DNA of 64,000 nucleotides. Origin: Rubrivivax sp. GTDB taxonomy: Bacteria; Pseudomonadota; Gammaproteobacteria; Burkholderiales; Burkholderiaceae_C. Shown here piece by piece: positions 1 through 64,000 of the stretch. The stretch is from contig JAEUPB010000036.1 in the NCBI GenBank assembly GCA_016789955.1, forward strand, positions 1 to 64,000. The letters are read 5' to 3'. Positions within the stretch are counted from its first letter, which is position 1. Each line of letters begins with the position of its first letter. Made by a program: the position numbers and the translations under genes. The notes beneath the pieces are model-generated. The model had not been told where the DNA came from. It saw nothing but the letters and a program-made list of their open reading frames with translations, and made no database searches.

Positions 1-108
1 GGACAGCAGCGCTACGAGGAGCAGCAGCGTCAGCGCAGCATCGCTGCGCTCAAGCGCCGCGCTGCCTCGCTGGGCTTCCAGATCAACCCAGTCGAGACGG
101 CCACATGA
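1..108 (+). CDS. C-terminal fragment of an unidentified protein (possibly a transposase)
   Basis: The first frame is open from the window edge and stops with TGA at 106-108, giving 35 residues of a protein whose start lies outside the window. The tail is rich in Gln, Arg and Lys and ends in ETAT. Such short basic tails are common at the ends of insertion-sequence transposases. It also faces, tail to tail, a chemotaxis gene that looks cut off at its 3' end, which would fit an insertion boundary near position 110-120. The family cannot be assigned from this little sequence, so the transposase idea is only inference from context. Confidence 0.4.
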   Translation, partial: GQQRYEEQQRQRSIAALKRRAASLGFQINPVETAT

Positions 109-110
109 AG

Positions 111-1625
111 TCAGCCGTCTTCAGTTTTGTTTCTTAAGAGCCGCCGCCGCCGATTGCTCCACCTGTGCGGCGTTCTGCTGCGTGACCGTGTCGAGCTGGC
201 CACCGCCAGCCCCACCTGCTCGATGCCGCGGCTCTGCTCCTGCGCAGCCGTCGAGATCTCGCCGATCAGGTCGTTGACGCGACGCACCTGCTGCACGATG
301 CCCTGCATCGCGGCACCGGCTTCGCCCACCAGCTTCCCGCCATCCTCGACCTTGTCGACCGAGGACCCGATCAGGGCCTTGATCTCCCGGGCCGCTTCGG
401 CGCTGCGCTGGGCCAGGCTGCGAACCTCGCTGGCGACCACCGCGAATCCGCGCCCCTGCTCGCCGGCGCGAGCCGCCTCGACCGCCGCGTTGAGCGCGAG
501 GATGTTGGTCTGGAACGCGATGCCGTCGATGGTGCCGATGATGTCGACGATGCGTCGCGAGTTGCGCGAGATCTCGTCCATCGTGGCGACGACGTCGCTC
601 ATGACCTGGCCCCCGTCAGCGGCGGCGCGGCTGGCCGACGCCGCCAGGTCGTTCGCGACGCGCGCGTGCTCGGCGTTCTGCTTGACGGTCGAGCCCAGCT
701 GCTCCATCGAGGCGGCCGTCTGCTGCAGCGATGCGGCCGACTCCTACGTCCGCACGCTGAGGTCGGTGCTGCCGGCGGCGATCTCGCCGCTCGCGGTGGT
801 CAGGCCGAGCACCTGGGCGTGCACGTCGTCGACCAGTGAGCGCAGGTTCAGGCCGGACTGGTTGATCGCGCGCAGGATCATGCCGACCTCGTCGACGCGG
901 TCCAGGTTCAGGTTGCGCTCGGGGCTGCCGGACGCCACGGCCTTCGCCTGTCGCAGCACCACACCCAGCGGGCGCGCCAGGCGCGCTTCGAGCGCGAGGC
1001 AGGCGGCGCCCGCCGCGAGGGCGGAGACTGCACCTGCGACGCCGATCGCGGCACCGCCCAGGTCCAGCACGGCGAGCGCCGCAGGGACCGCCGCGGCGTT
1101 GAGCACCGCCCCGAGGCGGATCGCGCCGCTCGCGGACAGCCGCTGCGGCCACGACCGCCAGGCCATCCAGCCGGTCCGCGTCACCAGGCCCTTGTGGAAG
1201 CGACGATCGCCGGCGCGGCCCTCCCGCATGTCGCGATAGAACGCCTCTGCCGCATCGATCTCGGCGCGCGTAGGCTTCGTGCGCACCGACATGTAGCCCT
1301 GCAGCCGGCCGTTGCGCATCACCGGCGTGGCGTTCGCGCGCACCCAGTAGTGGTCGCCGTTCTTGCGCCGGTTCTTCACCAGCGCGGTCCAGGAGTCGCC
1401 CGCCTTCAGCGTCGCCCACATGTCGGCGAAGGCCTCGCGCGGCATGTCGGGGTGGCGGACCAGGTTGTGGGGCTGGCCGAGCAGTTCGTCGCGGTCGAAC
1501 CCGCTGACGGAAATGAAGGCTGCGTTGGCGTACCGGATGTGGCTGTCGATGTCCGTGGTCGACATCAGTGTCGTGTCATCCGGGATCTCGAATTCGCGCT
1601 GGCTGATCGGCTGGTTGTTCCGCAT
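111..1625 (-). pseudogene. Decayed methyl-accepting chemotaxis protein with N-terminal PAS domain
   Basis: The N-terminal part (1625 down to 744) encodes an Aer-like PAS domain (about residues 10-110, with the usual GFDRDELLGQPHNLVRHPDMP-type stretch, here in pieces), a hydrophobic double segment and a HAMP-like region. The frame then meets TAG at 746-744 within DLSVRT[12 protein letters not shown], where intact receptors have a sense codon such as Glu. The same frame continues from 707 as a classical signalling domain containing the hairpin-tip stretch around [20 protein letters not shown]. Near 198-203 one base is missing: adding one would give [16 protein letters not shown], as in intact receptors, but the actual frame ends in arginine-rich nonsense. 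Even the repaired frame stops at 121, about 25-40 residues short of the normal end. Three independent lesions argue for a pseudogene rather than programmed recoding. Confidence 0.85.
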
Positions 1626-1732
1626 CTGAGGCTCTCCCCCTGTGGGGCCGGTGGTTCTCCCTGCTGCAGAACAAATGCTGAGAGATCAGGAATATGTTGT
1701 TCGGTAGGAGTGCAGGGCGTTCACCGTGCACT

Positions 1733-2041
1733 TCAACGCGATGCCGCGGGCGGTGTGGAAAGGATCACGCTGGCCTTGCCGCCCACGCAACCGGCTTCGC
1801 CGGCCGCGGCGGCGCTGGCGCTGCACTCCGGCACCGGCGGGGCGGGCGGGCGCTTGCGCACCACGCCGCCGGGCGGGTCCAGCAGCGTCAGCACCACGGT
1901 GATCGCGGTGGCTACGGCCAGCAGCAGGATCAGCAGCCGGCGCCGGCCGGACAGCGGCCGGTAGTCGTCTCCGGGCGGGCCACTGGCGCTGCCCGGTACG
2001 GCGGCGTCGGACCGGCGCTTGCGGACGATGCGGATCCTCAC
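1733..2041 (-). CDS. Small single-pass membrane protein of unknown function
   Basis: This 102-residue protein would start at GTG 2041-2039, which overlaps the TGA stop of the upstream lactonase gene in a GTGA arrangement and suggests translational coupling. It has a basic N-terminus (VRIRIVRKRR), a linker rich in Pro and Gly, one hydrophobic helix at about residues 36-54 (LLILLLAVATAITVVLTLL) and a Pro-rich tail with two cysteines. I recognise no family. Its place as the last gene of the galacturonate TRAP/dehydrogenase operon is the only functional hint. It could be a non-essential passenger or an accessory membrane factor. Confidence 0.5.
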   Translation of the reverse strand: MRIRIVRKRRSDAAVPGSASGPPGDDYRPLSGRRRLLILLLAVATAITVVLTLLDPPGGVVRKRPPAPPVPECSASAAAAGEAGCVGGKASVILSTPPAASR

Positions 2042-3009
2042 GCCGCCCCGCGCACGGCCACGTGCAGCGCGTACAGCGAGTGGCCTGCGGCCATGAACAG
2101 CCGGTTGTGCCGCGGCCCGCCGAAGCACAGGTTGGCGCAGCGCTCGGGCAGGTGCACGTGCAGCAGCGGCACGCCCTGCGGGTCGTACGCGCGCACGCCG
2201 TCGAGCCCGGCGGGGTCGGCGCCGGGCGAGCCGTCGCTGCCCAGGCCGCACCAGACGTTGCCCAGCTCGTCGACCGCGATGCCGTCGTAGGCGCCGGGGC
2301 CGTTCGCGCTGACGTACAGGCGCTTGTTCGCGAGCCGCTCCCCGGCCACGTCGTAGGCCCAGATCACGCGGTGCGGCCTCGCACGGCTCTCCACAACGTA
2401 CAGCACGCGCTCGTCGGGCGAGAACGCCAGGCCGTTGGGGCCGGCGAGGTCGTCGAGCAGGCACTGCAGCTCGCCGCTGTCGGGGTCGATGCGATAGACG
2501 CCATGCGGCCGCTCGGGCTCGGCCATCTCACCCTCCCACCAGCCGTGGATGCCGAAGGTGGGATCGGTGAACCACACCGCGCCGTTCCTCTGGCAGACGA
2601 TGTCGTTGGGCGAGTTCAGGCGCCGGCCTTCGCAACGCTCGGCCAGCACGGTGATGGCGCCGTCGTGCTCGGTGCGGGTGACGCGGCGCGTCAGGTGCTC
2701 GCAGCTGATCAGCCGGCCCTGCCGGTCGCGCGCATGGCCGTTGGCATGGTTCGACGGCTGCCGGAACACCGAGACGGCGCCCGAGCACTCGTCCCAGCGC
2801 AGGATGCGGTTGCCGGGGATGTCGGAGACCAGGAGGTAGCGACCGTCGCCGAACCACACCGGCCCTTCGGCCCACGACATGCCGCTGGCCAGCTGCACCA
2901 CGGTGGCCGAGAACAGCCGCAGCGCGGCACCGCGGGGGTCGAGGATCTCGACGCGCGGCTCGGGCATGCGCGCGCTCGGTTCGAACGGGATCACGGGGCC
3001 GGGATGCAT
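2038..3009 (-). CDS. SMP-30/gluconolactonase family sugar lactonase
   Basis: This 323-residue protein matches the SMP-30/gluconolaconase/LRE six-bladed propeller family. Visible family marks are EGPVWFGDGRYLLVSDIP near the N-terminus (metal-binding Glu), LNSPNDIVCQRNGAVWFTDPTFG in the middle (metal-binding Asn and the usual SPND/WFTDP block), GPNGLAFSPDERVLYVVES, and AYDGIAVDELGNVWCG (metal-binding Asp), each given here only as a landmark. Such enzymes hydrolyse aldonolactones and are calcium- or zinc-dependent. It lies 43 bp downstream of the TRAP permease and in the same operon as uronate dehydrogenase, whose product is an aldarolactone. A role in opening galactaro-lactone to galactarate is therefore a reasonable inference. 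The start at 3009 could alternatively be the later Met of MPEPRVEIL. Confidence 0.85.
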   Translation of the reverse strand: MHPGPVIPFEPSARMPEPRVEILDPRGAALRLFSATVVQLASGMSWAEGPVWFGDGRYLLVSDIPGNRILRWDECSGAVSVFRQPSNHANGHARDRQGRLISCEHLTRRVTRTEHDGAITVLAERCEGRRLNSPNDIVCQRNGAVWFTDPTFGIHGWWEGEMAEPERPHGVYRIDPDSGELQCLLDDLAGPNGLAFSPDERVLYVVESRARPHRVIWAYDVAGERLANKRLYVSANGPGAYDGIAVDELGNVWCGLGSDGSPGADPAGLDGVRAYDPQGVPLLHVHLPERCANLCFGGPRHNRLFMAAGHSLYALHVAVRGAA

Positions 3010-3052
3010 CCGATGATCGTACGCGCCGCAGTTGCCGGCGCGAGCGGCCCTG

Positions 3053-4342
3053 CTACTTCAGCAGCCCCGGCAGCCACAGCGAGAACGCCGGCACGTAGGT
3101 GACCAGCACCAGCGTCAGCCCCAGCGCCCCGTAGAAGGGCGCGATCGTGCGCATCACCTGCCCGACCGAGACCCCGCCGATCGCGCAGCCGACGAACTGC
3201 ACCGTGCCCACCGGCGGCGTGTTCAGCCCCAGCGCGCAGTTGATCAGCATCACGATGCCGAACTGCAGCGGGTCCATGCCGAACTGCTGCGCGATCGGCA
3301 TGAAGATCGGCGTGCAGATCAGGATCGTCGGCGCCATGTCGAGGAAGGTGCCCAGCACGAACAGCAGCACGTTGATCATCAGGAAGATGATCCACGGCTC
3401 GCTGGTCACGCTCTTCATCAGCTCGCCGGTCTTCTGCGGCACCTCGTACAGCGCGAGGAAGTAGCCGAACGCGGCCGAGATGCCGATCAGCAGCAGCACC
3501 ACGCCGGTGGTCTTGCAGGCCTTGGCGCAGGCGGTGAGGAACGACTCCCACGTCAGCGACCGGTACACGACCACGGTGATCAGCAGCGCCCAGGCGACCG
3601 CGATCGACGCCGACTCGGTGGCCGTGAAGGCGCCCGAGAGGATGCCCACCAGGATGATCGCCACCACCAGCAGCCCGGGCAGCGACGCGACGAAGGCCAC
3701 CGCCACCGCGTGCCAGCCGGGGAACGGCCCGTGGATCGGGTAGCCGCGCTTGCGCGCCACCCAGTAGGCCGCGCCGAGGTTGCACAGCGTCAGGATCAGC
3801 GCCGGCACGAGGCCCGCCAGGATCAGCCCGAGCACGCTCACCGACGCCAGCCCCGACGTGGCCAGCGTGAACAGGATCAGGTTGTGCGAGGTCGGCATCA
3901 GTGCACCGACCAGCGACGCGTGCGTGGTGACGTTCACCGCGTAGTCGGCGTCGTAGCCTTCCTGCTTCATCAGAGGGATCATCACGCTGCCCATCGCCGA
4001 GACGTCCGCGGTGGGCGAGCCGACGATGCCGCCGAACAGCGTGCAGCCCAGCACGTTGCTCATGCCCAGGCCGCCGCGCACGTGGCCGACCAGGCTGTTG
4101 GCGAAGCGCACGATGCGCACCGCGATGCCGCCGTGCAGCATCAGCTCGCCGGCGAAGACGAAGAACGGGATGGCCAGGAAGCTGAACACCTGCATCCCGC
4201 CGACCATCTTCTGGAACACCACCGCCATCGGCAGCCCGGCCACGAGGATCGTGGCCACCGACGACAACCCGATCGCGAACGCCACCGGCACGCCGAGGAT
4301 CAGCAGCAGCGCGAAGCTGATGCACAACACCGTCAGTTCCAT
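3053..4342 (-). CDS. dctM: TRAP transporter large permease subunit (DctM)
   Basis: The 429-residue product is almost entirely hydrophobic and has the length and pattern of TRAP DctM subunits, with about twelve membrane helices in the inner membrane. It begins MELTVLCISFALLLILGVP, typical of the family, and carries the conserved stretches around GLGMSNVLGCTLFGGIVGS and GLNTPPVGTVQF. It uses the cation gradient to drive uptake of an organic acid delivered by the DctP receptor. The ATG at 4342 overlaps the end of the small subunit gene by 10 bp, indicating coupled translation. With uronate dehydrogenase upstream and a lactonase downstream, the likely cargo is galacturonate or a related uronic acid; specificity is inferred. 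Confidence 0.93.
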   Translation of the reverse strand: MELTVLCISFALLLILGVPVAFAIGLSSVATILVAGLPMAVVFQKMVGGMQVFSFLAIPFFVFAGELMLHGGIAVRIVRFANSLVGHVRGGLGMSNVLGCTLFGGIVGSPTADVSAMGSVMIPLMKQEGYDADYAVNVTTHASLVGALMPTSHNLILFTLATSGLASVSVLGLILAGLVPALILTLCNLGAAYWVARKRGYPIHGPFPGWHAVAVAFVASLPGLLVVAIILVGILSGAFTATESASIAVAWALLITVVVYRSLTWESFLTACAKACKTTGVVLLLIGISAAFGYFLALYEVPQKTGELMKSVTSEPWIIFLMINVLLFVLGTFLDMAPTILICTPIFMPIAQQFGMDPLQFGIVMLINCALGLNTPPVGTVQFVGCAIGGVSVGQVMRTIAPFYGALGLTLVLVTYVPAFSLWLPGLLK

Positions 4343-4824
4343 GCCGGCTCCACGACCTTGCCCTGGAGGTTCGCGAGGATGTGCTCGATCGAGAACAGCA
4401 CGATCAGCACGCCGGCGATGATCAGTGGCACGTAGTCGATGCCGTCGGGCACCGGCAGCATGGGCTTCTTCTCGCCCCACTTGGCGCTGGCCCAGGTCCA
4501 GCCGCCTTGCACCATCAGCGCGCCGAACAGGCCGACGAGCGCGTGGATCAGCAGTTCCACGCGGCGGCGCCACACCTCGGGCAGCAGCGCCACCATCGAC
4601 TCCAGCCCGATGTGCCCCGCGTCGCGCACGCCCACCGCGAGGCCGAAGGCGGTGACGAACAGCACCAGGAGCATCGCCAGCGCCTCGGCCCAGGTGGGCG
4701 TGTCGTTGAGGATGTAGCGGCCGAACACCTGCCACTGCACCGACACGATCACGAGCAGCAGCCCCACTACCGCGAGGCCGAGGCTCAGCCGCGCCAGCGT
4801 GGCGCACAGACGGGTGTACATCAC
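4333..4824 (-). CDS. dctQ: TRAP transporter small permease subunit (DctQ)
   Basis: The 163-residue protein has four predicted membrane helices and the DctQ hallmark QWQVFGRYILNDTPTWAEALA at about residues 30-50 (an aromatic-rich FGRY...WAEE-type motif). It partners DctM in a TRAP transporter and helps couple the periplasmic receptor to the large permease. The gene lies between dctP (58 bp upstream) and dctM (10 bp overlap), the standard TRAP order P-Q-M. Nothing unusual is visible in it. Confidence 0.92.
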   Translation of the reverse strand: MMYTRLCATLARLSLGLAVVGLLLVIVSVQWQVFGRYILNDTPTWAEALAMLLVLFVTAFGLAVGVRDAGHIGLESMVALLPEVWRRRVELLIHALVGLFGALMVQGGWTWASAKWGEKKPMLPVPDGIDYVPLIIAGVLIVLFSIEHILANLQGKVVEPAWN

Positions 4825-4882
4825 GCGTCCTTCCTCGGGCCGTGGGAGCGGGCAGCGGTCGCCGGCCCCCGCGGCGTGACGG

Positions 4883-5854
4883 TCACTTGGTGTCCTGGAT
4901 CGCCTTGACCAGCCGCTTCATGTCGGGCGTGGTCATGAACTTGTCGTACACCGGGCCCATCACGGCCTGGAACGACTTCTTGTCGACCTCGACGATCTCC
5001 GCGCCCTGCGCCTTCACGGCGGCCAGCGACTTGGCCTCCTGCGCGTCCCAGGCCTTGCGCTGCACCGCCACGCTTTCCTTCGCGGCGGCGCGGACCATGT
5101 CCTGCTCGGCCTTGGGCAGCTTGTCCCAGCTGATCTTGCTCATCACCAGGATCTCGGGTGCCATCGAGTGCTCGGTCTTCGAGTAGATCTTCACCGCCTC
5201 CACGTGCTTGGCGGTGTCGAAGCTCGGGATGTTGTTCTCGGCGGCGTCGATCAGGCCGGTCTTCAGCGCGGTGTAGACCTCGCCGTAGGGCATCGGCGTC
5301 GGGTTGGCACCCATCGCGCCGACCAGGGCCACCCACAGGTCGCTCTGCTGCACGCGGATCTTCAGGCCCTTGGCATCGGCCACGGTCTTGATCGGCTTCT
5401 TGGCGTAGATGCTGCGCGCACCGCTGTCGTAGAAGGCCAGGCCGATGTAGCCCGCGCTCTCGCAGCTCTTCAGGATCTCGTCGCCCACCGGGCCGTCGAG
5501 CGCCTTGCGCATGTGCGCGACGCTGGTGAACAGGAACGGCATCGTCGGCACCTGCGTCAGCGGGCAGATCGCGTTCATCGGGCCGACGTTGACGCGCGTC
5601 AGGTCCAGCGCGCCGATCTTCACCTGGTCGATGGTCTCCTTCTCGGAACCCAGCGCGCCCTTGTTGAACACCTTGATCCTGTGCTTGCCGCCGCTCTTCT
5701 TCTCGAGCGCCTCGCTCATCGCCTTCACCGCCACCACCGTGGGGTAGTCGTCGGCGTTGTGGATGTCGGCCGAGCGGAACTCGGTGGCGCGGGCGGGAGC
5801 GGCGGCGAAGGCCAGCGCGGCGGCCAGGGCCAGGCAGGAAGGGATCAGGCGCAT
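4883..5854 (-). CDS. dctP: TRAP transporter periplasmic solute receptor (DctP), probably for uronic acids
   Basis: The 323-residue protein starts with a clear signal peptide (basic MRLIPS, hydrophobic core, ending APARA-TEF). It then follows the DctP fold pattern: [23 protein letters not shown] in the N-lobe, the conserved LKIRVQ motif carrying the carboxylate-binding Arg, and [25 protein letters not shown], which holds the conserved Asn and the helix in the hinge region. It delivers a carboxylate-bearing sugar to DctQM. Its operon with uronate dehydrogenase and an SMP-30 lactonase makes galacturonate or glucuronate the most likely ligand. Known receptors of this kind do bind uronic acids, but specificity here is inferred from context. 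Confidence 0.92.
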
Positions 5855-5917
5855 GGAGGTCTCCTCGGGGGTGTAGCGTCTACGGGGATGCGGAACGTCG
5901 CTGGCGCGCGTGGTGCG

Positions 5918-6721
5918 TCAGTCGTCGAAAGGGCCGATGTCGAGAAACGTGCCGCCCTGCAGGCGGGCCATCGGCGAGCCCGGCGGGAACGTGATGTGGC
6001 CGACCTTGCCGGCGTACGCCTCGGCATCGTCCTGCGGCGCGTAGCCCAGGCGCGCCCAGGCCTCGTCGCTGCGCCACCAGCGGCGCGTGTTGCGCGAGCA
6101 GCCGTAGGCCACGAGGAAGCCGACGCCGGGCGTCGTGAGCGAGGCCAGCACCAGCCGCTCGAGGTCGCCGGGGCTCAGCCACGAGGCCAGCGAGCGGTGG
6201 TCGATCGGCTCCGGCGTGGCGGTGCCGATGCGCAGGCACACGGCCTCGATGCCGTAGCGGTCGAAGTACAGGCGGGCCATGCCCTCGCCGTAGAGCTTCG
6301 AGAGGCCGTAGTAGCCGTCGGGCCGCGGCGGGTCTTCCGGTGCGTTGTGGTCGGTGACGGCGTAGCAGCCGGTGACGTGGTTGGAACTGGCGAACACGAT
6401 GCGCTTCGTGCCCGCCAGCCGCGCCGCCTCGTACAGGTGGAAGAGGCCGCGGATGTTGGCGTCGAGCACCACCTCGAAAGGCTTCTCGTACGACACGCCG
6501 CCCAGGTGCACCACGGCATCCACGCCCTGCAGCAGCGCGCGCACCGCGGCGCGGTCGGCCAGGTCGCAGGGCACGGCCGTGGCATCGCCTTGCGCCTGCA
6601 GCGCGGCGGCGAGGTCGCTGCGGACGAGGCGCTCGCAGCAGCGCGCCAGCGCCGGCGTGAGCTGGCGGCCGAGCAGGCCGGCGGCACCGGTGAGCAGCAG
6701 CGTGGGGATGCGGGTGGTCAT
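5918..6721 (-). CDS. udh: NAD-dependent uronate dehydrogenase
   Basis: The 267-residue protein is an extended short-chain dehydrogenase with the Rossmann motif TGAAGLLG at residues 11-18, a Ser pair at 112-113 (ASSNHV) and the catalytic Tyr138-x-x-x-Lys142 (YYGLSKLYGE). Length and sequence pattern fit uronate dehydrogenases, which oxidise D-galacturonate or D-glucuronate at C1 to the aldarolactone. The ATG at 6721 is chosen because the protein then begins directly with the nucleotide-binding strand; an upstream extension in frame has no homology. It is the first gene of the operon leading into dctPQM and the lactonase. A candidate KdgR operator lies 48 bp upstream of its start. Confidence 0.88.
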   Translation of the reverse strand: MTTRIPTLLLTGAAGLLGRQLTPALARCCERLVRSDLAAALQAQGDATAVPCDLADRAAVRALLQGVDAVVHLGGVSYEKPFEVVLDANIRGLFHLYEAARLAGTKRIVFASSNHVTGCYAVTDHNAPEDPPRPDGYYGLSKLYGEGMARLYFDRYGIEAVCLRIGTATPEPIDHRSLASWLSPGDLERLVLASLTTPGVGFLVAYGCSRNTRRWWRSDEAWARLGYAPQDDAEAYAGKVGHITFPPGSPMARLQGGTFLDIGPFDD

Positions 6722-6768
6722 GGCGTGAAGCGCGGCATCGGCAACGGGGGCGCCGCGACTGCAATTAT

Positions 6769-6783
6769 CGAAACGCTGTTCCG
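6769..6783. promoter_or_regulatory. Candidate KdgR operator upstream of udh
   Basis: The 15-mer CGAAACGCTGTTCCG matches 10 of 15 positions of the enterobacterial KdgR consensus TGAAACATTGTTTCA. On the reverse strand it matches the candidate site between kdgK and the aldolase gene at 13 of 15 positions. It lies 48 bp upstream of the udh start and just past the 3' end of kdgR, in the right place to control the udh-TRAP operon. The assignment rests on motif resemblance and position only. Confidence 0.5.
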
Positions 6784-6866
6784 AAAATGCGCTCAGGGTT
6801 TGCGCAGGGAGGTGCCGGGCTGTGCCGCGGCCTGGGACTCCGGCCGAGGTACCGGCTGCAGACGGT

Positions 6867-7766
6867 TCAGCGCCGCGCGCGCGGCGTGGCCGGGCGCGCC
6901 GGCTTGGCCGTGCCCAGCGGGAAGTCGGTGCAGCCCAGCGCCGCGGAGATCTCTCGGCTCGCATCGGTGAGCAGCGCCACCACGCTCGGGGCCTTCGCCT
7001 CGTCGAAGCGGAAGGTCGGGAACGACACCGACAGCCCCGCCACCGGGTGGTTCAGGCGGTCGAAGATCGGCACGCCCAGGCAGCGGATGTGCTCGTCGAA
7101 CTCCTCGCGGTCCTCGCCGTAGCCCTGCGCCCGGGTGCGCTCGAGTTCGGCCAGGTAGCCCTTGCGGTTGGTGATGGTCTTCTCGCGGTAGCGCTTGAAG
7201 TCCATGCCCTGCATGATCAGGTCGCGCCGCTCGGGGTCCTCCCAGGCCATCAGCACCTTGCCGATCGCGGTGTTGTGCAGCGGCGCGCGGCGGCCGACCT
7301 TGGAGTACATGCCCAGCATGTGCCGCGAGTCGACCTTGTGCACGTAGATGATCTCGCTCTCGATCAGCTGGCCCAGGTGCACGGTCTCGCCGGTGATGTC
7401 GGCCAGCACCTGCATGCGGTGCTTGGCCACCTCGATCAGCTGCGGGTACTGCAGCGCCTTCGTGCCCAGCTCGTAGAGCTTCATCGTCAGGCCGTAGCGC
7501 TCGCTGTCGGCCTCCTGGCGCACGTAGCCCAGCGTCTTCATCGTCTGCAGGAAGCGGTAGACGGTGGCCTTGGGCATGGCCAGACGCACCGACAGCTCCG
7601 ACACGCCGGTCTCGTCGGCCTCGGCCAGCGCCTGCAGGATCGCGAAGACCTTCAGCACCGCGGCCACGGACTCCGGCTGGCGGGGGTCGAGCGCGTCGTC
7701 GTCGAGCGCGCGCTCCAGGGTTCGGTCCATGTTTCGGTCCGTTCGGGATGGCGTTTCAGTTCGCAT
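6867..7766 (-). CDS. kdgR: KdgR-type IclR-family repressor of pectin genes
   Basis: The 299-residue product has an N-terminal winged helix-turn-helix (about residues 35-95, PESVAAVLKVFAILQALAE... then KATVYRFLQTMKTLGYV) and an IclR effector domain. It resembles enterobacterial KdgR closely from memory: SVxxVLKVFxILQALxE, STVYRFLQTMKTLGYV, MYSKVGRRAPLHNTAIGKVL, TITNRKGYL, AVPIFDRL and AGLSVSFPT all correspond. KdgR represses pectin genes and is released by KDG-type intermediates. It is the last gene of the kduI operon, 22 bp after the pectinesterase. The start is taken at ATG 7766; an internal ATG at 7730 is also possible. Three operator-like sites occur in this window. Confidence 0.9.
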   Translation of the reverse strand: MRTETPSRTDRNMDRTLERALDDDALDPRQPESVAAVLKVFAILQALAEADETGVSELSVRLAMPKATVYRFLQTMKTLGYVRQEADSERYGLTMKLYELGTKALQYPQLIEVAKHRMQVLADITGETVHLGQLIESEIIYVHKVDSRHMLGMYSKVGRRAPLHNTAIGKVLMAWEDPERRDLIMQGMDFKRYREKTITNRKGYLAELERTRAQGYGEDREEFDEHIRCLGVPIFDRLNHPVAGLSVSFPTFRFDEAKAPSVVALLTDASREISAALGCTDFPLGTAKPARPATPRARR

Positions 7767-7788
7767 TGTCACCGCATCCGGCAGGGGT

Positions 7789-9117
7789 TCAGGGGCCGCA
7801 GCCCGGGGCCGGCGGCACGGCACCGGGCCCCCGGTTGCAGTGCTCGGCGAGGAAGATCAGCGGGGGCACCGCGCGGCGGTAGCTCATCGCAGCCGGGTCG
7901 TGCCCGGCGGCCGTGAGTTGCTGCCAGTAGTCGTCGCTGGTGTACTGCGCGAGCCGGTAGGCGGGGCCTGCGCGGTTGACGTTCCACGGAGCCCACGGCG
8001 CGTCACGCTGGATGTGAGGACCCAGCCGCGAGCGCAGGATCGCCACCTTCCCCACCGCCTCGAGCACGCGGCGCTCGAGGCGCACGAGCGTCGTGTCGTT
8101 GGGCGGCGCGTCGAGCCCGCAGCGCAACGCCGCGTCGCCGTACGGGCTGCAGCGCGCGCCGGCGAACCACTGGCGGCCGAGGTGGATGCGGCCCTGCCCG
8201 GCCAGGCCCAGTCCGTCGCTCGTGAAGTCGCAGTCGTCGAAGACGAAGCCGTGCGGCTGGTGGTAGGGCGTGCTCGCGGCGGTGATGTAGCCCGACCCCG
8301 CCGTCGCCCCGTGGCCCCGCGTGCCGCCCACCGAGCGGATCTCGCTGCGCTCGAAGAACGCGGTGGCGGCGCCGAAGATGAAGTCGACATCGCCCTCGAC
8401 GAGGCTGTCGCGCACCCACACGCGGGCGCGCGCGGCACCCTCGGGGATGCGCAGGTACAGCGTGTCCTGGTTGCCGATCAGGCGCACGCGGTCCAGCGCC
8501 ACGCGGTCGGCCTCGGTGGCCAGCGCCACGGCCTGGTGCAGGTTGCCCTCGGCGCTTTCGTCGTAGCGGTTCTCAACCGTCACGTTGCGCAGTTCGAAGC
8601 CGGCGTTGCGCACCCACAGCACCGGCGTGCAGTCGGTGCCGATGGCCGGCCGCGCCGCGCAGTCGGCGTACGGCGAGCCCGGCGGCAGCGCCCAGCGCCG
8701 CGCGAACTCGGCGCCGCTCATGCGGCTCCAGGCGGCGGCGTGCAGCCGCACGTCGGCCGGCGCCGCGCCCAGGCCCTGCAGCGTGATTGGCGCGCGCGTG
8801 GCCGGCACGAACACGATCTCGTCGTAGCGGCCCGGGGCCACGCCGATCACGACGCGGGCATCGCGCTCGCGCGCCAGTTCGGCGGCGCGTCGCACGGCGG
8901 CCTGGATCGTGGCGAACACCGAGCGGCCGTCGGCGCGCGGCGGATCCACGCGGAGTTCGGGCTCGACGGCTGGTGGCACGAGCGGCGGCTGCCAGTCGCC
9001 GAGCACCGCGGCGCGCGTGTACTGGAACGCCTGTTCGGCGCTGAGCTGCGGGCGCTGTGCCATCGCGCCGGACGCGGCCAGCGTGAGGGCGGTGGCGAGG
9101 GTCAGCAGAGCCTGCAT
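7789..9117 (-). CDS. Exported pectinesterase (carbohydrate esterase family 8)
   Basis: The 442-residue protein begins with a signal peptide (cleavage near ASGAMA-QRP) and has the right-handed beta-helix signature of CE8 pectin methylesterases. The active-site elements are present: Gln217-Asp218 in GNQDTLY, Asp245 in VDFIFG and Arg315 in LGRQW (usually LGRPW). It removes methyl esters from homogalacturonan so that lyases can cut the chain, acting in the periplasm or outside the cell. It sits between ogl and kdgR in the operon. A Cys-containing insert near residues 153-163 resembles the longer bacterial PemB/YbhC-type forms. Confidence 0.92.
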   Translation of the reverse strand: MQALLTLATALTLAASGAMAQRPQLSAEQAFQYTRAAVLGDWQPPLVPPAVEPELRVDPPRADGRSVFATIQAAVRRAAELARERDARVVIGVAPGRYDEIVFVPATRAPITLQGLGAAPADVRLHAAAWSRMSGAEFARRWALPPGSPYADCAARPAIGTDCTPVLWVRNAGFELRNVTVENRYDESAEGNLHQAVALATEADRVALDRVRLIGNQDTLYLRIPEGAARARVWVRDSLVEGDVDFIFGAATAFFERSEIRSVGGTRGHGATAGSGYITAASTPYHQPHGFVFDDCDFTSDGLGLAGQGRIHLGRQWFAGARCSPYGDAALRCGLDAPPNDTTLVRLERRVLEAVGKVAILRSRLGPHIQRDAPWAPWNVNRAGPAYRLAQYTSDDYWQQLTAAGHDPAAMSYRRAVPPLIFLAEHCNRGPGAVPPAPGCGP

Positions 9118-9148
9118 GGTCGGGCGGAGCTCGTGCGCGCGCCGGTGC

Positions 9149-10324
9149 CTACAGCGAGGCCAGGAACAGCCCCGGCTCGCCCGCCTTGTCGCAGCTGAAC
9201 AGCACCTGCCGTTCGTCGGGCGTGAACGACGGGTGCGGGTGCGTCACCTGCCGGTCGCCCTTGTAGACCTGCCACGAGCTGTCGTGCCGCGCGATGCGGC
9301 GCTCGGCCGGCTGCGCGCCGCGCAGGTCGAACAGGTGCAGGTACGGGTCCTCGCCGATCGTGTAGCCGCTGGTGTCGTCCACATCGGCGGGTGTGGCGCA
9401 GCCGTCGCCGACGATCAGCGTGCCGTCGTGGTTGCTCATCAGGTGCGAGCACGGCGGCATCGTCGTCAGCAGCCGGTCCTGCAGCGTGACCGGGTCGAGC
9501 GCGCGGATCTGCCGCTCGCTGTGCCCCTTCAGGTACGACACGTAGACCATCGCCGAGCCGTCGGGCACCCAGAACTCGTGCGTGCAGCTCTCGCCGGGCG
9601 CGTGTACCTTGCCGCAGCGCAGGTTGCTGCCGTCCTCGTCGATGAACCACATGCGCGCGTCGACGAGGTCGTGGTTGCCTTCGTGGCAGAAGGCCACCGT
9701 GCGGTCGTCGTACGGGCGGTACTGCGGGTGGCCGAGCCAGCAGTCGACCTCGTGGATGTCCTGCCGCTGCCCGGTGGCCAGGTCGATGCGGAACAGCCGG
9801 CAGCGGGGCTTGCGGAAGTACATCTCGCGGAACTTCTGCCAGTCGGTCAGCGGCATCCAGTCGCTGGCGCGGATCTCGATGCCGACCATCTTCGTGCACG
9901 CGGAGTTGGCCACCCAGGTGCCGTAGCCCACCCAGCCGTCGGGCACGGTGTAGGCCACCTCTTCATGCAGCGTGGCCATGTCCAGCCGGATCAGCTGCCG
10001 CTTGGCGCGCACGAAGTACAGGTGGCGGTCGTCGGGGCTGAGGAAGCCGCCGAAGGTGTTCTCGCCGGGCTGGTCGGTGAGCTGGCGGCAGGCGCCGGTG
10101 GCGAGGTCGAGCTGGTGGTAGTGCCAGTCGGTGCCGGGGCCGCCGAGATCGTCGAAACCGCCGCCGAACACCAGCGAGCGGCCGTCGGTGCCGAAGCACT
10201 TCTGATAGAAGTACATGCGGTGGCAGGTCACGTCCACCGGCGTGAGTCGCGTGACGCGCGCGCCGGTGTCGGGATCGGTGGAGACGTCGAACGTGAGCTG
10301 GCGGACCTGGTGCTTGGCCATCAT
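9149..10324 (-). CDS. ogl: Oligogalacturonate lyase (polysaccharide lyase family 22)
   Basis: The 391-residue cytoplasmic protein matches oligogalacturonide lyase, a seven-bladed propeller enzyme that splits (unsaturated) digalacturonate to 4-deoxy-5-ketouronate. Typical stretches include VTCHRMYFYQKCFGTDG near the N-terminus, WVGYGTWVANSACTKMVGIE, GHPQYRPYDDRTVAFCHEG (metal-site His/Gln region), SCTHEFWVPDGSAMVYVSY, SHLMSNHDGTLIVGDG and THPHPSFTPDERQVLFSCD, named as landmarks. Two consecutive ATG codons (10324 and 10321) can start it, and the first overlaps the TGA of togB as ATGA. Its product feeds KdgF and KduI. Confidence 0.93.
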   Translation of the reverse strand: MMAKHQVRQLTFDVSTDPDTGARVTRLTPVDVTCHRMYFYQKCFGTDGRSLVFGGGFDDLGGPGTDWHYHQLDLATGACRQLTDQPGENTFGGFLSPDDRHLYFVRAKRQLIRLDMATLHEEVAYTVPDGWVGYGTWVANSACTKMVGIEIRASDWMPLTDWQKFREMYFRKPRCRLFRIDLATGQRQDIHEVDCWLGHPQYRPYDDRTVAFCHEGNHDLVDARMWFIDEDGSNLRCGKVHAPGESCTHEFWVPDGSAMVYVSYLKGHSERQIRALDPVTLQDRLLTTMPPCSHLMSNHDGTLIVGDGCATPADVDDTSGYTIGEDPYLHLFDLRGAQPAERRIARHDSSWQVYKGDRQVTHPHPSFTPDERQVLFSCDKAGEPGLFLASL

Positions 10325-11629
10325 CGGATCTTTCTGGAGAGCGCGTTGCCTTCGTCGAGCAGGCGCTGCGCGGCATCGGGTGCGGAGATGCGCCGGTAGG
10401 CCACGCGCTCGAACACCTCGCGCAAGAGCCGGCGGAAGCGCGCGTCCTCGAAGCGCATCGCGGGCAGCTCGAGGCGGCCGGCCTCGCGCTGCTGGCGGAT
10501 CTGTTCGGCCGCCTTGCGTTCGAGCGCCGGCAATGCACCGGCTCGTTCGAGGGCCGCGCGGGCGGTGGCGGCCGACGGGATGCCGCGCGTCACGCCCAGC
10601 AGCGCCGCAGCCTCGGGGCTGGCCGAGAGGTAGCGCAGCAGCGCCACCGCGGCCTCGGGGTGCTTCGTGTGCTTGCTCACCGAGAACAGCAGCGCCGGGC
10701 GGCCGAACATGCCGCTGGTGCGCGCGCCGGGCAGCGTGAGGAAGTCGCCCACGTCCAGCCGCTGCGCGGCGTCGAGCGTGCTCTGGCGCAGCCGGATCGC
10801 CGAGTCCCAGGTGTAGTTGCCGGCCCAGCGGCCGACCACCCAGTCGGGCTGCTGCTCGATCGGCTTCTCGGCGCCGCCCAGGCTCGCGCGGTACGGCACC
10901 GGCGTGGCGGTGCCGCTCGCGTACAGCCGCTCGAAGGTCTGCACCCACTCGACGAGCACCTCGCGGCTCATCGCCACCCGCGGCTCGCTCGGGTGCAGGT
11001 ACGGCGTGCCGTGGCGCTGCTGGATGTACGTCTGCGCCAGCAGCAGCATGTCGTAGGGTTCGCCGTCGATCGGGTAGGCGCGCTCGCCCAGCCGCTGCTT
11101 GAACACGGGGCCGGCGGCGTAGAGCTCGTCCCAGCCCGACGGCGGCGCCAGGCCGGCGCGCTGGAACGCCGCGGTGTTCCACAGGAACACGCGCGCGGTG
11201 TACGACAGCGGCAGGCCGTTCAGCTTGCCCTGCACCGTGCACAGCGCCAGATCGTCGGGGGTGTAGTCGACCAGCGGCAGCGACGCCTGGTGCGCGTTCA
11301 GGTCGAGGAAGCCCGTGCCCTGGCGGCTGAACATCGCCAGCCACGCCCAGTTGATCTGCAGCAGGTCGGGCTCGGTGCCGCCCACCATCTGCGTGGTGAG
11401 CTTCTCGAGGTAGCCGTTGAAGCCCATGTACTCGGCCTTCACGCGCAGGCCCGGGTGCCCGGCCTCGAAGGCCTGCAGCGCCTTCAGCGTGCGGGCGTGG
11501 CGGTCGCTGCCGCCCCACCACAGGAAGCGCAGCGTCACGGGGCCCTGTGCGCCGGCCGGCGCGCCGAGTGCCGTCGCGGCCATGCCGGCCGCCCCCGTCA
11601 GCAGGCGGCGCCGGGTGGTCCCGGCGGGC

Positions 11630-11655
<26 letters not shown>
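10321..11655 (-). CDS. togB: Oligogalacturonide ABC transporter substrate-binding protein (TogB-like)
   Basis: The 444-residue family 1 solute-binding protein has a twin-arginine-like leader (TTRRRLLTG followed by a hydrophobic stretch ending GAPAGAQG). The mature part resembles TogB strongly: a WWGGSDRH start, AGHPGLRVKAEYMGFNGYL, MVGGTEPDLLQINWAW, LNGLPLSYTARVF and SKHTKHPEAAVALL. It would bind short pectin fragments in the periplasm and hand them to TogMN. The ATG at 11655 overlaps the end of togA by 26 bp, and its stop overlaps the ogl start. A later start would remove the leader, so this start is preferred. Confidence 0.9.
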
Positions 11656-12733
<1,078 letters not shown>

Positions 12734-12740
12734 GAAAGCC

Positions 12741-13634
12741 TCAACCCTTGATGCCGGATGACGCCGCGCTCTCGACGAAGTGCTTCTGCGCCGCGAAGAA
12801 CACCGCCACCGACGGCAGCAGTGCCACCACCGAGATGGCGATCGCGCTGGCCCACTCGACCTCCTCGGTGGCGCCCAGCGTCATCTTCAGGGCCAGCGAC
12901 ACCGGGTACTTCTCCACCGACGACAGGTAGATCAGCGGCCCCATGAAGTCGTTCATCGTCCAGATGAACTGGAACACGATCACCGAGACGATCGCGGGCT
13001 TGAGCAGCGGCACGATGATGTAGAGCAGCAGCTGCAGCGCATTGCAGCCGTCGATCTGCGCCGCCTCCTCCATCTCGCGCGGGATGCCGCGCAGGAACTG
13101 CACGAGCATGAACACGAAGAAGGTGTCGGTGGCGAAGGCCGACGGCACGATGATCGGCCAGTAGCTGTCGAGCCAGCCCAGCTCCTTGAACAGCAGGTAC
13201 TGCGGCACGCGCAGCACGATGTGCGGCAGCATCAGCGTGGCCACCATCACCGAGAACAGGAACTTGCGGCCCCAGAACTCGAAGCGCGCGAAGGCGTAGG
13301 CCACCAGCACGCACGAGATCACCGTGACCACGATGCGCGGGATCACGATCAGGAACGAGTTCAGGAAGTAGGTGGCGAAGGTGTACTCGGTGCTGGTCTT
13401 CCAGCCGCGCGCGTAGGCGCCGAAGTCGAAACGCGACGGCCAGAAGCCCACCTCGGAGAAGATCTCCGCGTTGGTCTTGAACGACGCGCCCGCCAGCCAC
13501 AGCAGCGGGTAGAGCATCACCAGGCCCACCGCCGAGAGCGCGACGTAGCGCAGCGCCGCGCCGATGCGCTGCGCGCGGATCTCCTCGGGCGACATCGCGT
13601 CGGCGCTGCCCGGTGCCGGCATCGACACGCTCAT
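12741..13634 (-). CDS. togN: ABC transporter permease (TogN-like)
   Basis: The 297-residue inner-membrane protein has six predicted helices and the MalG-type cytoplasmic EAA loop MEEAAQIDGCNALQLLLYIIVP (core EEAAQIDG). It pairs with TogM to form the translocation pore for oligogalacturonides. The ATG at 13634 overlaps the TGA of togM by 4 bp (ATGA), so translation is coupled. It ends with the usual AQKHFVESAASSGIKG tail that contacts the ATPase. Confidence 0.92.
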   Translation of the reverse strand: MSVSMPAPGSADAMSPEEIRAQRIGAALRYVALSAVGLVMLYPLLWLAGASFKTNAEIFSEVGFWPSRFDFGAYARGWKTSTEYTFATYFLNSFLIVIPRIVVTVISCVLVAYAFARFEFWGRKFLFSVMVATLMLPHIVLRVPQYLLFKELGWLDSYWPIIVPSAFATDTFFVFMLVQFLRGIPREMEEAAQIDGCNALQLLLYIIVPLLKPAIVSVIVFQFIWTMNDFMGPLIYLSSVEKYPVSLALKMTLGATEEVEWASAIAISVVALLPSVAVFFAAQKHFVESAASSGIKG

Positions 13635-14518
13635 CGCCGCGTCTCCCGCTCTCCGGCGTAGAACACCCAGTACTTGCTGCTCCAGAAGCTCACGAGGCTC
13701 AGCAGGCCTATCAGCGCGAACAGCACCCACGACAGCGCCGCGCCGTAGCCGAGGTTGAAGTACTTGAAGCACTCCTCGTAGATGTAGAGGCTCAGCACGT
13801 AGGTCGAGTGCAGCGGCCCGCCCTCGGTGACCATGTACGGCCCGTTGAACTCCTGGAAGCCGTGCACCAGCTGCATGATCAGGTTGAAGAAGATCACCGG
13901 CGTGATCAGCGGCACCGTGATGCGCGTGAACTGCTGCCAGCGGCTGGCACCGTCGATCTCGGCGGCCTCGTACAGCGACTGCGGCACACCCTGCAGCGCG
14001 GCCAGGAAGATCACCATCGAGCTGCCGAACTGCCACATGAAGAGCGTGACCACCGTCCACATCGACCAGCGCTCGTCGGCCAGCCACAGGATGGGCTCGA
14101 TGCCGACCTTCGCCAGTACGCCGTTGACGAGGCCGTTCTGGCTGAACACGAAGCGCCACAGCACCGCCACCGCGATCGAGCCGCCGAGGATCGACGGCAG
14201 GTAGAACGCCGAGCGGAAGAAGGCGATGCCCCGCAGCTTGAAGTTCAGCACATGCGCGATGAACAGCGCGAAGCCCACGCGCAGCGGCACCGCCAGCGCC
14301 ACGAACAGCAGCGTCACGCCCATCGACTGCCGGAACAGCTGGTCGCCCACCGCGATCTCGACGTAGTTGCCCGCTCCCACCCAGCGCGGTGGCGAGAACA
14401 CGTCGTACTCGGTGAACGACAGCGCCATCGACATCACGAACGGGAACAGCTTGAACCCGAGCACGCCCAGCACGAAGGGCAGTACGAACAGGAACCCGAG
14501 CTTCTTGTTCTCGTACAT
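13631..14518 (-). CDS. togM: ABC transporter permease (TogM-like)
   Basis: The 295-residue inner-membrane protein is a MalF-type permease with six helices and the EAA loop LYEAAEIDGASRWQQFTRIT. It follows kduD by 21 bp in the operon. Its sequence pattern (FLFVLPFVLGVLGFKLFPF at the start, FQEFNGPYMVTEGGP after the EAA loop) fits sugar permeases of the UgpA/LacF group. The transport substrate is inferred from the TogB-like receptor and pectin genes around it. Confidence 0.92.
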   Translation of the reverse strand: MYENKKLGFLFVLPFVLGVLGFKLFPFVMSMALSFTEYDVFSPPRWVGAGNYVEIAVGDQLFRQSMGVTLLFVALAVPLRVGFALFIAHVLNFKLRGIAFFRSAFYLPSILGGSIAVAVLWRFVFSQNGLVNGVLAKVGIEPILWLADERWSMWTVVTLFMWQFGSSMVIFLAALQGVPQSLYEAAEIDGASRWQQFTRITVPLITPVIFFNLIMQLVHGFQEFNGPYMVTEGGPLHSTYVLSLYIYEECFKYFNLGYGAALSWVLFALIGLLSLVSFWSSKYWVFYAGERETRR

Positions 14519-14539
14519 CGCGTGCCCGGCGCGGCCGGG

Positions 14540-15301
14540 TTATCGGGCCAGCCAGCCGCCGTCGACGGCGATCGTGTAGCCGTTGACGTAGTCGCTCGCG
14601 CTGGACGCGAGGAACACCACCGGCCCGGCCAGGTCCTCGGGCTTGCCCCAGCGGCCGGCCGGGATGCGCTCGAGGATGGCGTCGCTGCGGCCCTTGTCGG
14701 CGCGCAGCGCGGCGGTGTTGTTGGTGGCCATGTAGCCGGGCGCGATCGCGTTGACGTTGACGCGGTGCTGCGCCCACTCGTTGGCCATCAGCCGGGTGAT
14801 GCCCATCACGCCGCTCTTGCTGGCGGTGTAGCTGGGCACGCGGATGCCGCCCTGGAACGAGAGCATCGAGGCCACGTTGACGATCTTGCCGCCGGTGCCC
14901 TGTGCGAGGAACTGGCGAGCCGCGGCCTGCGCGAAGAAGAACACCGTCTTCAGGTTCAGGTCGACGACGTCGTCCCAGTCCTGCTCGCTGAACCTGATGG
15001 CGTCTTCGCGGCGGATGATGCCGGCGTTGTTGACGAGGATGTCGACGTGGCCGCCGAAGGCCACCGCCTCGCGCATCAGGCCGTCGAGGCACGAGATGTC
15101 GGAGAGGTTGGCGCGCAGGTCGAGGAAGCGGCGGCCCAGGCCGCGTACGCGCGCCGCGGTGTCCACCGGGTCGGAGACGTTGACTCCCACCACGTCGGCG
15201 CCGGCCTGCGCCAGCGCGGTGGCCATGCCCTGGCCGAGACCGGTGTCGCACCCGGTGACGATGGCGACCTTGCCGCCGAGGCTGAAGTGTTCGAGCACCA
15301 T
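14540..15301 (-). CDS. kduD: 2-dehydro-3-deoxy-D-gluconate 5-dehydrogenase
   Basis: The 253-residue short-chain dehydrogenase carries TGCDTGLGQG (cofactor loop, residues 16-25), NNAG at 91-94, catalytic Ser145 and Tyr158-x-x-x-Lys162. The glycine-rich loop with Cys-Asp-Thr and the final VDGGWLAR are characteristic of KduD. It reduces 2,5-diketo-3-deoxygluconate (DKII) to KDG with NAD(P)H, the step after KduI. The gene directly follows kduI with a single base between them, the classical order. Confidence 0.95.
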   Translation of the reverse strand: MVLEHFSLGGKVAIVTGCDTGLGQGMATALAQAGADVVGVNVSDPVDTAARVRGLGRRFLDLRANLSDISCLDGLMREAVAFGGHVDILVNNAGIIRREDAIRFSEQDWDDVVDLNLKTVFFFAQAAARQFLAQGTGGKIVNVASMLSFQGGIRVPSYTASKSGVMGITRLMANEWAQHRVNVNAIAPGYMATNNTAALRADKGRSDAILERIPAGRWGKPEDLAGPVVFLASSASDYVNGYTIAVDGGWLAR

Positions 15302-15302
15302 G

Positions 15303-16139
15303 TCAGCGCAGGGTGGTCATCGCGACGTGGTCCATGTCGGGGAACACCTGGTTCTCGCCGACCATGCCCCAGATGAACGTGTAGGCCTGCGTGCCGACGC
15401 CGCTGTGGATGCTCCAGCTCGGCGAGATCACGGCCTGCTCGTTGCGCACGACGACGTGGCGCGTCTCGGTGGGTTCGCCGCACATGTGGAAGACGACGCC
15501 GTTCTCCGGCATGTCGAAGTAGAAGTACACCTCCATGCGGCGATCGTGCGTGTGGCACGGCATCGTGTTCCAGAGGCTGCCGGGCTCGAGCTGCGTCATG
15601 CCCATCAGCAGCTGGCAGGTGGGCAGCACGCTGGGCACGAAGAACTTGTGGATCGTGCGGCGATTGCTGGTCTTTGCGTCGCCCAGCGTCTCTGGGCTGG
15701 CCTCTGCCAGCGTGACCTTCTTGTTCGGGTAGTGCGTGTGCGCCGGCGCGCAGTTGAGGTACAGCTTGGCCGGGTTCGACGGGTCGAGGCTCGAGAAGTC
15801 GAGCTCCTTGGCGCCCTGGCCGATGTACAGCGCCTCGCGCGGACCCACCTCGTAGCGCTGGCCGTCGGCCACCACCATCGCGCCGCCGCCGATGTTGATC
15901 AGGCCCAGCTCGCGGCGCTGCAGGAAGAAGTCGGTGCCGGTGAGCTTGCCGAGCTCCGGCGAGAACCGCACCGTCTTCGTGATCGGGTGGATGCCGCCGA
16001 CGATGATGCGGTCGATCTGGCTGTAGGTCAGCGTGGCCTCGTCGGGCTTGAAGGGCTGCTCGACGAGGAAGTGGCGGCGCAGGCCGGCGGTGTCGAGGGT
16101 CTTGGCGTGTTCGCTGTGGATGGGCTGGCGGATGTCCAT
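15303..16139 (-). CDS. kduI: 4-deoxy-L-threo-5-hexosulose-uronate ketol-isomerase
   Basis: The 278-residue cupin has the zinc ligands His196, His198, Glu203 and His245, at the same numbers I recall for the E. coli enzyme. The flanking sequence ([16 protein letters not shown] and [12 protein letters not shown]) is typical. It isomerises 4-deoxy-5-ketouronate (DKI) to DKII in the cytoplasm. It is the first gene of the nine-gene minus-strand operon, and its start faces the plus-strand kdgF across a 218-bp intergenic region containing the best KdgR site in the window. Confidence 0.96.
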
Positions 16140-16250
16140 GGGGCTCTCGCAGGAGGCGGCCGGGGCGTGGCCGGAAGGGCGTGGCGGCAGGTGTGTGGCG
16201 CTTGTGCCGGAACGGGATCAGTGCTTTCCCGGAATCGCGTTCTTTTCAAA

Positions 16251-16265
16251 TGAACCGATGTTTCA
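16251..16265. promoter_or_regulatory. KdgR operator between divergent kduI and kdgF
   Basis: TGAACCGATGTTTCA matches 12 of 15 positions of the KdgR consensus TGAAACATTGTTTCA and is an imperfect palindrome. It lies 112 bp upstream of kduI and 93 bp upstream of kdgF in a locally AT-richer island. It overlaps the -35 region proposed for the kdgF promoter, which would suit repression. Since a KdgR orthologue is encoded in the same locus, this is the strongest operator call in the window. Confidence 0.75.
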
Positions 16266-16288
16266 AAAACGCTGAGGGTCGGTATAGT
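16260..16288 (+). promoter_or_regulatory. Probable sigma-70 promoter for kdgF
   Basis: TATAGT at 16283-16288 resembles a -10 box and GTTTCA at 16260-16265 a weak -35 box, with a 17-bp spacer. The -35 overlaps the KdgR operator. It is the only promoter-like AT-rich element between kduI and kdgF on the plus strand. Transcription from here could also cover the TonB receptor and lyase genes downstream. I could not find an equally good promoter for kduI on the other strand. Confidence 0.45.
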
Positions 16289-16357
16289 ACCTGCAAGCCG
16301 ACATTGCGCAACCCCCGGCCGAACCCCAACCCGCCGACTTCCACCGCCCCTGCAGCC

Positions 16358-16690
16358 ATGTCGAACTACCACCTGCACGACCCGCACGGCTGGACCGAGC
16401 TGGGTGACGGCATCCGCCGCCAGATCGTCGGCCACACGCCCGAGCTGATGAGCGTGCTGGTGCGCTTCGACCAGGGCGCCGTCGGCACGCCGCACGCGCA
16501 CGATGCGCACGACCAGATCGCCTACGTGGTGAGCGGCTCGTTCGAGTGCGAGGTCGGCGGCGAGAAGCGCGTGCTGCGGCCCGGAGACGCCTTCATCGCG
16601 CCGCGCAACACGCTGCACGGCGTGCGCGCGCTCGAACCCGACAGCACGCTGCTCGACCAGTTCTCGCCGCGGCGCAACGACTACCTGTAG
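16358..16690 (+). CDS. kdgF: KdgF-type cupin, unsaturated uronate linearising enzyme
   Basis: The 110-residue single-domain cupin has the metal-binding set His46, His48, Gln53 and His87 (TPHAHDAHDQ and NTLHGV) and a layout very like KdgF, including ELGDGIRRQIVGHTPELM near the start. KdgF opens the 4,5-unsaturated monouronate released from pectin into the linear ketouronate used by KduI. The gene faces kduI and is the first of a plus-strand set. The ATG at 16358 gives the family length; a further upstream extension in frame has no homology. Confidence 0.9.
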   Translation: MSNYHLHDPHGWTELGDGIRRQIVGHTPELMSVLVRFDQGAVGTPHAHDAHDQIAYVVSGSFECEVGGEKRVLRPGDAFIAPRNTLHGVRALEPDSTLLDQFSPRRNDYL

Positions 16691-16799
16691 CGCCACCCGA
16701 CACCGCCCGGCGCCGCACTGCAGCGGCACGGGCACATGATCCCCGGCGCCCTGCGCGCGCCCTCGACGTCCGACACGCAGACCTCACGGAGAAAACGTC

Positions 16800-19748
16800 A
16801 TGACCACGCGCAAAGCGCCTCACCGTTCCCAGCCGCGGCTGGCCACCGTCGCGATCGCCGCCCACGCCGCGCTGGCGGCGCTCGCCGTCTCTCCCGCCCA
16901 CGCCCAGCAGCAGGGCAGTGGCGACGTGATCCAGGTCACCGGCTTCCGCGCCGCGCTCGAGAGCGCGTTGAACAAGAAGCGCGAGGACAACGGCATCGTC
17001 GACGTGATCCGCGCCGAGGACGTCGCCAAGTTCCCCGACACCAACCTCGCCGAGTCGCTGCAGCGCATCCCGGGCGTGGTGATCGACCGCGACGCCGGCG
17101 AAGGCCGGGGCATCACCGTGCGCGGCCTCGGGCCCGACTTCACGCGCGTGCGCATCAACGGCGTGGAGGCGCTCACCACCACCGGCGGCACCGACAGCTC
17201 CGGCGGCAACAACCGCAGCCGCGGCTTCGACTTCAACGTCTTCGCCGCCGAGCTGTTCAACACCATCACCGTGCGCAAGAGCGCCAGTGCCGACGTCGAC
17301 GAAGGCTCGCTCGGCGCCACGGTGGACCTGCAGACCTCGCGCCCGTTCGACTTCCCGCGCGGCTTCACCGCCAGCGGCTCGGTGAAGGGCCGCTACAACG
17401 ACCTCGCCGGCAAGACCGACCCGCGCGCGGCGTTCCTGGTCTCGCACAGCAACGAGTCGCGCACCTTCGGCGTGCTGTTCTCCGCGGCCTACTCCAAGCG
17501 CTACCTGTTCGAGGAAGGCTTCTCCACCGTGCGCTGGGACAACGGCGCCTCGTCGCAGGGCTGGTGCCCGCCGGTCGGCGTGGGCGGCAACCCCAATGGT
17601 TCCACCGCCACCACCTGCGGTGCGGCAGCCCAGGGCGTGCCGCGCGTGGCCGCCACCCCCGAGAACACCGCGGCCTACACGCTGGCCAGCAGCGCCGACA
17701 ACTTCCACCCGCGCCTTCCGCGCTACGGCCGCCTCACGCACGACCAGGACCGCTACGGCGTCACCGCCTCGGTGCAGGTGCGCCCGAACGACAACACGCT
17801 GCTGACGCTGGACCTGATGGCCTCGAAGCTGAAGGCCACGCGGCAGGAGGACTTCCTCGAGGCCATCTCGTTCAGCCGCACGGCGGCCCAGGGCGGCAAG
17901 CCGCAGACCACGGTGCTGAGCACCGGCTACGCCCCGAACGGTGCGCTGCTGTACGGCACCTACAACGGCGTGGACATCCGCGCCGAGTCGCGCTTCGACG
18001 TCCTGTCGACGACCTTCACGCAGCCGACGCTGACGTGGGAGCAGACGATCTCCGACCGGCTGCGCTTCGTGGCCAAGGGCGGCTACGCCGACTCTCGCTT
18101 CCGCAACCCGGTGCAGACCACCACCACGCTGGATGCGCTGAACGTCAACGGCTACGGCATCGACTTCCGCAACGACGACCGGCTGCCGCAGATCAGCTAC
18201 CCGTTCGATCCGAACCAGGCTGGCGGCGCGCTGACGCTGGTCGGCGTGCCGAGCGTGGCCAGCGGCACCCAGCCGACGACGATCCCCAACACCACGTCCA
18301 GCGAGATCCGCATCCGCCCGCAGGGCACGAACAACCGCGTCGAGTTGATGCAGGGCTCGGTCGAGTACGACGCGATGCCGGGGCAACTGCTGATCAAGGG
18401 CGGCGTCGACTACAAGAAGTACCGGTTCGACACCTACGAATTCCGTCGCGTCAACCAGAACGACACGATCTTCGCGCCGCCGGCGGGCGTCAGCGTCCAG
18501 AGCCTGACCACCGCGCTCAGCGGCTTCGGCCAGGGCCTGTCGCTGCCGGTGGGGGCGGTCACCTCGTGGGTGATCCCGAACCTGAACGCCATCGTGAAGG
18601 CCTACGACATCTACTGCAACTGCATCAAGAGCGGCCCGGCCGGCGGGCCGGGCGACTTCACGCTGACGTCGATCACCAATGGCAACGCGCGCGGCAACAA
18701 CCGGGCGGTGACCGAGAAGGACAGCGGCGGCTGGCTGCAGGGCGACTTCTCGTTCAAGCTCGGCTCGACGCCGGTGCGCGGCAATGCCGGCGTGCGCTGG
18801 GTGAAGACCGAGCAGGCCGCCACCGGTTACCAGGCCACGGCGGGCGGCACCCAGGTCACGGTGGCGCAGGAGTACACCGACGTGCTGCCGGCCGTGAACC
18901 TGGCTGCCAATGTCACGAAGGACCTGGTCGTGCGTGTGGCGGCGGCCAAGGTGATGTCACGGCCGCAGCTCGGCAACCTGAACCCGGGCGGTTCGATCTC
19001 CACCACCGGCACGCTGTCGATCACGGTGGGCAACCCGCTGCTCGAGCCGTTCCGCGCCAAGACGCTGGATGCCAGCGTCGAGTGGTACCACGGCCGCAAC
19101 GCCTTCATCGGCCTGGGCGTGTTCCACAAGGACATCGACACCTACATCCAGAGCCTGCGCACCAACATCCCGTACAAGCAGACCGGCCTGCCGCAGTCGC
19201 TGCTGCCGTCGAACTTCACCGGCGACGAGGTGTTCCAGGTCACGACGCCGGTCAACACGCCGGGCGGCAAGCTCGACGGCTTCGAGATCAACATCCAGCA
19301 GCCGTTCACCTTCCTGCCCGGTGTCTGGCGCAACTTCGGTGCCCTGCTGAACTACACCCAGGTGCGCTCGAAGATCCAGTACCTGGTGTCGCCGACGTCG
19401 GCCTCGACGATCACGGACGACCTGCTCAACCTGAGCCCGCGCTCGGCCAACGCGACGCTGTACTACGACGACGGCACCTTCAGCGCCCGCGTGTCGGCGA
19501 CCCGCCGCTCGTCGTACCTGCAGCGCGTGCCGGGGCAGAACAACAACGACGTCGAGGGCAAGAACAGCACCACCAACGTCGACTTCTCGCTGTCGTACCG
19601 CATCAACAAGCAGCTCGAGGTGACCTTCGAGGGCATCAACCTGACGAACGATCCGAACGACCAGTTCATCAGCCGTGCGCGCAACAGCAGCGTGGTCTAT
19701 CACGTGACCGGGCGTGAGTATCTGCTCGGCGCACGCTATAAGTTTTGA
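16800..19748 (+). CDS. TonB-dependent outer-membrane receptor (Caulobacter/Xanthomonas type)
   Basis: The 982-residue protein has a signal peptide (cleavage near SPAHA-QQQ), a plug domain starting at about residue 40 with the typical block VIRAEDVAKFPDTNLAESLQRIPGV and GEGRGITVRGLGPDFTRVRINGV, then a large beta-barrel ending GARYKF with the terminal Phe needed for outer-membrane insertion. This subfamily (TonB-Xanth-Caul) takes up plant-derived saccharides. Being next to kdgF and the lyase/esterase, it probably imports pectin fragments; that substrate is inferred. It begins 109 bp after kdgF and may be co-transcribed with it. Confidence 0.93.
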   Translation: MTTRKAPHRSQPRLATVAIAAHAALAALAVSPAHAQQQGSGDVIQVTGFRAALESALNKKREDNGIVDVIRAEDVAKFPDTNLAESLQRIPGVVIDRDAGEGRGITVRGLGPDFTRVRINGVEALTTTGGTDSSGGNNRSRGFDFNVFAAELFNTITVRKSASADVDEGSLGATVDLQTSRPFDFPRGFTASGSVKGRYNDLAGKTDPRAAFLVSHSNESRTFGVLFSAAYSKRYLFEEGFSTVRWDNGASSQGWCPPVGVGGNPNGSTATTCGAAAQGVPRVAATPENTAAYTLASSADNFHPRLPRYGRLTHDQDRYGVTASVQVRPNDNTLLTLDLMASKLKATRQEDFLEAISFSRTAAQGGKPQTTVLSTGYAPNGALLYGTYNGVDIRAESRFDVLSTTFTQPTLTWEQTISDRLRFVAKGGYADSRFRNPVQTTTTLDALNVNGYGIDFRNDDRLPQISYPFDPNQAGGALTLVGVPSVASGTQPTTIPNTTSSEIRIRPQGTNNRVELMQGSVEYDAMPGQLLIKGGVDYKKYRFDTYEFRRVNQNDTIFAPPAGVSVQSLTTALSGFGQGLSLPVGAVTSWVIPNLNAIVKAYDIYCNCIKSGPAGGPGDFTLTSITNGNARGNNRAVTEKDSGGWLQGDFSFKLGSTPVRGNAGVRWVKTEQAATGYQATAGGTQVTVAQEYTDVLPAVNLAANVTKDLVVRVAAAKVMSRPQLGNLNPGGSISTTGTLSITVGNPLLEPFRAKTLDASVEWYHGRNAFIGLGVFHKDIDTYIQSLRTNIPYKQTGLPQSLLPSNFTGDEVFQVTTPVNTPGGKLDGFEINIQQPFTFLPGVWRNFGALLNYTQVRSKIQYLVSPTSASTITDDLLNLSPRSANATLYYDDGTFSARVSATRRSSYLQRVPGQNNNDVEGKNSTTNVDFSLSYRINKQLEVTFEGINLTNDPNDQFISRARNSSVVYHVTGREYLLGARYKF

Positions 19749-21943
19749 GCCCCCTGGCTCCCTATCGGTCGCGACCCCCGGGACCCGAAGGGGCCCCTGG
19801 TGGGGGCCTGGGGGCGCCCGGCAGCGGACCGGCTAAGCCGGATCCGCGCCGGTGCTCGGCTGTCCCCGCGCTGGCACTGGCGCTGTGCGCGGGCTGCTCG
19901 GTGCCGTTGTCCGATGTGACGCCGGCTTCGATCAAGGCGACTGAGGTGCTGGCCTTCCCCGGTGCCGAAGGCGCGGGGCGCCATGCGCAGGGCGGGCGGG
20001 GCGGGAGGGTCTACACGGTCACGCAGCTGGGCGACGGCGGGCCGGGGTCGCTGCGCGAGGCAGTGGAGGCGAGTGGCCCGCGCACCGTGGTGTTCGCGGT
20101 GTCGGGCACGATCGTGCTGACGCGGCCGCTGGTGGTGCGGCAGGGGCGGCTCACGATCGCCGGGCAGACGGCCCCCGGCGACGGCATCACACTGCGCGAC
20201 TACCCGTTCGAGGTCGCGGCCGACGACGTGGTCGTGCGCTACCTCCGCTCGCGCATGGGCGACGAGCGCAAGGTGGACGGCGACGCGATGGGCGTCATCG
20301 CGGGCCGCCGCATCATCCTCGACCACGTCTCGGCGAGCTGGTCCACCGACGAGGTGCTGTCCACCAGCGCGCGCTTCGACACGCCCGAGCGCTCGTTCGA
20401 CGCGGTGACGGTCCAGTGGAGCTTCATCACCGAGAGCCTGAACCACAACCGCGCGAAGAAGCCCGGCGAGACGCATGGCTTCGGCACGCTGTTGCGCGCG
20501 GCCAAGGGCGCGCGCGTGAGCTTCCACCACAACCTGTGGGCACACCACGACGACCGCATGCCGCGGCCGGGCAACTGGCACGCGCCCGAGGTCGATCCCG
20601 TCGGGCCGCTCTACGACTTCCGCAACAACGTGTTCTACGACTGGGGCCGCGAGCGCTCGGGCTACAACCTCGATCGCGCGGCGCGCTCGTCGTACAACTT
20701 CGCCGGCAACACCTACCTGCGCGGCCCGTCGTCGAAGGGTGCGTACGCGTTCGAGGAGAGCAGCCCGGCGTCGCGCGCGTTCTTCGCCGGCAACACGATG
20801 GACTTCCGGCTGCCGGCCGACCCGTGGAGCCTCGTGCGTGCCCATCGCGAGCACCTGCCGCGGGGCCTGCCGGAGGGCTACCGGCTGCCGGCTCCGCTGG
20901 ACGTGGGCCCGGTGGCCACCGAGCCGGCGCCGGTGGCCTATGCGCGGGTGCTGGCGCATGCCGGCGCGGCCAAGTCGCGCGACGAGGTGGACCTGCGCAT
21001 CGTGCAGCAGGTGCGCCAACGCACGGGGCGGTTGGTCGACCGCGCCGACGAGGTCGGCGGCTGGCCGGCCTTGAAGAGCACGCCGGCCCCCGCGGACCGC
21101 GACGGCGACGGCATGCCCGACGACTGGGAGCGCACGCGCGGCCTCGATCCCGACGACCCCGCCGACGGCTCGCGCATCGACCCGCGCACCGGCATCACGG
21201 CGCTGGAGGCCTACCTGAACAGCCTCGTGCCCGAGCAGGCCTCCACGCTGGGCCCGCTGGCCACTTTGCACCCGGCGCTGCACCTGGTGGGCGACTCGAC
21301 GATGGCCGACAAGGTGCAGGAGCCGCCGAACCCGGAGTTCGGCTGGGGCATGCTGCTGCGCGAGCGGCTGCGCGAGCCGCAGCGGCTGCTGAACCACGCG
21401 ATGAACGGCCGCAGCACGAAGAACTTCCGCGACGAGGGGCGCTGGGACCACGTGCTCTCGCAGCTCGCGCCCGGGGACATGGTGCTGATCCAGTTCGGCC
21501 ACAACGATGCGCGGCGCGACGACCCTAAGCGGTTCGCCGATCCGGCCGCCTATCGAGAGAACCTCGTGCGCTACGTGCGCGAGGTGCGCGCGCTGGGGGC
21601 CGTGCCGCTGCTGGCCACCTCGATCACGCGCCGGCAGTTCGATGCGTCGGGGCGGCTCGTGGACACGCACGGCGACTACCCCGTGGTGATGCGCGAGGTG
21701 GCGCAGGCCGAAGGCGTGGTGCTGCTCGATCTGTACCGCAGCAGCGCCGCCCACGTGCAGCAACTCGGCGTCGAGGGGTCGAAGCCCACCTACCAGTGGC
21801 TGCCGCCGGGACAGTGGGCGCGCTTCCCGCAAGGCCGCACCGACAACACGCACTTCAGCCGCGACGGCGCACGCGCAATGGCCGCGCTGGCCGAGGAGGC
21901 GCTGCGCGTGCAGGTGCCGGCATTGGCCGGCTGGTGGAAGTAG
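19745..21943 (+). CDS. Fusion of PL1-type pectate lyase and CE12-type acetylesterase, exported
   Basis: The 732-residue product starts at TTG 19745, overlapping the receptor's TGA (TTGA). After about 37 residues encoded by repeat A comes a short hydrophobic leader (PALALALCAGC, an imperfect lipobox with Cys51). Residues 68-370 resemble pectate lyases of family PL1: FPGAEGAG, GQTAPGDGITL, VSASWSTDEVLS, SFHHNLWAHHDDRMPRPG. Residues 451-492 have a calcium-loop-like DRDGDGMPDDWE. Residues 511-730 form an SGNH hydrolase of the rhamnogalacturonan acetylesterase type: GDS at 516-518, Asn554, GHND at 585-588 and Asp700-x-x-His703. It would cut and deacetylate pectin outside the cytoplasm. No better start codon precedes the leader. 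Confidence 0.85.
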   Translation: MSPLAPYRSRPPGPEGAPGGGLGAPGSGPAKPDPRRCSAVPALALALCAGCSVPLSDVTPASIKATEVLAFPGAEGAGRHAQGGRGGRVYTVTQLGDGGPGSLREAVEASGPRTVVFAVSGTIVLTRPLVVRQGRLTIAGQTAPGDGITLRDYPFEVAADDVVVRYLRSRMGDERKVDGDAMGVIAGRRIILDHVSASWSTDEVLSTSARFDTPERSFDAVTVQWSFITESLNHNRAKKPGETHGFGTLLRAAKGARVSFHHNLWAHHDDRMPRPGNWHAPEVDPVGPLYDFRNNVFYDWGRERSGYNLDRAARSSYNFAGNTYLRGPSSKGAYAFEESSPASRAFFAGNTMDFRLPADPWSLVRAHREHLPRGLPEGYRLPAPLDVGPVATEPAPVAYARVLAHAGAAKSRDEVDLRIVQQVRQRTGRLVDRADEVGGWPALKSTPAPADRDGDGMPDDWERTRGLDPDDPADGSRIDPRTGITALEAYLNSLVPEQASTLGPLATLHPALHLVGDSTMADKVQEPPNPEFGWGMLLRERLREPQRLLNHAMNGRSTKNFRDEGRWDHVLSQLAPGDMVLIQFGHNDARRDDPKRFADPAAYRENLVRYVREVRALGAVPLLATSITRRQFDASGRLVDTHGDYPVVMREVAQAEGVVLLDLYRSSAAHVQQLGVEGSKPTYQWLPPGQWARFPQGRTDNTHFSRDGARAMAALAEEALRVQVPALAGWWK
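19749..19862 (+). repeat. Dispersed hairpin repeat, copy A
   Basis: This copy starts immediately after the TGA of the TonB receptor gene. It shows the shared elements GCCCCCTGGCTCCCT, then CGGTCGC, a longer C-rich/G-rich middle than in other copies, and the invariant stem at 19824-19847: arms GCGGA+CCGGC and GCCGG+A+TCCGC (one bulged A) around the loop TAA. It ends with GGTGCTCGG. Unusually it is open in the frame of the next gene and appears to encode that protein's N-terminus. Confidence 0.8.
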
Positions 21944-21962
21944 GCCGCCGCAGCGGCGGCGT

Positions 21963-22880
21963 TCAGGCGCTCATCAGGTCGCGCATCGCGTCGCGCGGGA
22001 TCAGCGCGCCGCGGTGCTGCACCACGCGTGCGGCCAGGCGGTTGCCGTGGCGCGTGGCGTCCACCGGGTCGGCGCCGGCCAGCCGCCGGGCGAGGTAGCC
22101 GGCCGCGAACGAGTCGCCGGCAGCCGTGGTGTCCACGACGCGCTCGATGCGCTCGGTGGGCACCTCGTGCCACGCGCCCATCGGCGTGGGGCGCACCCGC
22201 GTCGCATCGGCACCGCGCTTGACGATCGCCTCGCCGGCCTGCAGTTCGCTGCCGTCACACGCGGCGCCGAACAGCGCCTGGTGGTCGTCCAGGCTCACCA
22301 GCGCCACCGTGGCCAGGTCGAGTGCGCGCGCGAAGCACGCGCGGGCCTCGTCGCGGTCGCGCCACAGCCGCGGGCGGTAGTTGTTGTCGAAGGAGACCAT
22401 CGCGCCACGCTCGCGCATCGAGCGCATCAGCGCGTACAGCCGCTCGCGCCCGGCCGGCGGCAGGATCGCCAGCGTGATGCCGCTCAGGTACAGCGCCTGC
22501 CACTCGGCGGCGCGCGCTTCCAGCGGCGTGGCGTCGGTATCGAAGTAGGCCCTCGCGGCGCTGGTGTCGCGCCAGTACGAGAAGCGCCGCTCGCCATGCG
22601 CATCGGTCTCGATCAGGTACAGGCCCGGCAAGCGGCCGGGGATGCGGCGCACGAGGTCGGTGGCCACGCCCTCGGCCTGCCAGCGCTGCACGAGGCCCTC
22701 GCTGAGCGGGTCGTCGCCCACCGCGGTGGCGTAGTGCACCGACACGTCCTGCGCGCAGCGGGCCAGGTACACGGCGGTGTTCAGGGTGTCGCCGCCGAAA
22801 GTCTGGCGCATCGTCCCGAAGGCCTGGCCCTGCAGTTCGAGCATGCACTCGCCGACGAGCGCGATGGAAGCGTGGGGCAT
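21963..22880 (-). CDS. kdgK: 2-dehydro-3-deoxygluconokinase
   Basis: The 305-residue protein is a PfkB/ribokinase-family sugar kinase. It has the family's N-terminal GECMLEL and GGDTLNTAVYLAR, and the C-terminal DTTAAGDSFAAGYL motif with the catalytic Asp and anion-hole glycines. Length and context identify KdgK, which phosphorylates KDG to KDPG. The ATG at 22880 starts the protein at the first conserved strand. It is convergent with the lyase/esterase (19 bp between stops) and divergent from the aldolase gene, with a candidate KdgR site between the two starts. Confidence 0.9.
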   Translation of the reverse strand: MPHASIALVGECMLELQGQAFGTMRQTFGGDTLNTAVYLARCAQDVSVHYATAVGDDPLSEGLVQRWQAEGVATDLVRRIPGRLPGLYLIETDAHGERRFSYWRDTSAARAYFDTDATPLEARAAEWQALYLSGITLAILPPAGRERLYALMRSMRERGAMVSFDNNYRPRLWRDRDEARACFARALDLATVALVSLDDHQALFGAACDGSELQAGEAIVKRGADATRVRPTPMGAWHEVPTERIERVVDTTAAGDSFAAGYLARRLAGADPVDATRHGNRLAARVVQHRGALIPRDAMRDLMSA

Positions 22881-22905
22881 CGTGGAAGCGTCGAGTCCCG
22901 TTGAA

Positions 22906-22920
22906 TGGAACGGCGTTTCG
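22906..22920. promoter_or_regulatory. Candidate KdgR operator between kdgK and the aldolase gene
   Basis: TGGAACGGCGTTTCG matches the KdgR consensus at 10 of 15 positions and the udh site (reverse strand) at 13 of 15. It lies 26 bp upstream of kdgK and 64 bp upstream of the aldolase gene, so one dimer could control both. The call is based on motif resemblance plus the pathway role of both flanking genes. Confidence 0.5.
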
Positions 22921-22983
22921 ATTCTCGCACGGTGCCGCGGTAGCATGGCCGCGTCCGGACGGTCCGGCACGAGGAGGAGCGCG

Positions 22984-23745
22984 ATGAGAGAGAACCGCCT
23001 GCGCACGTTGTGGGGCCAGGGCCGGGCCGCGGTGAACGGCTGGCTCGCGGTGCCGAACAGCTTCTCCGCCGAGATCATGGCGAACCAGGGCTGGGACACG
23101 CTGACCATCGACCTGCAGCACGGCGTCATCGACTACGCGCAGATGGTGACGATGCTGCAGGCCATCTCCACCACCGCCACGGTGCCGGTGGTGCGGGTGC
23201 CGTGGCTGGAGCCCGGCATCCTGATGAAGGCGCTCGACGCCGGCGCCTACGCGGTGATCTGCCCGATGGTCAACACGCGCGAGCAGGCGCAGCAGCTGGT
23301 CTCGTGGACGCACTATGCGCCGCAGGGCTCGCGCAGCTTCGGCCCGGTGCGCGCCTCGATCTACGGCGGCGTTGACTACCCCACCGAGGCCAACCGCACC
23401 ATCGTCGCCTTCGCGATGATCGAGACGGCGCAGGCGCTGGACAACCTCGACGCGATCCTGTCGGTGGAAGGACTGGACGCGATCTACATCGGCCCGTCGG
23501 ACCTGTCGCTGGCGCTGGGCTGCAAGCCGCAGTTCGACGATGTCGAACCGAAGGTGGCCGATGCCATCGCCCACATCCTCGCCCGCGCCAAGGCCCACGG
23601 CGTGCGCGCCGGCGTGCACAACGGCCGCCCCGACGTGGCCCGCGCCCGCATCGCGATGGGCTTCGACTTCGTGACCGTCAGCTCCGACGCCCGGATCCTG
23701 GCGGCAGGGTCCCAGGACCTGCTGAAGGCGATGCGCGCGCCGTAG
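22984..23745 (+). CDS. HpcH/HpaI-family class II aldolase (KDPG or keto-deoxyglucarate aldolase candidate)
   Basis: The 253-residue protein matches the HpaI/GarL family of metal-dependent pyruvate aldolases. Visible elements are the catalytic His in DLQHGVIDY, the pyruvate-binding Arg in VVRVPW, metal ligands Glu in MIETAQALDNLD and Asp in YIGPSDLSLALG. The start at 22984 has a strong AGGAGG-type ribosome site 8-13 bp upstream. Two roles fit the neighbourhood: cleaving KDPG made by KdgK (no eda gene is seen here), or acting like GarL on 5-keto-4-deoxyglucarate from the Udh route. The shared operator with kdgK favours the first, but the sequence alone cannot decide. Confidence 0.85.
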   Translation: MRENRLRTLWGQGRAAVNGWLAVPNSFSAEIMANQGWDTLTIDLQHGVIDYAQMVTMLQAISTTATVPVVRVPWLEPGILMKALDAGAYAVICPMVNTREQAQQLVSWTHYAPQGSRSFGPVRASIYGGVDYPTEANRTIVAFAMIETAQALDNLDAILSVEGLDAIYIGPSDLSLALGCKPQFDDVEPKVADAIAHILARAKAHGVRAGVHNGRPDVARARIAMGFDFVTVSSDARILAAGSQDLLKAMRAP

Positions 23746-23776
23746 CCGTCGCCGTCTCGGCGTCCCCGATCAAGCC

Positions 23777-23877
23777 GCTTGCGCGGATCCGGCTCTGCCG
23801 GTCCGCTGCAAGAGCCCCAGGGCCACGAAGGGGCCTCTCAGGCCCCAGGGGGCAGCGACCGGGAGGGAGCGTGGGGG
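23777..23877 (-). repeat. Dispersed hairpin repeat, copy B
   Basis: Read on the minus strand it begins directly after the TAG of the OmpA-like lipoprotein gene: CCCCCACGCTCCCT, CCGGTCGCTG, a long C-rich/G-rich palindromic middle, then the conserved stem at 23783-23806 with loop AGA and the same single bulged A. The tail after the stem differs from copies C and D (GCGCAAGC). It also lies just downstream of the aldolase gene on the other strand, so it could terminate transcription from both sides. Confidence 0.8.
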
Positions 23878-25206
23878 CTAACAGGTCACGACCTTGAACT
23901 CGACGCGGCGGTCGAGGGCGTCGCTGGCGTCGTCGCGGCCGTTGCCGATCAGCGGCTCCTTCGAGCCGACGCCGTTGGCGATCATGCGTTTCGACAGCGT
24001 GGGCTGCCAGCGCTCGATCTCCTTCTTCAGCGATTCGGCGCGCAGCAGCGACAGCCGCTCGTTCACCGGCTCCGGGCCGGTCGGGCTGCTGTGGCCCACC
24101 ACTTCCAGGCAGCTGTTGCGCACGCTGCTGGCCGCGGCGATCTGCTGGATCCACATCGGGTAGGGCAGCGGCGGGCCGACCTTCGGATCGGACCACAGCG
24201 CCGACGTTCCAGGGCGAAACAGGAACTTGACGCCCAGCCGCTTGGAGGTCAGCCCCGTGTCGACGATGCGGCCGAAGGCCTTGGCGGCTTCTTCCTTGTG
24301 GTTGAGCCGCCAGTTGGTGAGGTACAGGCCCGTGTAGGTGCGCAGCTGGTCGCCGCCCGGCGTGCGCTGGGCCGCCTCGTAGAGCTTCAATGCCTGCGGG
24401 TACTGGCGCGCGGCGTAGGCGTCGGCCGCCTCGGCCAAGGTGGCCGACGCGACGATGCGGTCGACGTACAGCGGGTGGATCGGATCGCCGGCGCGCGTGC
24501 CCTGGCAGGTGCGGATGTAGCCGCTGGTGGCCGGATCGTCGGCCTGCGCCGGCGCGTCGCGGTAGAACGGCAGCGGCGCCGGGTCCACGCCGTCGGGCTT
24601 GGCGAAGGCGAGGCCCTTGCTGACCAGCTTGCCGGTCTTCAGGTCGGCAAGCGCCAGGCAGATGCGGTAGGCCTCGCGCTTGCCTTCGGTCTTGCGTTCG
24701 GCGTTCACGCCGGTGAAGGTGCCCACCAGGATCAGCGGCCCGCGCTGCACGTTGGCAGTCGTGAACGGCTGCACCTCATACTGCTGCGCATACTGGTCGC
24801 GCACCAGCTTGACGATCTTCGCGCCCATCGCCTGCGAGGCCGCGGTCTGCACGCCGGTGAAGCCGTCGATCAGCGGGTCGACGAGGATGTTGTGGCGGCC
24901 GCTGCCCGGCGGCAGCTGCGCCTTGCCGAGCAGCTGGTTGGCCGCGGCGAGCACCGCCTCGTCGAACGGCAGCGTGGGCGGCGGCGGTGCCGGTGCCGGC
25001 GCGGGGGCCGCCGGTGGCGCCGCCCGAGGGGCTTCGGCCACCGGTGGCGCCGCGGGAGCTGGCGCGGCCGAGGGGGCCGGCGCAGGTGCCTCGGGGACCG
25101 GCGCCGCACAGGCCATCAGCAGCCCAGTGGCCCAAGCGAGGGTCCACAGGGTGCGGGAACCCGAAGGCCGGGTTCGGCCTGCGGAGGATGCGTGGTTCGT
25201 CGTCAT
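23878..25206 (-). CDS. Lipoprotein with C-terminal OmpA-like peptidoglycan-binding domain
   Basis: The 442-residue protein starts MTTNHASS, has a leader with a lipobox (GLLMACAAP), then about 50 residues rich in Pro and Ala. A central region has tetratricopeptide-like helices (YAARQYPQALKLYEAAQRTPGG), and the last ~120 residues resemble an OmpA domain (LEVVGHSSPTGPEPVNERLSLLRAESL, then GSKEPLIGNGRDDASDALDRRVEFKV). It is probably anchored in the outer membrane with the end touching peptidoglycan. The OmpA-like Asp/Arg pair appears as DALDRRVEF. Specific function is unknown. Its stop codon abuts repeat copy B. Confidence 0.8.
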   Translation of the reverse strand: MTTNHASSAGRTRPSGSRTLWTLAWATGLLMACAAPVPEAPAPAPSAAPAPAAPPVAEAPRAAPPAAPAPAPAPPPPTLPFDEAVLAAANQLLGKAQLPPGSGRHNILVDPLIDGFTGVQTAASQAMGAKIVKLVRDQYAQQYEVQPFTTANVQRGPLILVGTFTGVNAERKTEGKREAYRICLALADLKTGKLVSKGLAFAKPDGVDPAPLPFYRDAPAQADDPATSGYIRTCQGTRAGDPIHPLYVDRIVASATLAEAADAYAARQYPQALKLYEAAQRTPGGDQLRTYTGLYLTNWRLNHKEEAAKAFGRIVDTGLTSKRLGVKFLFRPGTSALWSDPKVGPPLPYPMWIQQIAAASSVRNSCLEVVGHSSPTGPEPVNERLSLLRAESLKKEIERWQPTLSKRMIANGVGSKEPLIGNGRDDASDALDRRVEFKVVTC

Positions 25207-25317
25207 GGGCCCGGCTCCATTCGACTGGTGCTCTGAGGGCGGGCAGTATGCACCCGGGCGGGGCACGCACGAGCCCCTAACCAGCCCCTGCGCCCGGCAG
25301 GTCGCGCGGGCGACCCG

Positions 25318-26340
25318 TCACGCCGCCCGTGCGGGCGCCGGCGGTGCGTACGTGACGGCCACGGTCTGCGCGCTGCGCACGATCGTCTCGCGCAGCCAGC
25401 GCTGCGCCGCATCGTGCTCATGCCGCGCGTGCCACAACAGGTCGACCTCGATGCCCGGCATCTCGAACGGCAGCGGGCGCACGGCCAGCGATGAATCGGC
25501 CGTGCCACCCTGGCCGTCGGGCGCGCCGCCGCTGCCGTCGATGGCCGGCACGAAGCTGCGCGGCAGCACCGTCAGCAGGTCCGAGCGTTGCACCACCGAG
25601 CCCGCGATGGCGAACTGCGACACCGTGATCGCCACCTGCCGCTGGCGCCCGAGCCGCTCGAGCGCGTCGTCGACGAAGCCGGAAGGCCGGCCGGCGAAGT
25701 TCACGCGCAGGTGGCGCGCCGCGCAATAGTCGTCCAGCGTCAGCACCTGCTTGCGGGCGAGCGGATGGGCCGCGCGCATCGCGCAGACGTAGCCGCAGCG
25801 GTACAGCGCCTCGCGGCGCACCGGGGTGGCGGCATCCCGCGCCGCGAGCGTCGCGGCCACCGCCGGGAAGTAGCCCACGGCGGCATCGACCTGCCCGCGT
25901 TCGAGCAGGCCGCGCGGGTCGCGCGTGGTCAGTGGGGCGATCTGCAACGCCACCCGCGACTGTTCGCGCTCGAGCGCATCGGCCAGCACCGGCACGAACA
26001 GCGCCGCGGTGGCGTCGGCCATGGCCACCGTGAAGGTGCGGGTGTCGGTGCCGGCGTCGAAGGGTTGCGGCTCGAAGGTGTCGCGCAGGGTCTCCAACGC
26101 CGCGCGCACCGTGGGCCACAGCGCCTCGGCCTGCCGGGTAGGCACCACACCGCCCGGCGCGGCGACGAACAGCTCCTGCTGGGTGGCGTCGCGCAGGCGG
26201 CGCAGCGCGTTGCTCACGGCCGGCTGCGTCATCGCCAGGCGGTCGGCGGCGCGGGTGACGTGGCGCTCGACCATCACCATGTCGAAGACCTTGAGCAGGT
26301 TCAGGTCGAGTGTGCGGAAGTTGACGTTGGGCGGTCGCAT
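25318..26340 (-). CDS. LysR-family transcriptional regulator
   Basis: The 340-residue protein has an N-terminal helix-turn-helix (about residues 8-67: LDLNLLKVFDMVMVERHVTRAADRLAMTQPAVSNALRRLRD) and a periplasmic-binding-like effector domain. The pattern with LDLNLLKVFDxxxxERxVTRAAxRLxxTQPAVSNAL is that of the NodD/NahR/PcpR branch. The start at 26340 (MRPPNVNF) is chosen because homology begins shortly after. It is divergent from the GNAT gene, which may be its target. The inducer is unknown. Confidence 0.9.
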   Translation of the reverse strand: MRPPNVNFRTLDLNLLKVFDMVMVERHVTRAADRLAMTQPAVSNALRRLRDATQQELFVAAPGGVVPTRQAEALWPTVRAALETLRDTFEPQPFDAGTDTRTFTVAMADATAALFVPVLADALEREQSRVALQIAPLTTRDPRGLLERGQVDAAVGYFPAVAATLAARDAATPVRREALYRCGYVCAMRAAHPLARKQVLTLDDYCAARHLRVNFAGRPSGFVDDALERLGRQRQVAITVSQFAIAGSVVQRSDLLTVLPRSFVPAIDGSGGAPDGQGGTADSSLAVRPLPFEMPGIEVDLLWHARHEHDAAQRWLRETIVRSAQTVAVTYAPPAPARAA

Positions 26341-26454
26341 GGCGGACTGGCAGGCATTTCGGGCGGTGATGCGGCGATTCGGACCTCGAATGCCGGGGAT
26401 CAAGGGTTTACCCTAGTATGCATTCATCTGATGGCTCTCGAAAGGAACTTCCCC

Positions 26455-27072
26455 ATGGATTCATCGCTACACGAATCGCCGGCAACGGTGAGCATGCCCC
26501 GCGGGAGTCGTTGGTTCGCGGGAATGTGGGTGACCGCTTCGGCGATGCTGCGAGAAGCGTCCGAAGGCCTGGCCGGCCTGCTGGGCGTGCGGATCGTCCG
26601 CCTGAGCGGGGTCGATCGCTCGGAGATCGAGGCTCACCTGCTGCAGCTCGACCCGGTCAGCCGCGCGAACCGGTTCATGGGCGCCGTGGACGCGACCTGT
26701 GTGCGCCGCTACGTGGCCGGCATCGACTTCACGCGCGACCTGGTGCTGGGCGCCCGCATCGGCCTGTCGCTCGTTGGCGTGGTGCACGCCCCGGTGCATG
26801 GCGCTCCGGGCGGGCCGGTGGCCGAACTGGGCATCTCGGTGCGTGCGCGGCATCGCCACGACGGCATCGGCACCCAGCTGCTCGCCGCCACGGTGCGCGA
26901 GGCCCGCGAGCAGGGCGTGACGGCGGTGCAGCTGCGCTATCTCGCGTCGAACGCCCCGATGGCGGCGTGGGCGCGCAGCGCCGGCGCGCGCATCTCGCGG
27001 GCGGGCGCCGAGTGCACCGCGGTGGTGTCGACGGCGCCGGCCGCGCCGGCCGTGCCCCGGCTGGCCACCTGA
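26455..27072 (+). CDS. GNAT-family N-acetyltransferase
   Basis: The 205-residue protein has a GNAT fold in its middle and C-terminal half. The acetyl-CoA binding region AELGISVRARHRHDGIGTQLLAATV contains the R/Q-x-x-G-x-G/A-like loop (RHDGIGTQ), and NAPMAAWARSAGA matches motif B. A hydrophobic stretch precedes it near residues 25-50. The ATG at 26455 has AAAGGAA about 9 bp upstream; another in-frame ATG at 26431 is possible. The acceptor is not predictable. The gene is divergent from the LysR regulator with 114 bp between starts. Confidence 0.75.
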   Translation: MDSSLHESPATVSMPRGSRWFAGMWVTASAMLREASEGLAGLLGVRIVRLSGVDRSEIEAHLLQLDPVSRANRFMGAVDATCVRRYVAGIDFTRDLVLGARIGLSLVGVVHAPVHGAPGGPVAELGISVRARHRHDGIGTQLLAATVREAREQGVTAVQLRYLASNAPMAAWARSAGARISRAGAECTAVVSTAPAAPAVPRLAT

Positions 27073-27192
27073 TGCGATCCGCACGCCGGACTCCGGCACC
27101 ATCGTCGACCCCTTTCGTGTGACGGGGCCGGAGCAGCAAGGAGCGCGCCAGAGCGACGCTGCGGCGCTGCGCCCCGCGATGCAGCCCGCGGC

Positions 27193-28986
<1,794 letters not shown>

Positions 28987-29082
28987 GAAGCGCGGCAGTA
29001 TAGGAGTGGGCCCCGCGCACAATCGCCGCTGCCCGGCCCCGCACCGCCTGTTCGCCACATCCGACACACCCACCACGCCGCC

Positions 29083-30399
29083 ATGACCTCCGCGAGCCCC
29101 GCCATCGCCGATCCGAGAGCCTTCCTGCGCGCGCTGTACGACGCCGCGGTGCGCCGTGCGCTGCCCTCGGCGCAGATCGCGGCGCATCTGCCGCTGCCGC
29201 CGCGCGGGCGCACGGTGGTGATCGGCGCGGGCAAGGCCGGCGGCGCGATGGCCGCGGCAGTGGACGCCGCCTGGCCCCGCAACGCGCCGCTCGCGGGCCT
29301 GGTGCTCACGCGCTATGGCCACGTGCCCGAGGCGTACCGCACTTCCGGCGGGCGCATCGAGGTCGTCGAAGGGGCGCACCCGGTGCCCGACGCCGCAGGC
29401 GCCGCAGCCGCGCGCCGCATCGCGGCGCTGGTGAAGGCGCTGACGAAGGACGACCTCGTGCTCGCGCTCGTGTCGGGCGGCGGCTCGGCGTTGCTGGCGA
29501 TGCCGGCCGAAGGCCTGACGCTGGCCGACAAGCAGGCCGCCAACCAGGCGCTGCTGAAGAGCGGGGCGGCCATCGGCGAGATGAACTGCGTGCGCAAGCA
29601 CCTGTCGGGCATCAAGGGCGGGCGGCTCGCCGCGATGTGCGCGCCGGCGCCGGTGGTCACGTTGCTGATCAGCGACGTGCCGGGCGACGACCCGGCAGTG
29701 ATCGCCAGCGGCCCCACGGTGCCCGACGAGACCACCTGCGCCGATGCGCTGGCCGTCTGCGCGCGCTATGGCATCGCGTTGCCGCCGGCAGCGCGGCAGG
29801 GCCTGGAGAGCGGCGCCTACGAGACGCCCAAGCCCGGCGACGCCCGCTTCGCGGGGCACGTGGTGACGATGCTGGCCACGCCGCAGCAGAGCCTCGAGGC
29901 CGCGGCGGCGCTGGCGCGCGAGCGCGGCGTGGCAGCGCATGTGCTCTCAGACGAGATCGAGGGCGAGAGCCGCGAGGTGGGCAAGGTGCACGCGGCGCTG
30001 GCGCGCGCGGTGGCGCGGCGCGGCGAGCCGTTCGCCCGGCCCTGCGTGATTCTTTCCGGCGGCGAGACGACGGTGACCGTGAGGGCCGCGCCCGGGCAGG
30101 TCCTCGGCCGCGGCGGGCGCGCCGGCGAGTTCCTGCTCGGCTGCGCCATCGCGCTGCAGGGCGAGCCCGGCGTGCACGTGTTGGCTGCCGACACCGACGG
30201 CATCGACGGCGTGGAGGACAACGCCGGCGCGATCGTCACGCCGTCGACGCTGGCCCGCGGCATCGCTGCCGGCATGAAGGCCGGCGAACACCTCGATCGA
30301 CACGACAGCTACGGCTACTTCGCAGGCCTCGGTGATCTCGTCATCACCGGGCCGACGTACACCAACGTGAACGACTTCCGCGCGCTGCTCGTCACCTGA
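29083..30399 (+). CDS. Glycerate 2-kinase (GckA/TtuD, MOFRL family)
   Basis: The 438-residue protein has the GCKA N-terminal domain (GRTVVIGAGKAGGAMAAAVD; ALVSGGGSALL; MNCVRKHLSGIKGGRLA; SDVPGDDPAVIASGPTVPD) and a C-terminal MOFRL domain (SGGETTVTV; ADTDGIDGVEDNAGA). It phosphorylates glycerate to 2-phosphoglycerate; older annotations call this family hydroxypyruvate reductase TtuD. Glycerate is an end product of galactarate catabolism through tartronate semialdehyde, so a link with the uronate genes 6 kb away is possible but unproven. The MFS gene follows after 8 bp. Confidence 0.9.
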   Translation: MTSASPAIADPRAFLRALYDAAVRRALPSAQIAAHLPLPPRGRTVVIGAGKAGGAMAAAVDAAWPRNAPLAGLVLTRYGHVPEAYRTSGGRIEVVEGAHPVPDAAGAAAARRIAALVKALTKDDLVLALVSGGGSALLAMPAEGLTLADKQAANQALLKSGAAIGEMNCVRKHLSGIKGGRLAAMCAPAPVVTLLISDVPGDDPAVIASGPTVPDETTCADALAVCARYGIALPPAARQGLESGAYETPKPGDARFAGHVVTMLATPQQSLEAAAALARERGVAAHVLSDEIEGESREVGKVHAALARAVARRGEPFARPCVILSGGETTVTVRAAPGQVLGRGGRAGEFLLGCAIALQGEPGVHVLAADTDGIDGVEDNAGAIVTPSTLARGIAAGMKAGEHLDRHDSYGYFAGLGDLVITGPTYTNVNDFRALLVT

Positions 30400-30407
30400 G
30401 CATCCTC

Positions 30408-32021
30408 GTGGAAAGCCCCGCGCCGCCGGCCGCTACGTCCGTGATGCGCACGCCGACGATGCGTGCGGTGCTGCGGCACGCGCCCTTCCGCGGCCTGCTC
30501 GGCGGCGGCTCGGTCTACTTCGTCGGCAACTTCATGCAGGCGATGGCCACTTCGTGGCTGATCGTCGAGGCCACCGGTTCGGCGCTGCTGGCCGCGCTGG
30601 TGCAGACGGCGCTGTTCATGCCGATGTTCCTGCTCGCGCTGCCCGCCGGCGTGCTGGCCGACACCGCCGATCGCAGGCGGCTGATCCTCACCGCGCTGGC
30701 CGTGCATGCGGTGACCGTTCTGCTGATGACGGGCCTGCTGGCGGCCGACGTGGCCGGTGCCGGCTGGCTGCTCGCACTGACCTTCGTCTGCGGCTGCTGC
30801 ACCGCGCTGCTGTCGCCGGGGTGGAACTCGGCGGTCGTCGACGTGGTCCCGCGCGACGAGCTGCCGCAGGCCATCACGGTGATCGGCATCGCCTACAACG
30901 CGGCGCGGGCGATCGGCCCCGCGCTGGCCGGCGTGCTTTACGCGCAGATCGGCGAGGTGACGGTGTTCGTCGTCGCGCTGCTGGGCGTGCTGACGCTGGT
31001 CGGCGCGGTGCGACGCTACCCGCCGCGGCCGCACCCGCCCACGCGGCTGCCGCCCGAGCGGCTGTGGGGCGGCGTGCTCAGCGCGCTGCGCTTCGCGCGC
31101 CACAACGACGCCGTGCTGGCGCAGCTCGTGCGCACCGGCGCCTACGGTGCCGCCGGATCGGCGCTGTGGGCGCTGCTGCCGGTGATCGGCCAGCGCCAGC
31201 TCGGCCTCGGCGCGGCGGGCTTCGGCCTGCTGATGGCCTGCATGGGCGGTGGCGCGGTGGTGGCCGGCTTCTTCATCGGTCGCTGGCGCGTGCGGCACGG
31301 GCTGGAGCGGCTGGTCGCCTCGGGCACGGTGCTCTATGCGCTGGTGCTGCTGGTGGCGGCGTGGTCGCGCTGGTCGCTGCCGGTGTACCTCGCGCTGGTG
31401 GTGGGCGGCGGCTGCTGGATGAGCGTGATGTCCACCTACAACACGGCCACGCAGACCAGCGCGCCGCGGTGGGTGCGGGCGCGCGCCAACGCGTTGCACG
31501 TGCTGTGCGCTCTGGGTTCGTTCGCCATCGGCTCGGCGGCGTGGGGCGCGTTGTCGGGGCTGCTCGGGCTCGCGCCCACGCTGACGCTGGCCGCCGGGCT
31601 GATGCTCTGCGGGCTGCTGCTGGCGCGGCCGTTCCCGCTGCGCATGGGCATGCCCGAGGAGGTGACGCAGGCGCCGCTGTCGGAGGACCTGTTCGTGGCG
31701 CACCAGCCCGACCCCGAGGCCGGCCCGGTGGCAGTGGAGGTGGCCTACCGCGTGCGCGCCGACGCGGCCGACGGTTTCCTCGACGCCGTGACCCAGCTGC
31801 GCGGCCCGCGCAAGCGCGACGGCGCGACGCTGTGGCGCATCTACCGCGACCTCAACGATCCGTCGCGCTACGTCGAGCGCTTCATCGTGCGCAACTGGGC
31901 CGACTACCTGCACCAGCGCGCCCGCGCGACGCTGGCCGACCAGGAGATCGAGACGCAGCTGCGCGAGTACCTCGAGCCGGGCGACGTGCCGCAGGTGCAG
32001 CACTACATCGCCGAGCGGTGA
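30408..32021 (+). CDS. MFS transporter of the MFS_3/EntS type with C-terminal soluble domain
   Basis: The 537-residue protein starts at GTG 30408 (or ATG 30444). It has about twelve membrane helices, with the MFS motif A-like loop LADTADRRRLIL after helix 2. The last ~115 residues (from about PDPEAGPVAVEVAYRV to the end) are soluble and resemble an antibiotic-biosynthesis-monooxygenase-like ferredoxin fold, a normal feature of this exporter subgroup. The substrate is unknown. It is probably translated from the glycerate kinase transcript. Repeat copy C follows the stop after 4 bp. Confidence 0.85.
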   Translation: MESPAPPAATSVMRTPTMRAVLRHAPFRGLLGGGSVYFVGNFMQAMATSWLIVEATGSALLAALVQTALFMPMFLLALPAGVLADTADRRRLILTALAVHAVTVLLMTGLLAADVAGAGWLLALTFVCGCCTALLSPGWNSAVVDVVPRDELPQAITVIGIAYNAARAIGPALAGVLYAQIGEVTVFVVALLGVLTLVGAVRRYPPRPHPPTRLPPERLWGGVLSALRFARHNDAVLAQLVRTGAYGAAGSALWALLPVIGQRQLGLGAAGFGLLMACMGGGAVVAGFFIGRWRVRHGLERLVASGTVLYALVLLVAAWSRWSLPVYLALVVGGGCWMSVMSTYNTATQTSAPRWVRARANALHVLCALGSFAIGSAAWGALSGLLGLAPTLTLAAGLMLCGLLLARPFPLRMGMPEEVTQAPLSEDLFVAHQPDPEAGPVAVEVAYRVRADAADGFLDAVTQLRGPRKRDGATLWRIYRDLNDPSRYVERFIVRNWADYLHQRARATLADQEIETQLREYLEPGDVPQVQHYIAER

Positions 32022-32025
32022 AATG

Positions 32026-32114
32026 AGGCCCCCACGCTCCCTACCGGTCGCTGCCCCCCGCGGGGGCGCTCGGCAGCGGACCGGCGGAGCCGGATCCGCG
32101 CCGATGCTCGGTCG
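32026..32114 (+). repeat. Dispersed hairpin repeat, copy C
   Basis: This is the most compact copy and a good reference: GGCCCCCACGCTCCCT, ACCGGTCGCTG, a perfect small hairpin CCCCCC-GC-GGGGG, GCTCGGCA, and the stem at 32076-32099 (arms GCGGA+CCGGC / GCCGG+A+TCCGC, loop GGA), then GCGCCGATGCTCGG. It begins 4 bp after the stop of the MFS gene in the same orientation. No inverted terminal repeats, transposase or target duplication are visible. Confidence 0.85.
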
Positions 32115-32240
32115 TTGATTCCATGCGTCGCGGGTGCCGCCTCGGCCCAGATCCTGTCCCGCACCAGGCCCTTGCGCTCGATCAACGTCGGCCCGCGGTG
32201 CCGGCCTAGAGTCGTTCGCAACCTGCACTGGAGGATCCTG

Positions 32241-32807
32241 ATGAACGCGATGCCCGCTGCCGCCCGGACCGACGGCCGGTCCGCCCCGAGCGACGGTTTC
32301 GACGCGCTCGACGAGGCGCACCGTCGCATCCTCGAAGTCACCGGCCAACTCGAGGCGCTGGTCACGGCGCTCGGCTACGACGAGCCCGATGCGGCGCAGC
32401 GCAAGCAGGCCGCCGAGATCGCCGAGTTCTATGCCGCCCACGTGCGCACGCACCACGCCGACGAGGAGAAGTACGTCTTCCCGCCGCTGCTGCGCGGCAG
32501 CCCGGAGGTGGTGCAGGCCGTGCTGCGCTTGCAGCAGGACCATGGCTGGCTCGAGGAGGACTGGCTGGAGCTCGAGCCGCACCTGCAGTCGCTGGCCACC
32601 GGCTTCGGCAGCTGCGACCGTGACCTGCTCAGGAACGGCGTGGAGATCTTCGTGGCGCTGCTGCGCGACCACGTGGCGCTCGAGGAGTCGCTGATCTACC
32701 CCGAGGCCAAGGCGCGCCTGGGCGACGGCACGCGCCGCGCGATGGGTCGCGAGATGTCCGAGCGGCGCCGCCGCGAGCGGCACGGCGGCGCGCGCCAGCA
32801 CGGCTGA
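32241..32807 (+). CDS. Hemerythrin-like HHE domain protein
   Basis: The 188-residue helical protein has the non-haem diiron ligands expected of a hemerythrin cation-binding domain: a His in DEAHRRI, HHADEEKYVFPPL with His and Glu, QQDHGWLEEDW, and RDHVALEESLIYP. Such proteins bind oxygen, nitric oxide or iron, or act in redox/stress sensing. The ATG at 32241 has GGAGG six bases upstream. No partner gene is evident; thioredoxin 2 and a J-protein lie convergently downstream, giving a loose stress-related neighbourhood. Confidence 0.85.
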   Translation: MNAMPAAARTDGRSAPSDGFDALDEAHRRILEVTGQLEALVTALGYDEPDAAQRKQAAEIAEFYAAHVRTHHADEEKYVFPPLLRGSPEVVQAVLRLQQDHGWLEEDWLELEPHLQSLATGFGSCDRDLLRNGVEIFVALLRDHVALEESLIYPEAKARLGDGTRRAMGREMSERRRRERHGGARQHG

Positions 32808-32844
32808 GCGGCGCGTCAGCGCGCCGCGCGCTGAAGAGGGACCT

Positions 32845-33267
32845 TCAACCCGCCGCGCGCTGCAGCCAGCCCAGCAGTTGCTGCGCGCTCATCGCGCCGG
32901 AGACGCGGGCGACCTCGGCGCCGTCCTTGAACAGGATCATCGTCGGGATGCTGCGGATGCCCAGCCGCGCGCTGGTCTGGCGCGCGGCCTCGGTGTCGAG
33001 CTTGGCGAAGCGCACGTCGGGCCGAGCCTGCGCCGCCGCGGCGAACTGCGGGGCCATGGCGCGGCACGGCCCGCACCACTCGGCCCAGCAATCCACCAGT
33101 ACCGGCTGCCCGCTGCCGGCGATGTAGGGCGCGAAGCTGCGGTCGTCCAGCGCCACCGGCACGGTGGGCGCGAGTTCGGTGCCGCAGCGGCCGCACACCG
33201 GGTCGTCGCGCAGGCGTTCGTCGGGCACGCGGTTCTTCGTGCCACAGGAGGGGCAGGCGAGCAGCAT
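32845..33267 (-). CDS. trxC: Thioredoxin 2 (TrxC) with N-terminal zinc ribbon
   Basis: The 140-residue protein has two CxxC pairs at the N-terminus (CPSCGTKN and CGRCGTE), which form the zinc-binding ribbon specific to TrxC, followed by a thioredoxin fold with active site WCGPC and the cis-proline loop IRSIPTMILF. It reduces cytoplasmic disulfides, and in other bacteria it responds to oxidative stress. It is 20 bp downstream of the J-protein gene and likely in the same transcript. Upstream in-frame sequence overlaps the J-protein and is not part of it. Confidence 0.95.
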   Translation of the reverse strand: MLLACPSCGTKNRVPDERLRDDPVCGRCGTELAPTVPVALDDRSFAPYIAGSGQPVLVDCWAEWCGPCRAMAPQFAAAAQARPDVRFAKLDTEAARQTSARLGIRSIPTMILFKDGAEVARVSGAMSAQQLLGWLQRAAG

Positions 33268-33287
33268 CAGGGGCTTCCTTCGGGGGG

Positions 33288-34244
33288 TCAGGCCGACGCG
33301 GTGTCGGAGCGCAGCGTAGCGCGGGGATCGAACCCCGCGTGGGCCTCGGCCAGGGCGTGCCAGGCCGACCGGCGCGCCGCGGTGTCGGCAGCCGGCACGG
33401 TCAGTGCGATCTCGGCATACAGGTCGCCCGGCGGGTCGCCCGGCAGGCCTCGTCCCCGCAGCCGCAGCCGTGTGCCGGGGCGGGCGCCCGCCGGCACGCG
33501 CAGTTCGACGGCGCCAGCAGGCGTCGGGGCGCTGACGGTGGCGCCGAGCGCGGCTTCCCACGGGGCCACGGGCAGTTCGAACGACAGGTCGCGGCCGTGC
33601 ACTTCGTAGAGCGCGTGCGGACGGAACTCGATCTCGAGATAGAGGTCGCCTGCAGGCACTTCGCCGGGTCCGCGCCCGCCCTGTCCGGGCAGGCGCAACT
33701 GCTGTCCCGGGCGCACACCGCGCGGGATCTGAACCTCGAGCCGCCGTTCGTGCAGCCGTATCGCCCCGTCGGGGCCGTGCACCGGCGCTTGCAGCACGAT
33801 CGTGCGGGTGGCGCCGTGGAACGCGTCCTCGAGATCGATCCGCACGCGGGCGCGGTGGTCGGTTCCTGCCCGGTGCGTCGCGCGCGGGCCACGGGGGCCG
33901 CGCGGCGGTCGGCCGAACAGCTGTCGGAAGAACTCGCTGAACTCGCCGTGCAGCGCCCCGAACTCGGCATCGCCGAACTCGAAGTCGGCATTCCAGTCGG
34001 GCGGCGGCGTCTCGCTGGCGGGGTCGCCCCAGCGGCGGCCGGCTTGATCGTAGACGGCGCGCTTCTCCGGGTCCTTCAGCACCTCGTAGGCCTCGCCGAT
34101 CTCCTTGAAGCGGTCCTCCGCGCCCGGCTCGCGGCTGACGTCCGGGTGGTGCTGGCGCGCCAGCCGGCGGTAGGCGCGCTTGATGTCCTCGGCGGACGCA
34201 TCGCGCGCGACGCCGAGCGTGGCGTAGTAGTCGCGGAACTTCAT
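33288..34244 (-). CDS. CbpA/DnaJ-type co-chaperone
   Basis: The 318-residue protein has an N-terminal J domain ([36 protein letters not shown], with HPD at about 35-37) and the two C-terminal DnaJ domains, with no Cys-rich zinc-finger. That is the CbpA class B architecture. It would stimulate DnaK and deliver substrates, possibly with nucleoid binding as in E. coli CbpA. The spacer between J and C-terminal domains is Gly/Phe-poor and Pro/Arg-rich ([16 protein letters not shown]). It precedes trxC. Confidence 0.9.
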
Positions 34245-34416
34245 GGCCCTACCCACGTCGGTGCGGACCGGCGGGCTTTCAAGGGGGCGGCCTGCGACCC
34301 TGCCGACCACGGCGACGATGCCGTGCGCGTGCTCATTAACCGCAGTATCGGGATGCCCGCGGGCCATCGCACAATGCGGCCCCTTCCGACCCCACCGACG
34401 GGCACCGCCGAGCCGC

Positions 34417-36555
34417 ATGGAAGTCCAGTTCCACGACCAGATCGAGCAGTTGAAGCTCGGCGCCGGCGACGTGTTCCACGGCGAAGGCATCCTCGCCATC
34501 ACCAAGGCGCTGCTGCAGTCGGGCGTGAGCTACGTCGGCGGCTACCAGGGCGCGCCGGTGTCGCACCTGCTCGACGTGATGGTGCAGGCGCGGCCCTGGC
34601 TGGCCACGCTGGGCGTGCACGTGGAGGCCTGCTCGAACGAGGCCTCGGCCGCGGCGATGCTGGGTGCGTCGATCCACTACCCGCTGCGCGGCGCGGTGAC
34701 GTGGAAATCCATCGTCGGCACCAACGTCGCGGCCGACGCACTGTCGAACCTGGCGTCGCCGGGCGTCGTGGGCGGCGCGCTGATCGTCGTCGGCGAGGAC
34801 TACGGCGAAGGTGCCAGCGTGATCCAGGAGCGCACCCACGCCTATGCCGCCAAGAGCACGCTGGCGCTGTTCGACCCGCGGCCCGACCTCGCGAACATGG
34901 TGCGCTGCGTCGAGCACGCGTTCGCGCTCTCCGAAGCCAGCAACATGCCGGCGATGCTCGAGCTGCGCATCCGCGCTTGCCACGTGCGCGGCAGCTTCGT
35001 CGCCGCCCACAACCTGGCCCCGCGCCACTCGATGCGCGCGCCGATCGCCGAGCCGGCGGCCTTCGACTACATGCGGCTGGCGCACCCGCCGGTGACCTTC
35101 CGCCACGAGAAGCTGAAGATCGAGGCGCGCATCCCGGCCGCGCAGCGCTACATCGATGAACACGGCCTCAACGAGACGCTGCCGGGCACGCACGAGGCTG
35201 TCGGCCTGGTCGTGCAGGGTGGCGTGCATCCGGCGCTGGCGCGCGCGGTGCTGCAGCTCGGCCTCGCGCCCGACGCCTTGCCGATCCACGTGCTGAACGT
35301 GACGCACCCGCTGGCGCCCGGTTCGCTTGCGGCGTTCTGCGCCGGCAAGCGCGCGGTGCTGGTGGTGGAGGAAGGCAGCCCTGAATACATCGAGAAGGAC
35401 ATGGTGATGGCGCTGCGGCGCCTGGACCTGCTGACCGCCGTGCACGGCAAGGACCTGCTGCCCGCGGCCGGCGAGCTGACGGTGGAAGCGCTGGTGCCGG
35501 GCCTGGCGGCCTTCGTCGAGCGCCACCTGCCGCAGCTCGACGTGAGCGCCGGCCGCGCGTGGCTGGCGGCCACGGCAGCGCGGCGCACGGCGGTGGCCGC
35601 GGCGCTGCCGCAGGCGCTGCCGGTGCGGCCGCCGGGCTTCTGCATCGGCTGCCCCGAACGCCCGGTGTTCTCGGCGCTGAAGCTGGCCCAGCAGAACGTC
35701 GGCCCGGTGCACATCGCCGCCGACATCGGCTGCCACGCGTTCGCGACCTTCGAGCCTTTCAGCAGCGGCCACTCGATCCTCGGCTACGGCATGAGCCTGG
35801 CCAGCCGCGCCGGCGTGTCGCCCGCGATGCAGCGGCGGGCGCTGGCGGTGATGGGTGATGGTGGTTTCTGGCACAACGGGCTGCTCACCGGCGTGCAGGC
35901 GGCCCTCTTCAACCGCGACGACGCGGTGCTGCTGATCATGAAGAACGGCTACACCTCGGCCACCGGCACGCAGGACATCCTGTCGACGCCTGAGGCGCCG
36001 CATGGCGCCGAGGCCGATCCGCGGCTGTCCCGGGCCCACCTCGACCAGTCCATCGAGGCCACGCTGAAGGGCATGGGCGTGAAGTGGCTGCGCACCGTGG
36101 AGAGCTACGACGTCGACGCGATGCGGCGCACGCTTGAAGAAGCGCTGACGACGCCGTATGCCGAGCTGAAGGTCATCATCGCCGAGGGCGAGTGCCAGCT
36201 CGAACGGCAGCGCCGCGTGCGCCCGTGGCTGGCCGCGCTGAAGGCCCGCGGCGCGCGCGTGGAGCGCGTGAAGTACGGCGTCGACGAGGACGTCTGCACC
36301 GGCGACCACGCCTGCATCCGCCTCTCCGGCTGCCCGACGCTGACGCTGAAGGACAACCCCGACCCGCTGCGCGTGGACCCGGTGGCCACGGTGGCCGACG
36401 GCTGCGTGGGCTGCGGTCTGTGCGGTGCCAACGCGCACGCGGCGCAGCTGTGCCCGAGCTTCTACCGCGCCGAGGTGGTGACGAACCCGCGCTGGCACGA
36501 GCGGCTGGCCGCGGCGCTGCGCGGCTGGCTCACCGGCGTGCTGCGGCCGGCATGA
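34417..36555 (+). CDS. Indolepyruvate:ferredoxin oxidoreductase alpha-type subunit (IorA-like)
   Basis: The 712-residue protein has an N-terminal pyrimidine-binding thiamine diphosphate domain ([28 protein letters not shown]), a transketolase-type middle domain and a C-terminal pyrophosphate-binding domain with [10 protein letters not shown] and the thiamine motif GDGGFWHNG...KNGYTSATG. The end carries cysteine motifs for [4Fe-4S] clusters: [18 protein letters not shown] and an upstream looser [14 protein letters not shown]. Such enzymes oxidatively decarboxylate aryl-2-oxoacids to acyl-CoA. The likely partner subunit is two genes downstream, separated by a Bug receptor. The true oxoacid substrate is not shown. 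Confidence 0.85.
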
Positions 36556-36604
36556 ACCCGCGCCGACGAAGACGACCCGCAACCATTCCAACGGAGACCA
36601 CCCC

Positions 36605-37570
36605 ATGCCGATCACCCGCCGACTGCTCGCTGCCGCCGTGCTCGCCTGCGCCTCGCTGGGCGCCTGGGCACAACCGTTCCCGAGCAAGCCGCTGAAGCTC
36701 GTCGTCAACTTTCCGCCCGGTGGCGCGGCCGACGTGATGGGCCGCGCGTTGGCGCAGCAGCTCTCCACGCAGCTCGGCCAGCAGGTGGTGGTGGAGAACA
36801 AGCCCGGCGCCAACGGCAACCTCGGTGCCGATTCGGTGGCCAAGTCTCCGGGCGACGGCTACACGCTGCTGATGAGCAGCGGCGGCGCGATGACGGTGAA
36901 TCCCTTCCTCTACTCGAAGATGCCGTTCGACGCCGACAAGGACCTGGTGCCGGTGGCCAGCGTGGCGCGGGTGCTGGTGTACCTGGCGGCGCACCCGTCG
37001 GTGCCGGCGAACACGGCGCAGGAGTTCATCGCCTACCTGAAGGCCAACCCCGGCAAGCTGAGCTACGGCTCGGCCGGCAGCGGCAGCTCGCCGCACCTGG
37101 CCGGCGAGATGTTCCTGCGCGCCATCGGCGCGCAGGCCGCGCACGTGCCGTACAAGGGTGCGGCGCCGGCCCTCACCGACCTGCTCGGCGGGCAGATCCA
37201 GTTCATGTTCGACCCCGGCCCCGGGCTGCGCCATGCGCGCGACGGCAAGCTCAAGCTCTACGCGGTGGGCAGCCCGCGCCGCTCGTCGCAGCTGCCGGAC
37301 ACGCCGACGCTCGCCGAGGTGGGCCTGGCCGGCTTCGACGCCGACACGGTGTTCGGCGTCTATGCGCCGGCCGGCGTGCCGGCGCCGGTGCTGGCGCAGC
37401 TGCATGGCGAGATCAACAAGGCGCTGGCCGCGGGCCCGGTGGTGGAGGCCGTGCGCACCATCGCCGGCGAGATGGCGCTGGGCTCGCGCGAGTCGTTCAT
37501 CGAACGGCAGAACAAGGACCGCGAGCGCTTCGGCGCCTTCATCCGACAGGCCGGCATCAAGGCCGAGTGA
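36605..37570 (+). CDS. Bug/TctC-family periplasmic solute receptor (first copy)
   Basis: The 321-residue protein has a signal peptide (ending SLGAWA-QPF) and the Bug signature: PLKLVVNFPPGGAADVMGRALA, VVENKPGANGNLGADSVAKSPGDGYTLLM, YGSAGSGSSPHLAGEMF and HVPYKGAAPALTDLLGGQIQFMFDP. These bind small carboxylates; many have no dedicated permease nearby, and none is seen here. It is interleaved between the two oxidoreductase subunits, with a GTGA overlap to the next gene. A ligand related to the enzyme substrate (an aromatic carboxylate) is conceivable. Confidence 0.92.
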   Translation: MPITRRLLAAAVLACASLGAWAQPFPSKPLKLVVNFPPGGAADVMGRALAQQLSTQLGQQVVVENKPGANGNLGADSVAKSPGDGYTLLMSSGGAMTVNPFLYSKMPFDADKDLVPVASVARVLVYLAAHPSVPANTAQEFIAYLKANPGKLSYGSAGSGSSPHLAGEMFLRAIGAQAAHVPYKGAAPALTDLLGGQIQFMFDPGPGLRHARDGKLKLYAVGSPRRSSQLPDTPTLAEVGLAGFDADTVFGVYAPAGVPAPVLAQLHGEINKALAAGPVVEAVRTIAGEMALGSRESFIERQNKDRERFGAFIRQAGIKAE

Positions 37571-39171
37571 GCGCGCATGGCCGCTCCAAAGCGCTCACAC
37601 CGGAGCGCCAACGGCGCGAAGGTCGCCTCGTGAGCAACGCGATGACGGCGCATCACGCGATGGCGGGACGGCCGCTCACGGTGCTCGTCTGCGCCCTCGG
37701 CGGCGAGGGCGGCGGCGTGCTCGCCGAGTGGCTGTACGCGGCCGCGGTGCGCGCCGGCCATGCGGCGCAGGCCACTTCGATACCGGGCGTGGCGCAGCGC
37801 ACGGGCGCCACCACCTACTACCTCGAGATCTCGCGAGAGCCGGTGCCGCGCGATGCGCCGCGGCCGGTGTTCGGCCTGAGCCCGGTGCCCGGGTGCACCG
37901 ACCTGCTGGTGTCGTCGGAGCTGCTGGAGACGCTGCGGCAGGCCGCGGCCGGCCACGTGAGCCCCGACCGCACGCGCGTCGTCAGCTCCACCGCGCGTGC
38001 GCTCACGGTCGCGGAGAAGATGGTGCCGGCCGACGGCCGCGTCGATGCGGCGGCGCTCGAACGCACGCTGCGCGCCACCGCGGCGGCCACCGACCTGGTG
38101 GACTTCGAGTCGCTCGCGCGCGAGGCGGGCACGGTGGTCAGCGCGGTGATGCTCGGCGCCATCGCCGGCAGTGGCGTGCTGCCGATCGCGCGCGGCGTGT
38201 ACGAGGACGTCGTCCGCGCGGGCGGCAAGGGCGTCGAGGCCAGCCTGCGCGGCGTCGCGCTCGGCTGCGCGGCGATGCAGCGCGCGCCCGTGCCGGCTGT
38301 GGCCGCCGCTGTTCCCGCCGCGCCCCTCGCGCCGACGGAGCTGCGCGCGCTCGGTCGCCAGCGCCTCGTCGACTACCAGGACGAGGCCTACGCGCGGCTC
38401 TACGACGAACGTCTCGCGCGGCTCGCGGCTGCCGGCGGCGAACCGCTCGCCGAGGCGGCGCAGCGCTGGCTCGCGCTGTGGATGGCCTACGACGACCTCG
38501 TGCACGTGGCGCGACTGAAGCTCGCCGCGTCGCGCCTCGAGCGCGTGCGGCGCGAGACCGGCGCGCGCGACGGCGACGTGCTGAAGGTGTGGGATCACTA
38601 CAAGCCGGGCGCCGCCGAGATCGCGGCGATGCTGCCGCCGCGGTGGGCCGCGCGCCTCGTCGCATGGGACCGCCGGCGTGTCGAGCGCGGCGAGGAGCCG
38701 TGGGCGATGCCAATCCGCCTGGGCGCGCACACGGTGCTCGGTGCGCTGGCGCTGAAGCTGCTGGCGTCGTTGAAGCCATGGCGACGGCGCGGCCAGCGCC
38801 ACGCGGCCGAGCAGGCGCTGATCGAACGCTGGCTCGCCGCGATGACGCGCGCGGCGGCGGAGCACGCCGATCTCGCGCTCGAGATCGCCCGCTGCGGCCG
38901 CCTGATCAAGGGCTACGGCAGCACGCACGAACGCGGCCAGGAGCGGCTGCTGCACGTGCTCGACCATGTCGCTTTCGCGGCGCCGCGCACGGCCGCCGAA
39001 CGCGCCGCCGCGGTGCGCGCGCTGCGCGAGGCCGCGCTGGCCGATGACAGCGGCCTCGGCTTCGACCGCGCGCTCGCCGAGCACGGCGCCGTGCCGCGGG
39101 CGCCGCGGGCACAGCCCGTGCGCTGGTACAAGCGCAAGCCGGTTTCTTCCACCCCCCCGTTGTCCCCATAG
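37567..39171 (+). CDS. Indolepyruvate oxidoreductase beta-type subunit (IorB-like) with long C-terminal extension
   Basis: The 534-residue protein begins with a gamma-type oxidoreductase domain (LTVLVCALGGEGGGVLAEWLYAAA...SIPGVAQRTGATTYYLEI), the fold that binds the acyl-CoA side in 2-oxoacid oxidoreductases. A ~300-residue mainly helical extension (about 235-534) follows, as in the large IorB proteins of proteobacteria. The GTG at 37567 overlaps the previous TGA; ATG at 37642 or 37660 would start closer to the domain. It should pair with the IorA-like subunit encoded 1 kb upstream. Confidence 0.82.
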   Translation: MSAHGRSKALTPERQRREGRLVSNAMTAHHAMAGRPLTVLVCALGGEGGGVLAEWLYAAAVRAGHAAQATSIPGVAQRTGATTYYLEISREPVPRDAPRPVFGLSPVPGCTDLLVSSELLETLRQAAAGHVSPDRTRVVSSTARALTVAEKMVPADGRVDAAALERTLRATAAATDLVDFESLAREAGTVVSAVMLGAIAGSGVLPIARGVYEDVVRAGGKGVEASLRGVALGCAAMQRAPVPAVAAAVPAAPLAPTELRALGRQRLVDYQDEAYARLYDERLARLAAAGGEPLAEAAQRWLALWMAYDDLVHVARLKLAASRLERVRRETGARDGDVLKVWDHYKPGAAEIAAMLPPRWAARLVAWDRRRVERGEEPWAMPIRLGAHTVLGALALKLLASLKPWRRRGQRHAAEQALIERWLAAMTRAAAEHADLALEIARCGRLIKGYGSTHERGQERLLHVLDHVAFAAPRTAAERAAAVRALREAALADDSGLGFDRALAEHGAVPRAPRAQPVRWYKRKPVSSTPPLSP

Positions 39172-39179
39172 GACCCACC

Positions 39180-40133
39180 ATGCTTCGACGTTTCCTGCTC
39201 TCCCTCGTGGCGGCGATGGCCGCCGCCTCCGCCTCGGCGCAGACCTGCCCCGAGAAGAACGTGAACTACTGGCAGCCGTTCCCGCCGGGCGGCGAGTCCG
39301 ACATCTCGGCGCGCCACCAGGCGCTGGTGCTCAAGCGCAAGTGCCCGGGCATCGACGCGATCGTCCAGTACAAGGCCGGCGGCGGCGGTGCGCTGCTGTG
39401 GGGCCAGGTCAACACGCTGCCGGGCGACGGCCACAACGTGTACGGCGTGAACCTGCCGCACCTGGTGCTGCAGCCGATGGAAGGCAGCGTCAGCTACAAG
39501 GCCGACGACATCACGCCGATCTTCTGGTTCCACTACACGCCCGACGCGCTGGTGGTGCCCGAGGCGAGCCCGTTCCGCACGTTCGCCGACTTCCTGAGAG
39601 CGGCCAAGGACAAGCCGAGCGCGCTGAACCTCGGCGGCTCGGCGCTGAACTCGGCCAACCACGCCGCGCACGAGCGGCTGAACAGCGCCTTCGGCGTGAA
39701 GACCACCTACGTGCCGTACAAGGGCACCGGCGACCTGACGCTGGCGGTGCTGGGCAACCAGCTCGACGGCGCGATGTCCTACTCGGCCTTCGCCGTGAAC
39801 AACAAGGGCAAGGTGCGCGCGCTGGCCGTGGCGATGGACAAGCGCCATCCGCTGCTGCCCGACGTGCCCACCTTCAAGGAGCTGGGCGTCGACTGGGTGG
39901 ACGGCGCGTTCCGCGGCATCGGCGTGCCCAAGTCGACGCCGCCCGAGGCGCGCAAGCGGTTGGCCGAGCTGTGGGCGGCGCTGAACGCCGACCCGGAGAT
40001 GAAGGAGCTCGCGGCCAAGAGCGGCTTCGAGCTCGTCAACGTCGGCCTCGACCAGATGGACACCTTCATGCGCGAGCGCGCCAAGGTCTACACCGAGGTC
40101 GGTCGCGCGATGGGGCTGGGCAAGAAACCCTGA
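39180..40133 (+). CDS. Bug/TctC-family periplasmic solute receptor (second, divergent copy)
   Basis: The 317-residue protein has a signal peptide (ending ASASA-QTC) and Bug features, but the usual PGG loop sits in a distinct context, WQPFPPGGESDISARHQA, and it has an extra disulfide-capable Cys pair (QTCPEKN and KRKCPGID). HVPYKG-type sequence appears as YVPYKGTGDLTLAVLGNQ. It belongs to a divergent Bug subgroup. It starts 8 bp after iorB-like and is followed by the SDR gene with TGATG overlap, so it is part of the same operon. Confidence 0.88.
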   Translation: MLRRFLLSLVAAMAAASASAQTCPEKNVNYWQPFPPGGESDISARHQALVLKRKCPGIDAIVQYKAGGGGALLWGQVNTLPGDGHNVYGVNLPHLVLQPMEGSVSYKADDITPIFWFHYTPDALVVPEASPFRTFADFLRAAKDKPSALNLGGSALNSANHAAHERLNSAFGVKTTYVPYKGTGDLTLAVLGNQLDGAMSYSAFAVNNKGKVRALAVAMDKRHPLLPDVPTFKELGVDWVDGAFRGIGVPKSTPPEARKRLAELWAALNADPEMKELAAKSGFELVNVGLDQMDTFMRERAKVYTEVGRAMGLGKKP

Positions 40134-41071
40134 TGGCAGCGGCGATGCGCGTGCTCGTCACCGGGGCGGGCAGCGGCATCGGTCGCGCGTGCGCCGAGCG
40201 CCTCGCGGCGCATGGCGCGCAGGTGCTGGCCGGTGCGCGCAAGACGGCCGATCTCGACACGCTCGGGCGCATCGAGGGCGTGACGCCGCTGCGCCTGGAC
40301 ATGACCGTGCCCGACGATGCCGCGGCTGCGGCCGCCGCTGTGGCGGCACAGGGCGGCACGCTCGACGGCCTCGTGCACAACGCCGGCATCGGCGAACTCG
40401 GCCTGCTGCCGACGTGGACCGACGCCGACGTGCGGCACCTCTTCGAGACCAACCTGTTCGGCGTGCTGCGGCTGACGCGCGCGCTGATGCCCGCGCTGCT
40501 GGCCGCGCGCGGGCGCATCGTCCACGTGGGCTCGCAGGGCGGCAGCATCACACAGCCGTTCTACGGCCCGTACACGATGAGCAAGCACGCGCTGGAGGCG
40601 ATGAGCGAGTGCCTGCGGCAGGAGCTGGCGCCGCACGGCGTGGCGGTCTCCATCGTGCAGCCCGGTGCGGTGGCCACGTCGATCGGCGAACGCTCGGCAC
40701 CGGGCACGCTGGCTCGTCTGGAGGCCGCCCAGCCGCCGTTCGATGCCGCGTCGCGAGCGCTGGCGCAGGCGATGCGTGCCGCCGCGGCGCAACCGGCGGC
40801 CGAGCCCGACGAGCGCGACGAACCCGAGTCGGCCACCCACCGCAAGCCGTGCGCGCCCGACGTGGTGGCCGCGGTCATCGAGCAGGCGTTGACCGTCCAG
40901 GCGCCGCAGGCCCGCTACCTCGTGGGCACGCGGTGGGAAGGCGACCGTGTGCTGAACGCGCTGATCGAGCGGCTGCTCGATGCCGCCGGGAGCCCCTCGC
41001 ACCGGCTCACCCGCGACGAGCTGGTGGCGATGATCGATGCGCAGCGGGCGCGGCGCGCGCCGGCCCGCTGA
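40133..41071 (+). CDS. Short-chain dehydrogenase/reductase
   Basis: The 312-residue classical SDR has TGAGSGIG (residues 10-17), NAGIG, catalytic Ser in HVGSQGG and Tyr-x-x-x-Lys in YTMSKHA. The C-terminal ~90 residues after VATS are Ala-rich and include a Glu/Asp segment, longer than minimal SDRs. It resembles the retinol-dehydrogenase-like or 3-oxoacyl-type SDRs; the substrate is unknown. The ATG overlaps the stop of the preceding Bug gene, making it the last gene of the operon started by iorA-like. Confidence 0.85.
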   Translation: MAAAMRVLVTGAGSGIGRACAERLAAHGAQVLAGARKTADLDTLGRIEGVTPLRLDMTVPDDAAAAAAAVAAQGGTLDGLVHNAGIGELGLLPTWTDADVRHLFETNLFGVLRLTRALMPALLAARGRIVHVGSQGGSITQPFYGPYTMSKHALEAMSECLRQELAPHGVAVSIVQPGAVATSIGERSAPGTLARLEAAQPPFDAASRALAQAMRAAAAQPAAEPDERDEPESATHRKPCAPDVVAAVIEQALTVQAPQARYLVGTRWEGDRVLNALIERLLDAAGSPSHRLTRDELVAMIDAQRARRAPAR

Positions 41072-41074
41072 ACG

Positions 41075-43840
41075 TCAGCCGCCGCCGGCCATTTCCGCGT
41101 CGGCCGGCGCATCGACCGATGCCTCGACCGGCTTGAGGCGCTCCAACGCTGCGGCGACCTGGGCGCCCGGCATCGGCATCGCGTAGCGGTAGCCCTGGAA
41201 CTCGTCGCAGCCGAGCTGCAGCAGCCGCTGTTCCTGCAGCGATGACTCCACGCCCTCGGCGACGACGCGCTTGTCGAGCGCTCGCGCCAGTGCGATCACC
41301 GAGCGCACCACCGCCTCGGCCGATTCGAGCACACCGAGGTCGACGACGAAGCTGCGGTCGATCTTCAGCACATCCACCGGCAGCCGGTGCAGCGCCGACA
41401 GCGACGAGTAGCCGGTGCCGAAGTCGTCGAGCGCCATGACCACGCCGCGGCGGCGCAAGGGCTCGAGCGCTCGGCTCACGGCCTCGGGGTCGCCGGCGAA
41501 CTGGCTCTCGGTCAGCTCGAGTTCGAGGTGGCGCGGCTCCAGGCCGTGCTGCTGCAGCAAGGCCAGCACGCGGTCGGCATAGCCGGGGTCGCGCAGCTCC
41601 ACCGCCGACACGTTCACCGCGATGCGGCCGACGTCGACGCCGGCGTCCAGCCACACCTTGCGCTGTGCCAGCGCACGGTCGAGCACGAAGGCGTCGAGGC
41701 GCTCGATGAGGCCGCTGTCCTCGGCCACCGGGATGAACTGCACGGGCGGGATCCAGCCGCGCTCGCGGTGGCGCCAGCGCACCAGGGCCTCCACCGACGG
41801 CGCGTGACCGCGCGCCACGTCCACGCGCGGCTGGTAGTGCACCGCGAGGCTGCCGGCATCGAGCGCCGCACGCAGCTCGCGCTGCATCCAGGCGCGCTCT
41901 GCGGCGCTCTGGTCGAGCTGCGGCTCGTATCGGCAGCGGTGGTTGCGGCCGCGGGCCTTGGCCGCATACATCGCCAGGTCGGCGCGGCGCAGCAGCTCGT
42001 CGGCGGTGGTGGCGTCCTCGGGGCTGCAGGCCCAGCCGATGCTGGCGCCGAGCTGCAGCACCTGGCCCTGCACCGTGTACGGCTGGGCCAGGCCTTCCGA
42101 GAGGCCTGCAGCGAGGGCCTGCGCGGCGGCCGGCGTGCCGTCGAGCAGCACCACGAACTCGTCACCGCCGGGCCGCGCGAGCAGCCGTGCGGCCGGCGCC
42201 ATGCGGCGCAGCCGGTCGCCCACGGCGCGCAGCAGCTCGTCGCCGATCGGGTGGCCGAGCGTGTCGTTGACTTCCTTGAAGCCGTCGAGGTCGATCATCA
42301 GCAGCGACATCGCCGGCGGCACCGCGCCGGCATAGGCTGCGATGCAGGCGTCGTGCAGGCCGTGGCGATTGGCCAGGCCGGTGAGCGCGTCGCGCACCGC
42401 GCGCTCCACGAGGTGGTGCTCGCGCTCGGCCGCGGCCAGGGCCACCGCCACGCGGTCGCGCAGCCCGCCGATCTCGCGCCGCGCATCCGCGTCCAGCATC
42501 GGTGCATCGACGCCGCCGTAGACCAGCAGCGCCACGGTCTGCCCGTTCCAGCGTGCCGGCACCCAGCACACCGCCGAGCGCGGAGCGGTCGTGTGCTCCG
42601 GCAACTCGCGCACCCACGGCGGTTGAGCGGAACCGGCGCCGGGCCGGACCAGCAGACCGTCGTCGTGGGCGCCGTCGACCTGCGCGGCCGGCGCGCCGCT
42701 GGCCAAGGGCCGTGGCGGCGTGTCGTCGGGCGTGTGCACGGCCCACGCGCCGGCGGGCGTGCGGGCCACCACGCAGGCGCGAGCCGCCGGCTGCAGTTCC
42801 TGCAGCCGCTGGGCCACGTGGCGCATCACGTCGGCGAGGTCGAGCGCGCCGAGGATCTCGCGGTCGATCGCCGATTGCACTGCCAGCGCTTCCATCTGGC
42901 GGCCGATGCGCGCGGCCATCTGGTTGAACGAGCCGGCCAGCGCCCCGAATTCGTCGGCACCACCGGTGTCCACGCGGGCACTCCAGTCGCCATCGGCCAG
43001 TCGGCGCGTGCCTGCCGCCAGACGCTCCAGCGGCACCATCGTGCGGCGCACCAGCACCATGCCGATCATCGCGATCAGCAGCAGCGTGGCCAGCGCACAG
43101 AGCACCACGCCGCGTACCAGCCCGTTGTCGGAGCTCGCGAGCGGCGGCGGCGTGCGCCCTCCAAGGATCCAGTCGGGGCTGCCGAAGGCCGCGCCCATGA
43201 ACAGCCGCCACTGGGGTGCGTCGGCGACCTGCCGCGCGGTGGTGTCGGGCGCGCACCGCAGCACCGCGCCGCCGGCGGCGTCGACGGCGCAGGCTCCGGC
43301 GGCCAGGCCATCGGCCGTGTAGTCGCTCCAGACCCAGTCGGGGTTCACCTCGGCGAGCCACGTGCCGCGGCCATGCGGGTCGGCGTGGCTCAGCAGCAGC
43401 GTCGCCGAGGCCTTGGTGGGCGACGGTTGCCACCACAGCACCCGGGGGGCCGCATCGGTGGGTCGGTCGCCCCAGCCTTCGGCCAGCACCGGATCACCGC
43501 CCGCGCGGTGCCCCAGCGTGTCGACGGTGGCGATGCGCTCGAGCATGCGGCGCACGTCGGCGTCGGCCGCGGCCGGGGCCGTCCAGGCGGCCGCATCGTG
43601 ACTGGCGGCGGCATGGGCCGCCAGCGCGCCGCGGGCCGCGTTGAGGCGGTCGTGCAGCCGGTTGCCGACGTGCTTCAGGTGGTCGTGGGCCGCCCGCTGC
43701 CGCAGCGTGTGCCGCAGCCCGTCGAAGGTCTGCCAGCTCACCGCCGCGAACAGCAGCAGCGGCACCGTCGCGGCCGCCAGCAGCGACCAGAAGACGCGCC
43801 GGCCCACGCGGCTGCGCAGGAAGAGGCCGCGGATCAACAT
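41075..43840 (-). CDS. Membrane-bound GGDEF/EAL cyclic-di-GMP protein with HAMP and periplasmic sensor
   Basis: The 921-residue protein has an N-terminal membrane helix (about 18-34), a ~200-residue periplasmic sensing region, a second helix (about 245-262), a HAMP domain, a GAF-like region, then GGDEF (motif RPGGDEFVVLL intact) and EAL (motif SVEALVRW, plus ELTES, DDFGTGYSS and KIDRSFV, all intact). Both synthesis and breakdown of c-di-GMP are therefore possible, although in such tandems one activity often dominates. It is convergent with the SDR gene, with only 3 bp between stops. The periplasmic ligand is unknown. Confidence 0.92.
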   Translation of the reverse strand: MLIRGLFLRSRVGRRVFWSLLAAATVPLLLFAAVSWQTFDGLRHTLRQRAAHDHLKHVGNRLHDRLNAARGALAAHAAASHDAAAWTAPAAADADVRRMLERIATVDTLGHRAGGDPVLAEGWGDRPTDAAPRVLWWQPSPTKASATLLLSHADPHGRGTWLAEVNPDWVWSDYTADGLAAGACAVDAAGGAVLRCAPDTTARQVADAPQWRLFMGAAFGSPDWILGGRTPPPLASSDNGLVRGVVLCALATLLLIAMIGMVLVRRTMVPLERLAAGTRRLADGDWSARVDTGGADEFGALAGSFNQMAARIGRQMEALAVQSAIDREILGALDLADVMRHVAQRLQELQPAARACVVARTPAGAWAVHTPDDTPPRPLASGAPAAQVDGAHDDGLLVRPGAGSAQPPWVRELPEHTTAPRSAVCWVPARWNGQTVALLVYGGVDAPMLDADARREIGGLRDRVAVALAAAEREHHLVERAVRDALTGLANRHGLHDACIAAYAGAVPPAMSLLMIDLDGFKEVNDTLGHPIGDELLRAVGDRLRRMAPAARLLARPGGDEFVVLLDGTPAAAQALAAGLSEGLAQPYTVQGQVLQLGASIGWACSPEDATTADELLRRADLAMYAAKARGRNHRCRYEPQLDQSAAERAWMQRELRAALDAGSLAVHYQPRVDVARGHAPSVEALVRWRHRERGWIPPVQFIPVAEDSGLIERLDAFVLDRALAQRKVWLDAGVDVGRIAVNVSAVELRDPGYADRVLALLQQHGLEPRHLELELTESQFAGDPEAVSRALEPLRRRGVVMALDDFGTGYSSLSALHRLPVDVLKIDRSFVVDLGVLESAEAVVRSVIALARALDKRVVAEGVESSLQEQRLLQLGCDEFQGYRYAMPMPGAQVAAALERLKPVEASVDAPADAEMAGGG

Positions 43841-43890
43841 GGACGGGGGCCGGGCGACGGGACGGGGCAGGGAGCGCGGCGATCCCGCAG

Positions 43891-44367
43891 TCAGTACAGC
43901 GACGCCGGGCCGATGAAGCGCCCGTTGTTGGCGCGCAGGATGTCGTCTCGGCTCGCCTTGGCGGTGAGCGGTGGCGACGAGGCGCCGTCGGGCCCCGTGC
44001 TGTAGAGGTCGTAGTCGCTGTTCAGCGGCACCAGCGAGTGGTCCTTGCGCGCCGCGCCTTTGCCCTTGGCGGTCATCAGGTTGAGGTATTGGTACTCGTT
44101 GCCCCAGGGATCCAGCTTGCCGCTGCGGCCGATGTCGGCCAGCGAGTCCGGCAGCGCCCCGGTGTCGGTGAAGCGCGAGTCGATCACGGCGGAGATCGCG
44201 ATGATGTCGTCCTGCGCCGCCTTCACCTTCACGCGCTCGCGCCAGCCGTTGTAGCTGGGCAGCGCCAGCGCGATGAGCACCGACATGATGAGCAGGCCCA
44301 GCGCCAGTTCGACGAGCGTGAACCCGCGCGTCGGGCCGCTTCGGGGGCGGGACGGGAGGCGAGGCAT
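43891..44367 (-). CDS. Type II secretion/type IV pilus pseudopilin-like protein (GspG type)
   Basis: The 158-residue protein starts MPRLPSRPRSGPTRGFTLVELA, i.e. a basic leader with the prepilin peptidase site G/FTLVE followed by the hydrophobic helix. The C-terminal part has the GspG-like layout DPWGNEYQY and DYDLYSTGPDG, which in GspG helps bind calcium. No other secretion or pilus gene is in the window, so it is a lone pilin here. It lies 50 bp downstream-facing from the GGDEF/EAL gene on the same strand and could be its upstream operon partner. Confidence 0.85.
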   Translation of the reverse strand: MPRLPSRPRSGPTRGFTLVELALGLLIMSVLIALALPSYNGWRERVKVKAAQDDIIAISAVIDSRFTDTGALPDSLADIGRSGKLDPWGNEYQYLNLMTAKGKGAARKDHSLVPLNSDYDLYSTGPDGASSPPLTAKASRDDILRANNGRFIGPASLY

Positions 44368-44438
44368 GCTCACTTTTCGGCACCTTGGCGCCTGACTTGA
44401 AGAAATGTGAGCGAGCCCGCTGCCGCCACAATCCACCG

Positions 44439-45140
44439 ATGGACAAGATCGTGGCCACACCTGCCCAAGCGCTGGCCGACGTGCGCGACGGCGCGACGGT
44501 GATGATCGGCGGCTTCGGCACCGCCGGCCTGCCCGACGAGCTGATCGACGCGCTGATCGAGCAGGGCGCCGGCGACCTCACGCTCGTCAACAACAACGCC
44601 GGCAACGGCGACACGGGCCTGGCCGCACTGCTGGCCAAGGGCCGCGTGCGCAAGATCATCTGCAGCTTCCCGCGCCAGGTCGACTCGTGGCACTTCGATC
44701 GGCTCTACCGTGCAGGCAGCCTCGAACTCGAACTGGTGCCGCAGGGCAACCTGGCCGAGCGCATCCGTGCCGCGGGCGCCGGCATCGGCGCGTTCTACAC
44801 CCCCACCGGCTACGGCACCGAGCTGGCGCGCGGCAAGGAGGTGCGCGAGATCGGCGGCCGCATGCACGTGCTGGAGTTTCCGATCCACGCCGACCTGGCG
44901 CTGATCAAGGCCGAGCGCGGCGACCGCTGGGGCAACCTCACCTACCGCAAGACGGCGCGCAACTTCGGCCCGATCATGGCTGCCGCCGCGCGCTGCACCG
45001 TGGCCAGCGTGCACGAGGTGGTGGACCTCGGCGGGCTGGACCCCGAGGCGATCGTCACGCCGGGCCTGTACGTGCAGCGCGTGGTGCCCATCCCGCGACG
45101 GGCCACCGGCGCGGCCGGGTTCAAGGGAGCGACGACGTGA
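44439..45140 (+). CDS. pcaI: 3-oxoadipate CoA-transferase subunit A
   Basis: The 233-residue protein is a class I CoA-transferase alpha subunit, with GATVMIGGFGTAGLPDELIDAL near the start and GAFYTPTGYGTELARGKE in the middle. With PcaJ it transfers CoA from succinyl-CoA to 3-oxoadipate in the beta-ketoadipate pathway for aromatic compounds. It heads a compact pcaI-pcaJ-pcaF operon and overlaps pcaJ by 4 bp. Related transferases acting on acetoacetate share this sequence, but the adjoining pcaF supports the oxoadipate role. Confidence 0.92.
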   Translation: MDKIVATPAQALADVRDGATVMIGGFGTAGLPDELIDALIEQGAGDLTLVNNNAGNGDTGLAALLAKGRVRKIICSFPRQVDSWHFDRLYRAGSLELELVPQGNLAERIRAAGAGIGAFYTPTGYGTELARGKEVREIGGRMHVLEFPIHADLALIKAERGDRWGNLTYRKTARNFGPIMAAAARCTVASVHEVVDLGGLDPEAIVTPGLYVQRVVPIPRRATGAAGFKGATT

Positions 45141-45775
45141 AGGGCTGGACCCGTGAGCAGATGGCCGCGCGCGTGGCGCGAGACATCCCGCACGGCGCGG
45201 TGGTGAACCTGGGCATCGGGCTGCCGACGCTGGTGGCCAACCACCTGGAGCCGGCGCGCGAAGTGCTGCTGCACAGCGAGAACGGCATCATCGGCATGGG
45301 CCCGACGCCGCCTGCGGGGCAGGAGGACTACGACCTCATCAACGCCGGCAAGCAGCCGGTGACGATCCTGCCCGGCGGCGCCTACTTCCACCACGCCGAC
45401 AGCTTCGCGATGATGCGTGGCGGCCACCTGGACATCTGCGTGCTCGGCGCGTTCCAGGTCTCGGCGCGCGGCGACCTCGCCAACTGGCACACCGGCGAGC
45501 CGGGCGCCATACCCGCGGTGGGCGGCGCGATGGACCTGGCCATCGGCGCGAAGAAGACCTACGTGATGATGGAACACTGCACCAAGGCCGGCGCCAGCAA
45601 GATCGTGGCCGAGTGCAGCTACCCGCTCACGGGCATGGCCTGCGTGGCGCGCATCTACACCGACCTGGCGGTGCTCGACATCACGCCACAGGGCGTGCGC
45701 GTGGTCGACACCGCGCCCGGCATCGACTTCGACACGCTGCAGGCCCGCACCGCGGTGCCCTTGATCCGAGACTGA
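45137..45775 (+). CDS. pcaJ: 3-oxoadipate CoA-transferase subunit B
   Basis: The 212-residue beta subunit carries the catalytic glutamate in HSENGIIGMGP and the glycine-rich VVNLGIGLPTLVAN. It starts at GTG 45137 within GTGA, overlapping the pcaI stop, which implies translational coupling and fixed stoichiometry. It completes the heteromeric CoA-transferase with PcaI. It ends 13 bp before pcaF. Confidence 0.93.
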   Translation: MKGWTREQMAARVARDIPHGAVVNLGIGLPTLVANHLEPAREVLLHSENGIIGMGPTPPAGQEDYDLINAGKQPVTILPGGAYFHHADSFAMMRGGHLDICVLGAFQVSARGDLANWHTGEPGAIPAVGGAMDLAIGAKKTYVMMEHCTKAGASKIVAECSYPLTGMACVARIYTDLAVLDITPQGVRVVDTAPGIDFDTLQARTAVPLIRD

Positions 45776-45788
45776 CCGGAAGACCCCC

Positions 45789-46994
<1,206 letters not shown>

Positions 46995-46999
46995 CCGGG

Positions 47000-47044
47000 C
47001 CGGGTCCCGCGCCGCCGGCCGCGGCGGCCGCGCACCGGGACCGG
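47000..47044 (+). terminator. Large GC hairpin after pcaF, terminator-like without U-tract
   Basis: CCGGGTCCCG at 47000-47009 pairs with CGGGACCGG at 47036-47044 (one bulged base), and inside it GCCGCC pairs with GGCGGC around GGCCGC. The structure begins 5 bp after the pcaF stop. There is no run of T after it, so Rho-independent termination is uncertain; it may stall polymerase or protect the mRNA end. It also lies directly before the 11-bp tandem repeat. Confidence 0.5.
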
Positions 47045-47045
47045 C

Positions 47046-47067
47046 GCGATCAACGCGCGATCAACGC
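47046..47067 (+). promoter_or_regulatory. Perfect 11-bp tandem direct repeat, possible SARP-type operator
   Basis: GCGATCAACGC occurs twice without a gap. Its core CGATCAACG is also in a second perfect 11-bp tandem at 48495-48516. Direct repeats with an 11-bp period, one helical turn, are how OmpR/SARP-type winged helices bind DNA side by side. The pair is 56 bp upstream of the exported protein gene and 1.4 kb from a SARP-family regulator gene. The link to that regulator is inference. Confidence 0.45.
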
Positions 47068-47122
47068 CGCGCACGGACCATGCCCTCCGTGAGCGCCAAC
47101 GGTGGTGCTCGTGGAGAGAGTG

Positions 47123-47851
47123 ATGCTGAACCGTCTTCCATCCCGCGCCGGGTGTGCCGCTGTCGCGCTGGCCGCGGGCCTGCTGGGCTCGTCACCGGCC
47201 CGGGCCTACGTCGTGCCCGGCTCGGCCAATCCGAACCTCGCCGGCCGAGCGGCCGGCTATGCCTGCTGCCTCGGAGACTCCGCGCCGGCACAGTCGCCGG
47301 TGGCGGCCGCCGCGCTCGCGCTGGTGCCTGGCGAGGCGCTCCAGTTCGCGGTGACCGGCCAGGTCACCTACGGTGGCGGGCCGACCGGCGGGGACAACCC
47401 CGACGGCAACGAGGTCGGGTCGATGAGCACGTACGGCGATGGACTCTCGGCGCCGATCGCGGTGCGCTACAACGCGCTGGTCGGCGTGTTCCTGACCGAT
47501 GCCGACCCGACCGGCAGCGTTACGCCCGCGCCGCTGGATTTCGCCGCCGGGCTCGACTTCACGACGCTGTCGCCGGGCATCGGGCAGATCTTCTTCATCG
47601 GCGACGGCCTCACGTCCGACTCCAACGCGGGCGAGCATGGCGGCGCGCGCCAGTCGTTCGTCGTGCCGGACGGCGCCACGCGGCTGTTCCTCGGCACCTC
47701 CGACGGCTTCGGGTGGTTCAACAACGGGGGCCGATTCATCGTCGACACGATTGTCGGCGAGCCGGCGCCGCTGCCGCTGCCCGCCAGCCTGCCGTTGCTG
47801 GCGGCGGGGCTGGGCGCGCTGCTGCTGCGTGCGCGTCGGTGCGGCCGCTGA
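47123..47851 (+). CDS. Exported protein with VPLPA-like C-terminal sorting signal
   Basis: The 242-residue protein (from ATG 47123, GGAGAG five bases upstream) has a signal peptide (GLLGSSPARA-YVV) and ends PLPASLPLLAAGLGALLLRARRCGR: a Pro-containing motif, hydrophobic helix and Arg cluster like the VPLPA/PEP-CTERM signals processed by exosortases. The body is rich in Gly, Asp, Ser and Thr with low charge and holds WFNNGGRFIVDT near its end, typical of secreted surface proteins in this group. I recognise no enzyme domain. The two 11-bp repeats upstream suggest tight regulation. Exosortase genes are not in the window. Confidence 0.75.
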   Translation: MLNRLPSRAGCAAVALAAGLLGSSPARAYVVPGSANPNLAGRAAGYACCLGDSAPAQSPVAAAALALVPGEALQFAVTGQVTYGGGPTGGDNPDGNEVGSMSTYGDGLSAPIAVRYNALVGVFLTDADPTGSVTPAPLDFAAGLDFTTLSPGIGQIFFIGDGLTSDSNAGEHGGARQSFVVPDGATRLFLGTSDGFGWFNNGGRFIVDTIVGEPAPLPLPASLPLLAAGLGALLLRARRCGR

Positions 47852-47888
47852 CGACCGGGCGGCGCGGCGCCGCCGCGCTGCTGCGCAT

Positions 47889-48137
47889 TCAACCGCCCGC
47901 TCGCTCCATCTTGAGGCGCCGAGCCTCCTCGACGGCCTGGAGCTTGCGCAGGTCGGCCAGCGTCTTCTGCTGGTCGTTCAACCGCGCGTCGACCGCCTTC
48001 TGGCCCGACGTCGCGTCGGCCGCGGTCTTGCGCACCTCGTCGGTCAGCTTGGCGAGCCGGGACTCGAGGTCGGCGATCTTCTTGTTCAGCGTGGCCTGCA
48101 GCGACTGCAGGTCCTTCATCGTCACGTCACTGGCCAT
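47889..48137 (-). CDS. Small coiled-coil protein
   Basis: The 82-residue protein is a single long helix with heptad pattern and high charge (MKDLQSLQATLNKKIADLE... then ARLNDQQKTLADLRKL), probably a cytoplasmic dimeric coiled coil. A ribosome-binding site (GAGAGGA) precedes ATG 48137. No family is recognised. It is downstream of the SARP regulator and another small gene on the same strand, and convergent with the exported protein gene (37 bp between stops, containing a GC palindrome). Confidence 0.6.
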   Translation of the reverse strand: MASDVTMKDLQSLQATLNKKIADLESRLAKLTDEVRKTAADATSGQKAVDARLNDQQKTLADLRKLQAVEEARRLKMERAGG

Positions 48138-48197
48138 GGGATGGGTCCTCTCGTTGGGGGTGGCAGGCGGGCCGGCGCTCTCGGACGTTCAACGTGT

Positions 48198-48461
48198 TCA
48201 ACGGATTCCAGGCCCGCGCGGGGCCGGGGGTGGGGGCGGCGCGTCCAGCCGCTGCAGCCACGCCGACAATGCCGCGAGCGACGCGTGGTGCTCGGTGCCG
48301 GCGGGACCGACGGCCTCGGCGTGCCACGTGCCGCCGCCGGCACCGCCGCGCCAAAGCTCGATGCGCCAGACGACGACAGGTGCGACCGGTACGTCGGCGG
48401 GTGGGCGGCGGCGGGCTGGCGCATGGCGGGGCATCGAGGTCTCCCGCCCGGGGAGGTCCAT
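48198..48461 (-). CDS. Small hypothetical protein
   Basis: The 87-residue product (or 78 from the internal Met at 48434) has an Arg/Pro-rich N-terminus, a core VVVWRIELWRGG...WHAEAVGPAG followed by a helix SLAALSAWLQRL, and a Pro-rich tail. The strand-strand-helix pattern with Trp and a terminal L-x-x-WLQRL recurs in short proteobacterial proteins of unknown role. It starts 16 bp after the SARP gene ends. The tandem repeat in the end of that gene lies 34 bp upstream of its start. Evidence for it being real is codon pattern and context only. Confidence 0.5.
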   Translation of the reverse strand: MDLPGRETSMPRHAPARRRPPADVPVAPVVVWRIELWRGGAGGGTWHAEAVGPAGTEHHASLAALSAWLQRLDAPPPPPAPRGPGIR

Positions 48462-48477
48462 CGCCCCAGGCAGGCCG

Positions 48478-51400
48478 TCAGGCTAGAGGCGAGGCGTTGA
48501 TCGGCCGTTGATCGGCGTCGTTCAGCGTCGCGCGCAGCCGCGCGGCTTCCAGCGCCGGCACCGCACCGGCGGCCAGCAGGGCCTCGGCGCGGGCGCGCGG
48601 CTCGGCGTCGTCGAGGCCGGCGGCACGCGCCACGCGCAGGTGCTGCACCAGCAGCATCGCCAGCAGATCGGTCGCGGCCTCCGTGTGCGGGGGATGGTCG
48701 CGCAGCTCGGCCGCGGCACCGCCGAGGTCGCCTTCGGCCAGCGCCACCGCCGACGCCACCCAGGCGCGCAGCGCGCGTGCGTCGGCGCGGTCGACGGCCG
48801 CCGCCGCGGGCAGGAGTTCGCGCGCGCGCGCGACGTCGCCACGCTCCAGCGCCAGCCAGGCTCGCTTGCAGCCCACGGTGGCCTGCCAGCCCTGGCCCGC
48901 GCCGCCCCGGATGAGCGACTGCGCTTCCGCCAGCAGCGCCTCCGCGTGGTCGTGACGCCCGCTGAGGATCGCCAGGTCGCTGACGAGGTGCAGCGACCCC
49001 AGCAGGATCTGCTGCTCGGCCTCGCGACGGGCCATCGCGACGAGGTGATCCGCGGCGACCTCGGCGAGGCCCGTCTCGCCGCGCAGGCAATGGATGTAGT
49101 AGCGAGCCTGCAGGAACGCCTGCTCGGCGGCGAGGTGCTCGTACCACGGCGCGAGCCCCTCGCCCTCCTCCAGCAGCGCCAGCGCCACGTCGCTGCGGCC
49201 GGCGTCGGCGTGCAGCTTGACGAGGTTCAGGATGGCCGCTCGCTGCGCCGGCACCAGGCCCCAGCGGCGCGCCAGCGCCCGGGATCGTTCGAAGCGATCG
49301 ACCGCCGCGGCCCGGTCGCCCTGCACGTGCAGCGCGCACACGCCGTCCATCACGAGCGCGCCGGCGAGCTCGATCGGCTCGCCGGCCGCCTCCAGCGTGG
49401 CCACGGCGCGTCGCGCATAGGCCTGGGCCTCGGCACTGCGGCCGGACGTGACGAGGGTGCGCGACGCCGAGTCCAGCAGGTCGCCGAGCGTCACGAGCGC
49501 GTCCGGCACGCCCTGCAGCAGGCCGAACGCGGCCTCGTAGTGGCGCATCGCTGCGTCGGCGTTCCCGCCCCAGCCGGCCAGCGTGGCGCGCAGCGCGTGG
49601 GCCTTGGCGCGCTCGCGGGCCGGGGCGGCCGCCAGGTCGCCTTCGATCGCGTCGAGCAGCGCCAGCGCGGCCTCGGCCCGGTGCGCGCCGACCCACAGCT
49701 CGGCACAGGCCAGCCTCGCGCCGCGGCGTGCGTCGGCGGGCGCCTGCGCCGCGGCAGCGAGCGCCGCGTCGATGGACGCCTGCAGCGCCGGCGCGTCGGC
49801 GGCACGTCGGTGCAGCCGTGCCAGCGACAGCCACGCCTGCACCGCCTGTTCAGGCGCCGGGTGGTCGGCCAGCGCCGCGCGCCAGTGCTCGCCGGCCTGC
49901 GCCATCGCGTGCACGCGCCACGCGGCGTCGCCGGCACGCAGGCGGTGCTCGACCGCACGCGACGGCTCGCCGGCGCGCTCGAACTGCTCGGCCAGCACGG
50001 CCGGCGGGGCGCCGCGGGCCTGCAGCGCCGCCGCGAGCTGACGATGCCGCTGCCGGCGCAGCCGTGCGGGCTGCGCATCGGCCAGGCACTGGCGCACCAG
50101 GTCGTGCGCGTAGTGCCAGGTCCCCCCATGGTCCTCCAGCAGCCGTGCCGCGCCGGCGTGCTCGAGCAGGCCGTGCACCGCGGCCGGAGCGAGACCGGCG
50201 GCCGCGGCCAGCAGGTCGCTGTCCGGCGGGCCGTCCAGCAGGCTGGCGAGCTGCAGCAGGCGCTCGCCGTCGAGGCCCAGCGCACGCACGCGCGCCAGCA
50301 CCGCGTCGCGCACGCTGGCCGGCACCGGCAGCTCGGCATAGTCCTGCGTCGCGTCGTCGAACGGCGTGCTCCAGCGGCCGTGCTCGTCCACCCGCAGCAG
50401 CCCCTGCTGGTGCAGGTGGCGCAGCGTCTCGATCAGGAAGAACGGGTTGCCGCCGGTGGCTCGCTGCAGGCGGCGCGAGAACAGCCGCCCGCCGGGGGAG
50501 TTCGACAGCGCGTGCGTCAGCGCGAGCGTCTCGTCGGCGTCGAAGCCCTGCAGTTCCACCCACGCGGCGTGGCCGCCGTCGACCTCGCGGCGCATCTGCG
50601 CCAGCGCCGGCGGCGGCAGCTGCGCGCTGCGGTGGCAGGTGAGCCGCAGCGTCGCCGGCGGCGCCGCGGCATGCGTGCTCCACGCCTCGGCGCTGAGGTC
50701 GTCGGCCCACTGCCAGTCGTCGAGGACCAGCACGGCGTAGTTGTCGGCGGCCAGCAGGCCCAGCGCGGCGTCGATCGCCGAGCGCAGCCGCGCCCGGGCC
50801 TGCTCCTCGCCGGCCTGCGTCTGCGCCGGCGGCGGGCCCAGCTCGGGCAGCAGCTGGGACAGCTCGCGCTCGACCCAGCCGGGCAGCGCCACGTCCGGTG
50901 CGGCCGCGCGCAGCGCCCGCAGCAGCCGCACCACGGCGTTCCACGGCTGCACGCGGTCCGACGGCGAGCACGCCACCTGCAGCCACGGGCCCTGCGTCGC
51001 TGCGCACTCGGCGGCCAGCCGGGACTTGCCCACGCCCGACACGCCGGCCAGCCACACCGGCCGCCGCTGCGCCCAGGCCTGCAGGATCGCCGCGGTGGCC
51101 GCGGTGCGCGGCACGAACGGGACGCGCTCGGCGAACAGCCGCTGCGCCTGCGGCGCCGGCGCGCGCAGCGTGTCGGCCATGCGCTGCAGCGCCGCCGAAG
51201 GCTCCACGCCCAGCCGGTCGCGCAGCGCGGCGGCGGACAGCCCGTACCACGCCAGCGCCCGCGCCGGCCGGTTCGTGGCCGCCAGCCACTGCATCGCCGC
51301 GTCCAGGGCCTGCTCGTCGCAGGGATCGGCATCGAGCATGGCCTCCACCCGCGCCAGCGCCGACTCGACGTCGCCACGCTCGTGCGCCTCGCGGGCCTCG

Positions 51401-51825
51401 GCCAGGCGGTGCCGCTGCTGCCGCGTAGCCAGCAGCGCGCGGCGCTCGCGCAGCCAGCCCGCCAGCGCGTCCTCGCCGGGCTCGGGCTCGGCCAGCCATG
51501 CCAGCGGCGCGCCGGCCGCCGCGGAGGCGGCGTCCGACTCGGCCGGCAACGGGTGCTCGAGCGACAGCCGGCCGCCGCGCTCGGCGTCGTCGAAGCGCAC
51601 GCCCAGCTCGCGCAGGCGGAACACCTCGCGGCGCAGGTTGCGGCGCGCGGCGGCGGACTCCAGCGCCGGCCACAGCCACGCCGCCAGCGCCTCGCGCGGC
51701 TGCGGACCATCCACCGCGAGCAGCGCCAGCAGCGCCAGCGCCTTGCGTGCGCGCGGGTGGATCGGCTGCCCGTCGCGCAGCAGCGCGGCAGGGCCGTACA
51801 ACCTCAGCTCGAGCGGGGCCTCCAT
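48478..51825 (-). CDS. SARP/AfsR-type transcriptional regulator with BTAD, NTPase and TPR domains
   Basis: The 1115-residue protein starts MEAPLELRLYGPAALLRDG, the pattern of the OmpR-like winged-helix domain of SARP regulators (about 1-90). A bacterial transcriptional activation domain follows (about 95-225, ending LRDRLGVEPSAALQRM). A STAND-type NTPase region has Walker A GVSGVGKS at 261-268 and Walker B VLVLDD at 365-370. The rest (about 600-1115) is alpha-helical with TPR-like repeats. Such proteins sense a signal through the NTPase/TPR part and activate at direct repeats. The ATG at 51825 begins at the first conserved strand; longer extensions in frame have no homology. Confidence 0.88.
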   Translation of the reverse strand: MEAPLELRLYGPAALLRDGQPIHPRARKALALLALLAVDGPQPREALAAWLWPALESAAARRNLRREVFRLRELGVRFDDAERGGRLSLEHPLPAESDAASAAAGAPLAWLAEPEPGEDALAGWLRERRALLATRQQRHRLAEAREAHERGDVESALARVEAMLDADPCDEQALDAAMQWLAATNRPARALAWYGLSAAALRDRLGVEPSAALQRMADTLRAPAPQAQRLFAERVPFVPRTAATAAILQAWAQRRPVWLAGVSGVGKSRLAAECAATQGPWLQVACSPSDRVQPWNAVVRLLRALRAAAPDVALPGWVERELSQLLPELGPPPAQTQAGEEQARARLRSAIDAALGLLAADNYAVLVLDDWQWADDLSAEAWSTHAAAPPATLRLTCHRSAQLPPPALAQMRREVDGGHAAWVELQGFDADETLALTHALSNSPGGRLFSRRLQRATGGNPFFLIETLRHLHQQGLLRVDEHGRWSTPFDDATQDYAELPVPASVRDAVLARVRALGLDGERLLQLASLLDGPPDSDLLAAAAGLAPAAVHGLLEHAGAARLLEDHGGTWHYAHDLVRQCLADAQPARLRRQRHRQLAAALQARGAPPAVLAEQFERAGEPSRAVEHRLRAGDAAWRVHAMAQAGEHWRAALADHPAPEQAVQAWLSLARLHRRAADAPALQASIDAALAAAAQAPADARRGARLACAELWVGAHRAEAALALLDAIEGDLAAAPARERAKAHALRATLAGWGGNADAAMRHYEAAFGLLQGVPDALVTLGDLLDSASRTLVTSGRSAEAQAYARRAVATLEAAGEPIELAGALVMDGVCALHVQGDRAAAVDRFERSRALARRWGLVPAQRAAILNLVKLHADAGRSDVALALLEEGEGLAPWYEHLAAEQAFLQARYYIHCLRGETGLAEVAADHLVAMARREAEQQILLGSLHLVSDLAILSGRHDHAEALLAEAQSLIRGGAGQGWQATVGCKRAWLALERGDVARARELLPAAAAVDRADARALRAWVASAVALAEGDLGGAAAELRDHPPHTEAATDLLAMLLVQHLRVARAAGLDDAEPRARAEALLAAGAVPALEAARLRATLNDADQRPINASPLA
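48495..48516 (-). promoter_or_regulatory. Second perfect 11-bp tandem direct repeat inside the 3' end of the SARP gene
   Basis: CGTTGATCGGC occurs twice without a gap; on the minus strand this reads GCCGATCAACG twice and shares CGATCAACG with the tandem at 47046-47067. It encodes residues near the regulator's C-terminus (DQRPINA) and lies 34 bp upstream of the start of the small gene at 48461. It may be a promoter-proximal operator for the small genes, or a coincidence of coding sequence. Confidence 0.4.
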
Positions 51826-51854
51826 GCGGCCGCAGTGTGCCCGCCTCGGGGCGC

Positions 51855-52709
51855 TCAGCCCCCGATCGCGAAGAAGCTCGCGTGGTCCGCGTCGAAGGCG
51901 CGGAAGCCCGCGGCCAGCGCGGCGCGGGCGGCGGCGGGGTCGCCGGTGGTCAGGTAGCGCAGCGCCAGGCGCGCACCGGCGCACGCGTGGTCGAAGTGGT
52001 CGGCCTCGACGCCGCCGCCGTGGCCGCTGTGCACGCCGACCCAGGCGTAGCAGCGGTGCGTGCCGCCGGCCAGCGGCACCGTCGTGCGTTTCAGGTGCTC
52101 GAACAGTGCGGCGCGGCGGCCGCGCAGGTGCTCGTCGAGCAGCGAGAACTCGCGGTCGGCGAGCAGCTCGGAGCCGAGGTGGTAGCCGATCGCGGCAAAG
52201 ACCTGCGCCGATGAGCCTGCCGCGCCGGCACGCACCCCGGTGTAGCCGTCGAGCACGCCGTCATTCAGCGCCTGCAGCGCGGGCGGCTCGGGTTCGTCGA
52301 GCAGTTCGGGCGGCAGGCCGAGGTGCTCGCGCATCGCGATCAGGGACGCCTGCGCCATGCAGCGGTGCGAGTCGCGCTCGGGGTTGATGTGATCGTCGTA
52401 CTCGTCGCGCGCGGCATCGAAGAAGAAGCTCGCGATGTAGTTGGCGCGGTCGGACGCGGCGCGCGGATAGCCCGGCTCGCGGAACAGGTCGCGCTGCCGG
52501 CTGACGAGGCTCGTCAGCGCCGCCACGCCGCCGGCGAAGGCGCCGTTCCACGACGCGTACTGCACGAAGAAGCGCAGCAGCGCGGCATCGGCGTCGAGCT
52601 GCAGCAGCCGCTCGCGCACGCGATGCTCGACCGCGGCGAAGTCGACCAGCGTGCGCAGCCAGTCGGCGTCGATTGACGCGGCCGACGAGTCGAGCGAGGT
52701 GCTGGTCAC
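51855..52709 (-). CDS. Unknown helical protein, possibly haem-oxygenase-like fold
   Basis: I do not recognise this 284-residue soluble protein. It is mostly helical, Ala-rich, with clusters of possible metal ligands: ARDEYDDHINPERDSHRC (about residues 100-117) and HSGHGGGVEADHFDHAC near residue 235. Spaced Glu/Asp and His in helices recall diiron haem-oxygenase-like oxidases, but this is weak. GTG 52709 is preferred over an upstream ATG at 52754 because AAGAAGGA precedes it. It lies between the SARP gene (29 bp after it) and repeat copy D, so it may be transcribed with either neighbour. Confidence 0.65.
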   Translation of the reverse strand: MTSTSLDSSAASIDADWLRTLVDFAAVEHRVRERLLQLDADAALLRFFVQYASWNGAFAGGVAALTSLVSRQRDLFREPGYPRAASDRANYIASFFFDAARDEYDDHINPERDSHRCMAQASLIAMREHLGLPPELLDEPEPPALQALNDGVLDGYTGVRAGAAGSSAQVFAAIGYHLGSELLADREFSLLDEHLRGRRAALFEHLKRTTVPLAGGTHRCYAWVGVHSGHGGGVEADHFDHACAGARLALRYLTTGDPAAARAALAAGFRAFDADHASFFAIGG

Positions 52710-52773
52710 GATGGCTTGTCCTTCTTTCAGTGCGTCACGCCGCCGAATCCGCATGTGGGACGCCCGAAAGGTT

Positions 52774-52864
52774 GACCGAGCATCGGCGCGGATCCGGCTC
52801 CGCCGGTCCGCTGCCGAGCTCCCCCCCTGGGGGGGAAGCGACCGGGAGGGAGCCAGGGGGCTCC
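52774..52864 (-). repeat. Dispersed hairpin repeat, copy D
   Basis: Read on the minus strand it starts one base after the TGA of the TerB-like gene: GAGCCCCCTGGCTCCCT, CCGGTCGCTT, a small hairpin CCCCCC-A-GGGGGGG, GCTCGGCA, and the stem at 52788-52811 with loop GGA, then GCGCCGATGCTCGG. It is nearly identical to copy C from GCTCGGCA onwards. It separates the TerB/AAA/PspA/ABC set from the genes downstream and could be its terminator. Confidence 0.85.
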
Positions 52865-52865
52865 A

Positions 52866-53303
52866 TCACAGTTCCTTGGCCAGCGCCGCGACCGACTCGG
52901 CGTCGGGCAGGTGCGCCAGCGTGCCCAGCAGCGCGTCCTGCACCTGCACGTGCAGCTGAGCGAAGTGCTCGCTGGAGACCCCCAGCGCCGACGCGATGGT
53001 GTGCACGTGCTGGCGCTCGGCGGTGCTGAGCTTGCCGTCGGCATAGCCGGTCACGAGGCACATGCGCACCACCTCCTGCGCGAAGTCGGGATCGGCCCGA
53101 ACGGCGTCGATCGGCGCCTGCTCAGGGCCGGGCGCGTTCAGGATCTGCTCGAACGCCGGCAAGTCCGGCTGTTGCTGGGTGGCGTGGAAGCTGCGCAGCA
53201 GCTCGATCTCCTGCGGCTGCAGGCCGTCGACGCGGGCCGTGGCGAGCATGCATTCGATGAGCGCCACCACCTGGGTGGGCGGGAAGAGTCCGGTGTCGGC
53301 CAT
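52866..53303 (-). CDS. TerB-like tellurite-resistance family protein
   Basis: The 145-residue helical protein has the two acidic DG motifs of TerB-type proteins, RVDGLQPQEIELL and YADGKLSTAER, each with Asp and Glu able to bind a metal, set about 66 residues apart. TerB domains act in the cytoplasm close to the membrane and link metal ions to membrane-stress complexes in other systems. It is the last gene of the minus-strand set with the AAA+ ATPase (34 bp upstream), PspA-like protein and ABC transporter. Repeat copy D follows its stop directly. Confidence 0.8.
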   Translation of the reverse strand: MADTGLFPPTQVVALIECMLATARVDGLQPQEIELLRSFHATQQQPDLPAFEQILNAPGPEQAPIDAVRADPDFAQEVVRMCLVTGYADGKLSTAERQHVHTIASALGVSSEHFAQLHVQVQDALLGTLAHLPDAESVAALAKEL

Positions 53304-53337
53304 GGGTGCTCCTGTGCGGGCGGAGAGGGTGCGGTGG

Positions 53338-55149
53338 TCAGCGGCCGAGCGCGCGCACGCGGGCGTCGCGCAGGCCGTGCTGGATCTCGTCGATGGACAG
53401 TCGGGCGAACCGTTCGGGCAACAGCGATCGGCGCGAGGTCTCCGAAACCGCCAGCAGCTCCATGAAGCGGATCATGTCGCCTTCCTGCGGCGGCATGAAG
53501 TCGTCCTTCGCGCGCTGCAGCGCCTGCACGAGCGTGAGCGCCGGTCCGCGCTGCCGGAACTCCAGGCCCAGCAGCGTCATCGCCTCGAGGTCGGCGTTCG
53601 AATAGCCGTGCAGCGACTCGCAGAGCGACGCCAGCTCGGCGGCGTCCCAGGCGAGCGCGCCGTCGTAGCGGCGCAGCACCGCCGCCACCACGGCGGCGCG
53701 GTCGGCCGCGTTGTCCGCGTAGAAGAACGGGATCTTGCGGTCCATGCGGCCGGGGCGCTTGATGTCGGTGTCGAGCTTGTCGGGGCGGTTCGTCAGCATG
53801 ATGAACAGCACGCGGCCGCGGTTCTCGGTGTCCGACATGAACTCCTTGAGCCGCGCGATGACGCGCGAGCTGGTGCCTTCGTCGCCGCCTTCGCCGCCCG
53901 AGTTGCCGAAGCTTCGGTCGCCTTCGTCGATCAGCACCGCGATCGGGCCCATCGCCTTGACGGTGGCGAGCACGCGCTCGAGGTTGCGCTCGGTCGAGCC
54001 CACCCACTTCGAGCGGAAGTTCTTCAGCGCCACCGCCGACAAGCCGGCCTCCTTCAGGAACGCCTTGATGACGAAGGTCTTGCCGGCGCCCATCGGGCCG
54101 ACGGCCAGCAGCCCCATCGGCGTGAGCTTGGTGTCGCCGTCGCGCAGCGCGCGGGCGATCTCGTTCAGCTCGCCGGTGATGTGTTGCGCGCCGCCCACCG
54201 CCGCGAGGCCGTGCTTCGGCTCGACGAACTCGATCAGCCCGGCGCACTCCTTCTCGATCAGCTCGCGCTTGCGGGCGTGGATCAGCGCCAGCACGTCGGC
54301 GTCGGGGTCTGCGGCGGCCGCCGGCAGCGTCTTCGTCGGCTCGACGAGCTTGACGATCTCGTCGGCCGTCATGCCGGCGGTGATGCCTGCGAACCGGCGC
54401 GCGCGCTCGGCGGCGCCCGGCGTGTCGCCGAGCAGCTGCAGGATCAGCTTCTCGCGCTCGGGCTCGCTCATCGCGGCGTCGCCCGAGGCGCGCATCAGGC
54501 TCTCGATCTGCACCGCGCGCAGCCCGGCCATGCGTTCGGCGTAGCGCATCACGCGCTTCTCGTCGAGCTTGGCGTCGAGCGCACGCACGACCTCGGCGCG
54601 CGTGGCGAGGTCGGGCATCGGGATCTCGATCGCCGCCACCTTCGGGTTGGTCAGCAGCGACTGGTTCAGCGCGCCCAGCGCCTCGACGATGATCAGCGTG
54701 ATGTTGTCCGAGGCGTTCAGCGTGCGGTCCAGCGACCAGCGGTGGAACAGCGTGCCGACCTGCCGGTCCTCGGACGAGACGAACGAGGCGTCCTCCCCCG
54801 GCATGAGCGTATCGGCGTAGGGCACCACGATGGCCGTGCCGGGGGTGGTGCGCAGGTGGCGTTCGAGGCTGTGCAGCTGCTCGAGCATCGTGCCGCCGCG
54901 GTCGAGCACCACGTCGCCCTTCACCACCTGCACCCCGAACTCGGCCGACACCTCCACCACCGTGGGCTTGGTGCCCGACAGGAAGGCGCCGGTAAGGAAG
55001 GTCTTCAGGTCGACGAAGCTGCCCCCGACGCGGAAGATGTCGAACACGTTGCGGTACAGCACGAACGTCGACGCCTCGCCCGCGAGGTACTTCTCGCGGA
55101 CGGTGGCCGCCCAAGCAGGCAGTGCGACGGGGACGGCAGGTGGGTTCAC
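53338..55149 (-). CDS. AAA+ ATPase with degenerate first ATPase-like half
   Basis: The 603-residue protein has one full AAA+ domain at about 315-500: Walker A GPMGAGKT (351-358), Walker B AVLIDEGD (404-411), sensor Asn454 in LTNRPD and arginine fingers in KRPGRMDRK. The first half (about 25-215) resembles an ATPase domain lacking a Walker A, with DNITLIIVEALGALNQSLL at the sensor position. The GTG at 55149 overlaps the stop of the PspA-like gene (GTGA), so the two are coupled. A likely role is remodelling of the PspA/ESCRT-III-like partner, as Vps4 does; that is inference. Confidence 0.85.
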   Translation of the reverse strand: MNPPAVPVALPAWAATVREKYLAGEASTFVLYRNVFDIFRVGGSFVDLKTFLTGAFLSGTKPTVVEVSAEFGVQVVKGDVVLDRGGTMLEQLHSLERHLRTTPGTAIVVPYADTLMPGEDASFVSSEDRQVGTLFHRWSLDRTLNASDNITLIIVEALGALNQSLLTNPKVAAIEIPMPDLATRAEVVRALDAKLDEKRVMRYAERMAGLRAVQIESLMRASGDAAMSEPEREKLILQLLGDTPGAAERARRFAGITAGMTADEIVKLVEPTKTLPAAAADPDADVLALIHARKRELIEKECAGLIEFVEPKHGLAAVGGAQHITGELNEIARALRDGDTKLTPMGLLAVGPMGAGKTFVIKAFLKEAGLSAVALKNFRSKWVGSTERNLERVLATVKAMGPIAVLIDEGDRSFGNSGGEGGDEGTSSRVIARLKEFMSDTENRGRVLFIMLTNRPDKLDTDIKRPGRMDRKIPFFYADNAADRAAVVAAVLRRYDGALAWDAAELASLCESLHGYSNADLEAMTLLGLEFRQRGPALTLVQALQRAKDDFMPPQEGDMIRFMELLAVSETSRRSLLPERFARLSIDEIQHGLRDARVRALGR

Positions 55150-55862
55150 AGGCTCTTGCCGGAGGTGCCGCCCGCCGCTTCGGCCGCGCGAGCCTTCTTC
55201 ATCTGCTCGAGCTGCGCGCGCGCAGTGACGGCGGCACCGCTGCGCGTCAGGCTCTGCAGCCGCACGTCGAGGTCGGAGCGGCGCAGCTCGGCGCCGAGCT
55301 TGGCCTCGGCGACGCGGCCCTTGATGTGGTCGCGCACGCCCGACAGCGCCTTCACGTCGGCGTCGACCGAGAGCCCGTCGAGCGACTCCTGGATCTTCAG
55401 CCGCGCCTCGGCACTCTGGAACTTGGCGATCATGCGGTCCTTCTCGGCCTTGAGGCGGTCGATCTCGCCCTTGATCTCCAGCAGCTGCGACTTGGCCTCC
55501 TCGGCGTCGGTGTCGGCCTCCTGGAAGTCGGCCTCCAGCGCCTTCACGTCCTCGTCGAGCGCGTTCTTCTTCTGGATCAGCACCAGCGCCAGGTCGTCCT
55601 GGTTGGTGCCCAGCGCGGCATTGAGCTGCGTGGCGACCTTCTCCAGCTCGGCGCGGGCGGACTGAAGCCGGTCCTCGATCTCCAGCCGCCGCGCGATGAT
55701 GCGGCCCGACGCCTGCTTGAGCTTGGCGTACTTCTCGGTCATCGACGCGATCGAGTTCTGGTACGCGATCTCGGGGTGCTGCTTCTCGATGTCGGTCACC
55801 CACAGGGCGACGAACCCGGTCCACAGATTCCACAGACGACCCATGATGGCGTTGTCGGCCAT
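55146..55862 (-). CDS. PspA/IM30-like (ESCRT-III family) membrane-associated protein
   Basis: The 238-residue protein is almost wholly helical and charged, with long coiled coils (EIEDRLQSARAELEKVATQL; EEAKSQLLEIKGEIDRLKAEKDRMI) and an amphipathic, Trp-rich N-terminus (GRLWNLWTGFVALWV) suited to membrane binding. This matches the PspA/Vipp1 design, though the start differs from classical PspA. Such proteins polymerise on damaged inner membrane. It is translationally coupled to the AAA+ ATPase gene. Classical pspBC or pspF are absent nearby. Confidence 0.8.
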   Translation of the reverse strand: MADNAIMGRLWNLWTGFVALWVTDIEKQHPEIAYQNSIASMTEKYAKLKQASGRIIARRLEIEDRLQSARAELEKVATQLNAALGTNQDDLALVLIQKKNALDEDVKALEADFQEADTDAEEAKSQLLEIKGEIDRLKAEKDRMIAKFQSAEARLKIQESLDGLSVDADVKALSGVRDHIKGRVAEAKLGAELRRSDLDVRLQSLTRSGAAVTARAQLEQMKKARAAEAAGGTSGKSL

Positions 55863-55880
55863 GTGCTTCCCCTTTTGCAG

Positions 55881-56738
55881 TTAATGACGTTCACCGACGG
55901 CGCGCCGCTCGCGGGCGGGCGCTGCCGTGCCCTTCACCGGCACCGCGAAGTCGGGCACGGTGGTGGAACGGTCGAGGTCCCTCGCGGCTTCCTCCGCGAG
56001 GCGCAACTTCGAGACCGACTCCTCGAGCATCTGGGAGAGGTTGCCTTCCTGCGGCGAGGTCATCACCATCTGGTAGACCTCCTCCAGCCGCACCGGCATG
56101 GACAGCAGCGTCGCCTCGAGCGCGCTGCGGCGCGAGGCCATGCGCATCTGCCGCGCGATGGCCTCCTCGTACTCGGCCTTGGCCTGGCGCAGCTGCAGTT
56201 CCTCGTCGCGCGAGAGGCCGCCCTTCTCCAGGCGCTTCTCGAGGTCGCGCAGCTTGTACTCCACGGCCGGCGGCAGCGACTGCCCGCCGCGCTGCACCGC
56301 GTCGGACAGCGTGAGCCGCAGGTAGTCGACGGTGAGGTCCTCGAGCTGCTCGATCTCGCGCGGCGTCAGCGAGGTGCTGCGGTCGCCGGCCATGCGGTAG
56401 AGCGACTGCACGCGCGAGGTCATCTTCTCGTAGTGCTGCAGGTGCGGGCTGCCCCCGTGCGAATGGATCTCGGCGAGCAGCCGTTCGCGGCGGCCGTCGC
56501 GAACGCGGGCGCGTTCGCGACGATCCACCCACTGCCGGAACGGCCCCAGCGACGGCACGGTCGCCAGCCCCACCATCTCCACCGCGGCCAGCGCCACGAG
56601 GCCGATGCCCAGTCCGTCGCCGCCCCAGGGCACCGACAGCAGCACCGAGCCGGCCAGCATCGCCAGCACCACCATGCGGTTGGCCGGGTGCTTGAGGAAC
56701 TCCAGCCAGTACGACGGGCCGTCGTCGTCGCTGCTCAT
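55881..56738 (-). CDS. Membrane protein of unknown function with coiled-coil tail
   Basis: The 285-residue protein has two close membrane helices near the N-terminus (about 22-38 and 43-62), then a ~220-residue cytoplasmic charged helical part with ERLLAEIHSHGGSPHLQHYEKM, DLEKRLEKGGLSRDEELQLRQAKAEYEEA and a final disordered tail. I recognise no family. Its place between the ABC ATPase (10 bp) and PspA-like gene (18 bp) suggests it is a membrane anchor or adaptor for the complex. Confidence 0.7.
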   Translation of the reverse strand: MSSDDDGPSYWLEFLKHPANRMVVLAMLAGSVLLSVPWGGDGLGIGLVALAAVEMVGLATVPSLGPFRQWVDRRERARVRDGRRERLLAEIHSHGGSPHLQHYEKMTSRVQSLYRMAGDRSTSLTPREIEQLEDLTVDYLRLTLSDAVQRGGQSLPPAVEYKLRDLEKRLEKGGLSRDEELQLRQAKAEYEEAIARQMRMASRRSALEATLLSMPVRLEEVYQMVMTSPQEGNLSQMLEESVSKLRLAEEAARDLDRSTTVPDFAVPVKGTAAPARERRAVGERH

Positions 56739-56748
56739 CGCCCGGCTC

Positions 56749-57588
56749 TCACACGCTCACCCGCACGTTGCCGCGCGCGCCCGACGCTCGCAGGTGCGCC
56801 ACCACGCGCTCGTGCAGCGAGCGGGCGTGGTCGCCCGACAGCCAGCCTTGCGTGCGCGGCTTGGGCTCGCCGATGGCGAAGTCGTCGATGATGCGCGCCG
56901 GCTGCGTCGAGAGCACCGTCACGCGGTCGCCGACCAGCAGCGCCTCGGTGACGTCGTGCGTGACGAAGACCACCACGCAGGGGTGCGCGGCGTGCAGCTT
57001 GATCAACAGCGTCTGCATCGCGGTGCGCGTCTGTGCATCGAGCGCGCCGAAGGGTTCGTCCATCAGCAGCACACGCGGCCGCAGCACGAGGGAACGCGCG
57101 AGCGCCACACGCTGGTTCTGCCCGCCCGAGAGCTGCGACGGGTAGAGGTCGCGCTTGTCCGCCAGGCCCACCTCGTCGAGCATCGCGTCCACGCGCTGCG
57201 CCGCCTCGGCGGCCGGCACGCGGCGGCGCCACTCGGCGAAGCGGAACGGGTACAGCACGTTCTCGCGCACGGTCAGGTCGGGCCTGTTGGCATAGCTCTG
57301 GAACACCATCACGGTGTCGGGGTGCGGGCCGGTGCACGGCTGGCCGTCGATCTGCACCGCGCCCGAAGTCGGTGTGGTCACGTTCCACGGCCGCACGCCG
57401 CCGAGCATGCGCAGCAGCGTCGACTTGCCGCAGCCCGAAGGCCCCAGCAGCATGTTGATCGACGGCCGCTCGAACGCCAGGCTCACGCCGTCGAGCACGC
57501 GCAGCATCTTGCCGTCGGGCTGCAGGTACTCCTGCACGATGTCGGTGGCCGAGACGAGCGGGGCGGCGGCGGCAGTCGCGGCGCTCAT
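56749..57588 (-). CDS. ABC transporter ATPase of the NitT/TauT type
   Basis: The 279-residue ATPase has Walker A GPSGCGKST, Q-loop FQSYANRPDLTV, signature LSGGQNQRVALAR, Walker B VLLMDEPFGALD and H-loop THDVTEA, all intact. Its closest relatives are the nitrate/sulfonate/taurine import ATPases. It starts at 57588, overlapping the permease stop by 4 bp. With the permease and the receptor-OmpA fusion it forms a complete ABC importer inside the PspA/AAA+ set. Confidence 0.93.
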   Translation of the reverse strand: MSAATAAAAPLVSATDIVQEYLQPDGKMLRVLDGVSLAFERPSINMLLGPSGCGKSTLLRMLGGVRPWNVTTPTSGAVQIDGQPCTGPHPDTVMVFQSYANRPDLTVRENVLYPFRFAEWRRRVPAAEAAQRVDAMLDEVGLADKRDLYPSQLSGGQNQRVALARSLVLRPRVLLMDEPFGALDAQTRTAMQTLLIKLHAAHPCVVVFVTHDVTEALLVGDRVTVLSTQPARIIDDFAIGEPKPRTQGWLSGDHARSLHERVVAHLRASGARGNVRVSV

Positions 57589-58379
57589 GTCTGCGTCTCC
57601 CACTTGAAGAAGCGGCGCTTGAGCCACATCAGCGTCTGGTACGTCAGCAGCGCCACCGCGATGATCACGATGATGCCGGCGAAGACCTGGTCCATCGCCG
57701 AAAGGCGCCGTGCGTTGGCGATCAGCTGCCCGAGGCCTTCCTGCGCGTTCACGTACTCCGCCACGGTGATGTAGGTCCAGCTCACCGAGACGCCGACGAT
57801 GATCGCGTCCATGATGCGTGGCATCGCCAGCGGCACCAGCACCTTCATGATGCATTCCCACGGCGTGGCGCCGATGTCCTTGGCGGCGATCAGGTACTGC
57901 TCGGGCACGGCGCGCACGGCGTCGCGCACCAGCGGCGTGAGGTAGACGATCGAGCCGACGAACAGGAAGGCGATCTTCATGAACTCGCCGATGCCGAACC
58001 ACATCACCATGATCGGCAGCAGCGCGGCCACCGGCGCCGAGCGGAACGGGTCGATCAGCGGCGAGAACACCGCATTGAGCCGCGGCGAGGCGCCCATCAG
58101 CACGCCCAGCGGCACGCCGATCACGATGACCAGCAGCGATGCCGCCGCCACGCGGCCCACCGACCACATCGTGGCCACCGCCAGCGCGCTCTTGCCTTCG
58201 TACCAGCCGAGGTAGATCAGCGCCTCGGCCACCGCCAGCGGCGAGGGCAGCTGGTTCTTCGACAGCAGCCCCGACGCCGACAGCAGCGCCCACACGACGA
58301 CGACCGCGCCGACGCTGGCCGCGCCGATCACGCGCTGCTGCGCCGGCGGCAGCGCGCGGTAGGGATTCCAGAAATCCAT
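57585..58379 (-). CDS. ABC transporter permease of the NitT/TauT type
   Basis: The 264-residue inner-membrane protein has about six helices and the family EAA-like loop QYLIAAKDIGATPWECIMKVLVPLAMP. It begins 3 bp after the receptor-OmpA gene and overlaps the ATPase gene. The segment PFRSAPVAALLPIMVMWFGIG is typical of nitrate/taurine permeases. The cargo is unknown; the unusual anchored receptor suggests it may serve sensing or envelope tethering as much as uptake. Confidence 0.92.
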   Translation of the reverse strand: MDFWNPYRALPPAQQRVIGAASVGAVVVVWALLSASGLLSKNQLPSPLAVAEALIYLGWYEGKSALAVATMWSVGRVAAASLLVIVIGVPLGVLMGASPRLNAVFSPLIDPFRSAPVAALLPIMVMWFGIGEFMKIAFLFVGSIVYLTPLVRDAVRAVPEQYLIAAKDIGATPWECIMKVLVPLAMPRIMDAIIVGVSVSWTYITVAEYVNAQEGLGQLIANARRLSAMDQVFAGIIVIIAVALLTYQTLMWLKRRFFKWETQT

Positions 58380-58382
58380 GCG

Positions 58383-60083
58383 CTATCTGCCGAACACCGC
58401 CAGGCGCGTCGAGCGGTTCAGCGAGCGGCACTCGTCCAGCGTCATGTCGGCCGACTGCGGCGCGTTCTCGTCGCACAGCGGCTTGCCAGAGCCCTGGCCG
58501 CTGACGCGCAGCCGCGCCGCGGGGATCTCCCACTGCTTCTCGAGGTATGCGGCCACGGCCTTGGCGCGGGACAGCGACAGCGCCTGGTTGGCCGCCGCCG
58601 ATCCCACCGAGTCGGTGTGGCCCGAGAGTTCGAAGTACGCGCGGCCGTTGTTCTCGATGAACGGCACCATTTCCTTGTCGATGACCTGCTGCGCGCGCTT
58701 GGAGAGTTCCGACGAACCCGACGCGAAGGTCACCGAGACCGGTTTCGTCACCGCCGCGGGTGCGGTCATCGCTTCCTTGCGGCCCTGCTCGGTGAAGGTC
58801 TGCGTCGGCTTGGCGGCGGTCTCCTGCGCGGCGGTGTTGCGCGCCAGCGCGGCCTTCACGAAGCGGTAGTCGTAGCTCTCCTGCGGCGGGATCACCGGCG
58901 ACTTCGGATTGGCCAGCGAGCCGGCGCCGCGGTAGATCTCGTCGAAGCGCGCGTAGACGCGCTCGTAGTGGTTGGTGCCGCCCACGAGGCCGAGGATGCG
59001 CGCGTTGTCGGCCAGGTCGGTCCACACCAGGTTGGCGAACAGGCCCTTCACGAACGGCTTGCCTTCCTTGCCGGCCAGCAGCTTGAAGAACTCCTGCGTG
59101 GCCACCAGCGCCTCCACCGCGTTGTCGGGGTTCGCGCGCGCGGCCGTGACGCCTTCCAGCCAGCCGTCGTGGAACTTCTGGAACAGCGCCTCGTTGTCGG
59201 GCTTGGACAGCTCGCGCTGGTCGCAGACCATGACGTCGTAGATCAGGTTGGTGGCGGTCTTGGTGGAATAGATGGCGCGCGACCCTTTCACGTCGCGCAG
59301 CGCCAGCGAGAGGTCGGGGTCCCACAGCACGGCGGCGTCGACGTTGCCGGCGACGAAAGCCGCGCGCACCCCGGCGGTGCCCTCCTCGGGCTTGATGAAG
59401 ACCGTCTTCACCTGCTTCTTGGCGCGCGCCGTCATCGACGAGCTCTCGATCGCGTCGATCAGCATGCCGTGCGACGGCGTGTACTGCAGCAGCGCCACGC
59501 TCTTGCCGGTGAGGTCCTCGACCTTCTGGATGGCCGGGTCGCGCGCGATGACCGCGTCGCCGCCCTGCGTGTTGTCGACGATCACCACGGCGCGGCCGTC
59601 ATGGCCGGAATTGCGCAGGTTGGGCTGTTCCTGCGCCCAGAAGTCCGACGTGCGCCACGCGCACTGCGCGGCCTTCGACTCGAACAGCGTGGTCAGCGTC
59701 GGGATGTCGTCGTTGATGACGAACTCGACGTGCACGCCGAGCTTGTCGTAGATCGAGCCGGGCTTGGTCTTCAGGCTGTTGCCGTTGGCCACCAGCGCCG
59801 GCGCGTAGCCGTGGAAGCTGACCAGGCTCACCTTCAGCGGGTTGGTGGGGCTGCCGAGCTTGCCGGTGCCCGCGGGCGCCGCGGCAGGTGCCTTGCCGGG
59901 CGCGGGCGTGGCCGCGGCGGTCTTGCCGGCACCGGCGTCCTTGGCCGGCGCCTCCGCGGCGGCCTTCGGGGCGCCGCCACCGAAGCGATCCTTGAGAAAG
60001 AAGTTCCAGCCGATCGACGCCAGCGCGCCGAGGCCGATCAGCACCAGCAGCACCTTGGTCAGCGGGCCCATTCCGTATCTCAT
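58383..60083 (-). CDS. Membrane-anchored NMT1-like solute receptor fused to an OmpA domain
   Basis: The 566-residue protein has an uncleaved N-terminal helix (about 8-24), a Pro/Ala-rich linker to about 70, a periplasmic binding domain of the NMT1/TauA type (about 80-430: VSLVSFHGYAPALV, GGDAVIARDPAI, LTGKSVALLQYTPSHGMLID, VDAAVLWDPDLS) and a C-terminal OmpA domain (about 450-566: FASGSSELSKRAQQVID; LSGHTDSVGSAAANQALSLSRAKAVAAYL; NRSTRLAVFGR). One end is in the inner membrane and the other should bind peptidoglycan. The OmpA Asp and Arg positions for diaminopimelate binding look present. It is directly upstream of its permease. Confidence 0.9.
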   Translation of the reverse strand: MRYGMGPLTKVLLVLIGLGALASIGWNFFLKDRFGGGAPKAAAEAPAKDAGAGKTAAATPAPGKAPAAAPAGTGKLGSPTNPLKVSLVSFHGYAPALVANGNSLKTKPGSIYDKLGVHVEFVINDDIPTLTTLFESKAAQCAWRTSDFWAQEQPNLRNSGHDGRAVVIVDNTQGGDAVIARDPAIQKVEDLTGKSVALLQYTPSHGMLIDAIESSSMTARAKKQVKTVFIKPEEGTAGVRAAFVAGNVDAAVLWDPDLSLALRDVKGSRAIYSTKTATNLIYDVMVCDQRELSKPDNEALFQKFHDGWLEGVTAARANPDNAVEALVATQEFFKLLAGKEGKPFVKGLFANLVWTDLADNARILGLVGGTNHYERVYARFDEIYRGAGSLANPKSPVIPPQESYDYRFVKAALARNTAAQETAAKPTQTFTEQGRKEAMTAPAAVTKPVSVTFASGSSELSKRAQQVIDKEMVPFIENNGRAYFELSGHTDSVGSAAANQALSLSRAKAVAAYLEKQWEIPAARLRVSGQGSGKPLCDENAPQSADMTLDECRSLNRSTRLAVFGR

Positions 60084-60185
60084 GTCGTGCCTGTCCTCAC
60101 AGCGGGTGGAGAGATCGTACGCATCCGCGTCGCCGCGGCCGGACCGCCATGGCCCTGCCGTCTGCGCGATCCGCGGGTCTCGCGG

Positions 60186-60866
60186 CTATGCCGTCGACGT
60201 GCCGGCGAATTGTGCGATGAGTCCGTTCAGCGTCGCGGTGGTGCGCGTGAGCGTCGCGAGTTCCTGGTTCGCGGCCTCGCGCTGCATGTGCAGTGCTGCT
60301 TCGAGCGACGCATGCTCCTGCGTGCCACGGGCGATCTCGCGTGCCAGCAGCCCTTCGAGGTCGGCGATCTGGCGGCGGATGTCGGCCAGCGTGCGTTCCT
60401 GCTGCTGCGCGAGCTGTTCGCGTCGGGCTTGCGTGTCCTGCTCGGCGCGGGCCAGCGCCGCGCGCACGCCCGACGCATGGCGCTCGAGTGCCGCCACCTT
60501 GGCGGCGGCGTCGCGCCGCGGGTCGTCGATCGACCAGCTGTCGTCGGCGGCGTCAATGGCGCGGATGGTCGTGAGGCGTGTCGCCTCGTCCATCGCCTTC
60601 AGGCCGTCGATCAGGCGCAGCAGCCGCTCGGCAGGGTAGGGGCTGGGCGGCACGCCGGCTGCGGCGTAGATCTGCTCGAGCGTCAGCCCCGGCGCGGCGG
60701 CCTCGACGGGCGCGGCGGCTCCGGCCGGTTCCATCGCCACCTCGGGTTCGGCGGGGGCGTAGGCCTCGGCGGCGGGCTCCTCGGGGAGCGCGGTGTCGGC
60801 GCCGGGGGTCTCCCCCAGGCGGCGGACGAGTCCGGCCTTCTCGAGCAGGTCGAACATGCCCTTCAT
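60186..60866 (-). CDS. Soluble coiled-coil protein, first gene of the PspA/AAA+/ABC set
   Basis: The 226-residue protein has a short N-terminal helix (MKGMFDLLEKAGLVRRL), an acidic Pro/Ala-rich linker, a conserved-looking LTLEQIYAAAGVPPSPYPAERLLRLIDGL, then a long coiled coil (RRDAAAKVAALERHASGVRAALARAEQD and EQLAQQQERTLADIRRQIADLEGLL). I recognise no family. It lies 102 bp upstream of the receptor-OmpA gene on the same strand. Its coiled coil could pair with the PspA-like or the membrane coiled-coil protein; that is only inference. Confidence 0.7.
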   Translation of the reverse strand: MKGMFDLLEKAGLVRRLGETPGADTALPEEPAAEAYAPAEPEVAMEPAGAAAPVEAAAPGLTLEQIYAAAGVPPSPYPAERLLRLIDGLKAMDEATRLTTIRAIDAADDSWSIDDPRRDAAAKVAALERHASGVRAALARAEQDTQARREQLAQQQERTLADIRRQIADLEGLLAREIARGTQEHASLEAALHMQREAANQELATLTRTTATLNGLIAQFAGTSTA

Positions 60867-61001
60867 CGGAACTCCTTCTGGCGTGGGCTCGTGGGGCGCA
60901 TCGGCACGTGCGGGGGATCATCCCCTGCGCGCCGAACGGGTGTCAATCGAAGCGCGATGATGCACGCCCCCTTGTTCGTAGCCTTGCCCTGAGCTGCACC
61001 C

Positions 61002-61559
61002 GTGCTGAAATCCGCCCCTTTTTTCTCGATGATCGGCGTGGCCGCCGCCTGCGTCGCCCCCGCTGTGGCCGCCGAGCCCTGGCCCGCGATGCCCCCGGGC
61101 AGCGTGGTGCTGATCCGCCACGCGCTGGCCCCGGGCGTCGGTGATCCGCCCGGCTTCCGGCTCGGCGACTGCCGCACCCAGCGCAACCTTTCCGACGAAG
61201 GCCGCGCCGACGCGCGCCGCATCGGCGAGCAGTTCCGCGCGCGCGGCATCGCGGTGGGGGCGGTGTGGGCGTCGCAGTGGTGCCGCACCAAGGAGACGGC
61301 CGAACTCGCGTTCCCGGGCCGCGTGCAGGAGCGGCCTGCGTTCAACTCGCACTTCGGGCGCGCCGACGAGGCCTCCGGGCAGACGGCCCAGGCCCGCCGC
61401 GAGATCGGCGCGCGGCGGGGCGAAGGCGTGCTGGTGGTGGTGACGCACCAGGTGAACATCACCGCGCTGACGGGACTCTCGGCGGCCTCGGGCGACGCAG
61501 TGCTGCTGCCCGGGCCGAAGCCGCTGGAGGCCCCGTCGGTGCCGTTCACGCCGCGCTGA
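61002..61559 (+). CDS. Histidine phosphatase superfamily protein, exported
   Basis: The 185-residue protein has a probable signal peptide (GVAAACVAPAVAA-EPW) and the branch 1 phosphatase pattern: phospho-accepting His in VLIRHALAP, Arg in SQWCRTKETAELAF and second His in VVTHQVNITAL. It resembles the SixA/broad histidine phosphatases of the periplasm. The start is GTG 61002, or ATG 61029 if the leader begins at MIGVAA. The substrate is unknown. It is divergent from the coiled-coil gene of the PspA/AAA+ set. Confidence 0.82.
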   Translation: MLKSAPFFSMIGVAAACVAPAVAAEPWPAMPPGSVVLIRHALAPGVGDPPGFRLGDCRTQRNLSDEGRADARRIGEQFRARGIAVGAVWASQWCRTKETAELAFPGRVQERPAFNSHFGRADEASGQTAQARREIGARRGEGVLVVVTHQVNITALTGLSAASGDAVLLPGPKPLEAPSVPFTPR

Positions 61560-61580
61560 GCGGGGCGGGCAACGAACGGC

Positions 61581-62834
61581 TCAGCGCTGTCGCTGCACCT
61601 GCAGCGCCGTGACTTCGCCTGCCCGGTGTCCCCACGACTGGCGGACATGGGTGGCGACGGCGGCGATATCGGCATCCGACAGCCGGTGCGCGTAGGGCGG
61701 CATGCCGTGGGGGCGCGGGTTGCCCGCGGTGGCCGGCGCATAGCCGCCGTGCAGCAGCACCTTGATGACGTTGGCCGGCTCGGCGAGCGTTACCGCGCGC
61801 CTTCCGGCGAGTGCCGGGTACACGCCGCCGACCCCTTCGCCCTGGCGGCCGTGGCAGTCCTGGCAGTGCTGCTCGTAGAGCTGCGCGCCGCGCTCCAGCA
61901 CCGCCGGCGCCGCGCGCGGGGCGGGCGGCGGCGCCGTGGGTTGCGACGGCAGGCTCGTCAGGTAGGTGGCCACCGCGCGCGCATCGGCGTTGTTCCAGTG
62001 CTGCGTGCTGCGCGCCACCACCTCGGCCATCGGCCCGATCACCGAGGCCGTGGCCGTGCGGCCGGTCTTCAGCAGTGCCACGACCTCGTCGAGCGGCCAG
62101 GCCGCCACGCCAGCCTCGGCGGCGTCGGCCAGGCTCGGCGCGTACCAGCCCTGCACGGGGATGGTGCCGCCGCCCAGCGCCTCGGCATCGCGCGTGGCGC
62201 CCAGCGGGTTGCGCTCGGCGTGGCAGGCCGCGCAATGGCCCAGGCCTTGCACCAGGTAGGCGCCGCGGTTCCACTCGGCGGGGCGGCTGGGCTCGGGCAC
62301 GAATTCGCCGGGCCGGAAGAACAGCGCCCGCCAAGCGGCGAGCGCGGCCTGCGTGTCGTACGGGAAGCGCAGCGCGTGCGGCCGGTTCGGGGCCTTCACG
62401 GCCGGCCGCGTGCGCAGGTACGCATGCAGCGCATCAGCGTCCTCACGCTTCACCAGCGTGTACTGCGGATACGGGAAGGCGGGGTACAGCAGCCGGCCGT
62501 CCTTCGAGCGACCGTCGTGCACCGCGTGCCAGAAGTCCTCGGCGCTCCAGCGGCCGAGGCCGGTATCGTCGTCGGGGGTCAGGTTCGACGCGTAGACCGT
62601 GCCGAATGGCGTGGCGATGCCGCGGCCACCGGCATAGGCCGCGCCGCCGGGCGCCTGGTGGCAGCCGTTGCAATTGCCCACGCGGGCCAGGTAGGCGCCA
62701 CGCTCGACGAGCGCCGCATCGAGTTTCGGCGTGGGGTGGCCGCTGACCGACTCCGGCGACAGGATCCGCACGAGCGCACCGCCGGCCAGCCACAGGCCCG
62801 CCCCGGCTACCAGCAGCACCGCCAGGCGCTTCAT
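61581..62834 (-). CDS. Tri-haem c-type cytochrome subunit (alcohol dehydrogenase type)
   Basis: The 417-residue protein has an N-terminal membrane helix and three haem c sites: CNGCH, CAACH and CQDCH. The spacing and flanking sequence (GAYLARVGNCNGCHQAPGG; GAYLVQGLGHCAACHAERNPLGA; YEQHCQDCHGRQGEGV) match the cytochrome subunits of membrane alcohol/gluconate dehydrogenase complexes. No catalytic subunit is in the window. The ATG at 62834 overlaps the stop of the upstream cytochrome gene by 4 bp, so the two cytochromes probably work together. Confidence 0.9.
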   Translation of the reverse strand: MKRLAVLLVAGAGLWLAGGALVRILSPESVSGHPTPKLDAALVERGAYLARVGNCNGCHQAPGGAAYAGGRGIATPFGTVYASNLTPDDDTGLGRWSAEDFWHAVHDGRSKDGRLLYPAFPYPQYTLVKREDADALHAYLRTRPAVKAPNRPHALRFPYDTQAALAAWRALFFRPGEFVPEPSRPAEWNRGAYLVQGLGHCAACHAERNPLGATRDAEALGGGTIPVQGWYAPSLADAAEAGVAAWPLDEVVALLKTGRTATASVIGPMAEVVARSTQHWNNADARAVATYLTSLPSQPTAPPPAPRAAPAVLERGAQLYEQHCQDCHGRQGEGVGGVYPALAGRRAVTLAEPANVIKVLLHGGYAPATAGNPRPHGMPPYAHRLSDADIAAVATHVRQSWGHRAGEVTALQVQRQR

Positions 62835-63547
62835 CGGAACCCGCTCCCGCAGTCGATCGGCGGTGCCGGGCCGCCGGCGGCCTCGGGCATCGTGCGCACC
62901 ACCGGCTGGCTGGCGAGCCAGCTCGCGACCGCGCTGGCGTCGTCGGCGGACAGGCGCTGCACCACCTGCGCCATGCAATCGGGCGTGGCAGCGCGGCGCA
63001 GCCCGTTGCCCCAGGCACCGAGCTGGCCGAGCAGGTAGTCGCGAGGCAAGCCCAGCAGGCCCGGTACGGCGGGGAGCCGGCCGTTCATCGCGGCGCCGTG
63101 GCAGCTCGTGCAGGCGGGCAAGCGCCGGGCCGGATCGCCCTGCCGCACGAGCTGCTCGCCGCGCGCCAGCACGGCCGGCGGCGCAGCGGGCGGTTCGGGC
63201 GGCGGGTAGGGCAGCTCGAGCTGCGCGAAGTGGCCGGCGATCTCGTGCAGGTAGGCGTCGGACAGCGGCGCCAGCAGGTGGGCCATGCCGGAGTGCTCAC
63301 GCCCGCCGTCGCGGAAGGCGCGCAGCTGGTTGTCGAGGTAGCCGGCGGGCTTGCCCGCGATGCGCGGCAGGTAGCCGGCCGGCGACGCCCGCCCTTGCGC
63401 GCCGTGGCAGGCCGTGCAGGGCAGCGTGCGCTCGGCCAGGCTGTCGAGCACGCGCGGCGCGGCCGGCGACTGTGCGCGGGCGCCAGCCAGGGCGAGCAGC
63501 AGGACCAGCGCGGCGGCCGTTCGTGCCAGAGCGAACGTGGCGGTCAT
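62831..63547 (-). CDS. Di-haem c-type cytochrome (cytochrome c4-like)
   Basis: The 238-residue protein has a cleavable signal peptide (LALAGARA-QSP) and two haem c motifs, CTACH and CTSCH, each at the start of a cytochrome c domain, as in cytochrome c4. Later Met residues (HSGMAHLL and PDCMAQVV) could be distal ligands. It is coupled by ATGA overlaps to both neighbours. Pairing with the tri-haem protein suggests an electron-transfer chain from a periplasmic dehydrogenase to an oxidase. Confidence 0.9.
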   Translation of the reverse strand: MTATFALARTAAALVLLLALAGARAQSPAAPRVLDSLAERTLPCTACHGAQGRASPAGYLPRIAGKPAGYLDNQLRAFRDGGREHSGMAHLLAPLSDAYLHEIAGHFAQLELPYPPPEPPAAPPAVLARGEQLVRQGDPARRLPACTSCHGAAMNGRLPAVPGLLGLPRDYLLGQLGAWGNGLRRAATPDCMAQVVQRLSADDASAVASWLASQPVVRTMPEAAGGPAPPIDCGSGFR

Positions 63548-64000
63548 CCCGCGAGGATCCGCTCCAGCGCACGTTCCAGCGCGGCGAGGTCGGCCTCCTC
63601 GGTGTAGGCCTGCACCGACACGCGCACGAAGACGCGGCCTTCGTGCACCGTCACCGGCACCTCGATGCGATGGTCGTCGTAGAGCCGCTCGCGCAGGCCG
63701 GCGGCGCGTTCCGCGGCCACCGGCACCGGGATCGGCACCATCTGCGCGAACGACTCGTCGGGCGCGATCGGCGGCAGCTCCCAGCGCGCGCACTGCCGGT
63801 GCATCAGCGTCAGCGCCATCGCGTGGCAGCGCGCTTGCTGCGCTGGCCAGTCGCGCGCCGCCTGCCAGGCGATCGCGTCGGGCACCGTGAGCGCGGCGGC
63901 GATGTCGCGCGTGCCTTGCCACTGCATGCGGCGCTCGAGCGTGGTGCGGCCGAGGTAGGCATCGAAGCCGGTGTGGCCGCCCGAGACGCCGCCGGGCGCC
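63544..64000 (-). CDS. Class V aminotransferase (isopenicillin-N epimerase-like), C-terminal part
   Basis: The frame is open to the window edge and yields 151 residues, the C-terminal end of a PLP-dependent class V aminotransferase. TTLERRMQWQGTRDIAAALTVPDAI is the region after the PLP lysine, with the conserved WQGTRD motif, and IEVPVTVHEGRVFVRVSVQAYTEEADLAALERAL is the usual small-domain end. These enzymes act on amino acids or as cysteine desulfurase-like proteins; the specific reaction cannot be given without the N-terminal part. Its stop overlaps the cytochrome start (ATGA). Confidence 0.88.
   Translation of the reverse strand, partial: APGGVSGGHTGFDAYLGRTTLERRMQWQGTRDIAAALTVPDAIAWQAARDWPAQQARCHAMALTLMHRQCARWELPPIAPDESFAQMVPIPVPVAAERAAGLRERLYDDHRIEVPVTVHEGRVFVRVSVQAYTEEADLAALERALERILAG

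Follow-up and report, generated by a model that had tools for sequence, protein, structure and literature searches.

The window, as we call the whole 64,000-nucleotide stretch analysed here, encodes a receptor with solute-binding and peptidoglycan-binding domains beside a PspA/IM30-family protein, a membrane coiled-coil protein (mcc) and a tandem AAA+ ATPase (Table 1), and in relatives of this locus the receptor is exchanged among three unrelated kinds. A predicted N-terminal transmembrane (TM) helix is common to the otherwise unrelated membrane-anchored proteins of kinds I–III. Both the receptor exchange and the common helix appear to be new. Our preferred reading, to which we give a little less than an even chance, is a modular system in which an exchangeable wall-tethered receptor would be plugged via the TM helix into a core of PspA, mcc and the tandem AAA+ protein, the ABC importer being optional.

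Table 1. Features of the receptor and PspA/AAA+ locus, listed in the direction of transcription.
Feature	Position	Strand	Description	Basis or remark
Promoter-like site	60917..60946	-	TTGACA-18-GATGAT, 50 bp upstream of first gene	consensus match only
Eight-gene set	52866..60866	-	cc1 to terB	gene order and strand as in the preliminary description
cc1	60186..60866	-	226 aa, no family; N-terminal domain conserved and helical-looking, followed by a coiled-coil-like part	
Receptor sbpOmpA	58383..60083	-	566 aa; TM anchor, NMT1/SsuA-like solute-binding domain, OmpA peptidoglycan-binding domain	
Receptor TM anchor	59991..60074	-	residues 4-31	same kind present in unrelated receptors of relatives
Receptor solute-binding domain	59106..59828	-	residues 86-326	TIGR03427 2e-17; TIGR01728 1.3e-17 (both below their cut-offs)
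Receptor OmpA domain	58449..58730	-	residues 452-545	
ABC permease	57585..58379	-	TauC-like	
ABC ATPase	56749..57588	-		
mcc	55881..56738	-	285 aa, no family; hydrophobic segments 22-40 and 40-65, then coiled-coil-like part	
PspA	55146..55862	-	PspA/IM30-family protein, 238 aa	
Tandem AAA+ protein	53338..55149	-	603 aa, GTG start; degenerate Cdc48-D1-like domain, then active AAA domain	
AAA+ degenerate domain	54451..54864	-	residues about 96-233	matches Cdc48/VCP D1
AAA+ active domain	53725..54108	-	residues 348-475; Walker A/B, sensor 1, arginine fingers	sequence motifs
TerB-domain protein	52866..53303	-	145 aa	
orf9 (ninth gene)	51855-52754	-	299 aa, accessory member	111 bp downstream of terB

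The preliminary description had placed eight genes on one strand, with six of the seven junctions below 40 bp and two 4-bp overlaps, and the gene coordinates bear this out (gaps from the first gene to the last: 102, 3, -4, 10, 18, -4, and 34 bp). Pfam agrees with the products named for six of them, assigning NMT1 (2.7e-5) and OmpA (3.2e-17) to the receptor, BPD_transp_1 (8.7e-25) to the permease, ABC_tran (4.6e-29) to the ABC ATPase, PspA_IM30 (3.1e-20, 73.2 bits; cut-off 33.9), AAA (9.4e-25), and TerB (2.2e-10), and finds no family above its cut-off for cc1 and mcc. The promoter-like site agrees with the consensus at 10 of 12 positions and is the sole site in the 9.8 kb between 51.5 and 61.3 kb, where shuffles lead one to expect 0.2. 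This operon-like anatomy was compared with 80 related loci, the best 80 of 432 fetched by AAA+ similarity, a sample in which distant forms are under-represented. The full eight-gene order is present in 27 of these best 80, and 8 further loci differ only by lacking a TerB match; because the order recurs in relatives, the arrangement is not due to chance. Homologues of cc1, in which hydropathy indicates no TM segment, occur in 64 of the same 80 loci and those of TerB in 63.

In 71 of the best 80 loci there is a receptor that unites a solute-binding with a peptidoglycan-binding domain, in most of them between cc1 and mcc. Kind I (41 loci) joins an NMT1-like domain to OmpA and is accompanied by permease and ATPase, kind II (26 loci) joins a PotF-like domain to PG_binding_1 and comes with a separate TM-Sel1 protein, and kind III (4 loci) combines SBP_bac_3 with LysM. 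Pfam identified SBP_bac_8 and two PG_binding_1 domains in one kind II example, and SBP_bac_3 and LysM in one example of kind III. Outside the TM segment the kinds share no similarity, except for 28 columns between I and III. Permease matches are confined to 41 of the best 80 loci, all with a kind I receptor, and within the sequence covered the window permease has no match in any of the 30 kind II and III loci; likewise, no importer adjoins the SBP-OmpA genes of three other genomes (L033, L034, and L129). The ABC importer as a necessary part, as had been assumed, is not supported; receptors lacking an adjacent transporter could serve permeases encoded elsewhere. Two kind II loci (L040, L044) carry an ABC set of another kind upstream of cc1, and ABC-ATPase matches lie downstream on the other strand in L041 (kind II) and L096 (kind III); the contigs of L041, L048, and L049 end upstream.

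In a tree of AAA+ proteins longer than 560 aa (79 of the best 80 loci, the window, and 10 others), kind II forms one clade (99*) that includes two receptor-free loci and adjoins the clade of the window inside a set of 32 (100*). Kind III also forms one clade (100*), and kind I is scattered over Acidobacteriota, Myxococcota, Thermodesulfobacteriota, and Pseudomonadota. Given this distribution, the receptor has most simply been replaced at least twice. The PotF-like domain, aligned to SpuD, retains W-x-D-Y, G-[FY]-S-G-D, and a later Asp, which we take to be polyamine-contacting positions. Kind I receptors have a mean column identity of 74% (20 whole receptors), and across 38 kind I loci mean identity is 75.8% for the permease, 71.5% for the receptor, 71.3% for the ATPase, 67.9% for PspA, and 61.6% for the AAA+ protein. 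Of 36 kind I loci, only 15 have an mcc-pspA junction shorter than 60 bp (L082, L097, and L112-L114 were left out of the gap statistics). Proteins with a stop in their row or at most 75% of the median length were omitted from profile alignments; in the L108 row the start had been set too early, so that a stop preceded the true start. The alignments used for PDB searches and residue counts comprised, each with the window, 29 loci for mcc, 19 for the receptor, 20 for cc1, and 9 for orf9, and that of the AAA+ N-terminus 16 loci.

The common helix was traced with a TM profile built from 35 of 38 kind I N-termini and searched against 19,598 reading frames. It retrieved 72 frames below E 1e-3, namely 37 of kind I, the window receptor (5e-5), all 23 TM-Sel1 proteins (1e-10 to 9e-15), all 4 LysM receptors (2e-9 to 4e-10), and, from the Acidobacteriota and Myxococcota samples, 7 receptors, with two more of these following at E 0.0025 and 0.012; nothing else in the 19,598 frames scored below E 1. 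Receptors of a fourth form were missed (L127 reached only E 1.4, and L033, L034, L128, and L129 were not within E 10), and the shared helix therefore holds for kinds I–III and not for all receptors. As the TM anchor of kind II sits on the separate Sel1 protein and not on the receptor, a second contact must be assumed there.

The PspA gene is the sole PF04012 match in the assembly of the window. Its neighbour mcc has no sequence similarity to PspA or to ESCRT-III chains, so that a reading of mcc as an ESCRT-III homologue by sequence is unsupported. Pfam detects no second AAA domain in the AAA+ protein, and a direct comparison of N- against C-terminal profiles for an internal duplication was negative; a search of PDB sequences with the N-terminal profile nevertheless matched Cdc48/VCP D1 (best E 1.3e-5, profile positions 96-232), starting past the expected position of Walker A. 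In 81 of 81 AAA+ sequences the active domain keeps its Walker A and B, sensor 1, and arginine-finger residues, except for positions 2 (0.93) and 5 (0.36) of Walker A, a single position of Walker B (0.99), and, within RPGR, the Pro (0.85). Neither MIT nor Vps4_C was matched (Pfam, E up to 0.1). In the receptor, D491 and R506 of the OmpA domain are conserved in 42 of 42 aligned rows. By family, the adjacent genes for solute-binding protein, permease, and ATPase encode a putative ABC importer of the taurine/sulfonate/nitrate type; the NCBIfam matches listed all lie below their cut-offs and assign no substrate.

Receptor and core also co-occur. Among 399 genomes of the family, the AAA+ protein is found in 7 and the OmpA receptor in 3, all within those 7 (hypergeometric 3.3e-6, kinship ignored); receptor and AAA+ gene lie on different contigs in G423, and therefore only two of the three cases demonstrate linkage. 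The other 4 AAA+ genomes possess a PotF-like receptor that starts 3.2 kb upstream of the aaa start and, in a search of 319 family genomes, occurs in these 4 only. The preliminary description's claim of a single system is thereby supported, the receptor being system-bound in the samples searched; as to whether the ABC and the PspA/AAA+/TerB parts usually lie apart, this is not so for the receptor and partly so for the importer. A core without recognised receptor was present in 5 of the 76 loci, among the best 80, with enough upstream sequence (L052, L083, L089, L098, and L111) and in 7 of 40 Acidobacteriota/Myxococcota regions. Of these 40, 23 encode an AAA+ protein, mostly of a more distant subfamily, without recognised pspA, mcc, receptor, permease, or terB. 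The receptor profile A4 (E 1e-10) matched nothing in receptor-free genomes G791 and G794 and OmpA parts only in G154 and G795, but it is weak for distant forms, having also missed the fourth-form receptors of G372, G284, and G911. A reading of G372 and G284 as pspA-aaa only was abandoned, since HMM annotation revealed genes for a TM coiled-coil protein and for SBP-OmpA behind these two. No match to the AAA+ protein (E 1e-30) or the receptor (1e-20) was obtained in 72,556 plasmid records.

The combination had been thought undescribed, but its ABC-containing form has been published. In the operon described by Ravi et al. (2024; PMC11237479), exemplified in section 18 by OGG56892.1, homologues of PspA and TM-Snf7 stand together with an AAA+ ATPase, an ABC ATPase, a permease, and PBPB-OmpA. 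By gene content the window is a member of this operon type, since it has PspA, AAA+, ABC ATPase, permease, and SBP-OmpA in one operon by gene order, and two AAA domains of which the N-terminal one is inactive (the D1 match above). A counterpart of the TM-Snf7 protein may be the TM coiled-coil mcc, in which no sequence similarity to PspA or ESCRT-III chains was found. TerB is absent from the operon description in the main text of that paper, and its passages on the operon do not mention cc1, orf9, an exchange of receptors, a common TM helix, or forms without a transporter. PspA belongs to the ESCRT-III superfamily according to PMC8281802, and the window resembles ESCRT-III with Vps4 in that PspA_IM30 adjoins a classic-type AAA ATPase, but this ATPase is tandem (Cdc48-D1-like plus active) and lacks recognisable MIT and Vps4_C domains. 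A Cdc48-like ATPase next to a gene weakly similar to PspA is described for archaeal VAT and the gene upstream of it (PMC11188069); that description concerns archaea and names no receptor or importer. Compared with canonical Psp (PspF-ABC), the PspA_IM30 protein is shared, whereas receptor and AAA+ protein stand in place of PspB, PspC, and PspF, whose domains Pfam did not find among the eight proteins. Taurine/sulfonate/nitrate importers and PotF/SpuD provide the families of binding domains, permease, and ATPase, but here the binding proteins are membrane-anchored and/or wall-binding and several forms have no adjacent transporter. The likeness to tellurite-resistance loci is the TerB domain, and no other ter domain (TerC, TerD etc.) was found by Pfam among the eight proteins. 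A role in anti-phage defence was rejected: PADLOC models matched only in part and only over shared ATPase, OmpA, or coiled-coil segments (the OmpA part of ZorB, 6.7e-6; ATPase parts of Mad3, Mad8, IetA, and AriA; PbeC, 5.4e-5).

In the mechanism that we infer, the receptor would be anchored in the inner membrane, clamped to peptidoglycan by its last domain, and would sense a periplasmic ligand (or membrane-wall spacing). Its state would pass via the conserved N-terminal TM helix to the adjoining two-TM coiled-coil mcc, which might control how PspA forms an ESCRT-III-like polymer at the inner leaflet; the tandem AAA+ protein would remove PspA subunits from this polymer. Cc1, TerB, and orf9 are presumably accessory, and in the form found in the window the optional permease/ATPase pair may also import the same ligand. 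That a wall-held receptor feeds the PspA/AAA+ machine, as proposed before, remains the best reading for the arrangement, with every contact, ligand sensing, the direction of the signal, and PspA as AAA+ substrate as its conjectural parts. Ravi et al. (2024; PMC11237479) suggest that membrane remodelling and solute transport are linked, and an account close to that suggestion, and favoured by that passage, would give PspA, mcc, and the AAA+ protein the task of assembling, protecting, or clustering the ABC importer, with OmpA merely keeping the binding protein near the permease. Permease and ATPase are indeed present in all 41 kind I loci of the best 80, and permease, receptor, and ATPase are the most conserved proteins of the 38 kind I loci compared. 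We still judge this account unlikely: the same core occurs with other receptors in the 30 kind II and III loci where the window permease is unmatched, and the three SBP-OmpA loci mentioned above have no importer beside them.

If the peptidoglycan clamp were the key element, the receptor might report wall-membrane distance or turgor, its solute-binding domain having lost the ligand. Every receptor kind retains a peptidoglycan-binding domain though the family differs (OmpA, PG_binding_1, LysM), and the invariant OmpA Asp and Arg fit such a sensor or spacer; yet a ligand-binding domain is likewise retained in each kind, conservation of kind I receptors is high, and the SpuD motifs persist in the PotF-like domain; a purely mechanical role seems to us improbable. 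There is very little chance, finally, that an importer and a PspA/AAA+/TerB stress module belong to separate neighbouring operons, two or more in number, whose work is unrelated. Such a view could point to pspA-mcc-aaa without recognised receptor in L122, L124, and L125 of the Acidobacteriota sample and, in L052, L089, and L098, to pspA-aaa-terB lacking ABC genes, but it is largely refuted already by overlapping genes, an order conserved across several phyla, the location of cc1 beyond the receptor genes, and the restriction of the receptor, within the family sample, to AAA+-bearing genomes.

The modular reading bears on a point that is open in print, namely if PspA and Vipp1 possess a Vps4-like ATPase: such a role is called "not clear" for PspF and Vipp1 in PMC8281802, and how PspA without AAA partner regulates its assembly is given as unknown in PMC11237479. 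In this operon PspA comes with a tandem AAA+ protein to which it is genetically bound, and with a new input side, whose constant part in kinds I–III is the TM helix. Receptor exchange separates the core (PspA, TM coiled coil, and AAA+) from the input parts and offers natural receptor swaps in cultured environmental bacteria (Hydrogenophaga, Chitinimonas, and Aquabacterium). It is conceivable, though we hold this with considerable doubt, that these loci represent a general class of TM signalling whose target is the shape of the membrane rather than transcription, in which interchangeable peptidoglycan-tethered receptors (sulfonate/taurine-, polyamine-, or amino-acid-like) would address a bacterial ESCRT-III/AAA+ machine through one conserved TM helix and external nutrients or polyamines would directly set inner-membrane remodelling.

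The ninth gene, orf9, was absent from the gene set of the preliminary description. It has homologues upstream of pspA in 9 of the best 80 relatives and no Pfam, NCBIfam, or PDB match; His, Glu, and Asp positions are conserved in the alignment of these 9 loci and the window, and from the His/Glu positions one might guess at a diiron/haem-oxygenase-like fold.

The gene calls reproduce the eight genes exactly as the preliminary description gave them: a coiled-coil protein (cc1), the receptor, a permease, an ABC ATPase, a membrane coiled-coil protein (mcc), and PspA-like, AAA+ and TerB-like proteins, spaced from first to last by 102, 3, -4, 10, 18, -4, and 34 bp. Pfam recognizes an NMT1+OmpA receptor, permease, ABC ATPase, PspA_IM30, AAA, and TerB, and gives no family match for cc1 and mcc, the latter having two hydrophobic segments. 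The sole promoter-like site found in the operon region lies upstream of cc1, and the only PspA family match in the assembly (completeness about 80%) is the operon's own. A ninth gene, orf9, follows terB; it has no Pfam, NCBIfam, or PDB match. Homologs of orf9 lie upstream of pspA in nine of the best 80 of 432 relatives, mostly gammaproteobacterial (L072 is labeled Burkholderiales), and show strongly conserved His/Glu/Asp positions. Possibly orf9 is an enzyme, whose fold would be a guess.

The claim that the combination is undescribed does not stand. An operon of the same kind, comprising PspA, a Snf7 homolog with a TM segment, AAA+, an ABC ATPase, a permease, and a PBPB-OmpA protein, is reported in Ravi et al. 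2024 (PMC11237479), and because it is already in print the system is not categorically new. The paper describes the N-terminal AAA domain of AAA+ as inactive in some clades and proposes a connection of membrane remodeling with solute transport; neither TerB nor LysM occurs in its main text. No further publication on the combination was found in the open-licence PMC literature. An exchangeable receptor with a shared helix, together with a dispensable transporter, alters the most likely function of the system and renders it testable.

In a 398-genome phylum sample, AAA+ matches below 1e-40 occur in four genomes: the window's, G154 (52% identity, full length), and G372 and G284 (34%, partial). 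Two other phylum samples contain AAA+ in 19/227 and 52/217 genomes (E 1e-60, query from locus L112, centre genomes counted in). Genomes were scanned with an alignment of four AAA+ sequences, and the best 80 of the 432 relatives found were analyzed. Among these, 41 loci have an NMT1+OmpA receptor, permease, and ATPase (kind I), 27 of them reproducing the full eight-gene order of the window and eight lacking TerB only; the remainder (L082, L097, L100, L112, L113, L114) differ in order or lie on cut contigs. Kind II has 26 loci, kind III has four, and nine are receptor-free (L035, L036, L064, and L106 being cut by contig ends); a receptor is present in 71 of the 76 loci with sufficient upstream sequence. 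Many junctions are tight: that between the kind II receptor gene (potPG) and mcc is below 60 bp in 22/26 loci, that between mcc and pspA in just 15/36 kind I loci.

The anatomy of the operon and the exchange of its receptor are evident from these loci. In kind II, the position of receptor, permease, and ATPase is occupied by a TM-Sel1 protein and a second protein that opens like a signal peptide and carries two PG_binding_1 domains and SBP_bac_8 (Pfam, one example); the binding domain of this second protein groups with PotF/SpuD (E 7.8e-66 to 3ttk). In kind III, the position is held by a TM protein in which Pfam finds SBP_bac_3 and LysM (one example) and whose binding domain matches amino-acid binding proteins (E 7.5e-13). 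Binding-domain and wall-binding families therefore switch together, and the constant feature is a solute-binding domain tied to peptidoglycan. The OmpA Asp and Arg positions, whose role we take to be that known from OmpA structures, are kept in 42/42 rows, consistent at the sequence level with peptidoglycan binding. Polyamine is a candidate kind II ligand by family membership and by residues aligned to a polyamine-binding protein, presumably with the same role. The kind I permease had no match in the available sequence of 30/30 kind II and III loci; upstream genes were inspected by eye in 11/30. Other ABC genes near these kinds are an upstream set in L040 and L044, both Hydrogenophaga, which we take to be YnjBCD-like, and ABC-ATPase matches downstream on the opposite strand in L041 and L096.

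The N-terminal 34 residues of 35 kind I receptors were built into a profile, which was searched unfiltered against 124 sequences (19,598 reading frames) and matched 72 frames below 1e-3: 37 of kind I, the window's, 23 TM-Sel1 proteins, four LysM receptors, and seven receptors from L112, L114, L115, L117, L130, L131, and L132. L113 (0.0025) and L116 (0.012) came next, and nothing but receptors and TM-Sel1 proteins fell below E 1 among these frames. Missed were the receptors of a fourth form, described below (L127 at E 1.4; L033, L034, L128, and L129 without a match up to E 10). Beyond the helix, profile comparison found kinds I, II, and Sel1 to share no similarity; kinds I and III have 28 columns alike (2.6e-5). 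The helix therefore accompanies extracellular parts that are otherwise unrelated, which would be expected if it docks on a constant partner.

A tree built from 90 AAA+ proteins (quick search, midpoint root only) places kind III in a single clade (support 100) and likewise kind II (99); the kind II clade includes two receptor-free loci and is sister to the window's clade inside a set of 32 rows (100). The long-branch rows L097, L128, and L111 are unsure in their own positions. Kind I is spread across four phyla and is most simply seen as ancestral among these kinds and replaced at least two times. As to the fourth form, L033 (G372) and L034 (G284) have consecutive pspA, aaa, TM coiled-coil, and TM-SBP-OmpA genes, and neither a permease nor an ATPase lies among or next to them; Pfam finds NMT1 in L033 and not in L034, whose protein aligns on visual inspection. 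At L129 (G911), where mcc is matched weakly, aaa, pspA, and SBP-OmpA are present and again no importer adjoins them. In L127 the ATPase is recognized and the permease is not, and in the L117 receptor Pfam finds the OmpA part only.

Coordinates of the gene set and of neighboring or related features
Sequence	Feature	Position	Strand	Remark
Window	eight-gene set	52866-60866	-	
Window	orf9	51855-52754	-	111 bp past terB
Window	large BTAD + AAA_16 protein, transcriptional-activator type	48478-51984	-	operon's strand and downstream side; domains from scan of 48478-51825
L040	ABC importer set	239-3568		upstream of kind II operon, as in L044
L033	gene presumed TerC-like by sequence	5475-6236		near fourth-form operon
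L126	two PspA-like matches	7459-9311		beside aaa and mcc-like gene, no recognized receptor (Acidobacteriota sample)

Across 81 sequences, the C-terminal AAA domain retains the Walker A and B motifs, sensor 1, and the arginine fingers, with exceptions at Walker A positions 2 (0.93) and 5 (0.36), one Walker B position (0.99), and the RPGR Pro (0.85). The protein is best read as a tandem AAA, not Vps4, because beyond this domain its N-terminal profile matches Cdc48/VCP D1 (residues about 96-233, E 1.3e-5; beginning past the expected Walker A place). It differs from Vps4 in that Pfam finds no MIT or Vps4_C domain. An archaeal Cdc48-like ATPase beside a PspA-like gene is already in print (PMC11188069).

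Among 399 genomes of the family sample, AAA+ occurs in seven (E<=1e-60) and the OmpA receptor in three (E<=1e-30), all 3/3 among those seven (hypergeometric P = 3.3e-6, kinship ignored); both are linked in G754 and the window and lie on different contigs in G423. The remaining four carry a PotF-like receptor (81-83% identity) linked to aaa, and a search for it in 319 family genomes (E 1e-80) matched those four only. In 40 Acidobacteriota/Myxococcota regions (L115-L154, L134 repeating the genome of L111), a receptor is found in nine (L115-L117, L127-L132). Seven have pspA and/or mcc with aaa and no recognized receptor (L122, L124-L126, L133, L137, L150), L133 showing a 19-bit match 4.5 kb away on the opposite strand; L154 has terB as sole recognized partner of aaa. 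The other 23 show no recognized pspA, mcc, receptor, permease, or terB, and most of their AAA+ proteins form a more distant subfamily. A small unit of pspA, TM coiled coil, and aaa recurs (L122, L124, L125), and the receptor therefore looks like an input added to this core.

Our best reading, to which we give slightly less than an even chance, is that a wall-tethered receptor would act through the conserved TM helix on mcc and thence on a PspA polymer, with AAA+ as the remodeler and the importer optional. The contacts, the direction of the signal, the ligands, and PspA as AAA+ substrate we infer.

The tandem AAA+ subfamily of the Myxococcota sample (L135-L154) mostly has no recognized PspA-type partner nearby, and its substrate is worth finding. 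The receptor-free loci L098 (G154) and L089 (G791) read pspA-aaa-terB-orf9, and in both genomes a second PspA family match is present that scores higher (E 1.6e-41 and 3.1e-39, respectively); G000, G511, G435, G372, G284, and G794 have one PspA family match each.
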